This document shows positions 1 to 64,000 of a DNA stretch of 64,000 bases, in pieces. The stretch comes from Bolinopsis microptera (Eukaryota; Ctenophora; Tentaculata; Lobata; Bolinopsidae): NCBI RefSeq assembly GCF_026151205.1, contig NC_087075.1:556501-620500 (forward strand). The letters run 5' to 3'. A program made the translations under genes and the position numbers. Under the pieces are notes generated by a model, which saw only the letters and a list, made by a program, of their open reading frames with translations, was not told where the DNA came from and did no database searches. Numbering within the stretch: the stretch's first letter is position 1; each line of letters begins with the position of its first letter.

Positions 1-1
1 T

Positions 2-1417
2 TGTAAAAAAGCTAGAGTAACTCCCATCCATAAGGCAGGAATGAAAGATGATCCTAATAATTACAGGCCAATATCCATCCTTCCACTTGTAGGAAAACTT
101 ATAGAATACTTTGTCGGCAAGCAACTCACTGATTACATGGAAGAGAACAAACTTTTCATCCGGCATCAATATGGCTTTCGGAAAAATCACTCCACAACTT
201 ATCTGATGTACGATCTGATGGACGAAAAATATATGAGTAAATCTAAGTCTTATAAACCAGGAATCATCTTTCTTGATCTTAAGAAGGCCTTTGACACAGT
301 GAATCATGAAATATTGCTTCAAAAATTGGCATATTATGGAATTGGTGGCATTGCTTTAACCTGGTTTAAGAACTTCTTATCTTGTAGATATCAATGCACT
401 AGGATCAATGGCAATCTAAGCTCATTTTTAGAAGTTCTGAGTGGTGTACCACAAGGAAGCATCATTGGGCCTATATTATTTAGTATCTTCATAAATGACA
501 TCATTTATGCCTGTAACCTATCTAAGCCCTTTCTATTTGCAGATGATGGTGCACTATTCTTTGATCAAACCTGCAGAAGCACATTTATAAACATGAAAAT
601 AGAACTTATGACAATCTTTAAATGGCTCAGTGTTAATAAATTATCACTCAATGAAAAGAAGACTGAATTCCTATTGTTTGATTCTGTTGACCAACATGAT
701 GAAATAACCATTGATTGTAATGAGGTAACTTTCACAATCAAGGAGTGCAAAGAGACAAAATATCTTGGCCTCATTCTAGATAGTAAATTAAACTTCAAAA
801 GCCATGTAGATTATATTATTAGGAAGGTCATGAAGAGAATTGGTGCCATGTATAGAAGTAAAGCACTGCTACCCATTAAATATAGGAAAATGTTTGCCAA
901 TGCACTCATGTTGCCACAATTCGATTATTTAGACACGATCTATTGTAGAGCTGGCAAGACAAAACTTGCTGAACTTGACACTCTGTACAAAAAGGTAGCC
1001 AAAATAGCTCTCAACGTTCCAAAAACAGAGAGCAGCCTTAATGTTTATAGAGACATGAAATGGTTACCACTCCATCTTAGACGACAACTCCATCTGTCAA
1101 ATTATATGTTTAGAATCATCCATGACAATTGTCCTACAAACTTTATGAACAAATTTAGTTACATATCAGGAGGTAGTAGGAGCGGCGAAAGCTGCAACCT
1201 TTATGTCAATAGATCAACATCACATAAAAACTTTCAATACTTGGGGGCAAAATGTTGGAATAATGTTCCAACAGATCTACGAAATCTGCCCGATGTTAAA
1301 AGCTTTAGTGATTCGTATAAGAAACAGCTACTATCATCTATAACAACAGACCCTAATTATACCGTCGACAATTCATATGACAAATTTTACACTGCAATCA
1401 TAGTCGCCGATAACTAA
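2..1417 (+). CDS. LINE (CR1/Jockey-like) reverse transcriptase, 5' partial
   Basis: Reverse transcriptase of a non-LTR retrotransposon, which copies element RNA at a nicked chromosomal target. The frame is open to the window edge: codons before the first ATG (41) read KKARVTPIHKAG, typical of the stretch just before YRPISILP, so ATG 41 is not the true start and the endonuclease half lies outside. Counting from ATG 41: YRPISILP (about 8-15), QYGFRKNHST (43-52), FLDLKKAFDTVNH with the first catalytic Asp (about 77-89), GVPQGSIIGPILF (about 135-147), FADDGALFF with the paired Asp (about 166-174), KYLGLILDSKLNFKSHV (about 242). The C-terminus carries the W-containing tail usual for this ORF2 class. 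The frame is uninterrupted, in contrast to the array to the right. FADDG replaces the usual FADDT. Clade assignment within CR1/Jockey-like LINEs is not resolved. Confidence 0.93.
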   Translation, partial: CKKARVTPIHKAGMKDDPNNYRPISILPLVGKLIEYFVGKQLTDYMEENKLFIRHQYGFRKNHSTTYLMYDLMDEKYMSKSKSYKPGIIFLDLKKAFDTVNHEILLQKLAYYGIGGIALTWFKNFLSCRYQCTRINGNLSSFLEVLSGVPQGSIIGPILFSIFINDIIYACNLSKPFLFADDGALFFDQTCRSTFINMKIELMTIFKWLSVNKLSLNEKKTEFLLFDSVDQHDEITIDCNEVTFTIKECKETKYLGLILDSKLNFKSHVDYIIRKVMKRIGAMYRSKALLPIKYRKMFANALMLPQFDYLDTIYCRAGKTKLAELDTLYKKVAKIALNVPKTESSLNVYRDMKWLPLHLRRQLHLSNYMFRIIHDNCPTNFMNKFSYISGGSRSGESCNLYVNRSTSHKNFQYLGAKCWNNVPTDLRNLPDVKSFSDSYKKQLLSSITTDPNYTVDNSYDKFYTAIIVADN

Positions 1418-2325
1418 GTAACTTCTAATTCTTTTAAATCTGAGGCATATATAATTGATGTATCGAAAAGATATTCCCTTTTTTACCACCTTACCATTCT
1501 GATTGATTTTGCACATGACTGACATGTTTTAACTGGAGAAGGGGTTCCCACAGTGGTAGTTTTATAAACCACTTTTAATTTATTGACCTATTATACTTAG
1601 TGGTAGTTTTATAGACCACATTTAATTTATTAACTTATCATACTTAGTATTTTTTTTTTGGTGACTGTATCACCCAGTTTTAACATTTGATAATTGTACA
1701 GTTTATTGACGACACATTGACTGAATGTTATTTTATATTCTAATTTATATTCTAGATATTTTATTTATTTTACAACAGACGACGACTTCCTGTTTTTTCT
1801 TCTATATTAGTTACTCATATCTCTTGTACAGACTTTTTTACAAGGACATTGACAAATGATACTCACATTAGGCATTCATTATTGCATCTAAATTATTTCA
1901 CTTGCATTAGGCTTAGAAATTTATTCTCTGGTCAACAGATTTCAAATGTTTAATTAATTTGTAGTATGACAGTAAGGTATATAAGAAGTTATTTAATTTT
2001 GCTTGGGCTATTATATTGACTAGGTATTGAGGTTTAATGATGATATGGAATTTGAATTCTATATAAATTTACACTATGTGGTTGGGGCATTTTGCATAGT
2101 AAATATGGTTACTACTCATATATATCATATTATTTGATTGGTATTCGATTTCTGATTATTTCTCTAGGAATATGATTATTATATCTCAATTTGGCTTTAG
2201 GTAGGGTGCCCCGCTAAAAGAACTGGATTCTTCCAGGAAGCATCCCGTGCACAGAGCTTGGTCTACATATATATTAAATTATTAACCATTCATTCTGTAT
2301 GTGCACGAAAATTTATTTCAATCAA
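1418..2325 (+). repeat. LINE-I 3' noncoding tail (shared segment from about 1566)
   Basis: Noncoding DNA after the reverse transcriptase stop. From about 1566 to 2325 it matches a segment present in every array unit (about 19365-20118, 37068-37858, 54893-55660), including landmarks such as CCCCGCTAAAAGAAC, CTTCCAGGAAGCATCC and CACAGAGCTTGGTCTAC. Homology stops at about TTATTTCAATCAA in all places. The simplest reading is the 3' UTR and 3' end of this LINE, with the array copies being 5'-truncated insertions. The clean version here serves as a reference for the noisy array copies. Confidence 0.75.
1553..1647 (+). repeat. 47-bp direct duplication
   Basis: Two adjacent imperfect copies of a segment of about 47 bp, both starting GTGGTAGTTTTATA (1553 and 1600) and running through CCACNTTTAATTTATT to TACTTAG. 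Only a few bases differ. It lies at the left edge of the segment shared with the array; the array copies keep at least the second repeat. Confidence 0.85.
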
Positions 2326-2376
2326 TTATGAATTAAGTTTTTATCAGCTGACTAAAATCGGCAATTAATGTTGCAG

Positions 2377-4585
2377 GACAGTTACAAATCGGGAGCGATA
2401 AAAAGATTTACACAAAAATTTTTATCGATGCAGACATAAAGTCGACAAAAGTTGCGATCAATGTCCTAAATCAACCTAATTGCAACAGCTCCTATGCCCA
2501 CGCTATGTTTGTGTACACAGAGGCTCCTGACCATCAGCGAAACATGGATGTGATTTTCAAGGTATATTTCTTTATAAAATGTAAAATTTGATCTGCCTTT
2601 CGTGAAATTATAAACCCAACATCATATAAGTATAGACCTGATGACACACAAATGTAAGGTTGACACCACAGGTGGTAAATCGGGAGTTAATACAGCTAAA
2701 AACACTGTCATTCTGTGGAGCTGATGTTAAGCTGATGTTGTGTGCAGACACCAAAGCACTGTGGGCTGTGTTAGGAATGGGCAGCAACGGGACTTATCCA
2801 TGCCCAATGTGTGAGATACACAAAGACCTCATGAAAGTTCCACGAGCACAGAGATCAGCTGCCAAACCCCGGACCTTTGCTGGAATCAAGCGAAACTTCG
2901 AAGACAACATGAGGTAATGTAGTTTCAAAATTGAACAACTTAATCCACTCTCTGCTTGCATCGTAAGGAATTGAGTAAACCCTGTTAGGTACTCTGTTAT
3001 GAAGGACTTGACCCTGAATTTCGTTTTCCAGGATGACCCAGTGTAACCCGAGATCCCAAGCGAAATTCCTGAATGTTGCATCGCGACCTCTCACAGACTG
3101 TTTCGGGAATGATAATGATGATCTGATTAACTGGGTCGCTGTTCCGTTCTTGCACATAGTATGTGACACGAATTGAAAAACTGTTGATGTTCATTCCTGT
3201 TTCAGTCGTGCTTTATTTATTTGAATTAGCTAATTTTCATCGTGGAAAACAGTCACGAAACCTTGAGCTTTCTCAGACCATCAAAGTGGGGACTGTCCTG
3301 TGGACTGAGTACGGTAAATTGTGCGAGGACATTGACTTTGTGCTAGCTTGCAACGTCACGGACGGATTTCTCCCCAACTGTTATAGCAGCACAACTGACT
3401 TCGGTGCCATGATCCTCCGCATACAGCAAGGTACTTGATAAATGTCTTGTTCCAAAACAATACGAGGGTTTTCGAGTAACAATTAAAATTAGAAAGTATT
3501 TTCGTTAGATGGTTACAATAAACAAATTCTCTTCTTAAGGTAATCGTGTAGCCACGAAATGTAACAGTGGCCCGCTCTCCTCTCAATATGAGAAGTTTCT
3601 GAGGGGAATTAATGTAATACCTGAGGCTTATCATGGTGTGTCGCTGACGGGTGTTAGAGCTGGATACCTGCTGAAAAGTGACGACTCCCAATTCTGGAGG
3701 GAACAGTTTTACCAAAATGAGTGAGTTGCGTTTAATCAGAACAGTTAATCTCATGAACAAATAACGAATGAGTTGATAAATCTCCTTTGCAATTGAAAAG
3801 TTACCACGTGAATGACAGGGTCTGTATTCAGGAATTTGAGACCACAGGACAAGGTGCATTTTCAGCATCGACTCTTAGCCCTCGACAGGATTAAGACCGC
3901 CTACAAAGATCTCTTGGTTGTTGGAGGCAAGAGCGGGAAGGCAGAACCTCAGGATATAAAGACTCTGATACAGTCGAGAGATATCTTTTTAGAGGAGTAC
4001 AGGAAATTTGGACAGTCATCGTCTATCAAGGTATTGTTGTAGCTTGTAGCGAAACTGGCATTCTTCCAACTCCCAAGATAGCCTGCAACAATTTAGGATT
4101 CGTGCTTAAGTCTGATATTGGAAAATTCTAGTCTGATTAATTGTAGTAATTCTCCAGCATCGTTTTCTTAACAACCTTTCAATTTAACTAGATCCACATG
4201 CTCGAGGATCACTTTGTCGACCAGATCATACTGTGGGGGATGTTATCGGGCTCATTTAACGAGCAAGGAGGAGAGAGCTGTCATTCCCTTTTCAAGCGAC
4301 ATGAACACCTGACTAGTACGAAAATCAGCTAATTTAAGACAGTTTGATCAACTCATTTGGAGACAGAAGTTTAAGTCAACTCGTTATTAGCATTAATCAC
4401 GTTTAAAGTGTACAAATAATCTCTTTCCCCCTTTCAATTTTCATGCTAGACAGTCACTATACAGTAGAATCTTAACAGCGACAATTTTCAGATCACATTC
4501 GCAACGAAGAGGAAAGAGTGACTAAGAAATGTGAAATAGCCACCAGGAAATATCTCCTTAAACTTAAATCACGGCAAAAGTCATG
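2377..4585 (+). CDS. DDE-transposase-like protein, eight 3' exons
   Basis: Eight exons join in frame with GT-AG borders: 2377-2561, 2672-2913, 3032-3158, 3277-3430, 3552-3720, 3832-4030, 4192-4315, 4492-4585 (TGA). They give about 430 residues. Intron phases match at every junction I checked; the fourth exon's acceptor (3277) is chosen because it alone combines the right phase with a good pyrimidine tract. Landmarks: CGADVKLMLCADTKALWAVL then YPCPMC (a Cys pair), a later HMLEDHF, FNEQGGESCHSLFK, and a basic end (KYLLKLKSRQKS). The D-K-L-G-PC..C and EQ.GES.H blocks resemble a large family of animal proteins probably derived from DDE transposons; the Asp and Glu in them are candidate catalytic residues. 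The exact family is not identified. The 5' exons are absent: the LINE tail ends about 50 bp before the first exon, so the LINE may sit in an intron. Confidence 0.6.
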
Positions 4586-5268
4586 AGCGGACACTATTAT
4601 GATATTTGAAACACATCTTTCGGAAAACGCTGCCTATTCATTATTCTACTAAAAAGTTTTTGTAAGCAGCGACTGCAACAAGATTCGCGCACGCGCGTTT
4701 TTATCGCCGCGCGAAGCTTTTAAAATTTTGATTACGTGTCAAGAGTGTGCGATTAACACAATGCTAGACCTGTACGAAACCTTATTGAAGCTCTTAAAAC
4801 CGATTAACGTGCAGTTTTCAAGCATAATTCCGAGTTTTCCGGTCAAAAATGGATTCAAAACGACTGAATAGTGAAAATAGTTTCAATGAAACTCGTTTAT
4901 TCAGCAAACATGGAGAATAACGCTCCTTACAGCTCGATGCATTGTTTTAAGTGACTTTCAGGTATTCGAAACTGAGATGCAAGCAAGTCAGCTTAATTCT
5001 GACCCATTGATGAGGCATCAAATATTAAATAATGGTAAAGAGACCGGTTCCTCCCAAAACCTAGTTTTAGAACCTACTTAGATGTCAGACTTGGGTGAAC
5101 CATGTAGCTGTTAAGATATATCAACTTATTTGATATGTGCACGCATTCTACATGAGTTACTGATCATACTCAAATCACAACCACCATGCAAATAAGCAGA
5201 TAGCATACTAGGAGTTTTATCCTCGATGGGCGAGCAATAATTGGACGTTTCTCGTCATTCTGACGTTT
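4586..5268. other. intergenic, nothing recognised
   Basis: Follows the stop codon of the transposase-like gene. AT-rich with one short CG-rich run near 4686-4715. I see no exon with conserved content, no RNA gene and no clear AATAAA close to the stop. Confidence 0.6.
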
Positions 5269-5405
5269 ATCGTACGATAGAGAGGCGAGAAACGATTATC
5301 GTGCGAATATCGACGATAATCGTCGGGATGTATAATAATTGCGCGCAGCAGACGATTATCGTCGATTATCGTCAAACTGCACGATTAACGTACGATTATT
5401 GTGCG
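5269..5405. repeat. cluster of ACGATTATCGT-type palindromic motifs
   Basis: Within about 140 bp there are roughly nine close variants of ACGATTATCGT or its complement, for example ACGATTATCGTGCGA, ATATCGACGATAATCGTCG, ACGATTATCGTCGATTATCGT, and GATTAACGTACGATTATTGTGCG. Spacing is irregular. Similar words recur at the inverted repeat at 8383-8420 and at the array start (TGTTATCGCACGATTG at about 8474). It could be a transposon end, a binding-site cluster or decayed satellite; function unknown. Confidence 0.8.
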
Positions 5406-6398
5406 CGACTAAAATCTGCGAAATGGCCCATATTTTCCACTGTGTTCCTCCAATCACAAGGCAAGCAGCAGACCACGTGAATAAATTTTATCCAACGCGA
5501 ACGCGCACAAAATTAATAGAGGTCGATATAATGGTATATTTTTGCTGCCTATGCGCGGCTCGATTTTAATATTTCGTGGGTTTAACACGCGCGCGTCTTG
5601 GTCAAAATTTAATTTGCTTTGTTTTCTTAGACGTCGTGTTGGTAAACATTACTGATTACACAATATACACACTACACTGTAACCTCACGCGACGGACAAA
5701 TCTCGGCGAGCGAAGCGAGCCGGCTCCGGATAGGGGCGGCAAATTTCAATTAGCAGGGGGGCGGCACAAAGTAACGTTACGCCACTGGAGCCATTTCATG
5801 TCACATTTGTGGTACAAAACCATCAATTAAACCACTTATAAACTCATATGTTTTACCGTTTTCTTGATCAAGCCGCTCGGAAATTACACGCGCACAGACA
5901 AACAGACAGACACGCATTTTGAGATTATTAGTATAGATATATACATCATATATATGCTGCGCGCGTCTCTCGCGCGAACTGATCAACCATTTATACACTA
6001 GTAATAGAGTCGTAGACCCTTTTATGTTACTTCTAGCAACTTGAAATTAGTCTAGTTCTGATGCCCAATTGCAACAAGACTGTTAAATATCACGTACTGT
6101 GTAATGTGAACGAACACTGAAAATAAGCATTTTATAACAAACATAAAACAAAATAGCCTACCCGGTGAGATTGTTCTACTATGGCGTTGGGAGGGAGGAT
6201 GTTTGGGTATTTTATATCTGACAGTCATTGGGATTTGAGATTTCCAGGGTAAGAGGGCGCTGCTCTCCGTGTTAGTTTCCAGTTGAGGTATAGTTAATAC
6301 CCAGGGTCCTCGACCTGCACAAAATTTCATAGTAAATTATATCGAATAATCTTTTGTTCTAACGTCTGATAAAATTAATTCTACTGGAAACCTGAGAT
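5406..6398. other. non-coding, probable dispersed-repeat remnants
   Basis: No supported gene. About 5690-5765 is a CG-rich block containing GGCGAGCGAAGCGAGCCGG, a self-complementary type of word often seen in dispersed invertebrate repeats. At 5888-5945 a CAGACAAACAGACAGACACG run precedes a TATAGATATATA stretch, also repeat-like. About 6170-6330 is a moderately GC-rich stretch open on the minus strand but with no recognisable protein. Confidence 0.5.
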
Positions 6399-6456
6399 CT
6401 CTAAATAGCTCTCTAAATAGCTCTCTAAATAGCTCTCTAAATAGCTCTCTATTTTT
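6399..6456. repeat. 12-bp minisatellite (CTCTCTAAATAG)
   Basis: Nearly five head-to-tail copies of a 12-bp unit, CTCTCTAAATAG, with no internal variation, ending in CTCTATTTTT. AT-rich non-coding DNA lies on both sides. Confidence 0.95.
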
Positions 6457-6848
6457 AAACCATGTTACTTTATAAGGTCCCTACAATTGTAAACTAAAAC
6501 CCATAAACATTAGAATTGTGAAGATTAGAAAACACCAAGTTGTGATCTGTACGTATCAGAATGACAGTACAGATGGCATCTTGCACGTGAGATAAACTGA
6601 ATTCAATCAGCCCAAGTGCCTGGAATGTTTCAAATAACTCGTGTTTTGCCTGGCCTATGTCCAGGAAACTGACATTTTGCAAATTGTTTAATTTTTTCAG
6701 CAGTTTTATTTTTAAATAGCGTCACTCTATTTAACCATGTCACTTTATGAGATCAGAACTTCAACACACTATGAACTCCAAAGGTTGTATAGTGTGTTAC
6801 CATGGACACCAGATTAAAGAGTTTAAATACCTGATTCTAAAGAATTCT
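6457..6848. other. intervening DNA, one open minus-strand stretch
   Basis: Between the two minisatellites. Reading the minus strand from 6682 down to 6494 gives a 62-residue open frame starting with Met (it includes AKHELFETFQALG). The composition is protein-like, but there is no family I recognise and no splice context I can confirm, so I do not call it a gene. Confidence 0.4.
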
Positions 6849-7318
6849 AACTTTAGTCTACTTTATTCTACTTTATTCTACTTTACTCTACTTTACTCTA
6901 CTTTCTCTACTTTACTCTACTTTACTCTACTTTACTCTACTTTACTCTACTTTCTCTACTTTCTCTACTTTACTCTACTTTACTCTACTTTACTCTACTT
7001 TACTCTACTTTAGTCTACTTTACTCTACTTTACTCTACTTTCTCTACTTTACTCTACTTTACTCTACTTTACTTTCTCTACTTTACTCTACTTTACTCTA
7101 CTTTACTCTACTTTAGTCTACTTTACTCTACTTTCTCTACTTTCTCTACTTTACTCTACTTTACTCTACTTTACTCTACTTTACTCTACTTTAGTCTACT
7201 TTCTCTACTTTCTCTACTTTACTCTACTTTACTCTACTTTACTCTACTTTACTCTACTTTACTCTACTTTACTCTACTTTACTCTGCTTTACTCTACTTT
7301 ACTCTACTTGATTCTACT
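6849..7318. repeat. 10-bp minisatellite (CTCTACTTTA)
   Basis: About 470 bp of tandem CTCTACTTTA on the + strand, with 8-bp contracted forms (CTCTACTT) and single-base variants (TTCTACTTTA, GTCTACTTTA) interspersed. The order of variant units partly repeats itself (near 6900-7020, 7040-7150 and 7190-7210), suggesting higher-order duplication of blocks. Any open frame through it is an artefact of the repeat. Confidence 0.97.
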
Positions 7319-7519
7319 TCAAAGTATTTTTGTAATATACGAGATTGATCCGTAACACAGTACAATATATCAAATTCTTGGCAATGAAATATTATGAAAA
7401 TACGTTCCTTTGACATCTGATCACAAAAAATACTATAAATCAATCTTCTAAATTATTTACTGAATTATTAAGTTATTTGATTTTTTCTAATAATAATGCT
7501 AATATTTATATTATTCAGA

Positions 7520-7648
7520 CCGCCAAGACAAAAGCAGCAAAGTATCTGGAAGCTGGCAACATTATGGGCTACAAAGATGTCAAGTAAACTACTTCAGGAA
7601 CTAACTAAGATGCACGGCCTTGCTAAACCTCCAGAACCACCAAAATAA
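7520..7648 (+). CDS. candidate 3'-terminal exon, product unknown
   Basis: A good acceptor (ATATTATTCAG) precedes two overlapping open readings. One gives AKYLEAGNIMGYKDVK and stops at about 7585. Another continues through LLQELTKMHGLAKPPEPPK to a TAA at about 7648. Both end just before AATAATAAAA and AGAATAAATAAT, plausible polyadenylation signals. I recognise no family, and no upstream exon is certain: the 10-bp minisatellite and the AT-rich DNA before it would be intron. It may be the last exon of a gene starting upstream, possibly unrelated to the transposase-like gene. Confidence 0.35.
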   Translation, partial: PPRQKQQSIWKLATLWATKMSSKLLQELTKMHGLAKPPEPPK

Positions 7649-8382
7649 TAAAAAAATTATAGAATAAATAATACGATAACACACTTAAATTTTTTTCAGG
7701 AATATGTCTCTTTAATTAACGTAGAAAATGTAGTTAAATTATCCTCATTTTATTTTGTATAATTACCCAATAAAGCGAATGTAACAGTAATATAAGATTT
7801 TCAATTTGCAACCTTAGAGACAATTCAAAGTAGCAGCTAAACAAGTATAGTAGTTTTTAAATTAATTATAAGATTAATTACATTGATTAATTGAATTCTC
7901 ACCTTTGTACGGGACACCAGGGCCTGTTATAGAGTCAAATGTAGAGAGTTTTGATACAGTCCTCAACAGCGGACTTGGAACTAATATTCTTGATAGCATA
8001 CTAATAGGTTATTTAAGTGAACACTTGTAAGATAAACTTAAACCGGATGTCTATACTTCTTAATAATTTGTCTTTATTCGTAAGATAATATTTGATAAAT
8101 TAAGTTATTTCAGTAGTATATAGATTATAGATAAGCTTGGAACACGAAAAGAAAACAAACTGACAGTAGAACATTTTTGAAATATAGTCTAGAAATAAAG
8201 AGCTGATCCTTGATTCCTGATAAAAAGGAAATATTCTACTGTAATCTGAACAACTCCAACGCACACTTATCTGAAATTTTCTTTAGCATTAATTTACATC
8301 ATATCCATGATATCTATGTACACCATTTACACAAGTCAAACCAAAAGTAATATGATAATATGACTTCACATTGATTTATAAT
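7649..8382. other. intergenic with polyadenylation-type signals
   Basis: AT-rich. AATAAA-type words at about 7660-7672 and at about 7770 (CCAATAAAGCG) could end the transcript of the preceding exon. Beyond that I see no gene, repeat or RNA structure. Confidence 0.5.
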
Positions 8383-8420
8383 TGTGCGATTATAATTAGC
8401 ATGCACATTATAATCGCACA
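8383..8420. repeat. perfect 14-bp inverted repeat
   Basis: TGTGCGATTATAAT (8383-8396) and ATTATAATCGCACA (8407-8420) are exact reverse complements around a 10-nt spacer, which itself contains GCATGC. It lies 50 bp left of the point where similarity to the tandem array begins. The arm is related to the motif cluster at 5.3 kb. It could be a cruciform-forming breakpoint or the end of a small inverted-repeat element. Confidence 0.9.
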
Positions 8421-9792
8421 TTTGTTACCTACGCCAGATTTTGATCTTTTCAGACCCCTCCCCTCCGTTGTATGTTATCGCACGATTGTGGATGATTCCC
8501 GAATATTTCTCAGCAACGCGGCACTAATATATAAGTTTCAATATCGAATTTTAGATATGGCCAACGATTCGTTTAACACCATATAAAAAGTTACAAAAGA
8601 ATACTTAATGTTGGTTGTTGGTATATATCGATATTAATCCATTATTATAAAAATAGTATTTGGTTGGTTTATAAATTAACTATTGATTACGTTCGATTTT
8701 AAAATATTAAAACAACTACGTACAAATACATTTCACAAAACAAAAACGACGGGGACACAGAAAGGAAGAAGGACAACACATCACACGGACGGAAACTGCT
8801 GCTGTTTATGAGTATCAGAATTATATTAATTATGGTCTCTTGATCAATACAATAGGTGTGATCATACTTCTAGAGTAATATAGGGGGCTGCACAGTATGC
8901 GCAAGGTGTTAACAATGGGTCCAAAACCGGGAGTGTGATACAACTTATTTTCGCGATTAACGTAGTAGAATACAAAATATAAAATATAAGATATAAATGA
9001 CTGCAAGTTTACGATATAGCGCGGCGCCATCTTCATTATTCTGGCGCGGTAAATCACGCTGGGTAATGAAAGATAAAGTTAAAACAATGTTTAAGGTTTT
9101 TGCGCGCTATACCTTGATTGACAATGTCAACCTTCCAGAATCGTTGCACTCTGCGAACCATAGCAACGATCGACGACGACGACTGACGACGACGATGACG
9201 CGCAACGAAGATGCGACGCAAGAATGCCTCGTTCGCGCGCGCGTCCGAATCGGCGAAGACCTCCAACACACTAACCAACAATTCAGTCCCATATCTACTT
9301 CATTAAGCCTTCCGAAAAACAAGTGCGAATATAATAATTTAATATAAAATACCAAATGCACGGTCTACCTCGCATAAAGTGTTTTTCCGTGATTTCTTTT
9401 TAGTTTTCTTAATTTTTACCTTGGCACGCCAGTCCCACTAGCGCTTCACGGCGCTTTTTCAGCTTCATGAACGATCGCGAAACAGGAAGAAAAATACGTG
9501 AGAGGAGCAAACAAGGACTATCACTAGGTAATGTCAAAGCACAATCCCAAACTTTTCAATTGTTAAGAAATGCGACCCAGCCGCTTTGCCTCTTTAGTAA
9601 AACAAAGTATTTTTAGTAAAACAAAGTAGTTTATATATTAGCAGTGCAATCGATTATCATATGATATAATTATAAAATATAATAGTATGTCACACAATTT
9701 AACTGTTACGTTCGAGTAGTCGTGCCATGGCTAAATTTACTAGACCAGTGGTTCCGATTAACATTTTAAAAGGTGATTCCTAGTGACAACAA

Positions 9793-10033
9793 ATGGAAAA
9801 TTTTAAGAAAGACGGATCAAAACTCAGATCCCCAGGACAAGGAGACCCCACCTGCAGTCCCATACTTCTATTGGCTTGTGCATGGCCCATAATGTTCCAG
9901 TTGTCCGAAACGAAACGTAAGCTGGTCAACTAGTTTGGAATTCAGCCTAGCTTGATGAGTTCTGGGTTTCTAGATTGCGGATTTGATGGTGCCCGGTTTG
10001 TTCAGGCGGACAAGGAAATTATGCGAGGAATAA
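9793..10033 (+). CDS. short candidate ORF conserved in all four copies
   Basis: A combined reading of copies A-D from ATG gives about 80 residues ending in a stop (ACATGGAAATTAAGCGAGGA then ATATAA). It begins MENFKKRRIKTQ and includes AIGLCMAQRFQ, ARFVQADMEIKRGI. Starts are at about 9793, 27508, 45296 and 63127. No copy is cleanly open by itself, as for every gene in the array. I recognise no family, no signal peptide and no splice sites, and the minus strand is also fairly open here. It may be a small gene, an exon, or chance. Confidence 0.25.
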
Positions 10034-10457
10034 TCGGAATAGAAAATCATATCAATATAAAAAAAGATCCAAAAAATAGATCCAAAAGATTCACACGGCA
10101 GTCAGGTGAACTACCATCAGGATGCTTTTGAAACAGGATAATAGCGCTATGTGTAATTAGTATATTATGCAAGGGATGGGATGCTGATGACTAAGCTGTC
10201 AATGCCCCACCTATTTAGGGATCCACTCAATTTCACGCCCTAGGTGTTGTCAATTGCTGGATTCACAAGTAAGAGCTTTTGATACGGCTCATGAAAATTG
10301 AGATGGGAAGAAAGGTCGGAAAAGAAAATTTTACTATAGCCAGGGACCCATGACATTGTTTGTACTGGTGGAGAAACAAAAGGAAGCAGCGTGCGCTACT
10401 TCGAAGAAATTCGACGAAGTATAAATTTGCAAATTCCATGACTGAATGCATAGCAAT

Positions 10458-10482
10458 TTTTGTAGGTTTATAACCTACAAAA
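10458..10482. repeat. hairpin TTTTGTAGGTT / AACCTACAAAA, copy A
   Basis: Perfect inverted repeat of about 11 bp with a three-base loop (TAT). It survives in every copy: B 28161-28184 (loop CAT), C 45959-45984, D 63808-63834 (with one indel). Too short for a recognised RNA gene; it could be a transcript hairpin or the end of a small inverted-repeat element. Confidence 0.8.
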
Positions 10483-11445
10483 AAAAACGCGTGGCTGACT
10501 TCGTCGACGGTCTTGGGAACAAATACTTTACCAGTATCACCCGTCAAGTGACGTTGTCGCCTCGTACGCTGACGCTGAAGGCGCACATTCATGTTGCAAC
10601 TTAGGAAACACTTTGATTGTCGATTTATAAGCATTATAACATGCATTGAATCTGTAACACAATGGACCATCGCGTATTTGCACAAACAATTTTTAAATCG
10701 AGCGCTAACGATCGTACAATTTTATGAAAAAATTCACACAAAACGGTTGTTAATGTTCATAGTATAGTAACCTGGTACTCAGGGTCGCTCAACATAATAC
10801 GTAATCACCGATGGGAGGAAGGTTTTCCCAATGATAAACTGATAGGTAATTTTTGACACAATAGCATAGTTAAAACTGATTACGAGGGGAAGGGGTTTAA
10901 AAATTGTCCAAAAACTGAAACGTATTTATGTGAACGACCCCTAATAGCTCGATTTTTGAGTCGCTTGTACCTAACAGGAACTCCTTTTTCGGCGTGTGGT
11001 AACCCGGCAATGTGCTTTGACTGTTTCATTTCCTCTGTATTATATAAAAAAGATGTTGATTGACACTGTACTTGACCTCACAAATCGACAATCTATGCAC
11101 ACGTACTACTACAAGATGCTTCCCCAGGAGCTATTTAAGATTTACATTGAATTGTGTCCAGTCAAACATTGTTATATTGAATTGCATGAAATTAAGTCAC
11201 CTAGTAAACGCTGTTATCTCAAATTATTGTCTTCAATACTTAAATTAATCATTATTTGTTTTTCACAATAATAAATCTTAATGAAGTTGTTTATATATAA
11301 TTACCAGTTTTTAGCATTACTCTTATTTAAGATAAGAGGTGGATGTTTTGGGTTTAACTACATAAACAAGTTATAATACTGTAATATTATAAAAGTTAAC
11401 TTGTTGTTCTGAAAACCCCAATCTCTCAGAATAAGAGTTTAAATC

Positions 11446-13370
11446 ATGAAATTGGGACACAATGCCAAGTTAACTACTATGTTTATAGGTAATAAAATTG
11501 TGATATATTTTAAATTCAATCGACCAATACTTAGGTTAAAATATGTCAGATTAAATCATAACTGTGTCCATGTTAAGGTTCCATCTATCTATAACCAATG
11601 AGCGCTTTAATGGCATACTCAAACAGAGACATTACTTCATAACAAAAAAACCCTGAAATTAGATAGTTTCAGTTTAAAACTTACTTTTCAGTGAATATAT
11701 CTTGCTACTTCTACTACGGCATTAGTCCAAGAGAAAATAACAAGAGGAACATATGGGGCTGAAAATGAGAGTATATTTCTACACCATGTATCTTTTCTTT
11801 TGCCAGTTGCTCATCAATGCTAATGTTCGCCAAAGTATTGGTACTACTTAATCATGTCTAAAATACCATGTAGCAACAAACCATGTGACTATTAATAATT
11901 GGCTATTATTTTAGAAAGCCTAGAATAGTGATCAATGTACCTGAAAGTGCTGAACATTGGTGTCTGATAAATACACATAAATTACAGGAATACTTCTGTG
12001 ACAGACTCGCCTCCGGACAAGACACAGCATACCGAGTTTTATCTGCGAGTTACTTACGTTGGAGCCATGTTGGCTTCCAATGCCTCCCTTAAATGGGTCA
12101 ACGTATCCGACTCAAAGTGTTGGAAAGAGTTGTAAAACCCATCCCGTGATGCTGCTTGGGAGTGATATTAGCTGAGTACGTTAAAACAAAGCAGATGTCT
12201 GGGGGGGGGTTTATTTTATGATGTTAAATTTGAACAGGAGAAGCTTGCTCCTTGTATCACAATTGTGAGATAATTGAAAATAACATGACAATAATTGTTA
12301 AGTGACGATAACTATAGGTTTATTTTCCAAATTAACTCAGAGAAAAAAGGTATAATATTGTCAAGTACCTGTCGGTGATGTTGATCAGTAGTTGGAGTTG
12401 CTCTGTTCATGTATAAATACGGTCAATCTGACGGCCCCGGGCCGATCGCTCATGGATTACGATTGTTTCTGGTGAAATGTTACTCTCACATCCTGACACT
12501 TGGTGAACACGAACACATAAACTAACTACTTATCGTATCAGAAAGCTTTTTGATTTTATGTGAATTGACTTAACATTTTGATCAATCGTATAATCTGCAC
12601 AGATGCCGTCAGTTTACTTATAATTAAACCGATTTGATTAAAATGTTTAAATACTTTAGACCAATTAAAAAACATGCCAAGTATTACAGACTTCTCATCG
12701 CTGACAAATATAAGCCCTGCTCCTTGCAGCTATTTTCCATGTCGACATCCACGATTTCACTAAATACTATTCACTACATACGGTCTAACTGTGGGCCAAG
12801 AAAAAAGAGAGGACACGGAATGAAAGCTCCTACATTGATGTTAATGATGAACCTGTACAGCATTGTGTAAGATATTTCAAACATTATATAAATTCCTATC
12901 AGATGAGTGTATATCTCTGAACATTTGCAATTGGTTGGTTAAATGCTGTCACGTGTCCATAAATTAACTTCCGTGGCTTCTTCTTAAGTTATAATAAGAG
13001 AGATGTAATGTGCCTACATCAATGAATTGACAATATATTTCAGGATGCATACGATATCTCTGTGGCCATGGAGAGACGGGAAGCCCCACATTCTGCACAA
13101 AAACACCCCGAAGTCGTTCCCGGAAATCATCACTTTCGTGATTATGCCAAAGTGCACTCGTCAAAACTTCATCTCATCACCGTTGTCTGAATGTTCGGCC
13201 CCTGAGTGCTCCATCATACCACTACCCGTAAGTTTTTTAACACTCCTGGGATCTTGTCGTTTGTTTGGTAATTCCACGGGCCCACCCGTCAGTGGATAGG
13301 TACTGCTGTTGTCTTTGCGGACTCGTCCTGAACGATAGTTGGTAAAACTGGTCAGGTTGAGAAACTCTGA
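11446..13370 (+). CDS. SLC35B1: SLC35B1 homologue, ER nucleotide/nucleotide-sugar transporter (copy A)
   Basis: Multi-pass ER membrane transporter of the SLC35B group; the human protein is reported to exchange ATP and ADP across the ER membrane. Exons on A: 11446-11488 (Met start, MKLGHNAKLLLCFIG), about 11693-11835 (FCYFNYGI.QEKITRGTYG), 11988-about 12176 ([20 protein letters not shown]), 12341-about 12510 (YLSVMLIVVGVALFMYK), about 12779-12866 (DGLTGVAQEKI, LMLMMNLYS), 13044-13370 (GEIWEALTF, GQNFIFITVSEFGPL, TTTRKFFTILGSVVLFGN, QWIGTAVVF, stop). These match human SLC35B1 segment by segment and in order. GT-AG borders are present. Residues are read by comparing copies A-C, because each copy has several one-base frameshifts, probably sequence errors. 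RP9 follows about 0.7 kb downstream. Confidence 0.92.
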
Positions 13371-14104
13371 AACATTTAATTTAGGTGTTATATGGGTTTA
13401 AAATTTTCTGTCTCCACAGCTGATAAAATTCACGTTTATTCATAAAAAAATTGCAACCAGATAGCTGTATTTTACGTTAAATCCCTTGAAATTTCATCTT
13501 AACATAACAATAGATTTTTTGCTGACAGTTTTCTGATAACATATATTATCTATTCATACCGTTATTTGATTATAATTATATTGAAGTTTAGTTTAAATAA
13601 CATTTAAGTTAGTTTCAGATGTCTCATGTTGTACCTTTAGCTCAATGTCTGTTTAGAGGATTAATATTTAACTTGCAAAATTTCACCTTTGACCCCTAGA
13701 CTTTTTTAGTTATATTCTCTGACGGGATCAAAATATTTATATAGAGGTTGATGATAATACAATTATTATCAGAACATTCTACATAACCGACTACGTAAAA
13801 ATGATGATTTGGTTACCCGATATAGTAAGTAATTTGTGGATGTTAGTATACGTAATGACCAACAAAGCCTTAATTTTTATTTCAATGTTTTTATTTCGCT
13901 GATTAATGATACAGAATCAGTTTTACTGACTTACATAAAGTTGGCAATATTCTAGATTAATCAAAGCTTTGGTTTATTTGCTCGATTCATTCTATTATGT
14001 GAAAGCTCTAATTTTTGCGTTCCTGAATTGTTTAATACATCTTCCTACAGACTCTAAACATCTAAAATATCCATAGTTTATACAAATCCCACCCTGTAGC
14101 AGAA

Positions 14105-15314
14105 ATGTCGTAAGGGTTCAGTATCCCCCAAGCTCGAGATCGCCTGGCCTCCAAAACTCGAGAAAAGAGCAACAAGTATAAAACACCTGACTTGTTCTAC
14201 AAAGACCATAAGACGATGGCACACGGAGGCAGATCTGAGCAACACCCGAGACTGTGTGCCCGACCTGCCGGAGAACAGCGAGGTGAAGAACGTGTACAAG
14301 TTGTTAATAAACATACAATGTACAAGTGTTATAAACGTTTAAAAACGTCTTTTGATTAATTATATATCGTGGCTATGCGGGTACTATTAATTCGAGTAAA
14401 ATGTATCGAGGGAATAAGTTATGGGGCACATAATGGTATGTTTTTTCTTGCAGAGTGCGAGAAATTCTGAAGTCTGCCCCAACCAAAGGCTTGGATGGAT
14501 GCCACTAGGGGAAGAGGTAAAAGTGATGCAATTGTTGCGGAGCAAAAGTATGGTCACCGAACAGGAGATAAAGAGTGTACTTAGCCTCTAAATGGAACCA
14601 TCAGAACGAATCAATTCGTAAGATCACGAGGACCAATGTAACACATGATACGGCAGAAGGTATGAAATTGCTTGAAGCTAGAGATCCATCGTTGAGGTCT
14701 ACGTGAAATTGCTAGTTTAGAAGTGTCTTATACAATTTATCTGACCCGATTTGCCCATCAGTAATGAACCGATCAGAATTCCTTTGATTCAGCTTACACA
14801 TTTATTTTTGAAAATCCAATCAAGCAATAAAAATTGATGTTATTACAATTATCAATTAATAATTGATGAATGAATGAAAGAAAGCTTCTTGAAATCGGGT
14901 AGCCTGTGCAGACACGCCCGATTCAAAGCTATCTACAGACCTACACAATTGCAAGTAAGTAGGTAAATATTCATGCTAGGCAAGTGGCAATTTAATTAAT
15001 AATTAAATAATTAAAATAATTCTCAACACGAAGACCAGGATGTAGGAGGCACACCAAAAAGAGTTAGTGAGGATAGCTCAATTGAAAGCAATGATGTAGA
15101 GAAGATACTAGTGGTTGGCAGTGATGAAGACTCCGAAAAAAAAAAAGAAGAAGAAAGAAGAAGATCACGAAGAAGAAAAGGAAAAAAGGGGTCAGATCAA
15201 TCCACGGAGGAGAAAGATACAGATCATGGAAAAAAAGAGGAGTTCAGAAAAGAAAAATAAAAAGAAGAAAAAAGGAGACTACATCCGACGGACAGTGAGG
15301 ATTCAAAAGAATGA
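14105..15314 (+). CDS. RP9: RP9 (PIM1-associated, splicing-linked) homologue (copy A)
   Basis: RP9/PAP-1 is a small nuclear protein bound by PIM1 kinase and linked to pre-mRNA splicing; human mutations are associated with retinitis pigmentosa. Three exons on A: 14105-14282 (MSKGSVSP start; REKSNKLKQLDLFYKDP; RDCVPDLPENSE), 14454-14659 (VREILKSAPTKGLWMPLGKE; VKVMQCWRC; YGHRTGDKEC; EQFRKMHEDPM) and about 15027-15314 (EEDTSGSDEDSE, then a long Lys-rich tail, PSDSEDSKD and stop). The C..C....H......C zinc-knuckle-like element and the HEDPM block match human RP9 closely, and the poly-Lys tail is typical. Reading requires combining copies A-C. The N-terminus is shorter than in human. Confidence 0.93.
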
Positions 15315-15388
15315 TCATGAGTTTTCGAGTTTTCTGAGTTTTCTGAACTACGATTTAATCTATAAAATACTGACAAAAAGTTATTTCA

Positions 15389-15394
15389 ATAAAG
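15389..15394 (+). terminator. polyadenylation signal AATAAA after RP9 (copy A)
   Basis: TTTCAATAAAGTACAG lies about 75 bp after the RP9 stop and is identical in copies B (33082-33087) and C (50901-50906), so it is likely the cleavage signal of RP9 transcripts. Confidence 0.7.
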
Positions 15395-15841
15395 TACAGT
15401 CAACCTAGAATGTTCACGGGATAACAAGAAAACAACTATGATATGGATATAAAGGTATAAACTCTTGAATTAAACAGTTTATTTTGTCTACAAAGATCTC
15501 AAACAGGCTACGTTTTTTTGACCAACTACGACGGAATTACAGTTTTGACAAATATTAATTGACTTAACGTCTACCACAGCCCTATTTACATTTTATATGT
15601 GATTGTTAAAGTACGAACATGATTTTATAATGTTAAGAAGATACGAACAGAAGTAATTTCTTGTGTTTTAAATTGAAGGCAAAAATTAGAGTCATATCAT
15701 TACAACTGTATTGCAATGTTTGCTTTTGGAGTGCCATAATCACGAAACCCTGCTTTAATATCCCGGACCGTTATTATAAATGATCTACAGATAACGCATG
15801 CTGTAGAGTGTAGACAACAATTATTAAGAAACACAAGCACA

Positions 15842-17121
15842 ACTGAAAAGCCAAAAGATCCTCAAACTAAACGATATCCTTCCCCTTCACATCATCTCCC
15901 GATCCGACCCAGGACCTCACAGCATCAGCTACCATCGAGTGAGATCGTCTTCCTGTCCCGCAAATGATATCTCCTAAATAGATACTGTTCTAACTACAGC
16001 ACGCCGACTCTTGTCGGCGTATTTGTTTTCAGGCACTTCAAACACTCCTTCCATTTCAAGTGACAAATCATTATTGAGTGTAGTTGATATTGAGACTAGG
16101 AAAGTACAGCATATGTATCAAAATCTCACGATAATCCGCTGTATGCACGTGTGAAGTCAGGGATGGGAAGGTATTCGCTACTGGGAATAGAACGAAGGTT
16201 AAGTTTTGAATTTTACTTTCTTTAGTTAATAAAGCTCAGTTATTATTATTGAATGTTTTCAGTGAGGTTGAGTAATAATTCTGAATATCTTGCTGATTCT
16301 CCTCAAAAAGTCCAAAATATCATTCAATCTTTCCAAATTATAGCCTTGTGCATTTAACACACTTTAACCTAATGCTTTTTTCCCAATTTACAGTTATAAA
16401 ATTTGGGATCCTGAGAAAAGAAGAACCCATCGTGATGAAAAAACCAAGCACGACAACTTCATCTCCTCCTCTCAGTCGATTCCACAGGATCCACCCGGTA
16501 GCTGCATCTGGAGAAGGTCGCCTCTCTGTCTGGAACTCTCACGACAACGCAAACTCATAGCACTATCTGACAATTGACAGTGAGCTGTATTAACAATGAC
16601 GTGGTGCGTACCAACAGTAAAGTTGTGAGCGGGACGGATATGGGGTGTGTTGAACATTTTATCGTGGACAACGGGGGGAAAAATCTAGACAGGATACCCG
16701 TTCAGGAGAAGTGAGCGTGGATACTGTGTTTGTTATTCTGAGGATATTCCAAGTTTTATGGATGTATGGACGGTGTTATCCGAGCTACCTCCCTCTTTCC
16801 TCACAAACCCTGACCCACATTTGGGATCACTCTGATAACTCTATATAGGACTTGTGTTTTCGCATGATGAATGAGGAGATCTTGTCAATAGGACAGTGAT
16901 TATTTTGATCCGGGCGTGGTCCGTCGAGGAAACTGATGAGGATATTAAGAACTTTCTAGTTGAGGACATGATAAGGATAGTGGTGATTCAGAAGGATATG
17001 ATGATGTATGAGTCAATTCGTCCAGAAGATGAGCAACCAAGAAAAAGAAATTAAAACTTAGTAGTTTCGAAGGAATTAAGTCGAACGAACCTGCTTGATT
17101 TTTTCTCAGCGGACTTAGCTA
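15842..17121 (+). CDS. WDR55: WDR55 homologue, nucleolar WD-repeat protein (copy A)
   Basis: WDR55 is a WD40 propeller protein of the nucleolus needed for rRNA processing. Two exons on A: about 15842-16197 and 16394-about 17121. Blocks in order: FDIISHPTQDLTAVSTIEGE, LSISSDKSFCVCDIETRK, NPLYALCEV.DGKVFATGDD at the exon end; then KLWDLRKEEPI, LVAASGDGRLSVWNL, TERGVLNIFTW, LVLGCMDGVIRATSLFPHKP, EALVLSHDEEIL, an acidic stretch (DEDIKNFL, DSEDNDDDESDSSEDEQP), KKKKLK and ADFFSDLA at the stop. Order and spacing match vertebrate WDR55, including the acidic/basic tail. The exact N-terminus is unsure: an ATG at the exon start is plausible but its frame depends on indels. All copies are frameshifted as printed. 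Confidence 0.88.
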
Positions 17122-17342
17122 GCTTACTTTTGTGAACGTTTATCAGAGATATTGACTACCGTTTACTCTTTTATTTAACATATTTCTTTTACGCGTATCA
17201 TATGACTATAGTAAATGGTATTTAACTGCCTAATTGACTGTTCTCAATTCAATTTTGATTTTATAAACTGTAATTAATTGAACGAATAGTTAAATGCAAC
17301 ATTCACCACATTAATTTCCATACTTTATAGTTAGCTGAAACA

Positions 17343-19280
17343 ATGGTTTATCTCAATCGGTTTGGGAAGGAAGTGCAAACGACGATATGAGTAGGGATTG
17401 TGCGGGATGGTGAAGTATTGTCCAACCCCCCGACGCCACCTACTGTCTCCCACGGGTCACGGTTTCTTACCACGTCACAACCGCGCAACATCACCGAACA
17501 ATATCCTCAAACTAGTCAAACAGGCTAACGAAGTAAGTGCGTTTAAAACTTAACATACCAATCTCTGGACTTTCACCGAGCCATACTGAAACTGTTTGTA
17601 GTTATGTATGGAAAAACGTGCAGCTTAACAACGTATCCTCTCTTTCCGGCAGCAGGTGTACAATATCCGATAATAGACTGTGTGAGTTATACTAAAAGGA
17701 CCGGTCATGAGCGCCGCTAGGCAGCACTGCAGTTGTAGCGCGCACCTGGCCGCAACTCTGGCACATTCCTCTCATGCCTGTTAACATTGTACGCACCAGG
17801 TTTGATATGGGAGACAGGTCTGTATTACATGTTTGATTGTGATTAATCTTGTAGTTTCTTCAGAATGATAGTTCTCCGTGTTTTGTGCAAACAGATTTTC
17901 AATCCATTTCTCAGTTGATTGAGGACAGCCCTTGAATTTATTTGTTTAAAATCTACAAAGGAAAGATATTTTACATACTCTGCACATGGATAAGGAAATC
18001 TATGACAGTGTAAATTATTTCCGATATCAAAATAAGAAATGTTTAGAATTGATTATAATGCAGATTATGTTAATAAGAAGGGTAATCAATACAATAAAAA
18101 CGTCTGAGGTATACTGAATACAAAATAATCATGTGTAATGTATACTGACCAGGTAACAGGTTCAAGATAACCCCACAGTAACTCTACGTGTCGGGAGGCA
18201 ATACACAGGTATCAGTTACATGAATCAGAGATACATGATATTCGGTGAAACCCTGGATATAGCTGTCGGCAATGTCTCTGGACAGGTTTTAGTTTTAAAC
18301 GTTTAATCAAATTTAAAGATTAAATCTCCGCTTTGTTATTTCGGAAAACTAGTTTTTTGTTAGCCAAAACTTTGTATCTTTTTATTTCACATTGAATCTG
18401 GCCGGACTTAATCCAAATAATACGCTTTCATGCAGGTTTGCCAGAGTGTTGAAGTTAAGTAACGACCCCGTACTGATACAACATTGACAGCTAGCTAAAC
18501 AGGGAAAAAAGATTATTGAGCTACCTTACTGTGTCAAAAAGGAATGGTATGTCAACTTTTTTCTGGTTATTCGCAATAGTTTATTCTAGCAGGAACCCGT
18601 CTAACCCTAAAGTGTTTTAAATGACTCGAGAGACTAAAATGATTATTACTATTTAAATTCGCGTTTTTGACACCACGTTTGGGAGTCCATATTGTTTTAT
18701 TTTGGGCACTAAAATTAATTAATCCTTGGCCAATTTTTTATTTTTTCATGCTGATATTGAAGCCATTAAAGCATTTGACCCAGTCAAAAAGATTCATGTT
18801 GTATATCTTTATACGTTTTTGCGGAAAGTTGCGTAAAGTTGATGCCGTGTTGTCAGTAAAATGCACGGATATATACATACAAATATATCGTACTCGCTTT
18901 ATATATAGTAATAACTCGGATATTGTTGCATGTAATATCTTCTTCCATAACAATCAACATCCCAATCCTCCGACATTCAATTTGCGTCACCCTGCTAATT
19001 TTCCAGGACTTGTTATCGCACATTGAAGGGACTGCTGTACAGATCTTGCGGCAGGAGACTGCACTAAGCGATCTTTGTTATTCTTTTACAGGTTTAGCCA
19101 TAACCAATCATCTGTGCGTAAAATTAACAGGTTCACGTTATTAAACGTCAACCAGTTCAAACTTTGCAGTTTTGTTGAAACTTGCCGATAATGCATTTAT
19201 ATCTGTTGAATTTAAACAAATAATACTTTTATTTCCATGAAACATGTTCGGCGAAGCTGTGGAGATAAACGAACGAGCAT
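17343..19280 (+). pseudogene. OSGEP: OSGEP (Kae1, KEOPS t6A synthase subunit), 3'-truncated (copy A)
   Basis: OSGEP is the catalytic subunit of KEOPS, which adds threonylcarbamoyl to A37 of tRNAs. Exons on A: 17343-17531 (ATG; ISIGFEGSANKIGVGIVRDG), about 17653-17817 ([20 protein letters not shown], then the metal-binding HCIAH block), 18160-18285 (PTVLYVSGGNTQVISY; IFGETLDIAVGN), 18436-18564 (FARVLKLSNDP, ELPYCVKGMDVSFS), 19007-19091 (ECT-like KADLCFSLQ), about 19239-19280 (ETVFAMLVEITERA). These match human OSGEP in order. Right after TERA the sequence changes: no donor, and the GGVGCN block and the C-terminal ATP-binding NGAMIA region are absent. The LINE-I tail begins about 85 bp on. The truncation is the same in all three copies; the scattered frameshifts are not. 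It starts only about 220 bp after WDR55. Confidence 0.9.
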
Positions 19281-19364
19281 CATCTTCCCAACAACGACAA
19301 TTCCTCATGCTCCACCATCATCTGGTTCTGCATTAAATGATAAGCACCTCTATCAAGACCACCT

Positions 19365-20118
19365 TTAAACCACTATTAATTTATTGACCTATTATACTTA
19401 TGGTAGTTTATAGACCACATTAATTTATTAACTTATCAAAATTAGTATTTGTCTTTTGTGACTGTATCACCCAGTTTTAACATTGAAAATTGTACAGTTT
19501 ATTGACGACACCATTGACTGAAGTTATTTATATTCTAAATTAATATTCTAGATATTTTATTTTCTTTTACAACAGACGACAACTTCCTGTAATTTTTCTC
19601 TATATTAGTTACTCCTATCTTCTTGAACAGCTTTTTTACGAAGACATTGACAAATGATACCCACATTAGGCATTCATTAATGCATCTAAATTTTTCACTG
19701 CATAGCTTAGAAATTATTCTCTGGTCAACAGATTTCAAATGTTAATTAATTGAAGTATGACAGTAAGTAATAAAGACGTATTTAATTTTGCTTGGGCTAT
19801 TATATGGACTAGGTATGGAGGTTTAATGATGAATATGGCATTTGAATCTATATAAATTTACAGCTATGTGGTTGGGGCATTTTGCATAGTAAATATGGTT
19901 ATCAACTCATATATATCAATTATTATGATGTGGTATTCGATTTCTGATTAATTTCTCTAGGATAAGAGTATTATATCTCAATTTGGCTTTAGGTAGTGCC
20001 CCGCTAAAAGAACTGTGATTCTTCCAGGAAGCATCCCGTGCACAGAGCTTGGTCTACATATATATTAAATTATTAAACCACCATTTCTGTATGTGCACAA
20101 AAATTTATTTTCATCAAA
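19365..20118 (+). repeat. LINE-I tail (copy A)
   Basis: Matches the clean segment at 1566-2325 throughout, ending at the same point. It sits between truncated OSGEP and the ATG of the AlkB-SGNH ORF. It is either a 5'-truncated LINE-I insertion or, less likely, the 5' UTR of LINE-II. Confidence 0.85.
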
Positions 20119-20120
20119 AC

Positions 20121-21381
20121 ATGAGGAAAAACCTGTGTAGACAACGTAGGAAGAATTCATGAAACAGTGATGCTGAATCGACCTGTCACCAATTACTGCG
20201 AATCTCTTCAGTTCAGTCAGAGATGGGCATTCATATGTTCATTTGAGAGATACAAGTATAGCGGATCCCGAGATAGAATAAGAAAACCGTGGAGATCCCT
20301 GATAAAATTGCTACACTTGCCTGAAAATCATGAGAGTTCGTGGCCGACGGAAACTCCAGAATGAAACAGCGATGTTTTATCAACCGTATAAGAAGGCGAA
20401 GGGTTATCTGCCTGAACATTCAGACAATGAACCGGTGATACATCCAGAGTCTAGCATATTGACTCTTTTCCATTGGAGGTGAATGCAAATCCTCTTCACT
20501 GAAATGAACAACCCATTCACACGCACAAGTGTACTCCAAGATCCAGTTTTACAGGATACCAGACAGAGTCGGCTCACTACAAGCACTCTATTCCATAAGG
20601 GTCAGTCACTGTGCAGTACGATATATAGTTTCACCATCAGATCAATAATGGAAAGACGTGCCAGTAATTATCTTCTCTTGATTCAATGGAGCAGTTATGA
20701 AATTTGGAAAGGATCACAAAAGAGCTTGGTAAGTGGCTGCCTGTCGGAATTTTGGACTCTACAATAGGATGGACCATTAACCCATATCTTGGCATGTGGA
20801 TACAAGAACCTGTTTTATTTGGGTAATAAATGATGTTATAAGACCATCTGTTAAATCTCAGCGTGAACTTTTTGCCAATTTAGTCCATCTAGAATTCAAG
20901 ATTGAGCAAATTCAAGAGGCCAATCAACTGCCCAAGTATTTTCTTGTCCTCTTTTACAACTCGAAATGCTGATTTAAATAGGAAATGTACTCTTTATAGA
21001 ACTTAGTCCGTCGTGAAGCTACGCCCCAAAAACATTGGTGTCCAGTCGTTGTTGGCTTTGATGACTTTCCATGACAAAAACACTGCTTACTTTGCCTAAC
21101 CTAGTCCCAGGCTTTGACAGATATGGCGAACGGATTTACCTGCACCTCAATGGAAGGGAGTGGCCAAACTTGCTACTTAATTCCGTAATACTGTCCTTGT
21201 TAGATGCATGAGGGACTGATAGGAGGAAGAGGTGGGGAGGAGGACGGTAAGGTAGGTTCAACACTTTATTCTCATCCCGCCGGAGGACAGCCTCCATGTT
21301 GAAGGCATCAGCCTCCACATGAATGTTCATTAAAAGAGGTCTGTAGCCCACAGTTTAAAAAGTATTTACTTAGTCAATCTA
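20121..21381 (+). CDS. LINE-II ORF1: AlkB-like oxygenase plus SGNH hydrolase (copy A)
   Basis: A combined reading of copies A-C from ATG 20121 gives a protein of roughly 400 residues with two enzyme-like parts. The N-terminus is acidic (VEEFIDSDAESDLHQYCESL). The middle has HSDNEP (HxD iron ligands), SSILTLSLG, a distal MTRRSQAHYKHSIPK (third ligand His) and RYSFTFR, the R-x5-R 2-oxoglutarate-binding element of AlkB proteins. The second part has DSNGAGMKFG (GDS-like block I), IVLYVGINDVRRP (GxND block III), AKIFLCPLLQTRNADLN and DYLHLNWKGVAKL (DxxH block V), the SGNH/GDSL esterase pattern. It ends with a small Cys/His motif (EVCAHC). An esterase is known in ORF1 of some CR1-type LINEs; I do not recall AlkB there. 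The ORF1 role is inferred from position just upstream of the endonuclease-RT. A separate gene is possible. Confidence 0.7.
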
Positions 21382-21599
21382 TCAATTGAAATCTACCACT
21401 GTAATTGTCCCAGTTCACTCCCTAGATGTTTTAACACCAGTGACAAACAAATAAAAAAGTTGACTTGTACTGCAATAATTGTATCCACCTAGCAGTAAAC
21501 CGTTTTATAACCCCTTTAAGCTATCTGAATGAGACAATGATGACAGCACAGATGCAGATGAGTAATACGTAAAATCTCTGAGGTACTTGAAAGGCTGTG

Positions 21600-24500
21600 A
21601 CTCTTATTCTTGTAAAAGACATAAACCGCACCTTTGCTAACGAATTACAAGTCAAAACTCACTAATAATTTAAAATCTTGATGCAACAAATCAAACTTTG
21701 AACCGCTTGCAATTGAAATAGCTAGGTTTAACTAACAAATTCTCCTGTAATATGGACTTGCTGAAAACGAATGAAGGCCCTGAATGAAAAACTTGTACAA
21801 CTCACAGGCTATGAAGCAGTCTATCAAGAACCTTCGACTCGAAAGTAAAAGGCTCAGGATTAGCTCTATAATTCCTGACTCTTCAATGCTGTCAAAAATA
21901 ACACCCTTCACAAGTAACAGAAAATCTAGAAACCCTCTTTGTAACTATAAGGTAGTCTAGGAAATTCTACTTCTATATAGTACTATAACCGCCCTGCCAA
22001 GTGGCAAGCTGACAAGCTCACCAAGAACTGTCGTCATACTTATAAAGCACCAAAACATACACACATTGCGTGATTTAACTATAATCTCCATAGTAACCAA
22101 CAGTAGCATTAATGCACAGATATGAAGAATGTTCCTATTTAAGTAGAGGCTTCTTTCCATTGAATATCATTATCAACTCATAAAAGCCTGGATGTAATGC
22201 CTCGTGCATCGACACACATACAGTACAAATGACCTAGACTCTGGTTACTGCATCTGGAGTCATAACTGATCACATATCTCATCACCTCCCAATTATTTAA
22301 CAATATAAGACTGGGAGAAATTAGCAAGACCCAAAAATATTCACAAGCACACTCAAAATTATGACTATTGTAAATCAAACAACATGATAATTTTTCGGAA
22401 GTCTTGGGTAACAAACTAGAACAAGACAATGAACCAAATATAGAATTTTAACTAACTTTCAATGATATATTTAAAAACACATTGACGAAAAACTTGCAAA
22501 CTAGCTGTACCCAAAACCACTAAGCGCACTATCCAGAACACCCCATTGATACTGCGGGATAAAGCCCTCAAGTAAACCACTGGCCATGGGCTGTACGATG
22601 ACTGGTGCGAAAGTCCGGAACGTTAAGTGTAAACAAAGCGAAACTGACACAAAAGGGGCACATCACTGTGTTCTATCTGCTGTAATAAAAGAAAAACCGT
22701 TATGTGATGACAAACAAAAATATAGAAAGGCTCTAAAAAAGGTTCGTAAAAAAGCTGTATCTGAATATTTATTCAGACGAAGTTACCTGAAAACTCAGGA
22801 AATTTCCAGAAAACCTGGAACTGATAAATAAAATTCGTGCAAAACAGAAACGTGATTATCAGACCTATAGTTTCCATAGAACAATGCAAGATAACTGCTC
22901 GCAGATTTATAGCTAATGAATTCAATAAGTATTTTGTATCCCTAGCATCTAAACTTAATGCAGCCTACACAAACTAGGAGAGATACAAATAAATCAGCTT
23001 CCAAGTTTCTGTGACTTCTTACCTAAAAAATTTCCCGAAATACAGCTAATTATAAACTACAGACTAGCTCACCTGAGGAGTGGCTAAGATCAACGGAACT
23101 TAAAGAATGGCAAGGCTAGCGACATACCAGTACATATAGTAAAGGCATATCATGCATAATTAGCCCACCTACTATCGGGTATTGTAAACGAATGTATGCA
23201 ACACGTGACTTTTCCAGAAACGACCTAAATGTAGTAAATAAGTCAAATATATAAGAAAGAAAATGTCTGAGCTTCTTTGAAAATACAGGCCTAACTCATC
23301 TCGCAATATTTCTGTAAAAATACTTGAAAAAATCATATTTCTCCAGGCTTTAACAGTTTTCTTTCAGTCGCAAGGATTATTATATGAAAAATCAATAAGG
23401 CTTAGAAAAAATCACTCGACAAGCCATGCACTCAACTTCACTGTCGACTACATTGAAAAAATCATTTAAGAGAATAAAAATCACGTACTAGGCATCTTCA
23501 TTGATAAAGTAAAGCTTTTGACAATCTGTCATGAAACCTGCTTAAAAAACTGAATGATTTATGGAATTTCGGGGGACGGCCAAATAAATTGATAGCACAG
23601 TTACCATTTCTAATAGACACAATATTATCAGTAACTTGGAGAAGACTCCGAAAAAAAACCTGTCTGTAAATATTTGGTGTCCTCAGGGGTCAGTATTAGG
23701 TCCCTTGCTTTTCAATATCTACATCAAAGAAATAACAGAGTAACAGACCTAGGTAAGCTTATACTTTTTGCCGATGACACCAACATATTGTTGTAGATAA
23801 ATGTATAAAAACACTTTACTGCAAAGCTAATAAAATTCTTAAACTTGTTCAATCAGTATATGAAGAGTAACTTGCTGCATAACAACATAAAGAAATGTTG
23901 ATATATCCACTTTAAGCCGACTGTTAGAAATGATCAGATTCAAACACCAATGAAATAGACTGACACTAAATTAAATATTAGAAATTAAAAATGTGGAGGA
24001 AACTAAGATTTCTTGGAAGTCATTATTGACCAAACTGAACTGGGATGCTCACCTTAAGAGCGGTAAACCGTAAATTGAATGTGAGATAGGTAGACATGTG
24101 GAATTAGACCTGTGTACCTAAAAAACTATATAGGACCTGTACCACACCCTTTTTGAACACCAACCTCTGTTATGGAATATCTTTTGGGGAGTGTGTATCA
24201 ATAATAAACTAGAAGCCATATTTATTAAAACACAAAAGAAATGCAATAAGAATTTCACTTTGGTGAGAATGATTCATACTTCAAAAAGTTCAAAACATGT
24301 GCCAGGAGTAAGGCCTATCACTAGGGAAAAGACCGTAAAAGTTATCAAGCAGATGTTAGGCAAAAGATTTCTTGAACTAGAAACACAGTAAACCAAACTG
24401 TAAGATATACCTTCCTGCCCTGTCCACAATCTTCATAAGTTGCACTGTTTACTGAAAGATGTTTAAATTAATAAATTTCAATCACCAGTCTCAATGTTTC

Positions 24501-24695
24501 CCTCTTTATTCAACAGGTCACAAGACGGACAACTACTTCATCCTCCCACTCCATCCTCACTTATTCCATCTATCAATCAACTCGTATTTGGACTCACTTG
24601 CCGTAAGTCAACAAGTGAAATAGACTACTCCACTCCCATCGAGTATATTCAAGAATAATCTTAAGAAATCATTGTTAGAACTACAATCTAAATAA
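21600..24695 (+). CDS. LINE-II ORF2: AP-endonuclease and reverse transcriptase (copy A)
   Basis: ORF2 of a CR1/Jockey-like LINE, which nicks the target and reverse-transcribes element RNA. Combined reading of copies A-C: endonuclease blocks FDSLAIEIARL, SVIGLAETN (catalytic Glu), SGVALYV, GVIYRPPSGN, HIAGDFNINL, CIDNIITNDL and SHHLPIF (His of the SDHLPI element) over about 21680-22300; then the linker KKVRKKAVSEYY; RT blocks YRPIS, GFRKNHSTSHAL, GIFIDLSKAFDT (Asp), GVPQGSVLGPLLF, ILFADDTNI (paired Asp at about 23768-23785), KFLGVIIDQKLNWDAHL; and a C-terminal tail ending LELQSK, TAA at 24693. The start is uncertain. The RT differs clearly from that at 2-1417 (FADDT rather than FADDG). In consensus I saw no stop that all copies share. 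Confidence 0.85.
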
Positions 24696-26180
24696 TGACC
24701 GACAAGCATTTGTGCAGTTACAACTTTGATGCAATTTGAATTATCATGAAATAGTGATTTAGTAAACATAATCATATGAGTAAACCCACGGAGTTTTAGC
24801 GAATAAACCATGACAAGATATCAGACCTATATTAATACAAAGAGACGACAAAATACGAATCATCATACAACAAATTTTTAAAATCCTGCGCACAGGATCC
24901 TGTGTTTCCTACTCTAACTCTCCCAAACCCCTCTCTCCTTCTCCTCTCATCAGGTTTATTCTTCAATTTTTTTAAAATTAGATAGCAATATATTTGTCAT
25001 TTACTGAAGTAATGGCATTATACATTGTTTGTTATTCGTAGTATGTGTGTATAGTGTTTGCTGACTGGTATATGCTATATATTTTGAGGCTCACGACGTC
25101 TCGTCCCATGGGTGAGTTTGTAGGTGCTAGTATGTTTCAAAATCTCTACATCGTAAAGGTGAAACACTGAAAACGGTTTGCCTTAGCCTATTGGGTCGAA
25201 GTGTTTGCCCACCGGGGATCACACATATATGATTATCATGCCATTACTTTGACACATAAAAACTAATCAAAACGACTTAGATGATTCCAAAAATTTTTAC
25301 TAACTGCAATTAGCTAGTTTAAAGTAAATAAACACGATCGCAGAATAGAGTGCGAGCACAATTGGTTTCCTTGTTCTGCGACTGTGTTGACCTCGGTGGC
25401 CACAGGTTTTTTGTTGTGTAGTAGTGCTGGTGAAAAAAACGCTTTAACTATCCAATGAGTCAATGAGAGTACAAAATTTTTAATTCTTGCCTTAGTGCCA
25501 CAGATTTCAGTGGTAAAACAAATTTATTAGTTAAACGTGATATAATGTAGAAGGGCATGATTTACTCCACACACTAAGCACTGGATGAAAATTGCACACA
25601 AAGATAAACTGACCTTTAAACATGACCACCAGCTATACCACGTAACCATACTCCGAAATAAATAAATTGCTCTACATATAACATCTGGCCTGATCCCATC
25701 ACATTGTGGGTCCCAGGGTTCGTAAAGCCCTTACAGGCAACTGGGTCCTTTACCACCACAAAAAAATTGATCAAGCCAGTACTGCCCAAAACTTAACCCA
25801 ACTAGTTTTTAAAAATATAGAAATCTTTTGCTAATTTGAAATTTAATCAAAGAGCAATCTTCTCAATTTTTAAAATTTTTAAGAATTATAATTTAACCCT
25901 AACTATGATGTGGAGCATTTCATACTTAACTAAATTTCAACTTGAAAGTAAATAGATTATTATGCCAACAAATATAGTTTAAGACATCCATTCTGCATTG
26001 TTTTTCCATATTAGAAATTATGATATGTATGATTGAATAATGGTAATAAATTTTAACTTTTGTTTTATTAACTTTTGTTTTATTATTTGGCAAAAGGAGC
26101 CAGTTGCCTGCAAGAGCGTTAACTAGCACCCGATTACCACTTTTGGGCACAAACTCAAACCTAAAACCGCCAACACAAAG
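24696..26180. other. LINE-II 3' UTR and unassigned unit end (copy A)
   Basis: After the ORF2 stop. Up to about 25260 this is probably the LINE-II 3' UTR (GAGGCTCACGACGTCTC, AAACACTGAAAACGG and GCCCACCGGGG blocks conserved in all copies). A short inverted pair, TCGCAGAA...TTCTGCGA, lies at about 25339-25382. About 25690-25790 is open on the minus strand in some copies with no recognisable protein. The rest to the next unit is AT-rich with no call. Equivalent stretches: 42459-43967 and 60278-61790. Confidence 0.5.
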
Positions 26181-27507
26181 TATGTTATCGCACGATTGGT
26201 GGGATTGATTCCCAAAATAAGTTATCAGCACGCGGCACAATAATATAGAAGTTCATTATTCAATTTAGATATGCCATCGAGCGTTAACACATATATAAAA
26301 GGTTATTAAAGAATAATTAATGTTGTTGTTGGTATATATCCGATATTAATCCATTAATTTAAAATAGTAATTGGATTTTGTGTTATTATTAACAATTGAG
26401 TACGATCGATTTAAATATTAACACACTACTACAATACATTTCATCAAAAACAAAACGACGTGGAACACAGATAGGAGAAGGACAACACATCACACGGACC
26501 GGAAACTCTGCTGTTGATGAGTATCTGATTATATTAAATTATGGATCCTTGTTCATTTCAAATAGGTGTGATCATACTTCTAGAGTATATTGGGCTGGCA
26601 CAGTGCTGCAGTTAACATTGAGGTTCCAAAACCGGGAGTGTGATACAACTTATTTTCGCGTTACGTTCGTAAGAGATACCAAATAATAAAATATAAAGAA
26701 CTAAAAGACTGCAAGTTACGGATAAGCGCGTGCGCCATTTCATTATATCGGCGACGGTAAATCACGCAGTGGAAATGAAAAGATAAAGTTTATACAATGT
26801 TTAAGTTTGCTGCGCTTATCCCATGATTGACAATGTCACTCCGACCAGATCGTTTGCTCTCGAAGCAAGCAACGACGACGACTGACGACGACGACGACAG
26901 AAGACGCGCATCTGAAGAATGCGAAGCAAGAACTGCAATTACGCGCGGCGTGCGTCGACGGCGGCTAAGTCCTCCACACAATACCAAAAATCAGATCCCA
27001 ATATCACTTCATTAAGCCGTTCGAAAACAAGTGTCGACATATAAATAATTAAATATAAAAATCAAAATGCACGTCCTACCTCGAATAAACGTGTTTTTCC
27101 GAGATTTCTTATTTAGTTTAACTTATTTACATGGCACGCCAGTCACTAGCGCTTTCACGGTCGCTTTTTTCAAGCTTCATGAACGTCCTGCTTCCAGGAT
27201 GAAAAATCCTTGAGAGGAGCAAACAAGGAACAATCAAGCTAGGTAATGTCAAAGCACAATCCCAAACTTATTCAATGGTTAATGAAATGCAGACCCAGCC
27301 GCTGCCTCTTCGTAAAACAAAGTATTTTTAGTAAAACAAAGTTTTATTTATTAGCATGCACTCGATTCATATGAATATAAAAATAAGAATATAATAGTAT
27401 GTCACAACCTATAATAACTGTTACGTTCGAGAAGTCGCGCCATGGCTAATTTAACTAGGACCAGTGGTGTCGATTAACATTTTAAAAGGTGTATTCTAGT
27501 GACACAA

Positions 27508-27747
27508 ATGGAAAATTTAAGAAAAGACGGATCAAAACACAGATCCAAGACAAGAGACCCCACTGCAGGACCCATACATGCTATTGGCTTGTGCATGGCC
27601 CAAAAGGTTCCAGTTGACCATGAAACTGGAACTTATCTGTTCAACTAGTTATGAATTCAACTAGGCTTGATGAGTACTGGGTTTCTAGAGTAGATTTGAT
27701 TGTGGCCATTGTTTCAGGCGACAATGGAAATTAAGCGATGAATATAT
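27508..27747 (+). CDS. short candidate ORF, copy B
   Basis: Copy B counterpart of the candidate at 9793. As printed it is broken by indels. No family recognised. Confidence 0.2.
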
Positions 27748-29145
27748 AGTATATAAAAATCATATCAATATTCAAAATAGATCCAAAAATAGATCCAAAG
27801 ATTCACCCAAAGGCAGTCAGGGAACTTCCAGACAGGATGCTTTTGAACAGAATAATTAAGCGCATTTGTAATTAGGTTGTATGCAAGGATGGGAATGCTG
27901 ATTGACTAGCTGATCATGCCCCAGCTATTTATGGGAGCCACTCAATTCACGCCCGCAGGTGTTGTCATCGATCTGGGATTCAAGTAAGAGCTTTTTGATA
28001 CGGCTCTTGATAATTGAGATGGGGGAAGAAAGTCGGAAATTTACTAGAGGCCAGGGACCATGACATTGTTTTCTGGTGGAGATCAAAGGAAGCAGCGAGC
28101 TCTACTTCGAATGAATTAGACGAGTATAATTGCAAATCCCCAAACTGAATGCATTGCAATTATGTAGGTTCATAACCTACAAAAAAGCCCCGCGTGGCTG
28201 ACACTCGCGACCGTTCTTGGAAACAAATTATTTTACCAGTATCACCCTCAAGGACTTGTCCGCCTCGTACGCTGCGCACATTCATGATGCAAATAGGAAA
28301 CACTTTATTGTCGTTTATAAGCATTGATAAACAAGCATTGAATATTACAAATGGACCATGCGTAATTTGTGCCAAAAATTTTTAAATCGAGCCGCATATC
28401 GATCGTACAATTTTTATGAAAATATTCACACAACGGTTTGTTTATATGTATCATAGTATATAACAGGTACCTCAGGGGTCGCACACTATATTACTAAACA
28501 GCCGAGGGAGTAAGGTTTCCCAATGATAACGATAGTGTAATTATGACACAATCGCTTTGTGTAAAACAGATTAACGGAGGAAGTGGGTAAAATTGTCCAA
28601 AAACTGATACGTATTTATTGAACGACCCCAAATACTTGATTTGGAGTCGCATGTACCTAACAGGAACTCCATTTTCGGCGTGGTGGTATAACCCTGTCAA
28701 TGTGCTTTGTCTTTTTCATTTCCCGTCTGAGTATATATAAAAGATGTTAGTTGACACTGTAACTTGACCTCACAAAATCGACAATCTTTGCACAAGTACT
28801 ACTACAAATTGCTTCCCCAGAGCTATTTAATACTATGAAATTGTGTCCCAGTCAAACAGTTGTATTTGAGATTGCATGAAAATTAAGCACATAGTATAAA
28901 CCTGTATATCTCAAATTATAGTCTTTCATTACTTAATTTCTCATTATTTGTATTTCCACCAATATATAAAACTAAAAATGAGTTGTTTATATAATTTACA
29001 CAGATTAATTAGCATTACTCTTAATTTAAGATATAGAGGTGTTGTTTTGGTAAGCTACATAAACCAAGTTATAATTCTTGTACTATTATAAAGATAACTG
29101 TTGTTCTGATAACACCATACTCACGATTTAGAGTTTTTTTATATC

Positions 29146-31070
29146 ATGAAATTGGGACACAATGCAATTACTACAAATGTTTTAAATGTAAGAATGGTGA
29201 TATATTTAATCATTCGACCATTACTTATGTGTTCAAATAAGTTCAGTAAAATCCAGTATCTGTGACCCATGTATAAGATTCCATCTATCTAACTAATAGA
29301 GCGCTTTAATGGCTTTTACTCAAACAGATGACATTACATCATAACAAAAATTCCCTGAAATTAGAATATTCATTTATTTAAAACTAACTTTTCAGGAATA
29401 TTCAGTTTCTACATCAACTACGGCATAGAGTCCAAGAGAAAATAAACAAGATGAACATATGGGGTCTGAAAATGAGAATATATACTACTCCATGTTTCTT
29501 GACTTTTGCCAGTGCATCATCAATGCTATGTTTCGCCAAAGGTATGGTTACTACATAATCATGTCCTAAAAAACCATTTTACTAACAAACCTTGATATGA
29601 ACTATTATACTTGGCTATTATTTTAGAAGCCAAATAGTGATTCATGTACCTGAAAGAGTGGTCTAACATTGTGTGCTGTAAAAAACACTTTAATTACAGG
29701 AATACTTCTGGTGACAGACTCGCCTCCAGGACAAACACCACATACCTAGTTTAACTGCGAGTTACTTACGCTGGAGCCATTTTGGCTTCCAAATGCCCGT
29801 CCCCTTAAATGTTCAACTAATCCGACTCAAGCGTTGGGAAAGAGTTGTAACCCCAGTCCCGTGATGCTGCTTGGAGTATATTAGCTGGTACTTTAAAACA
29901 AAGCAGATGACTGGTTTTTATGATGTAAATTTGAACAGGAGAAGCTTAGCTCCTTGTAACACAATTGTGAGTTATTGAAAATAACATGACATTAATGTTA
30001 AGTGACGATAACTTTGGTTTATTTTCAAATTAACTCAGAGAAAAAGGTATAAATATTGTCAATACCTGTCGGTGATGTAGATAGTAGTTGAGTTGCTCTT
30101 TGTTCATGTATAAAGACGGATAAATCGGGACGTCTCCTGGATTTACATGATTCTGGTGAAATTTACTTCTCACATCCTAGACACTTGGTGGGTACACGAC
30201 AAAAATAACTACCTTCTTAACCGAATCAGTTACTTTTTGATTTATGTAATGGACTTAACATTTTGATCAAATCTGTATAATCAGCACAATGCCGTCGTTT
30301 ACTATAATTAAACCGATTTGATTAAAATGTTAAATACTTTGACCATATAATACTTGGCCAAGTAGTAAGACTTCTCATCGCTGACAATATAGCCTGCTCT
30401 TGCATGGCTATAGGTATCCATGACCGTAACTCACGAATTTCCACAATTAAAAGGCACTTACAGACGGTCTTACTAACTGAGTGGCTCAAGGAAAGATAGA
30501 CACGGAAATGAAATGCCACAACATGAAGTAGATGAACCTGTCAGCAATGGTAAGATATTTTCAAACTTTATAACATCCTAGCTGTGAGAGTTATCTCCTG
30601 AACATTGCAATTGGTTTGGTTAATTGCTGTCACGTGTCCATATATTAACTTCCGTGGCTTCTTAAGTTTATAAATAAGAAGATGTCTATTGCATAATCAA
30701 TTATGACAATATATATCAGGTGTCATGACGAATTCTCTGTTGGCCACTGGAGAGATCTGGGAAGCCCTCACATTCTGCACAAAACACCCCGAAAGTCGTT
30801 CCCCCGAAATCATCAACTTTACGATATTGCCAGTGCTCTCTGGTCATAACTTCATCTTCATACCCCGTGTCATGAAGTGTCGGGCCCCTGATGTTCTCCT
30901 CATAGACACTAACCCAAGTATCTTTACAATCCTGGGATCTGTCGTTTTTGTTTGGTAATGCATATGCACTGGCCACCTCCGTCAGTGGATAGGTATGCTG
31001 TTGTCTATGCAGGGACTAGTCCAGAACGATAGGTTTTGGTAAAACATGTACACGGTTGAGACACTCAGAA
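29146..31070 (+). CDS. SLC35B1: SLC35B1 homologue (copy B)
   Basis: Copy B exons at about 29146-29188, 29395-29541, 29700-29885, 30039-30200, 30464-30550 and 30720-31070. Copy B is the clearest for the start of the last exon, where LLATGEIWEALTFCTKHPE reads without interruption. Frameshifts elsewhere differ in position from those of copies A and C. Same role and splice structure as copy A. Confidence 0.9.
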
Positions 31071-31805
31071 ACAATTAATTTGGTGTTAAATGGGTTAAAA
31101 TTATCTGTCTCCACAGACTGATATCAATTCCGTTAATTCATAAAAAAATTGCAACCAGTATAGCTGTATTTTATTTTAAATTCCCTACTAAATTTCATCT
31201 AACATTAACAATAGTTTTGTCTGACAGTTTCTGATAATCATAATTTTATCTATTCATAACGAATATTATGTTTAATAATTATATGGGAAGTTAGATTAAT
31301 AACATTTAAGTAGTTTCAGATGTCTTATGTTGCCTTTAGCTCAATTCGGTCTGTTTTAGGGATTTAATATTTAACTATCAGAAATTTCACCTAGACCCCT
31401 AGACTTTTTAGATATATTCTCGACGTGGATTCAAAAAAATTTATTCGAGTTGATGATAATACAATTATTTTTCAAGAACATGCTACTAACCTGACTACGT
31501 ACAATGATGATTTGGGTAACCGTATAAGTAAGTATTTGTGGATGGTTAGTATAACGTATGACCAACTAAGCTCTTAATTTTTATTCATTTATTTATTTCG
31601 CTGATTTCAAGATCAGAATCGAGTTTAAAACTGACTACATAAAGTTGGCAAAAATCGAGATTAATCAAAGCTTGTTTATTTTGCACATTCATTCTATAAA
31701 TGAAAGCTCTAAGTTTCGTTCACTGATTGTTTAAATCATCTTCCTACAGACTCTAACACCTTACTAAAATATCCATTTTATACAATATCCCAACCTGTAG
31801 CAGAA

Positions 31806-33016
31806 ATGGTCGAAGGGTTCAGTATCCCCCCAACTCGAGATCGCCTGCTCCAAAACTTCCGAGAAAAGAGCAACAAGTAAAACAACTGGACTTAGTTCTA
31901 ACAAAGGATCCAATTAGAAGATGGTCACGGAGGCAGATCTGAGCAGAACCCGAGGCTGATGTTCCGCCCTGCCGGAGAACAGCGAGGAAAGAACGTGTAC
32001 AAGTTGTTTATATACATACAAGGTGTACAAGTTATTTAAAAACGTTTAAATACGTCCTCTTTTGTGATTAATTTATATTCGTGGCTATGCTGGTACTATT
32101 AATTTCGAGTAAAATGTTTTCGAGGGAAATAAGTTATGGGGCACATAATGTATGAATTTCGTGCAGGTGCGAGAATATCTGAAGTCTGCCCCAACAAAAG
32201 GGCTGTGATCCACTAGGAAGGAGGTAAAAGTATTCAATGTTGGCGAAGCCAAACATTATGGTCACCGAACAGGAGATAAAGAGTGAACTTTACTCTAAAG
32301 GAACCTTCGAACGAACAGTTTCGAAAAGCACGAGGATCCAATGTACCACAAGATGCGGCAAGAAGGTATGAAATTGCTTTGAGCCTAGAGATCCTTCGTG
32401 GTTCTACGTGTATTGCTAGTTTTTAGAAGAGTCGATTAAAATTGAACGACCTGATTGCCAATCATAAATGAACGATCAGTATTCTTTTTGATTCAGCATA
32501 CACATTTATTATTGAAAAACCAATCAAGCATAAAAATTGTGATGTTATTTACAAATATCAAATTAATAATTGATAATGATGAAAGCAGCTTCTAAATTCG
32601 GATAGCCTGTGGCAAGACAACGCCCGATTCTAATGCTCTACAGACCTACACAATGCAAGTAAGTGGTAAATATTTCATGCTAGCATGAGGCCAATTTAAA
32701 TTAATAATTAAATATTAAAATAATTCCTCAGCACGATGACCAGGAATGAGGAGGCACACCAAAAGAGTTGAGGATATGCTCAATGAAAGCCATTATGTAG
32801 TGAAGATAAAAGTGGGGTGGCAGTGATGAAGACTCCCAAAAGAAAAAGAAAAGGAAGAAGGAAGAAGTGCAAAAGAGAACGGAAAAATTCAGATCAATCC
32901 AGCGAGGAGAAAGAATAAGATCATGTAGAAAATGAGGAGTTTCAGAAAAGAAAAATAAAAAGAAGAAAAAAGAGGAGACTACATCCTCCGGACAGGATGA
33001 GGATTCAAAAGATTGA
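31806..33016 (+). CDS. RP9: RP9 homologue (copy B)
   Basis: Exons 31806-31986, 32167-32364 and 32732-33016. Copy B keeps the third-exon acceptor (CCTCAG then CACGATGACCAG) and the stop (CAAAAGATTGA) intact. Frameshifts fall at other positions than in A and C. Confidence 0.9.
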
Positions 33017-33532
33017 TCATGAGTTTCTGAGTTTCTGAAGTTCGACTACGATTTAATCTTAAAATACTGAAAAAGTATTTCAATAAAGTACAGTCAACTA
33101 GAAATGTACGGGATTACAAGAATACACTATGATATGGGATATAAAGTATTATAACTCTTGAATTAAACAGATTTTATTTTGCTACAAATTCTCAAACAGC
33201 TACTGTTTTTTGACACAACTACTACGGACTTACAGTTGACAAATATTATTTGACTTAAAACGTCTACCAACAGCATATTTCTTATTTATTGTGAGTTTTA
33301 AATTACGAACTGATTTTCTAATGTTAAACGATACGAACAGATGTAATTTACCTGTGTTTTATTGAAGGCAAAAATAGAATCTTATCATTAACTTTTGGCA
33401 AATGTTTTGCTATTTGAGTGCATAACACGATACCAGTCTTATATCCCGGACCCGGACCGTTATTATAATGATGATCTACAGATAGCATGCTTAGAGTGTA
33501 GACAACAAAGTTATTAATAAACACAAAGCACA

Positions 33533-34795
33533 ATAGAAGAAGCCCAAAAGATGTCGACAAACTATACAGCCTTCCCTTCGACATCATCTCCCCATCCGAC
33601 CCATGACCTCACAGCAGTCAGCACCATCGGAGGTGAGAATCCGTCTTCCTCTGTCCCTGCAAGATGATATCTCCAAATAGATACTGTTCTACGCACGCGG
33701 AATCTGTCGGCGTATTTTGTTTTCAGAGCACTTCACACCTGTCCATTTCAAGTGACAAATCATTTTGTGTGTGTGATATTGAGACTAGGAAATTACAGCA
33801 TAGGTATCAAATGCACACGATAATCCGCTGTATGAACTGTGTGAAGTCGGGATGGGAAGGATATTCGCTACTGGTGATGAACGAAGGGGAAGTTTGTTTT
33901 ACTTCATTAGTTTTTTAAGCTACAGTTATTATTATGAAAGTTTTTTGTGAGGTTGATAATAATTCTGAATATCATGCTGAGCTCCTCAAAAAGTTCAAAA
34001 TTCATTCAATCTTATCCTAATTATAGCCTTTTGGCATTTAACAAACTTTACCTAATGCTTTTCCAATTTACAGAGTATAAAATGTGGGGATCTGAGAAAA
34101 GAAGAACCCATCGTGATGCATAAACCAGAGCACGACAAACTCATCTCCCCTTCTTCAGTCGATCCACAGGATCCACCCTGGTAGTCTTACAAATCTGGAG
34201 AAGGTCGCACGTCTGTCTGAACCACGACAACGCATCTCATAGCACGTATCTGACCGAATGTGTACATGAGCTGTAACATGTTACGTGGTGCATAACCAAC
34301 AGTAAAGTTGTGTGCGAGGGAGACGGAGAGGGGGTGTTGAACAAAATTTACGTGGACACTGGGGGTATAAATCAACAGGATACCCGTTCAGGAGAAGTGT
34401 AGCTTGATACTGTGTTGTGTATTCCTGAGGAAATTCTAGTTTTAGGATGTATGGACGGTGTTATCCAGCTACCTCCCTCTTTCACACAAACCCCTGACCC
34501 ACAACTAGGGGATCACTCTGATAACTCATAGAGGCCTTTTGTTTTGTCGCATGATGAAGAGGAAACTTGTCAATAGACATGATTATTTTGTCGGGCGGGT
34601 CCGTTTGAGAAACTGGATAGGATATTTAAGAATCTTCTGTTGAGACAGTGATAAGGATAGTGGATTCAGAGATAATGATATGATGAGTCAGATCGTCAGA
34701 AATGAGCAACCTAAGAAAAAGAAATTAAAACATAATAGTTCGTAAGGAAATTAAGTCCTAACGAGACTGCTGATTTTTTCAGCGACTTAGCTTAG
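33533..34795 (+). CDS. WDR55: WDR55 homologue (copy B)
   Basis: Exons about 33533-33887 and 34074-34795. Copy B keeps the last codons intact (TTTTTTCAGCGACTTAGCT, TAG at 34793-34795) and HLSISSDKSFCVCDIETRK in one frame. Confidence 0.87.
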
Positions 34796-35006
34796 CTTAC
34801 ATTTGTGAACGTTTTAAGAGAATAATTGGACTACCGGATACTTTTTATTTACCTAATTTCTATTTACCGTATAATTGATCTAAGTATGGTATTTTACTGC
34901 CTAATTTACGGTTCTCATCAATTTGATTTTATATACTGTATAAATTGAACGATAGTGAAGCACATCATCACAATTATTTCCATCTTTATAGAATTAAGCT
35001 GAAACA

Positions 35007-36962
35007 ATGTTATCACAATCTTTGAAGGAAGTGCATACAAGATAGGAGTATGGATTGTGCGGGATGGTGAAGTATTGTCCAACCCCGACGCACCTACTTG
35101 CTCCCACGGTTCCACGGTTTCTTACCACTCACACCGGCGCAACATCACCGAGACTCATATCCTCAAACTAGTCCAAACAGGCTATCGATTAAGTTGCTGT
35201 TATGAAAACTTAACCATACACAATCTCTGGACTTTCACCGAGCCATCACTGAACTTGTATTGTGTTGTTTTGTAAGGAAAAACTGCAGCTCTAACAACGT
35301 AATCCTCTTCTTTCGGAAGCAGTTGTATCAATATCCGATATGAACTTGTGTGAGTTATACTATCGGACCGGCATGGGAGCGACCGATAGTCAGCACTGCA
35401 GATTGTAGCGCGCACTCTGAGCGCAACTCTGGAACAATCCTCTCAGCTGTTAACCATTTGTATCGCTCGATGTTTGAGATTGGGAGAACAGGTCGATTAC
35501 ATGTTTGTTGTGAATTAAATCTTTATTTTACTTCAGAATGATAGTTCTCGTGATTTGATGAAAACAGATTTCTCAATCCATTTCCAGTTGAGATGAGTTA
35601 CAGCCTTGATTATTTGTTTAAATCTACAAGAAAAAGATATTTTACATACTTTCTAGCACATGGATAAGGAAAATCCATGACAGAGTAAATTATTCCGATT
35701 ATCAAAATAATAAATGATTACAAATTGATTATAATGCAGATATGATGTTTAATAAGAAGGTTAATCAATACAATATAATCATCTGAGAGGTTATACCTGA
35801 ATAACAATATAATCATGTGTATGTATACTGACACAGGTAACAGTGGCAGATAACCCCACAGTACTCTACGTGTCGGGAGCAAAACACAAGGTTAACAGTT
35901 ACAAGACTCAGAGATACAATGATACGGTGAAACCCTGATATAGCAGTCGGCAATGTCCTGGGACAGGATGTAGTTTAAAAACTTAACAAATTTTTAAAGA
36001 TGTAAATCTCCGCTTTGTATTTCGTAAAACTAGTATTATGTTAGCCAAACTTTGTATCTTTGTATTTCAACATTGGATTCCTGGCCGTACTTAATCCAAA
36101 TAAGACGCTTTCATGCCAGGTTTGCCAGAGTGTTGAAGTTTAAGTAACGACCCCTGTCCTGGATACAACATTGAGCAGCTTGCAAACAGGGAAAAAGTTT
36201 ATTAGAGTCTACCTACCTGTGTCCAAAGAATTGATGTCAGTCTTTTTCTGGTTTGTCAAGATGTATATCTAGCAGGAACCCGTCCTAAACCCTAAAGTGG
36301 TTTTTAAGACTCGAGAGACTAAAATGATTAATTACCTATTTAATTCGCGTTTTTGACACCACTTGGGAGCCCAAATTGTGGCACTAAAATTATTTATTCC
36401 TAGGCCAATTATTAATTTTTTCATGCGATTATGAAGCCATAAAAAGCATTTGACCCAGTCAAAAAAGTTTCAGTTGTATATCTTTACGGTTTTTGCGGAA
36501 AGTTGCGTTAAAGTTGATGCCGTTGTGACAGTAAAATGCACGGAATATACATACATATTAACGTCTCGCATAATATATGTAAATAACTCGGATAGTTGCA
36601 TGTAATATCTACTTTCATAAACAATAACATCCCATTTCTCGACATTCCATTGGCGTCACCCGGCTATTCTTCCCAGGACTGTCTATCGCACATTGAAGGG
36701 ACAGCAGTAACGATGCCTTGCGGCAGGGAGAACTGCACTAAAGCGGATCTTTGTTTTTCTATACAGGTTAAAACCATCACAACATCCACTGATGCGTAAA
36801 ATTATAACATGAGGTCCACCTTATAACACTCACCAAGTTCAAACTTACAGTTTTGTATGAGAACTTGCCTGAAATATGCATTTAAATCTTGATTAAACTA
36901 AATAATACTTTAAATCCAGAAACAGTGTTCGCGATGCTGGAGGAGATAACCGTAACGAGCGA
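35007..36962 (+). pseudogene. OSGEP: OSGEP, 3'-truncated (copy B)
   Basis: Copy B start at 35007. It is the best copy for EGTAV..MPCG and KADLCFS in the fifth exon. It ends after the same ETVFAMLVEITERA block (about 36962) and then enters the same LINE-I tail. Confidence 0.88.
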
Positions 36963-37067
36963 TCTACTATCTTTCCCCCACCGACGACAATTCCTCATGA
37001 TCTAGCCATCTTCTGGTTCTGCATTAAATGATAAGCCCCTTCTATCAAAGACCACCTATTAAACCAC

Positions 37068-37858
37068 TTCTAATTATATATGACCTATTATACTAGTGGT
37101 AGTTTTATAGACCACATTTAAATATTAAACTTATCAACTTATTTATATATTAATTTGGTGAACAGTATCACCCTAGTTTTAACATTTGATAATTGTACAG
37201 TATTATTTGACGACACATTGAACTGAATTTTATTTTATATTCTACTTTATATTCTAGATATTTTTTTTATTTTACCACAGACGACAACTGTCCTGTTTTT
37301 TCTTCAATATTAGTTACCATAACTCTTGATACCGACTTTATTACAAGACATTGCAAAGATACACACCATTAGGCAATCATATTTCATCTAAATTATTTCA
37401 CATGCATTAGGCTTAGAAATTATATTCTCTGCGTCAACAGATATTCAAATGTTTAATTAATTATGTAGTATGAAAAACCAGTGTTAAAAAAAACAAAAAA
37501 AAAAGAGTATATAAGAAGTTAATTAATATTAGCTTGGGCTATTATATTGAACTATGTATTGAGGTTTAATGAAGATATGGAATTTGAAATCATAAAATTA
37601 ACCTATGAGGTTGGGAATTTTGCATAGTAAATAGGATTACAACTCATATATATCATATTATTTGAGATTGGTAATTCGATTTCCTGAATATTACTCAAGG
37701 AATATGATTATTAATATCTCATTTAGGCTTTAGGTAGGTGCCCCGCAAAAAGAAACTTGATTCTTCCAGGAGCATCCGAGCAAGAGCTTGTCTACATATA
37801 TATTAAATTAATAACCAACATTCTGTATGTGCACACGAAAAATTATTTCACTCAAACA
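37068..37858 (+). repeat. LINE-I tail (copy B)
   Basis: Same segment as 19365-20118, enlarged by a private A-rich insertion at about 37472-37505 that is absent from A, C and the clean flank copy. Confidence 0.85.
37472..37505. other. private A-rich insertion in copy B
   Basis: AAAAACCAGTGTTAAAAAAA followed by more A, absent at the same point in copies A and C and in the clean flank segment (about 1965-1980). Probably a sequencing or assembly artefact. Confidence 0.7.
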
Positions 37859-39145
37859 TAGGAAAAACCAGTGTAGACACCGTGGAAGAATTCATCGACA
37901 GTATGCTGAAATCAGACCTTCACCAATGACGGCGAATCTCTTCAGTTCAGTCAGGTAGAAAGCATTCAGTATGTTCTTTTGGAGAGAGGTACAAGTATAG
38001 CGATCCAGAGATGAGAACTAAGAAAACCGTGGAGATCCCTGATAAAATTGCTACACCTTGTCCTGAAAATCATGAGGATTATCTGTAGCATAAGAAACCC
38101 TGTAATGAACAGCGTGTTATACAACCGCAATGAGAAGTGCGAGGTTATCTGCCTGAACATTCAGACAATGAACCGGTGATACATCCAGAGACTAGCATAT
38201 TGACTCTTCCATTGGGAGGTGAAAGCAAAAGTCCCTTTCTCTGAAAAGACAAACCAGTTCACACGCACAAGTGTACTCCAAGATTCAGTTACAGATGACC
38301 AGAAGGAGTCAGGCTCACTACAAGCACTCTATCCAAAGGGTCAGTCACTGTGCACAGTACGATATAGTTTCACCTCCGATCAAATAGATGGAAAGGAAAT
38401 CGTGCCAGTACATGTATCTATCTCTGATTCAAATGGAGCAGGTATGAAATATGAGAGGATCACAAAGGAGCTTTGGGAGTGGCTGCCTGGTCGGAATGGT
38501 TTGGCTCCTACAATAGATACATAACCCATATCATGCTGAGGATACAAGAACATAGTTTTATATGGTGGTACTAAATGATGTATAGAAGACCATCTGTATA
38601 AATCTCAGCGTGAAATTATTTGCTATAATTAGTCATCTAGAATGCAAGTAATGAGCAAAATCAAGAGGCCAATCCAACATGCCCCAAGTATTTCTTCTTT
38701 GTCCCTTTTACAACCGAAATTGCTGTTTAAATAGAAAGTTCTATACTTTATAGAACTTATTCGTCGTCAGCTACTCCCCAAAAAACTTTTGGAGTCCAGA
38801 TACGATGAGAGGCAATGAATGCTTCCTTGACAATAACACTGCTTACTTTGCCTAACCTTGTCCAGGGAGTTTGACAGAAATGGCCGAACGAATTACCTGT
38901 CACCTCAATTGGAAGGAGTGGCCAAACTTCTACTTAATCGTAATAACTGTCCTTGTTAGGATGCATGAGGACGATAGAGGAAGAGGGGGAGGAGGGACGG
39001 TAAGGAGGTTCAACACTATTTATACTCATGCGCCGGAGGACCGCCTCATGTTTGAAGGCTATCAACACTCCTCCAACATGAATGTTCATAAAAAAGAGGT
39101 CTGTGCCCACTGTTTAAAAAGTATTTTACTTAGGACAATCTATAA
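37858..39145 (+). CDS. LINE-II ORF1: AlkB-SGNH (copy B)
   Basis: Copy B. The start ATG is corrupted (ATA then GGAAAAACC). The C-terminal part reads best here, including CHLNWKEW and the EVCAHCLKS end. AlkB landmarks HSDNEPVIHPE and SIL are at about 38157-38200. Confidence 0.66.
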
Positions 39146-39379
39146 TTAATGCAACCACTGCAATTGTCCAATCCCTCTAGATGATATTAACACCAGTGAC
39201 AAACAAAATAAAAAGTTACGTTGTACTTGCCATAATAGTAATCCACCTAGCATTAAACCGTTATAACCGCAATTAAGCTACTGAATGATGGACAATGAAG
39301 ACAACAGCTGATGCAGATGAAGTAATAACGTAAAAATCTCTATTACTTGAAAGCTGTGACCATATTCTGTTAAAAGACA

Positions 39380-42300
39380 TAAAACCGCACCTTTGCTAAC
39401 GAATAACAAGTGCAAAACTCACTAATATTTCAAATCTGATAGGCAACAAATCAACTATGACTCCTTGCAATGAAATAGCTAGGTTAACTAACAAATTCTC
39501 TGTAATTGGTCCTTGCAGAAACGAATGTAGCCCCTGAAATGAAAAACTTGTACAACTCACAGGCTAAAGAGAGCATCCATCAGATACCTTCGTGATCGAA
39601 AAGTAAAGGCTCAGGAGTACTCTATAAGTCCTGAACCCTTCAAGCAGTCAAAATAACAACCTTACACAAGTAACAGAAAACTATAAACCCACTTGTAACT
39701 ATAGGGAAGTCTAAGGACATCAACACAATAGGAGTTAATATACCGCCTCCAAGTGGTGCAATTCTGAGCAACTCACCAAGAACAGTCGTCAATACTTGAT
39801 AAAGCCCCAAACTTACACACATAGCAGGTGATATTAACATAATCACCATAGTAACAACAGTAGCATATAGCATACAAAAAAAAAACCAAAAGTATGAAGA
39901 AGTCTCCTATTTGTAGAGGCTTCTATCCATTGATATTCAAATAGCAACTCATGAAAAGCCTGGATGAAAATGCCTCGTGCATCGACAACCATCATTACAA
40001 ATGACCTAAGACTCTGTTACTGCCTCTGGAGTCATAACTGATCACATAATCTCTCACCTCCCTATATTTACCATATTTGACTGGGAAATTAGCAAGACCA
40101 AACATATTTCACAACACACTCAATATTATGACAATTGTAAATCAACACTGATGAAATTTATGCTAGAAGTCTTTGGTGAACAAACTAGAACAATGAACCA
40201 ATTTAATAGAATTTTACTAACTTTCATATATCTTAAAAAAACAGCATAGACGAAACCTGCAAACTAAGCTGTACCAACAACCACTAAGCGCACTATCCAG
40301 AACAACCATGGATTACTGGCGTATATAGCCTCATAAACCACTGCCAAGCGCTGTATGAAGACTGGGCGAAAGTCAGGAAAGTTTAAGTGTAAACAAGGCG
40401 AAACTGACACAAAAGGGGGCACAAGCCTGTGTTCCTATCTTCTGTAATAAAAGAAACCGTTATGGATACTACAAAGAATATAGAAATGCTCTAAAAAGTT
40501 CGTAAAAAAGCTGTATCTGAATATTATTCTGACAAGTTACTTGAATAACATCAGGGAAATTCTACCAAGAAAACTGGGAACTGATAAATATAATTCGTGG
40601 CCAAACATAAACGTGATATCAGAACCTATATTTATTACCATAGACGAAGAAAAGATAACAGAGCGCAAGTTTTAAATCAAATGATTCAATAAGTAATTGT
40701 GTAACCCTAGCATCAACATTAATGCAGCCTACACATGACCTAGGAGAGATACAAAATAAATCAGCTTCCAAGTTTCTTTACTTCTTACCTTAAATCGACT
40801 ACAGCTAATATATATCTACCATACGCTCACCTGAGGAGGTGCTAATAACATATCGGAACATAAGAATGGCAAGGCTAGCGACAATATACCAGTAACAAAT
40901 AGTAAAGGCAGTATCATGCAAAATTACCACAAAGTAACTACGGTATTGTACAACGAATGTATGCAACAGGGACGTATTTCACCAGCGACCTAAAAGTAGT
41001 AAAAATAAGTCCAAAAATAAGAAAGAAAAAGCTAGCTTCTTCAGAAAATACGGCCTATTTCTCCACCCCAACCTTAAGCAATAACGTAAAATACTTTGAA
41101 AAAATCATATTCTCCAGGCTTTACAGTTTCCTTTCAGATCGCAAGGATTAAATATATGAAACACTATGGCTTTAGAAAAATCACCGACAAGCCATTCACT
41201 CACCTTCTCTGTCGACTTACAATGAAAAATCTTTAGAGATAAAAATTCACGTACTAGTCCTCTTCAATGATTTAAGTAAAGCATTTTGACACAATCTGTC
41301 ATGATAAACTGCTACAAAACTGAATGGATTATGGAATTCGGGGGGACTGCAAATAAATTGATAGCCATTACCTTTCTATAGACAGCAATATGTTCAGTAC
41401 TTGGGAGAAGAATCCGAAAAACTGTCTGTATATTTGTTGTTTCCTCAGGGGAACATATTAGGTCCCCTTGCTTTTCATTATCTACATCAATGAATATACC
41501 GATAAATCAGACCTAGGTAAGTATATACTTTTAGGCCGATGAACACCAACGATAATTTTGTAGATAAATGTAATAAAAACACTTTACTGCCAAGAGCTAA
41601 TAAAATTTCATAAACTTTGTTACATCATATATGAAGAGTAACTGGCAGCATATCAACATAAAGAAATTTTGTTAATCCACTTTAACCACTGTAAAAATGA
41701 ACCAGATTCAAACACCCAATGAATTAGAACGGACACTAAAAAATATAGTAATTAAAAGGGTGAGGAAACTAAGTTTTCTTGGAGTCATTATTGACCAAAA
41801 AACTGAAACTGGGATGCTCACTTAAGAGCGTTTAAACGTAAATTGAAATGTGAGGATAGGTAGACCTATGTGGAATTAGACGCTGTGTACCTAAAAACTA
41901 TATAAGGAACCTGTACCACACCTTTTTGAATCATCACCCTATGTTTTGAATATCAGTTGGGGAGTGTATCAAATAAAAATCTAGAAGCCATATTTAAAAC
42001 ACAAAAGCAATGCATAAGAATTCTCTTTGGTGATAATGGATGCTACTTCAATAAGTTCAAAACATGTGCCATAGTAAGGCCTATCACAGGGACGTAAGAA
42101 CCGGTAAAGTTATCAAGCAGATGTAGGCAAAGATTTCTTTGAACTAGCACACATTAAAACCAATCTTAACGATATAACATTCCTGACTGTCACAATCTTC
42201 ATAATTCACTGTATTACTGTAACTGTTTAAAATTAATAAGTTTCCAATCCACAGTCTCAAGTTCTCCTTTATTCAACATTTCACTCATGACGAACCACTA

Positions 42301-42458
42301 CTTCATCCCACCCACTCCATCCTCACTATCCTCTATCAATCAACTTAGTATTATGGAATCACTGCCGTAAGTCAACAAGGAAATAGACTTCTCCACTCCC
42401 ATAATATATTCACAAGAATACTCTTAAGAAATCTTTGTTAGAACTACAATCTAAATAA
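39380..42458 (+). CDS. LINE-II ORF2 endonuclease-RT (copy B)
   Basis: Copy B of the endonuclease-RT. KKLASSENTAYFST near 41020-41070 and the RT core at about 41160-41560 are frameshifted as printed. Stop TAA at 42456. Same domain order as copy A. Confidence 0.83.
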
Positions 42459-43967
42459 TGACCGACAGCTTTGTGCATTACAACAACTTGAAGCAAATGA
42501 ATTACATTGAAATAGGTTGGATTTAGTAAACATAATCATATGAGTAAACCATGGTGTTATTGCAAAAACCAATGACAAGTATCAGACCTATATTAATCTA
42601 AGAGACACAAAAAACGAATCATCAACAACAAATTTTGAAAATCCTGCGCACAGGATCCTGTTTGTTTTCCCTACACTACCTCACCAAACCCCACTCTCCT
42701 TCTCCTCTCTTCAGGTTTATTCTTCAATTTTTTGAAAAATAGATAGCAGTATATATTTTCTATTTTAAATGAATAATGGCATTATACATTGTTTTGTTTT
42801 ATCGTATGTAATTGTGTATAGTGTATGCTATGACTGGGGATATGCTAGATATTTTGAGGCTCACGACGTCTCTTCCCATGGGTGGAGTTTTGGTAGGCTG
42901 AGTATGTGTTCAATCTCCTTACATCGTATGGTTGAAACACTGAAAGGTTGCCTTAGCCCTTTGGGATCAGTGTTTTTGGCCCCACCGGGGATCCAATTAT
43001 ATGATTACATGGACATTACATTGACACCCATACTAATCAAACGACTTTAATGATTCAGAAAATTTTTACAACCTGCATTAAGTCAATGTATATAGAAATA
43101 CACACGATCGCAAAGAAAAGAGGACACAAATGGTTCCTCGTTCTGCGACGTGTTTCCCTCGAGGTGGGCCGACAGGTTTTTTTGTTGTGTATAGTGCTGG
43201 GGAAAAAAACGCTTTAACTATCAATGAGTCAATGAGAGTACAATTTATAAATTCTGACCTAGTGCCACAGTTTCTGTGGTAAAAACAAATTAATAATTAA
43301 ACGTGATATATTGTAGAAGGGCATGATTTACTCAACATCACTAAGCTCAGGATGGATAATTAGCACACAAAGAATAAACTGACCTTTAAAACATGACCAC
43401 CAGCTATACCAACGTAACCATAGCTTCCGAATAAAATAAATTGCTCTCACATAAAACAACTGCCTGGATCCCATGCACATTGTGGTCCCCAGGTGTTCGT
43501 AAAGAGCCCTTACAGGCAACTGGGTCCTTTTACCAGCCACAATAAAATTGAATCATGCCAGTACTGTCCATAGAACTGTAACCAACAATTTAAAAATAAG
43601 ATATCTTTTCTAAATTTAAAATTTTAAGTCAAAGAGAAATCTTCTCAATTAAAATTTTTAAGAATTAATATATTACCCTACTATGAAGTGGTGGCATTTC
43701 AACTTAACTAAATTTCAACTTTGAAAGTAAATAGATAATTAGCGACCAACAAAATTATATTATTAAGACATCCATTCTGCATTGTGTATTCCAATATAGA
43801 ATTTATGATATTGTTATTGAATGAATAAATGGTAATTAAATTTAACTTTGTTTTTATTAACTTTTGTTTTATTATTGCAAAGGACCAGTTGCCTGCAATA
43901 GCTTACTAGCACCCGAATTTACCACTTTTGGAGCACAAACTCAACTAAAACCGGCCATGCAGCAAAA
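42459..43967. other. LINE-II 3' UTR and unassigned unit end (copy B)
   Basis: Same content as 24696-26180. No gene recognised. Confidence 0.5.
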
Positions 43968-45295
43968 GTATGTTAGCGCCACATGGGAGGATTGAATCCC
44001 AAAATATTTATCATCACGCGGCACTAATAATATGAAGTTCATTATCGAAATTAGATATGCCATCGATCGTTAAACACATATATAAAAGGTTATAAAGAAT
44101 AATTAATATATTGGTTGTTGGTATATATCGATATTAATCAATTATTTAAAATAGATTTGTGTTTGTTATAATAAACTATTGAGTTACGTTTCGATTAAAT
44201 AATAAAACACTACTACAATACAATACACAAACACAACTGACGGGACACAGAAATGAGAAGGACAACACATCACACGGACGGAAAACTGCTGCTGTTGATG
44301 AGTATCTGATTATATAATTATGGATCGCTTGTTCATAAAATAGGTGTGATCAATACTTCTAGAGTATATTGGGCTGGCACAGTTAGCTGCAAGGTTAACA
44401 TTGGGGTCCAAAACCGGGAGTTGTGATACAACTTATTTCGCGTTACGTATAAGAGATACAAAAACTAAAATATAAGATATAAATGACTGCAAGTTTACGA
44501 TATAGCGCGGCGCCATTCATTAATCTGGCGCGGTAAATCACTGCTGGTTAAAGAAAAATGATAAAGTTATACACTGTTTAAGATTTTGCGCGCTAAACCT
44601 AAGAATGACAATGTCAATCCGTCCAGAACGTTGCTCAGCGAAGCCGAGCAACGATCGACGACGAGACGATGACGACGACGACGATGACGCGCATCGAAGA
44701 TGCGAAGCAAGAAGCTAGTACCGCATGCGCGACGAGGCGGCGAAGTCCTCCAACCCTATACCAAAATTGTCAGTCCCCATATCTCATCCATTAAGCGTTC
44801 GAAAAACAAGTGCGAAAATAATAATTTAATATAACATCAAAATGCACGGTCTACCTCGATAAAAAAAGTTGTTTTTCGTGATTTTCTTTTTATAGTTTTA
44901 CTTAATATTTACATGGCACGCCAGTCACTAGCGCTTTGCACGGCGCTTTATTCAAGCTTCATGAACGTCGATACAGGAAGAAAAATACGTGAGAAGGAGC
45001 AAACAAGGAACTATCAAGCTAGGTAATGTCAAAGCACAATCCCAAACATTTCAAATGTTAATGAAATGCAGACCCACCGCTTGCCTCTTTTTAGTAAAAC
45101 AAAGTATTTTTAGTTAAAAACAAAGTATTTTATTTATTATCAAGTGCATCGATTCATATGATATAATTATAAGAATATAATAGTAGGTCACACCTATTTA
45201 ACTGTTACGTTCGATAGTCGTGCCATGAGCTAAATTTAACTAGGAGGACCCAGTGGTGTCGATTAAAATTTAAAAGGTGATTCTAAGTTGACCAA

Positions 45296-45542
45296 ATGGA
45301 AAATTTTAAGAAAAGACGGATCAAAACACCGATCCAAGACAAGGAACCCCACTCTGCAGGACCAAACATGCTAATTGTCTTGTGCATGTCCCAAGGGTTC
45401 CAGTATGACCAGTGAAACAGTAACGTAGCCTGGTCAACTAGTTTTGAATTCAACAAGCATGATGAGTGCTGGGGTTGTCTAGAGTAGGATATTGATGGTG
45501 CCAGGTTTGTCAGGCGGACATGAAATTCTGCGAGGAATATAA
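45296..45542 (+). CDS. short candidate ORF, copy C
   Basis: Copy C counterpart of the candidate at 9793. As printed it is broken; the minus strand is open across the same stretch, which weakens the call. Confidence 0.2.
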
Positions 45543-46951
45543 AGGAAATAAAACTCATATCAATAATAAAAATAGATCAAAAAAATAGATCCAAAGATTT
45601 CACACGGCAGTCAGTGGAACTTCCATGACAGGATGCTTTGAAACAGGTAATAATTAGCGCTTATTGTAATTAGTTGTTGCAAGGGTGGGATGCTGAATGA
45701 CTAAGTCTGGTTCAAGCCCAGCTATTTAGTGGGGAGCCACTCAATTTCACGTCCCAGGTGTATTGCAAATGCTGGGTATTCAGTACGAGCTTTTTTATAC
45801 GTGCTCTTGATAATTGAATGTAGGAAGAAAGGTCGGAAATTTACTAGAGCCATGGACCAAGACATAGTTTTTCTGGTGAGATCAAAGGGAAGCAGCGTGC
45901 GCTACTTCAGCATAAATTAGACGAGTAAATTTGCAAATCCAAACTGTATCATTGCAATTTTGTAGGTTTATAACCTACAAAAACGCTGGGCGGACTCCGT
46001 CGACGGTCTTTGGAACAAATTTTTACCAGTATCACCCGTCAAGGACGTTGACGCCTCGTACGCTGCGCACATTCAATGTGCAAATAGGAAAAAACACTTT
46101 AATTGTCCGTTTTATATCAATGATAACAAGCATTGAATAATGTTACACAATGGACCATCGCGTATGTTTGCCAAAAATTTTAAATCGCGCGCTATCGAAT
46201 TCGACAATTTTTTTATGAAAAATATTCACACAACGTTTGTTATATGTTTCAAAGTAAGTTACCAGGTACTCAGGGGTCGCTCACACTATTACTAATCAGC
46301 CGAGGTGAGAAGGGTTTTCCAAATGAGTAACTAAGGTGTAATTTTGACGAAACAATAGCTTTGTGTAAACTGCTTACGAGGTGAAGGGGGTTAAAAAATT
46401 GTTCCAAAACAGATTACGTAATATGTGAACGACCCCTAATAGCTTTGATTTTGGAGTCGCTTGTACCTAACAGGAACTCCATTTTTCGGCGTGAGGTAAC
46501 CCTGCAATGTGCTTTGTCTTGTTTTCTTTCCTCTGTAGTATATATAAAAGATTGTTGTTGACAACTGTACTTTGACCTCACAAATCGACAAATCTTTGCA
46601 CAAAGTACTACTACAATATTTGTTCCCAGGAGCTATTTAAGATTACTTTGATTTGTGTCCAGTCAAACAGTTTGATTTGAGATTGCAATGAAAATTAAGT
46701 CACATAGTAAACGCTGTTATCACAAATAATGTCATTCATTACTATAAATTTATCATATTTGTTTTCACCATAATATAAATCGTAAATGAAGTTGTTTTTT
46801 TATACTTACCAAGTTTTTTTAGCATTAACCTTATTTAAAGATTAGAGGAGGTGTTTTGGGTTAAGTTACATAAACCAATTATAATAACTTGTAATATTAT
46901 AGTTAACTGTTTTCTGATAACACCATTCTCTCAGATTTAGAGTTTTATATC

Positions 46952-48873
46952 ATGAAATTGGGACACAAAGCCAAGTTACTACTATGTTTTAATTAGGTAA
47001 GATGGTGATATATATAATTCACTCGTACATTACTTATGTTAAAATATGTCAGTAAATCAGTATCTGTGTCCATGATTAAGATTCCTCTATCTAACCAATT
47101 GAGCTGCTTTAATGCTTACTCAAACAATGAACATTATCTTATTCATAACAAAAATCCCTTAAACTTAATAGTTTCATTTTAAACTACTTTTCAGGAAAAT
47201 TCTGTGCTACTCTACAACTGCAATAGACCAAGAGAAAATAACAAGAGGAACATAGGGGCCGAAATTGAGAGATATTTCTATCCCATGTTCTGACTTTTGC
47301 CAGTGCAATCATCAAAGCTAGTGTTCGCCAAAGGTAATGGTACTACATAATCATGTCTAAAAAAACCATGTACTAACAAACGCATTGAACTATTAAAATT
47401 GGCTATTTTTTAGAAGCCAAATAGTGTTCATGTACCGGAAAGTGGTCTTACATTGTGTCCTGTAAATGACACATATAATTACAGGAATACTTCTTGTGAC
47501 AGACTCGCCTCCGGAACAAGACCCAGCATACCTTGATGTTTGAATCTGCGGATTACTTACGTTGGAGCCGATGTGGCTTCCAAAAGCCGTCCCTTAAAAG
47601 GGTCAACAAATCCGACTCAAGTGTTGGGAAAGAGTTTGTAAACCATTCCCGTGATGCTGCATAGGTGATATATAGCTGTACGTTAAAACAAAGCAAGTCT
47701 GGTTTTATGATGTTAAATTTGAACAGTCAAGCTTTGCTCCATGTATCACAATAGTGATTAATTTGAAAATAACAATGACAAAAATGTTATAGTGACGATA
47801 ACCTTAGGTTTATTTTCAAATTAACTCAGGACAAAGGTATAATATTGTCAGTACCTGTCGTGATGTTGATAGTAGTTGGAGTTGCTCTTTTCATGAATAA
47901 AGAAACGGTAAATCTGACGGCTTGATTTACGATTTGGTTCTGTGAAAATGTACTTCTCACATCCTTGACACTTGGTGGGTACCACGACAATATAACTAAC
48001 TCTATCGAACAGTTAGCTTTTTGATATATGAGAGTGACTAACATATAGATCAAAACTTATAATCTGCACAGATTGCCGTCGTTTTTACTTATAATTAAAC
48101 CGATTTGATTAAAATGTTAAATACTTTGACCATAAAATACTTGCCAGTATTACAGACATCTCATCGCATGACAATATAAGTAGCCTGCTCTTGCATGGCA
48201 AAGTTTTCCATTACGTACTCACAATTTCCACTAATTATTATTCACTTACAGACGGTCTAACTTAGTGGTGGCTCAGGAGAAATGATAGGACACGGAAATG
48301 AAAGCTCAACTTAACCATAATAACAAAAAATGATTTTAATGATGAACCCTTTTCCCCCAGCATTGGTAAGAAATATTTAGATAATCCAACTATCAATAAA
48401 ATTCCAAGCAGAGAGTGTACTCTCCTAGAGAACATTGGCAAATGGTTGGTTAAAATGCTGTCCACGTGTCCTAATTAACTTCCCGTGGCATCCTTAAAGT
48501 TTATAAATAAAGAGATTATATTGCATAATCAATTATGACAATATATTTCGTAGTCATGACGAATCTCTGTTGGCCACGGAGAGAACCTGGAAGCCCACAC
48601 AATCTGCACAAAACAACCGAAGTCGTTCCCGGAAAACATCACTTTCGGATTTGCCAGTGCCATCGGTCAAACTTCATCTTCATCACCGTGTCTGAGTTCG
48701 GGCCCCTGATGTGCTCCATACATGACCACTACCCGGAAGTTCTTTTACAATCCTGGATCTGATCGTTTTGTTTGGTTAATGCACAGTCCACCCGGCCGTG
48801 GGATAAGTACGCTGTTGTCTTTAGCGGACTTCCAGAACTAGTATTGTAAACTGTCCAAGGTGAGAAACTCTGA
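46952..48873 (+). CDS. SLC35B1: SLC35B1 homologue (copy C)
   Basis: Copy C exons at about 46952-46996, 47194-47332, 47484-47674, 47829-48000, 48251-48366 and 48550-48873. It preserves MYKDGKSD and VSEFGPLMCSI, and GAGAAACTCTGA at the stop. The fifth exon contains extra bases (about 48308-48360) not present in A or B, probably error. Confidence 0.9.
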
Positions 48874-49612
48874 AAACATTTAATTTTAGGTTGGGTTAAG
48901 GTTTAATATTTCTGTCTCCACAGACTGATTTATAATTACTCGTATTTTTCATTAAAATGCAACCAGTAGCTTATTTTACTTTAAAGTCCCTTAAATTTCC
49001 ATCTACCATTAACATAGTTTTATGCTGACAGTTACTTATAATCATATTTTATCAATTCTTAACGTTATTTGATTATTAATTATATTGAATTAGTGAGAAT
49101 AACATTTAGAGTTAGTTTTTCCAATGTCTATGTTGTACCTTTTAGCTCATCGGTCTGTTATTAAGGATATAATATTTAACTAATCAAAATTTCACCTTGG
49201 ACCCTCTTAGCCCTAGACTTTTTAGTTATATTCTCGACGATCAAAATATTATTTAGAGTTGATGTTAATACATTTATTTTTCAAGAACATCTACATAACC
49301 GACTACTAAAATGATGATATGGTAACCGATATATAAGTAAATTGTGGAAGTTATATACGTATGACCACCAGCTCTTTAATTTTTAGTTCATGTTTTTTAT
49401 TTCGCTGATTAATGATCAGAATCGAGTTACTGACTACATAAAGTTTGGCAATATTCTAGATAATCAAAGCTTTGGATATTTTGCACGATTCATTCCTATT
49501 ATGTGAAAGCTCTAATTTTCGTTCCTGAATTGTTTTAATTCATCTTCCTACAGACCCTAAACCCTCCTAAAATATCCATTTGTATATACAATATCCCACC
49601 CTGTAGCGAGAA

Positions 49613-50830
49613 AAGTCGAAGGTTCAGTATCCCCCCAATCTCGAGATCGCCTGGCCTCCCAAACTCCGAGAAAAGAGCAACAAGTTAAAACAACTGGACC
49701 TGTTCAACCAAGATCCATAGAAAGAGGTCACGAGGCAGAACTTGAGCGAAAACCCAGGAACTGTGTGCCCGACCTGCCGTAGAACTGCGAGGTAAGAACG
49801 TTACAAGTGTTTCTAACAAACAAGTGTAACAAGTTGTTTATAAACGTTTTAATACGTCTTATTGATTAAATTTTATATTCGTGCTATGCTGTACTATTAT
49901 TTCGAGTAAAATGTTTTCGAGGTAATAAGTTATGGCACATAATGTATGTTTTTTCGTTGCAGTCGAGAATTTATGAAGTTCTGCCCCAACAAAAGCCTCC
50001 GCTGGTGGATGTCCACTAGGGAAGGAGGTAAAAGTGATGCAAAGTTGGCGATGCCAAACAGTTTGGTCACCGAACAGGAAAAAAGAGTGTACTTTAGCCT
50101 CTAAAGGGAACCTTCAGAACGAACAGTTTCGTAAGATGCACGAGGATTCCAATGTCACATGATGCGGCAGAAGTAAGAAATGCTTTGTGAGCTAGAAGGA
50201 TCTTCGTTGGACCCTACGTGTAATTCTAGTTTTTAGAAGTGTTCGTTTTAAAAATGTAATCGACCGATTTGCCCATCAGTAATGAACGATCAGTATTCAT
50301 AGTTCACTTACACATTTATATTTGAAAATCCAATCAAGCAATAAAAATTGATGTAATTACAATTATCAATATAATAATATGATGAATGAAGAAAGCAAGC
50401 TTCTAAATTCGGGATAGCCTGTGGCAGACAAGCCCGAGTTCAAATGCTTCTACAGACCGACACAAGTGCAAGTAAGTAGGTAAATATTTCATAGAGCTAT
50501 GCCTGTGTTGCAAGTGTAATTAATAATTAAAATAATTAAAATAATTCCCAGCACGATGACCAGGAAGGAGGAGGCACACACCAAAAAGAGTTGAGGTAAG
50601 CTCAGATGAAAGCAATGTTGGAGAAGATACTATGTGCAGTGATGAAGGACTCCGAAAAGAAAAAGAAGAAGAAGAAGAAGAAGACAAGAAGAAGAAAAGG
50701 AAAAAGTCAGATCAATCCCCTGAGGAGAAAGATACAGATCATGGTAAAAAGAGGAGTTCTAGAAAAGAAAATAAAAAGAAGAAAAAAAGGAGACAACATC
50801 CGTCGGACTAGTGAGGATTCAAAAGATTGA
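49613..50830 (+). CDS. RP9: RP9 homologue (copy C)
   Basis: Exons about 49613-49791, 49963-50173 and 50552-50830. The start codon is corrupted as printed (AAAAG where A and B have AAATG). The first exon keeps a consensus donor (GAG then GTAAG), and the Lys-rich end reads well here. Confidence 0.9.
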
Positions 50831-51352
50831 ATCATGAGTTTCTGAGTTTCCTGAGTTTCTGAACTACATTTAATCTTAAAAATACTGGAAAAAGTATTTC
50901 AATAAAGTACAGTCAACTAGAATGTTATCGGATTACAAGAAATAACAACTATGATATGGATAAAAAGGGTATTAACTCTTGAAATTAAACAGTTTATTTT
51001 GATACAAAACTCAAACAGGCTACTGTTTTTTTTATGACACAACTACGACGCAATACAGTTTGACAAATATAATTTGACTTTAACGTCTACCACACAGCAT
51101 ATTTACATATTTCTTGTGAGTTTTAAGTACGAACTGATTATATAATTTTAATAAGATACGACAGATGTAATTTTTCTGTGTTTAAATGAAGCAAAAATTA
51201 GAAGTCATATCATGTACTCTGTTTGCAATGTATTGCTTTGTGGAGTGCATAATCACGAAACATGCATTATATCCCGTACCGTTATTATAATATGATCTCA
51301 GATAGTCATGCAGAAGAGTTGTGACTACAAGTATTAAGAAACACGAAGCACA

Positions 51353-52631
51353 ATGAAGAAGCCCAAAAGATTTCTCAAACTAACAGCCTTCCTTTCGACA
51401 ATCATCTCCCATCCGAACCAGGACCTCACATCAGTCAGCACCATCCGAGGGTGAGATACGTCCTTCTGTCCCAGCAAGATGATATCTCCAAAATAATACT
51501 GTACTACATCACGCGGACTCCTTGTCGGCGTATTTTGTTTTCAGGCCTCACGCCTGTTTCCATTTCAAGTTGACAAAAATTTTTGTGTGTGTGATATTGA
51601 ACTAGGAAAGTAACACATAGGTATCAAAAAATGCTCACGATAATCCGCTGTATGCACTGTGTGAAGTCAGGATGGGAAGGTATTCGCTACGTGGGGATGA
51701 CGAAGGGGTAAGTTTGTTTTTTACTTTCTTTAGTTTTTAAGCTCAGTTTTATATGTGAATGTTTTTGGTGAGGTTTTGAGTAATAATACTGAAAATCTTG
51801 CTGATTCTCCTCAAAGTCAAATATCATTCAATCTATCCTAATTATAGCCTATGTGGCATTTAACAAACTTTACCTAATGCTTTTCCAATTTACAGTTATA
51901 AAATTGTGGGATCTGAAGAAAAGAAGAACACATCGTGAATTGATACAACCAGAGTCACGACAACTCATCACCTCCTACTCAGTCGTTCCACAGATCACCC
52001 TGGTAGCTGCATCTGGAGATGGTCTGCCTCTCTGTCTGGAACTCACGACAAACGCAAACTCATGAGCACACGTTCATGACGAATGTGACAGTGAGCTGGT
52101 AACATGTACGTGGTGCGTACCAACAGTAAAGTTGTGTGCGGGACGGAGAGGGGTGTTGAACATATTTTACGTATGGACAACTGGGGGGATATATCAACAG
52201 GATACCCGTTCAGGAGGAAGTGACGTGGATACTGAGTTGTGATATTCTGAGAAATTCTAGTTTTTAGATGTATGGACGGTGTTATTCTCGAGCTACCTCC
52301 CTCTTTCCTCACGAAACCCCTGACCCACATGGGGATCACTCAGATAACTCTAAATAGAGAGGCTTGTGTTTGTCGCATGAGAAGAGGAAATCTTGTCAAT
52401 AGACATGGATTATTTGTTCGGGCGTGGACCGTGTGAGAAACTGGACGAGGATATTAAGAACTTTCTGCATTGAGGACAGTGATAAGGATATGGTGATTCG
52501 AGAGATAATGATGATGATGATCAGATTCGTAGAAGGATGAGTCTACCAAAAAAGAAAATTAAACATATTAGTAACGAAGGAAATAAAAGTCGAACGAGAC
52601 TGCTGCTTTTTTCAGCTGACATATAGCTAGC
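51353..52631 (+). CDS. WDR55: WDR55 homologue (copy C)
   Basis: Exons about 51353-51707 and 51896-52631. Copy C has an intact ATGAAGAAGCCC at the putative start and preserves VAASGDG. Other frames are broken by private indels. Confidence 0.86.
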
Positions 52632-52847
52632 ATTACTTTTGTGAACGTTTATGACGAATATTGACTACCGGTTTAACTTTTTTATTTAACTTATTCTTTT
52701 ACCGTATAATTGACTATAGAATGGTAATTTTACGCCTAATTTACTGTGTACTCAAACAATTTATTTTTATATACTGTATTAATTGAAACGAATAGTAAGC
52801 AACATTCAGCACAATTAATTTCCAACTATTTATAGATAGCTGAAACA

Positions 52848-54802
52848 ATGGTTATCTCAATCGGTTTTTGGAAGGAAGTGCAAACATGATAGGGAGTAGG
52901 GGATTGTGCGGGATGGTGAAGAATTGTCAACCCCCGACGCACCTACTTGTGCTCCCACGGGTCAATCGTGGTTTTCATACCACGTCACACCGCGCAACAC
53001 ACCGAGACAATATCCTCAAACCAAGTCAAAACAGGCTAATCGAGTAAAGTTGCTGTTTAAAACTTTAACATGACTCCAATCTCAGGCTTTCACCGACAAT
53101 ACTGAAACCTTGTTGTGTAGTTTTTTAAGGAAAAACGTGCAGCTTAACAACGTATCCTCATCTTTTTCAGGGGGAGGAAGCGAGGGATCATATCCGATAT
53201 AGAATGATGTGAGTATTCTAAAGGACCGGGGGCATGGGAGCGGCCGCTAGTCAGCCACTGCTGTTGCAGGCGCGCACATCCTGCGCAACTCTGAACATTC
53301 CTCTCATGCCCTGTTAACCAATGTATCGCTCATGTTGGAGATGGGGAGACAGGTCTGTTTGACAAGTTGTTTGTGAAATTAATCTTTATTTTCATCAGAA
53401 TGATAGTTCTCGTGTTTTGGTGAAAACAGATTTCAATCATTTCTCATTGATTGAGTTACAGCCTTGAATTAATGTTTAATCTACAAAGGAAAAGATATTT
53501 ACATACTCTGCACCTGGATAAGGAAATCTATGACAGTGAAAAATTATTCCGAAACAAAATAATAAATGTTTAAATGATTATAAATGCAGATTGAGTGTAA
53601 TAAGAAGTGTAATCAATACGAATATAATCATCTGAGGTAAACTGGAATACATATAAACATGTGTAAAAGTAAACGACCAGGTAACAGTGCAGATAACCCC
53701 ACAGTACTCTACGTTCGGGTGGCAATTACCAGGTAATCAGTTCCAAAATCAGAGAAACATGAAAAGTCGGTGAAACCCTGGATTATAGCTGTCGGCAATA
53801 GCTCGGACAGGTAAGATTTAAACGATAATACAAATTTTTAAAGATGTAATCTCCCGCTTTGTATTTTCGTAAAAACCTAGTTTTTGTTAGCCAAAACTTG
53901 TATCTTTGTAATTCAACATTGATTCTGGCCTACTTAATCAAAAAACGCTCATGCAGGATTGCCAGAGTGTTAAGTTAAGTAACGACCCTGGCCTGAATAC
54001 AACATTGAGCACATTGCAAAACAGGGAACAAAGTTTATTGAGCTAACCTTACTGTGTCAAAGAATGGATTGTCTATGCTTTTTCAGGTTTGTCCAAGAAG
54101 TATAGTCTAGCAGACCCGGCTAACCCTAAAGTAGGTTTTAAGACTCGAGAGACTAAAATGATTATTACCATATTTAATTCGCGGTTTGACACACTTGGTA
54201 GTCCAATTTATTGGGCACTAAATTATAATCCTTGGCCAATTTTTATTTTTTCATGCCTGATTGAAGGCCATATAAAGCATATGACCCATCAAAAAAAGTT
54301 TCAGTTGTATATATCTTTTACGGTTTTTATGTCGGAAGTGTTACGTTAAAAAGTGATGCGCTGGTGTCAGTAAATGCACTGATATATACATACATATATA
54401 TCGTCATTCGCTTTATAAATAGTAAGATAACTCGGATATTGTTGCATGTAATATCATCTTTCAAATACAATATACACCAATCTCGACATTCATTGCGTCA
54501 CCAAGCTATTTATTTCCAGGACTGTTTATCGCACATTGAAGGACTGCTGAAAAGATGCTTGCGGCATGGAGACTCACTAAAGCGATCTTTGTTATCTTTA
54601 AACCAGGTTTACCATAACAAAATCATCTGTGCGAAAAAATTAAACATGAGGTTCACTTATTAAACGACACCACCAGTTCAAACTTTACAGAATTGTTGAA
54701 ACTTGGCCGGATAATGCACTTACTTGGTGATTAAACAGTAATAATACTTTTTATTTTCCAGGAAACAGTGTCGCGATGCTGGTGGAGATAACCGAACGAG
54801 CG
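52848..54802 (+). pseudogene. OSGEP: OSGEP, 3'-truncated (copy C)
   Basis: Copy C start at 52848 (ATGGTTATCTCAATCGG). ATAACCGAACGAGCGAT at the truncation point is clean here (about 54788-54804), supporting the breakpoint as real rather than an indel artefact. Confidence 0.88.
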
Positions 54803-54892
54803 ATCTATCTTCCAACAGACGACAATTCCTCATGAATCACCATCATCTGTTCTGCATTAAATGATAAGCCACTTCTAAACAAGACCACTTTA

Positions 54893-55660
54893 AACCACAT
54901 AAAATTTATTGAACCTATTAACTTGTGGAAGTTTTATAGACCACATTTAATTTATTAACTTATCATACTTGTATTTTTTTTTGGTGACAGTACAACCCAG
55001 TTTAACATTTGATAATTGTAAAATTTATTGACGAACACATATTGACTGAATGTGATTTTAAATATTCTAATTTATATCTAGATATTTTTATTATTTTACA
55101 ACATACGACAACTCCTGTTTTTTCTTCTATATTAGTTACTCATATCTCTTGTACAGACTTTTTAACAAGGAACATTGCAAATGATAGCTCACATTAGGCA
55201 TTCATATTGCATCTAAATTATTTCACTTGCATGAAGGCTTAGAAATTTATTCTCTGGTCAACAGATTTTCAAATGTTGTTAATACTTTGTAGTATGACAT
55301 AAGGTATATAATAAGTTATATAATTTTCCTTGGGCTATAATATTGACTAGGTTTATTGAGGTTTAATGATGATATTGGAATTTGAAAACTATATAAGTTT
55401 TACACTATGTGGTTTGGGGCATTTTGCATATAAATATGGTTACTACTCAAAATATATCATAGATGATTTGATTGTGTATTCTATTTCTGATTATTTCTCT
55501 AGGAATATGATAATATAATCTCAATTGGCTTTAGGTAGGGTGCCCCCAAAAAGAACGGTGATCATTCCAGGAAGCATCCGTGCACAGAGCTTGGTCTACA
55601 TAAATATAAATTATTAACCATTAACTGTAAGTGCACAGAAAAATTTATTTTCAATCAAAC
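54893..55660 (+). repeat. LINE-I tail (copy C)
   Basis: Same segment as 19365-20118, ending just before the AlkB-SGNH start codon at 55661. Confidence 0.85.
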
Positions 55661-56945
55661 ATGAGGAAAACCTGTGGTAGACCACCGGTGGAAGAATTCA
55701 TCGACATTGATGCGAATCAGTACCATCTCCCAATACTGCGAATCTCTTCAGTTCAGTCAGGAAATGGGCATTCAGTATTTTCATTTGGAGAGAGGTACAA
55801 GTATAGGCGAGATCCAGAGATGAGATAATAAAAACCGAGGAGATCCCTGATAAAATGGCTACACTTGTCCTGAAATCAATGAGGATTCTGTCAGAAGGAA
55901 CCCTGAAATGAACCGCGTGTTGATCACCGCAATGAAAGAAGGCGAGGGTTATCTGCCTGAACATCAGACAAAAACCGGTGAAACATCCCGAGATCTAGCA
56001 TAATGACTCTATACCTTGGAGGTAGCCAGCAAATCCTCTTCACTGAATTGAACAACCCCGTTCACACGCCCAAGTGTAACACCCAGAACAGATATACAAG
56101 ATGACCATCAGGAGTCAGGCTCACTACAAGAAGCACTACTACCAGAAGGTCATTCACTGGGGTGCAGTACGATATAGATTCAACCTTCAATCAATAGATT
56201 GAAAAACGTGCCATACTTGTATCTCCTCTGATTCAAATGGGCAGGTATGAAATTTGGAGAGGATCACAAAAGACATTGTAAGTGGCTGCTGTTCGGAATG
56301 TATGACACCACCAATAGAAACCTACCACCTATCTTGCATGTGGAAACAAACCATTGTATATATGTGAGGAAATAAAAATGATGATTAGAAGACCATGTAA
56401 AAACTCAGCGTGAAAAATTTGCTAAATAAGATCATCAAGAATCATAATGAGCAAATTCAAGAGGCCAAACACCTGCCAAGATATTTCTTTGTCCTCTTTA
56501 CCAACTCGAATGCAGATTAAAATAGGAAAGTTCTTTACTTAATAAGAACTTATTCGTCGTGAGCAACTCCCCAAAAAACTTTTGTGTCCAGTTCGATGAT
56601 TGCTTGCTGACTTCCTTGACAATAACACTGTCTTACTTAGCCTAACCTAGACCAGGAGTTTGACAGATAAGGCCGAACGGATTACCTGCACCTCAAATTG
56701 GAGGAGGGAGTGGCCAAACTGCCTACTTTAATCCGTAATACTGTCCCTTGTAAGGATTCATTGAGGGACTGATAGAGGAAGAGGGGGAGGAGGGACGGTA
56801 AAGGTAGGTTTCAACACTTTATCACTCATGCAGCCGGAGGAAGCCACATGTTTGAAGGCAAACATCCACCAACATAGAATGTTCTAAAAAAAAGAGGATC
56901 TGTGCCCACTGGTTTATCAAATTATTTACTTAGGTCCCAATCTAG
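55661..56945 (+). CDS. LINE-II ORF1: AlkB-SGNH (copy C)
   Basis: Copy C from ATG 55661 to TAG about 56943. It keeps MRKTC and EEFID at the start, a good FGERYKYR segment, and the final SGNH DxxH region near 56680-56720, all with private indels. Confidence 0.66.
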
Positions 56946-57099
56946 TAATTGGATCAACCGCACGGTAATAGTCCCATTCACTCTAGAATATTTAACACCA
57001 TAACAAACAAGAATAAAAAGTTGACTTGTACAGCAATAATAGAATCCCAACTAGCAGTAAAACCGTTATAAAACCCATTTAAGCTTCTGAATATGAAAT

Positions 57100-60000
57100 G
57101 AGAATGACAACACTGAAGCAGATGATGTAAAAACGAAAAATCCCTGTGTTACTTGAAAGCGGTGACTCATATCTATAAAAGACATAAAACCGCACCTTTG
57201 CAAACGAATTACAAGTGCAAAACTCACTAATATTCAAAATCCTTGATGGGAACAAATTCAAACTTTGACTCGCTGGCATTGAAATAGCTAGATTACTAAC
57301 AAATTCTCTGTAATTGTCTGCTGAAACGAATGTAGGCCTAAATGAAAAACTTGTACGAACTCACAGCTATGAGAAGCTTCTATCCAGATACCATCGACTC
57401 GAAAGTAAAATGTCACAAGAGTAAGCTCCATATGTCCAGAGTAACTACCTTCAAAGCTGTCAAAAATAACAACCATATCACAAGTAAACAGAAAATCAGA
57501 AACCCACTTTGTAACTATAGTAGTCTAGGAAATTCAACTTCTATAGTGATTAATATACCGCCCTCCAAGGTGGCAATGCTGAGCAAGCTCTCCCAAGAAC
57601 TGTCGTCAATACATGATAACAGCACCAAACCATAACACACATTGCAGGTTGATTTAACATTAATCTCCATAGTAACCACAGTACATTATTGCACATATGA
57701 AGATGTCCTATTAGTAGATCTTCTTTCCATTTGATACATTAGCAACTCAAGAAACGCCTGGATGTAATGTCCTCGTGCAATCGACAACAACATTACAAAT
57801 ACTAGACCTGTTACTGCCTCTGGAGTCATAACTGAACACATATCCATCACCTCCCTATATTTACAATATGAGACTGGGAAAATTAGCAAGACCAAAAATA
57901 ATTCACAAGCACCTCAAAATTATGACAATTGTAAAACAAACACTGATAAAAAAGCTGAGAAGACTGGGTAACAAACTAGACAATGAACCATTATAGATGA
58001 TACTAACTATCATAAATCTTTAAAAAACAGCAGTGCGAAACCTGAAACTAGCTGTAGCCCCAAACCACTAACGCACTATCCAGAACAACCCAAGGATACT
58101 GGCGGGATTAAAGCCTCAGTACACCACTGCCATGGGCCTGTATGATGACTGGCGAAAGTCAGGAAAGATTAAGTGTAGAACAATGCAAATGACCCAAAAG
58201 GGGGCACAAGCCAGTGTATCTATCTGCATGTAATAAAAGAAACCGTATGACTGACTACAAAGAATATAGAAAGGCTCTAAAAAAGGTTCGTAAAAAAGCT
58301 GTATCTGAATATTATTCTAGACAAGTTTCTTGAAACTAGGGAAATTTCCAAGAAAACTGGAACTGAAAAATACAATCGAGGCAAACAGAAACGGATATCA
58401 GACCTAAATTAACCATAGACAATTGAAAAAAATAACTGATCGCAGAGTTATAGCTAATGAAATCATAGCAATTTTGTATCCCTAGCATCTAACCTTAATG
58501 CAGCCTACACAGAACAGGAGAGATCCAATAAATCAGCTTCCAAGTTTCTGTGACTTCTTACCTAAATACGAATACAGCAAATATATATCTTACTGACTGC
58601 ACACCTGAGGAGTGGCTAGAACATATCGGCACTTAAGAATGGCAAGTGCTACGACAAACCATTACATATATAAAGGCAAGTTTCAGGCAAAATTAGCCCA
58701 CTCTATCGGTATTGTACAACGAATGTATGCAACAGGGACTTTTTTCCATATTCGACCTAAAAGTAGTAAAATAATCCAATATATAAGTAAAAGAAAATGC
58801 TGAGCTTCTTGACAATTTAACAGGCCAACCTCAACCATAGCAATATTCGGAAAAATACTTGCAAAAAATCATAATCTCCAGGCATTACAGTTTTCTTATT
58901 TTATTTATTTCGTTCCGCCCCCAAAAGGAAATAATTTTATTAATTTTTTTAAAAATTAAATATGAAAATCCAATATGGCTTTAGAAAAAATCACTCGACA
59001 AGCCATGCACTCAACATCTCTGACGACCAACATTGAAAAATCTTTAAGAGATAAAAAATCACGTACTAGGCATCTTCATGATCTAAGTAAAGCTTTTGAC
59101 ACAAACTGTCATGATTAAACTGCTTAAAAAACTGAAGTGATTATAGAATTTCGATGGACTGCAAATAAATTGAATAGCAGTTTAACCATTCAATAGACAG
59201 CAAATATGTTTTCAGTACTTGTGGATGAAGGAATCCGAAAAACTGTACGGTAATATTGGTGTTCTCAGGGGTCAGTATTAGGTCCCTTGCTTTTCATTAT
59301 CTACATCAATGAAATATACAGAGTATCAGACCTAGGTAAGTTTATACTTTTTGCCGAAGAACACCAACCTATTTGTTTTTAGAAAAATGTATAAAAACCT
59401 TTACTGCAAAGCTAATAAAAATACTAAAACATGTCATCAGTAAATGAAGAGTAACTTGCTGCATATCAACATAAAGAAATTGTTGTTAAATCCACTTAAG
59501 CCGAACTGTATGAAATGAACCAGATCAAACACCAATGAATTAGAACTGACACTAAATAATATAGGATTAAAAAGGTGGAGCAACTAAGTTTCTTGGAGTC
59601 ATATATTGACAAAAACTGAACTTGGATGCCACTGTAAGAGCGTTAAACGTAAAATTGAAATGTGAGATAGTAGACTATGTGGAATTAGACGCTGTGTACC
59701 TAAAAAACTATATAAAGGACATGTACCAGACACCCTTTTTTGAATCACACCTAAGTTATGGAATATCTTTTTGGGGGGAGGTGTAACAATAATAAACTAA
59801 AGCCATATTTAAACACAAAAGAAATGCATAAGAATTCTCTTGTGTGATAATTAAGCATATCTTCAATAAGTTCAAAACATGTGCCCAGAGTAAGGCCTAT
59901 CACTAGGGATAAGACCGTAAGTTATCAACAGAATGTTAGGCAAAGATTCTTTGAACTAGAACACAGTAAACCAATCAGTAACGGAGACATAACTTCCTGA

Positions 60001-60277
60001 CTGACCACATTCTTCATAAGTTGCACTGTTTACTGGAAATGATATAAAAATTAATAAGTTCCCATACACACAGTCTCACTGTTCACTTTAATCAACAGGT
60101 CACCAAGACGAGACAACTACTCATCCCACCCACTTCCATCCTCACTAATTCTCATCAATCAACTAGTATTTGGAATCACTGCCGTAAGTCCACAAGTGTA
60201 AATAGACTTCTCCCACTCCCATCAGTAAATTCAAGAATAACTTAAGAAAGTCTTATGATAGAACGACAATTCAAAAT
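57100..60277 (+). CDS. LINE-II ORF2 endonuclease-RT (copy C)
   Basis: Copy C. The endonuclease part reads best here (SLGNSTSIVINIPPSK near 57520-57570). About 58895-58960 is a private low-complexity segment between LYSFL and YGFRKNHSTSHAL; it adds stops and is probably an artefact. Confidence 0.83.
58895..58960. other. private low-complexity segment in copy C
   Basis: T-rich, then CCGCCCCCAAAAGG, then A/T-rich. It replaces the stretch that in copies A and B joins TTTCTTTCAG to CGCAAGGATTA. It breaks the RT frame. Looks like an artefact rather than an insertion with target duplications. Confidence 0.65.
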
Positions 60278-61790
60278 ATGACCGAAAGCTTAGGTGCAGT
60301 TACAACTTTGAATACAAATGCTTATCATTGAAATAGTTGATTTAGTAAACAAAACATATGAGTAAAACACCACGGTGTTATTGCAAAAAACACCATGACA
60401 AGGGTATCAGAACATCAAAATAATCTAAGAGACGACAAAAACGAAACAATCATACAACAAATTTTAAAATCCTGCGGCACAGGATCCCAGTTTGTTTTCC
60501 TACCTACTCTCTCCCAAACCCCACTCTCCCATCTCCTCTCTCAGTTATTCTTCATTTTTTAAATTAGATATCAGATATATTTCTTTTAATGAAAGTAATG
60601 GCATTATACATTGTTATTGTTATCGTATGTATGTTTGTGTATAGTGTTTTGCTGACTGGTGTCTTGCTATATAATTTGAGGCTCACGAACGTCTCGAGAC
60701 CCTGGGTGGAGTTTAGGCTGAGTATGTGTTTCAAATCTCCTTACTTTCGTATGGTGAAACACTGAAGGTTTGCCTTAGCCTTTGGTCGAGTGTTTTATGC
60801 CCACCGGGCTCCAAATATATGATTATCATGGACATTACTTTGACACATAAACTAATCAAACGACTTAATGATTCCAGAAAATTGATACTAACTGCATTTA
60901 GCTAGTATATAGTAAATACACCACGAATCGCAGAATAGAGGAGCACAATTGGGTTTCCTTTTCTGCGAATGTGTTTCCTCGGTGGTCCGACAGTTTTTGT
61001 TGTGTAGTAGTGGCTGGGAAACAAACGCTTATAACTATCAATGAGTCAATGAGAGTACAAATTTTTAACTACTTTACTTATTGGCCACAGTTCTGTGTAA
61101 AAACAAAATTTATAGTTACACGTGATATATTGTCTAAGGGCATGATTACTCACATCACTAAGCATCAGGATGGATAATTAGCAAGCACAAAGATAAACGG
61201 ACCTTTAAACAGACCACCAGCTATAACCACGTAACCATAGCTCCGAAATAAATAAATTGCTCCTAACATAGAAAACATCTGCCTGATCTCATCACATTGT
61301 GGTCCCAGGGTTCGTAAAGCCTTACAGGCAACTGGGTCCTTTTTTAACCACACAATAAAATTGATCATGCCAGTACTGTCATAAAACTGTAACCAACTAT
61401 TTAAAAATTAGATATCTTTTGCAAAATTTCAATTTAAGTCTCCTAGAGCAATCTTCTCAATTTAAAATTTTTAAGATGATATTTTTAACCCTAACAATGA
61501 TGTGGGTGGCATTTCTACTTAACTAAAAATTTCAACTTTGGAAAGTAAATAGCTTAGAAGTGACATACAAAAATTATATTTTAAGACATCCAATCTGCCA
61601 TTGTGTTATCCAATATTAGAAGTTTAAGATAGTATTGATTGAATAATTGGTAATAAATTAACATTTATGGTATTTATTAACCTTTATTTATTATTTGGGC
61701 GAAAGGAGCCAGATGCCAGCAAGAGCTTTAACTAGCACCCGATTTACCCACTTATTGGGCACAAACTCAACCTAAAACCGCCGCACAAAA
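60278..61790. other. LINE-II 3' UTR and unassigned unit end (copy C)
   Basis: Same content as 24696-26180. No gene recognised. Confidence 0.5.
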
Positions 61791-64000
61791 GAAATGTTAT
61801 CGCACAACATTGGGTTGATTGAATCCAAAATATTTATCAGCACTCGCACTAATATATGAAGTTCAATACTAATTTTAGTATGCCCATCGATCGTTTAACA
61901 CATAAAATAGAAGGTTATTAAAGAATAATTTAATGATTGGTTGTTGGGATATATCGATATTATCAATTATTAAAATAGTAATATGTGTTTGTAATAGTAA
62001 CTATTTGATTTACGATCGCTTACATATTAAAACACTACTACAATACTTTCACAAAACAAAACGACGGGACACAGAAAGGAGAAGGACACCACACACACGG
62101 AGAACTGGCTTGCTGTAGATTGAGAATCTGAATTATATTTAATTATGATCTTTGTTCAATTAAAAAGGTGTGATCATACTACTAGAGTATATTGGGCTGT
62201 CACAGTTGCTGCAAGGTTTAACATTGGGGTCCAAAACGTAGAGTGTTGAGTACAACTTATAATTTTCGCTGTTTTTACTAGTAAGAGATACAAAATAAAA
62301 AATATAAAGAATATAAATACTGCAAGTTTACGGATATAGCGCGAGCGAGCGGCGCCATTTCATAATTCTGGCGCTGGTAAATCACGCTGGGTAATGAAAT
62401 GAAAAAGTTATACAATGTTTAAGTTTTTGGCGCGCTATACCTTGATTGACAAAGTCAATCCGACCAGAATCGTTTGCTCTGCGAAGCAGAGCAACGTCGA
62501 CGCGACGCCGAACGTACGACGCATGACTCCATCGAAGATGCGAAGCAAGAATGCTAAGTTCGCTGCGGCGCAGTCGAAGCGGCGAGACCTCCAACACTAT
62601 ACCAAAAATTCAGAGTCCCATATCTCTTCATTAAGCCGTCGATAAAACAATTGCAATATAATAATTTAACATAACAATCAAAATGCACGTCTACCTCGAA
62701 TAAAAGTGTTTTTCGGATTTTTTCTTTTAGTTTACCCCTTATTTTAACATGGCAGCAGTCACTAGCGCTTTGCACGCCGCTTTTTTCAAGCTTCATGAAC
62801 GTCGCGTACAGAAGAAAAATACGATGAGAGGATCACACAAGGAACATCAAGCTAGGAAAATGTCAAAGCACAATCCCAAACTTTTCAATTGTTAATGAAA
62901 TGCAACCCACCGCTTTTGCGCTTTAGTAAAACAAAGTAATTTTTAGTAAAACAAAGTATTTTTATTTATTAGCATGCAATCGATTCATAAGAAATAATTA
63001 TAAGAATATAATAGTAATTCACACCATATAACTGATACGTTTCGAGTAGTCGTGCCATGGCTAAATTTAACTAGGACCAGTGGTGTCGATTAACAATTTT
63101 AAAAAGGTGCTTCTAAAGTGACACAAATGGAAAATTTTAAGAAAAGACGGATCAAAAACACAGATCCAAGGACAAAGGAGACCCCACTGCAGGACCATAC
63201 ATGCTATTGGCTTGTGCATGGCCCAAAAGGTTCGAGTTGTCCAGGAAACTTAACGAAGCAGGTCACCTAGTTTTGAATTCAGACTAGGCTTGATGCGTCT
63301 GGGGTTTCTAGGGGTGGGGAGTAGGATTTAGGATGTGCCAGGTTTGTTTCAGGCGGACATGGAAATAAGCGAGGTAATATAAATGTATATAAAAATCATA
63401 TCCAATAAAAAATAGATCCAAAAATAGATCCAAAGAATTCACACGGCAGTCAGGTAACATTCAGACAGGGATGCTTTTGAAACAGGTCTAATAAGCGCTT
63501 TTGTAATTTAGATGTATGCAAGGGAAGGGATGCTGATAGACAAAGCTGGTTACAATTCCAGCAATTAGGAGGGAGCCACTCAATTTCACTGGACGCCCAT
63601 GTTGTCAATTAGCTGGGTTTTCACGTAAGAGCTTTTTGATACGGCTCTTTGAAATTGAGTGGGGGGAAGAAAGGTCGGAAAATTATACTAGAGCAGGGAC
63701 CATGACATTGTTTTCAGGTGATATCAAAAGGAAGCAAGCGTGCGCATCCATCGAAGAAATTTAGACGAGTATAATTTGCAAATCCCAAACTGTAAAGCAT
63801 TGCAATTTTTGGTAGGTTTATAAACCTACAAAAACGCGAGCGGACTCGTCGACGGTCTTTAGAGACAAAATTTTAACCAGTAACATCACCCGTCAATGAC
63901 GGTTGTTCGCCTCGTACGCTGCGCACATTCCATGTGCAATTAGGACACACTTTATTTCGTAAAAAGCAATGTAACAAGCATTGAATAAGTTACACAATTT
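61791..64000 (+). repeat. array copy D, partial
   Basis: The first 2.2 kb of a fourth unit, cut by the window end before SLC35B1. It includes the CG-rich block, the short candidate ORF (63127) and the TTTGTAGGTT hairpin (about 63808-63834). The array therefore continues to the right. Confidence 0.93.
63127..63383 (+). CDS. short candidate ORF, copy D
   Basis: Copy D counterpart of the candidate at 9793. Starts with the same MENFKKRR reading and is then frameshifted. Confidence 0.2.

Follow-up and report, generated by a model that had tools for sequence, protein, structure and literature searches.

The DNA at positions 20121-21381 of the window, which is the whole 64-kb stretch analysed here (C4:556501-620500), belongs to a non-LTR retrotransposon (LINE), probably a CR1/L2-like one, and forms the 3' half of its ORF1, which is followed in the same orientation by an ORF2 with a zinc finger, an endonuclease (EN) and a reverse transcriptase (RT). 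In clean copies of the element ORF1 is one open frame of 709-716 aa, which contains a PHD finger, a probable coiled coil, an AlkB-like 2OG-Fe(II) oxygenase domain and an SGNH/GDSL hydrolase domain. This domain order is accompanied by overlapping ORFs, a complete set of AlkB catalytic residues, purifying selection and a long association with the RT, and PHD-coiled coil-AlkB-SGNH is rated here as a new ORF1 type. The original prediction, which read an AlkB domain fused to an SGNH hydrolase as the ORF1 of a LINE, is supported: the fusion stands, while ORF1 as a whole extends further 5', into the PHD and coiled-coil half, and is split by an insert in the window copies.

The ORF1 of the clean copy L005 is a single frame of 709 aa from stop to stop, with PHD at 51-98, AlkB at 344-478 and SGNH at 528-655, and the ORF1 of a related subfamily has 716 aa. 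Positions 161-237 of a profile made from 12 ORF1s match a GCN4-fusion chain (6.4e-4), so a coiled coil is likely between PHD and AlkB. The same profile matches PHD fingers such as that of BPTF; PHD PF00628 is found at E<=0.05 in nine of 20 loci, over the cut-off in one. Some ORF1s keep AlkB with PHD unmatched, for example those of L012, L014, L015, L016, L020, L022 and L024, and in L022 a PHD match lies in ORF2. ORF2 has 1133 aa and comprises a zinc finger, recognized by eye, the endonuclease and the RT. In the clean copy L002, Pfam matches are AlkB PF13532 (E=6.2e-15, over the cut-off), RVT_1 (5.7e-36) and Lipase_GDSL_2 PF13472 (E=4.4e-6, under the Pfam curated cut-off of 32.9 bits).

RVT_1 is matched in all eight ORF2s scanned and EN, at E<=0.001, in seven of them; EN and RT within one ORF2 define the element as a LINE. 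RNase H has no match among the scanned ORF2s, several of which end at the locus border; this, together with PHD and esterase in ORF1, points to the CR1/L2/Jockey superfamily. Of 20 loci measured, 10 have the stop of ORF1 overlapping the start of ORF2 as aTGA, and these represent six families (four loci of the window family, and L006, L007, L008, L012/L014 and L023); in the other 10 the first ATG of the ORF2 frame lies -65 to +717 from the ORF1 stop. In L013 both ORFs are fused in one frame of 1611 aa. The overlap and the single frame of L013 identify the AlkB ORF as the element's ORF1. At L004 4986-8537 a window-family ORF2 ends abruptly and is followed by one of L013 type, as in a nested insertion or a template switch.

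Three copies of the LINE, here B, C and D, are found within the window by blastn mapping of L002, with starts about 17.8 kb apart, which is also the spacing of the repeated units of the window. Copy B, on the forward strand, begins with an 86-bp remnant of the 5' half of ORF1 (the 3' end of the PHD/coiled-coil half) at 19282-19364, which is followed by an insert of about 757 bp between coiled coil and AlkB (19369-20120), the AlkB domain (20117-20656), the SGNH domain (20657-21322), the zinc finger and endonuclease of ORF2 (21319-22930), its RT and C-terminus (22931-24754) and the 3' untranslated part (24747-26085). The whole ORF2 of copy B thus spans 21319-24754. Positions of the coding domains come from the L002 mapping and their identity from the clean copies, while the 3' untranslated part is the 3' stretch common to L001, L002, L003 and the window. 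In copies C and D, respectively, the ORF1 remnant is at 36966-37057 and 54805-54888, AlkB at 37854-38395 and 55657-56204, SGNH at 38400-39081 and 56207-56875, the zinc finger and endonuclease at 39078-40694 and 56877-58465, the RT and C-terminus at 40696-42515 and 58471-60336, and the 3' untranslated part at 42506-43874 and 60327-61693; the coding parts from AlkB to ORF2 cover 37854-42515 and 55657-60336. The placement of AlkB-SGNH just upstream of an endonuclease-RT ORF, as first proposed, is borne out both by this mapping and by the aTGA overlaps.

The coding parts of the window copies are 85-91% identical to L002, with many gaps, and no long open frame is present at 20121-21381. This 1261-base stretch is 100% identical at three sites, on the large contigs C1, C4 and C5, and the remaining 37 of the 40 scored copies have 82-90% identity (the genome searched comprises 264.65 Mb in 232 contigs). 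In view of the gappy identity and the letter-for-letter repeats on three large contigs, the noise of the window is taken as inaccurate sequence, and the element was for this reason read from the clean copies. The identical noisy copies on C1, C4 and C5 suggest that the assembly includes one and the same inaccurate sequence several times over. The window was initially taken to have four LINE copies, a count which was abandoned: mapping gave three, and in the first of the four units no LINE is found in the 1.4-9.6 kb searched. The spacing from this first unit (1401-9600) to the next one is nevertheless about that between LINE-bearing units. A satellite with a period of about 10 bp lies near 6850-7320, and scans of the window with Rfam (gathering threshold) and for tRNAs gave no matches.

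The insert, of 757-760 bp, separates AlkB from the 86-bp remnant; of the PHD/coiled-coil half, nothing beyond this remnant was found in the window copies. It is also present in the clean copy L003, with 91% identity between window 19369-20120 and the L003 insert, and it occurs without a LINE at window 1568-2325 (99.7% identity). An intron between coiled coil and AlkB was considered for this stretch and rejected, because it has no GT-AG ends by eye and a possible AAAC duplication. Three different upstream sequences, which are the normal ORF1, the 760-bp insert and the endonuclease ORF of another LINE family, meet the AlkB half at AAC|ATGAGG or one or two bases from it (L001 2547, the end of the L003 insert and window 20117).

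In AlkB enzymes the HxD...H residues are the iron ligands and two C-terminal arginines contact 2-oxoglutarate. PF13532 is over its cut-off (31.2 bits) in all 20 fetched loci, all of which were chosen as AlkB matches, and also in the four scanned ORF1s with a long frame from loci chosen by endonuclease. All 21 aligned rows, among them that of a Helitron, have the H, D and E of HxDxE, the distal H and the two RxSxTxR arginines; these rows were cut out by a pattern that requires both arginines, and no fetched ORF1 failed it. The E two places past the D of HxD is found in 28 of 28 rows of a larger alignment. A single ORF1 protein matches human ALKBH2 at 1.5e-4, and against PDB sequences the profile of 12 ORF1s matches ALKBH2 (1.7e-17), ALKBH8 (1.5e-13) and ALKBH3 (2.5e-13), while FTO and ALKBH5 are absent among the 30 PDB sequences it matches at E<=0.001. 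In closest similarity and in the acidic residue past HxD, the domain falls with the ALKBH2/3 subgroup, so by sequence the LINE AlkB resembles ALKBH2/3 and shares their catalytic set, with ALKBH2 as best PDB match. ALKBH2 and ALKBH3 are stand-alone repair enzymes, alongside which related viral AlkBs exist. The iron and 2-oxoglutarate signature, first read from noisy letters, is thus recovered as a Pfam domain in clean sequence.

The SGNH domain is recognized mainly by its residues. At E<=0.05, 14 of 20 loci have a PF13472 match, with a best score of 30.7 bits against the curated cut-off of 32.9 and none above it. The catalytic blocks of SGNH enzymes are Ser (in GDS), GxN and DxxH, and D493, S494, G542, N544, D647 and H650 are invariant in 12 of 12 aligned ORF1s. 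The profile of 12 ORF1s also matches three chains which we take to be SGNH enzymes (best 4.5e-5). The SGNH blocks noticed in the window are therefore confirmed as conserved residues, though the family profile stays below its curated cut-off.

The AlkB domain is present in about 20 divergent LINE families of this genome, a number which stands for 23 LINE rows of the larger AlkB tree described below, with four close pairs among them. In a protein search, 143 of the 150 best-scored copies (of 791 candidates) have no stop in the AlkB stretch, with 41-100% identity, and copies lie on all 13 large contigs among these best-scored 150; a PF13532 search of the best 150 of 587 candidates lists 151 matches, one of which has stops. 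In 19 of the 20 fetched loci a complete or partial ORF2 lies directly downstream on the same strand, the exception being L018. These loci were chosen mostly for long frames, so the sample favours intact copies. To lessen this bias, seven families were chosen for an endonuclease similar to that of the L022-type LINE, and 2.9 kb upstream was searched in one copy of each. Five of the seven have an open AlkB ORF1 (L048, L050, L051, L052 and L054), while in the same 2.9 kb L053 has SGNH and no AlkB match, and L049 has neither AlkB nor SGNH. L055, found by similarity, has a PHD-like ORF1 without AlkB (and with no Pfam PHD match). Judged by L049, L053 and L055, AlkB is not essential to every LINE here, and the seven families, being relatives of the AlkB-bearing L022 type, describe this type and not the frequency among all LINEs. 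Intact copies of the same RT carry the AlkB-SGNH ORF, which also travels with related RTs in these five families, as the original reading of an ORF1 would have it.

In trees built from 17 loci, with 14 splits each, ORF2 and AlkB have 7 splits in common, ORF2 and SGNH 8, and AlkB and SGNH 7; none of 10,000 label shuffles reaches the observed counts, their maximum being 3-4. Support within the AlkB tree is modest, with 3 of 14 branches starred. A larger AlkB tree also includes human ALKBH2 and three AlkB genes presumed to be host genes (L056-L058, each of about 1-1.5 kb). In it the LINE AlkBs without the pair L016/L017, and with the Helitron AlkB, lie on one side of a branch with support 100/98, which is 82/69 when L016/L017 are included. 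Bar this pair, the LINE AlkBs thus group apart from the three presumed host genes. On this comparison of sequences, the AlkB domains of about 20 families have largely one origin.

The AlkB domain is under purifying selection. Of seven pairs, four have a computable (unsaturated) dS, and in these the dN/dS of AlkB is 0.053, 0.095, 0.063 and 0.117, whereas the upstream part of ORF1 gives 0.284, 0.214, 0.179 and 0.168 in the same pairs, so AlkB is the lower in all four. It is also below SGNH in the three pairs where SGNH is computable, and ORF2 gives 0.059-0.226 where computable. Between L015 and L020 the ORF2 proteins are 98.4% identical and the AlkB domains 66.7%, which probably reflects a recent exchange of ORF1 between families.

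SGNH and AlkB are also found together in a Helitron, which is encoded at L018 3883-9000 and L047 2-5149 (C10:16.87-16.89 Mb) by one long frame of 3388 aa. Its domains are, in order, SGNH, AlkB (3.3e-21), DUF6570, Helitron_like_N (7.3e-23) and PIF1 helicase (4.7e-22), and the Rep/HUH domain with the PIF1 helicase identifies it as a Helitron; its Pfam matches include no RT domain. As in LINE ORF1, SGNH is paired with AlkB, but SGNH precedes AlkB in the Helitron and follows it in the LINE, and in the Helitron both share one long ORF with the transposition enzymes. The Helitron AlkB falls inside the LINE AlkB group on a very long branch, and its place in the tree is for that reason unsure. The pairing in two unrelated types of element suggests that the two enzymes work together. 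PF13532 matches in four ORFs of 3226-3388 aa, one of which was read, suggest more such Helitron copies.

Esterase and PHD ORF1s of CR1/L2 LINEs were reportedly described by Kapitonov and Jurka in 2003, and the element of the esterase study discussed below is said to be ZfL2-1. In the accessible part of Metcalfe and Casane 2014 (PMC4120745), CR1/L2 LINEs have ORF1 of type IV (esterase) or type III (PHD), and ORF1 domains have been swapped between LINE families. The present element is like these types in having PHD and/or SGNH esterase upstream of an EN-RT ORF2, and differs in that PHD, coiled coil, AlkB and SGNH share one ORF1. ORF1 types I-V of Jockey-superfamily LINEs are listed in that part of the review, which names neither AlkB nor an oxygenase, so the combination found here fits none of the published types in it. 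The esterase of a non-LTR retrotransposon in PMC3905857 is likewise in ORF1, and the accessible part of that paper mentions no oxygenase. No LINE AlkB was found in the open-licence PubMed Central literature, judged by titles and abstract openings. The nearest precedent for a retroelement AlkB is that of an orchid Ty3/gypsy element, an LTR element of a plant titled a recent acquisition, for which the accessible part of PMC9289625 gives RNA demethylation in vitro, an activity that belongs to the orchid element; the element described here is non-LTR, is spread over about 20 divergent families and has AlkB fused to SGNH.

Of the two LINE proteins, that of ORF1 is the less well understood. The explanation of the whole that we hold to be somewhat better than even is that a PHD-coiled coil-AlkB-SGNH ORF1 would demethylate element RNA, or target DNA, for the RT. 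A single transcript would serve both ORFs, and multimers of the ORF1 protein, formed via the coiled coil, would coat the element RNA. The ALKBH2/3-like AlkB may then remove base methylation of the Watson-Crick face (m1A, m3C and similar) from this RNA or, alternatively, from single-stranded target DNA, and methyl groups left in place would stall the RT during target-primed reverse transcription. The known substrates of ALKBH2 and ALKBH3 are methyl groups that block Watson-Crick pairing, and ALKBH8 is a tRNA enzyme. The presumed substrate derives solely from the similarity to ALKBH2/3, and ALKBH8 scoring as well as ALKBH3 counts against it. Lipids or acyl groups may be the substrate of the SGNH domain, which the title of PMC3905857 hints at for such esterases. 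If demethylation for the RT is true, a demethylase with catalytic residues kept across many families would mean that base methylation of template or target is a real obstacle to retrotransposition. More tentatively, and with the balance against it, a LINE ancestor may have captured an ALKBH2/3-like gene and fused it to SGNH, after which the pair would have become a standard part of ORF1 in about 20 families, reached a Helitron and served as on-board repair of the template. AlkB-kind enzymes are added by biochemists so that RTs read methylated RNA, and such an element would itself carry an enzyme of this kind.

DNA or host RNA as the AlkB target is the main rival. The enzyme would then act on host molecules near the target, either chromatin DNA or host RNA such as tRNA, and PHD would recruit it to histone tails; at about one chance in four this is unlikely, and several results lean to it. 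PHD is matched in nine of 20 loci, with resemblance to BPTF, which is a histone reader; the best PDB match, ALKBH2, is a DNA repair enzyme; and AlkB occurs in a Helitron, which is a DNA transposon and has no RT match, so help to an RT makes no sense there and the Helitron speaks against an RT-only role. On the other side, AlkB is kept by families whose ORF1 gives no PHD match, although in L022 there is such a match in ORF2. It is more doubtful that AlkB counters an m6A-based host defence on element transcripts, which has been proposed for the orchid AlkB, a Gypsy-encoded protein that binds RNA and demethylates it in vitro according to the accessible part of PMC9289625; the erasers FTO and ALKBH5 do not appear among the 30 PDB matches of the LINE profile, in which ALKBH2, ALKBH8 and ALKBH3 are nearest.

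A catalytically dead AlkB, kept for RNA binding alone, would agree with other ORF1 types that bind transcripts via RRM or zinc-knuckle domains (PMC4120745, accessible part), but mere binding would not need invariant Fe(II) ligands and both arginines in 21 rows, and this reading is very improbable. That AlkB-SGNH is a separate host gene which happens to adjoin a LINE is allowed only by the broken window copy; with copies on all 13 large contigs among the best-scored 150 of 791, six families whose ORFs overlap and a LINE group from which the three presumed host AlkB genes are excluded, its probability is negligible. Demethylation of element RNA or target DNA for the RT is the preferred function.

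The 5' ends of these LINEs carry a further sequence. Among the 24 loci L001-L024, 13 have a 41-nt leader of ctenophore type ahead of ORF1 with at most 6 mismatches, in LINE copies of many divergent families, while the other 11 have 14-20 mismatches; its positions include L002 1491, L007 813, L010 760, L014 476, L015 1155, L016 969 and L019 200, and on the minus strand at L003 8766, L005 5365, L006 5518, L009 5649 and L012 5757. The sequence upstream of it differs from locus to locus. Compared with the trans-spliced leader of the ctenophore Hormiphora californensis, taken from the accessible part of PMC8527503, it scores 24, against a maximum of 14 in 5,000 shuffles, which makes it very probable that this genome belongs to a ctenophore. 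Copies of the LINE that begin with the leader suggest that the LINE RNA was trans-spliced before it was copied; a rival explanation is a shared 5' promoter, which trypanosomatid Pr77 elements have (PMC8190864, accessible part).

The genome contains 1343 leader copies at <=2 mismatches and none of the reversed pattern. Two 181-bp arrays of the leader were considered as SL RNA genes and rejected, because no GT follows the leader. The idea that most leader copies mark AlkB LINEs was likewise rejected: in a sample of 20 exact copies, five have sense LINE homology, one more has antisense homology and one has an AlkB ORF1, so the leader is not specific to AlkB. C1 has 63 exact copies; the sample took about every second one of the first 45 and skipped close pairs and three copies known to lead a LINE ORF1, so that 5/20 and 1/20 are underestimates. 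Hundreds of leader sequences were counted in ctenophore genomes (PMC8527503, accessible part), and such published counts may partly represent retrocopies. A second leader-like 5' sequence, ...TTTCACAACTACAATTA.ATACATTTATTGAG, is found at L008 813 and L011 738 (element orientation) and is possibly a variant of the leader; a sequence similar to it lies at about 62-100 of L055.
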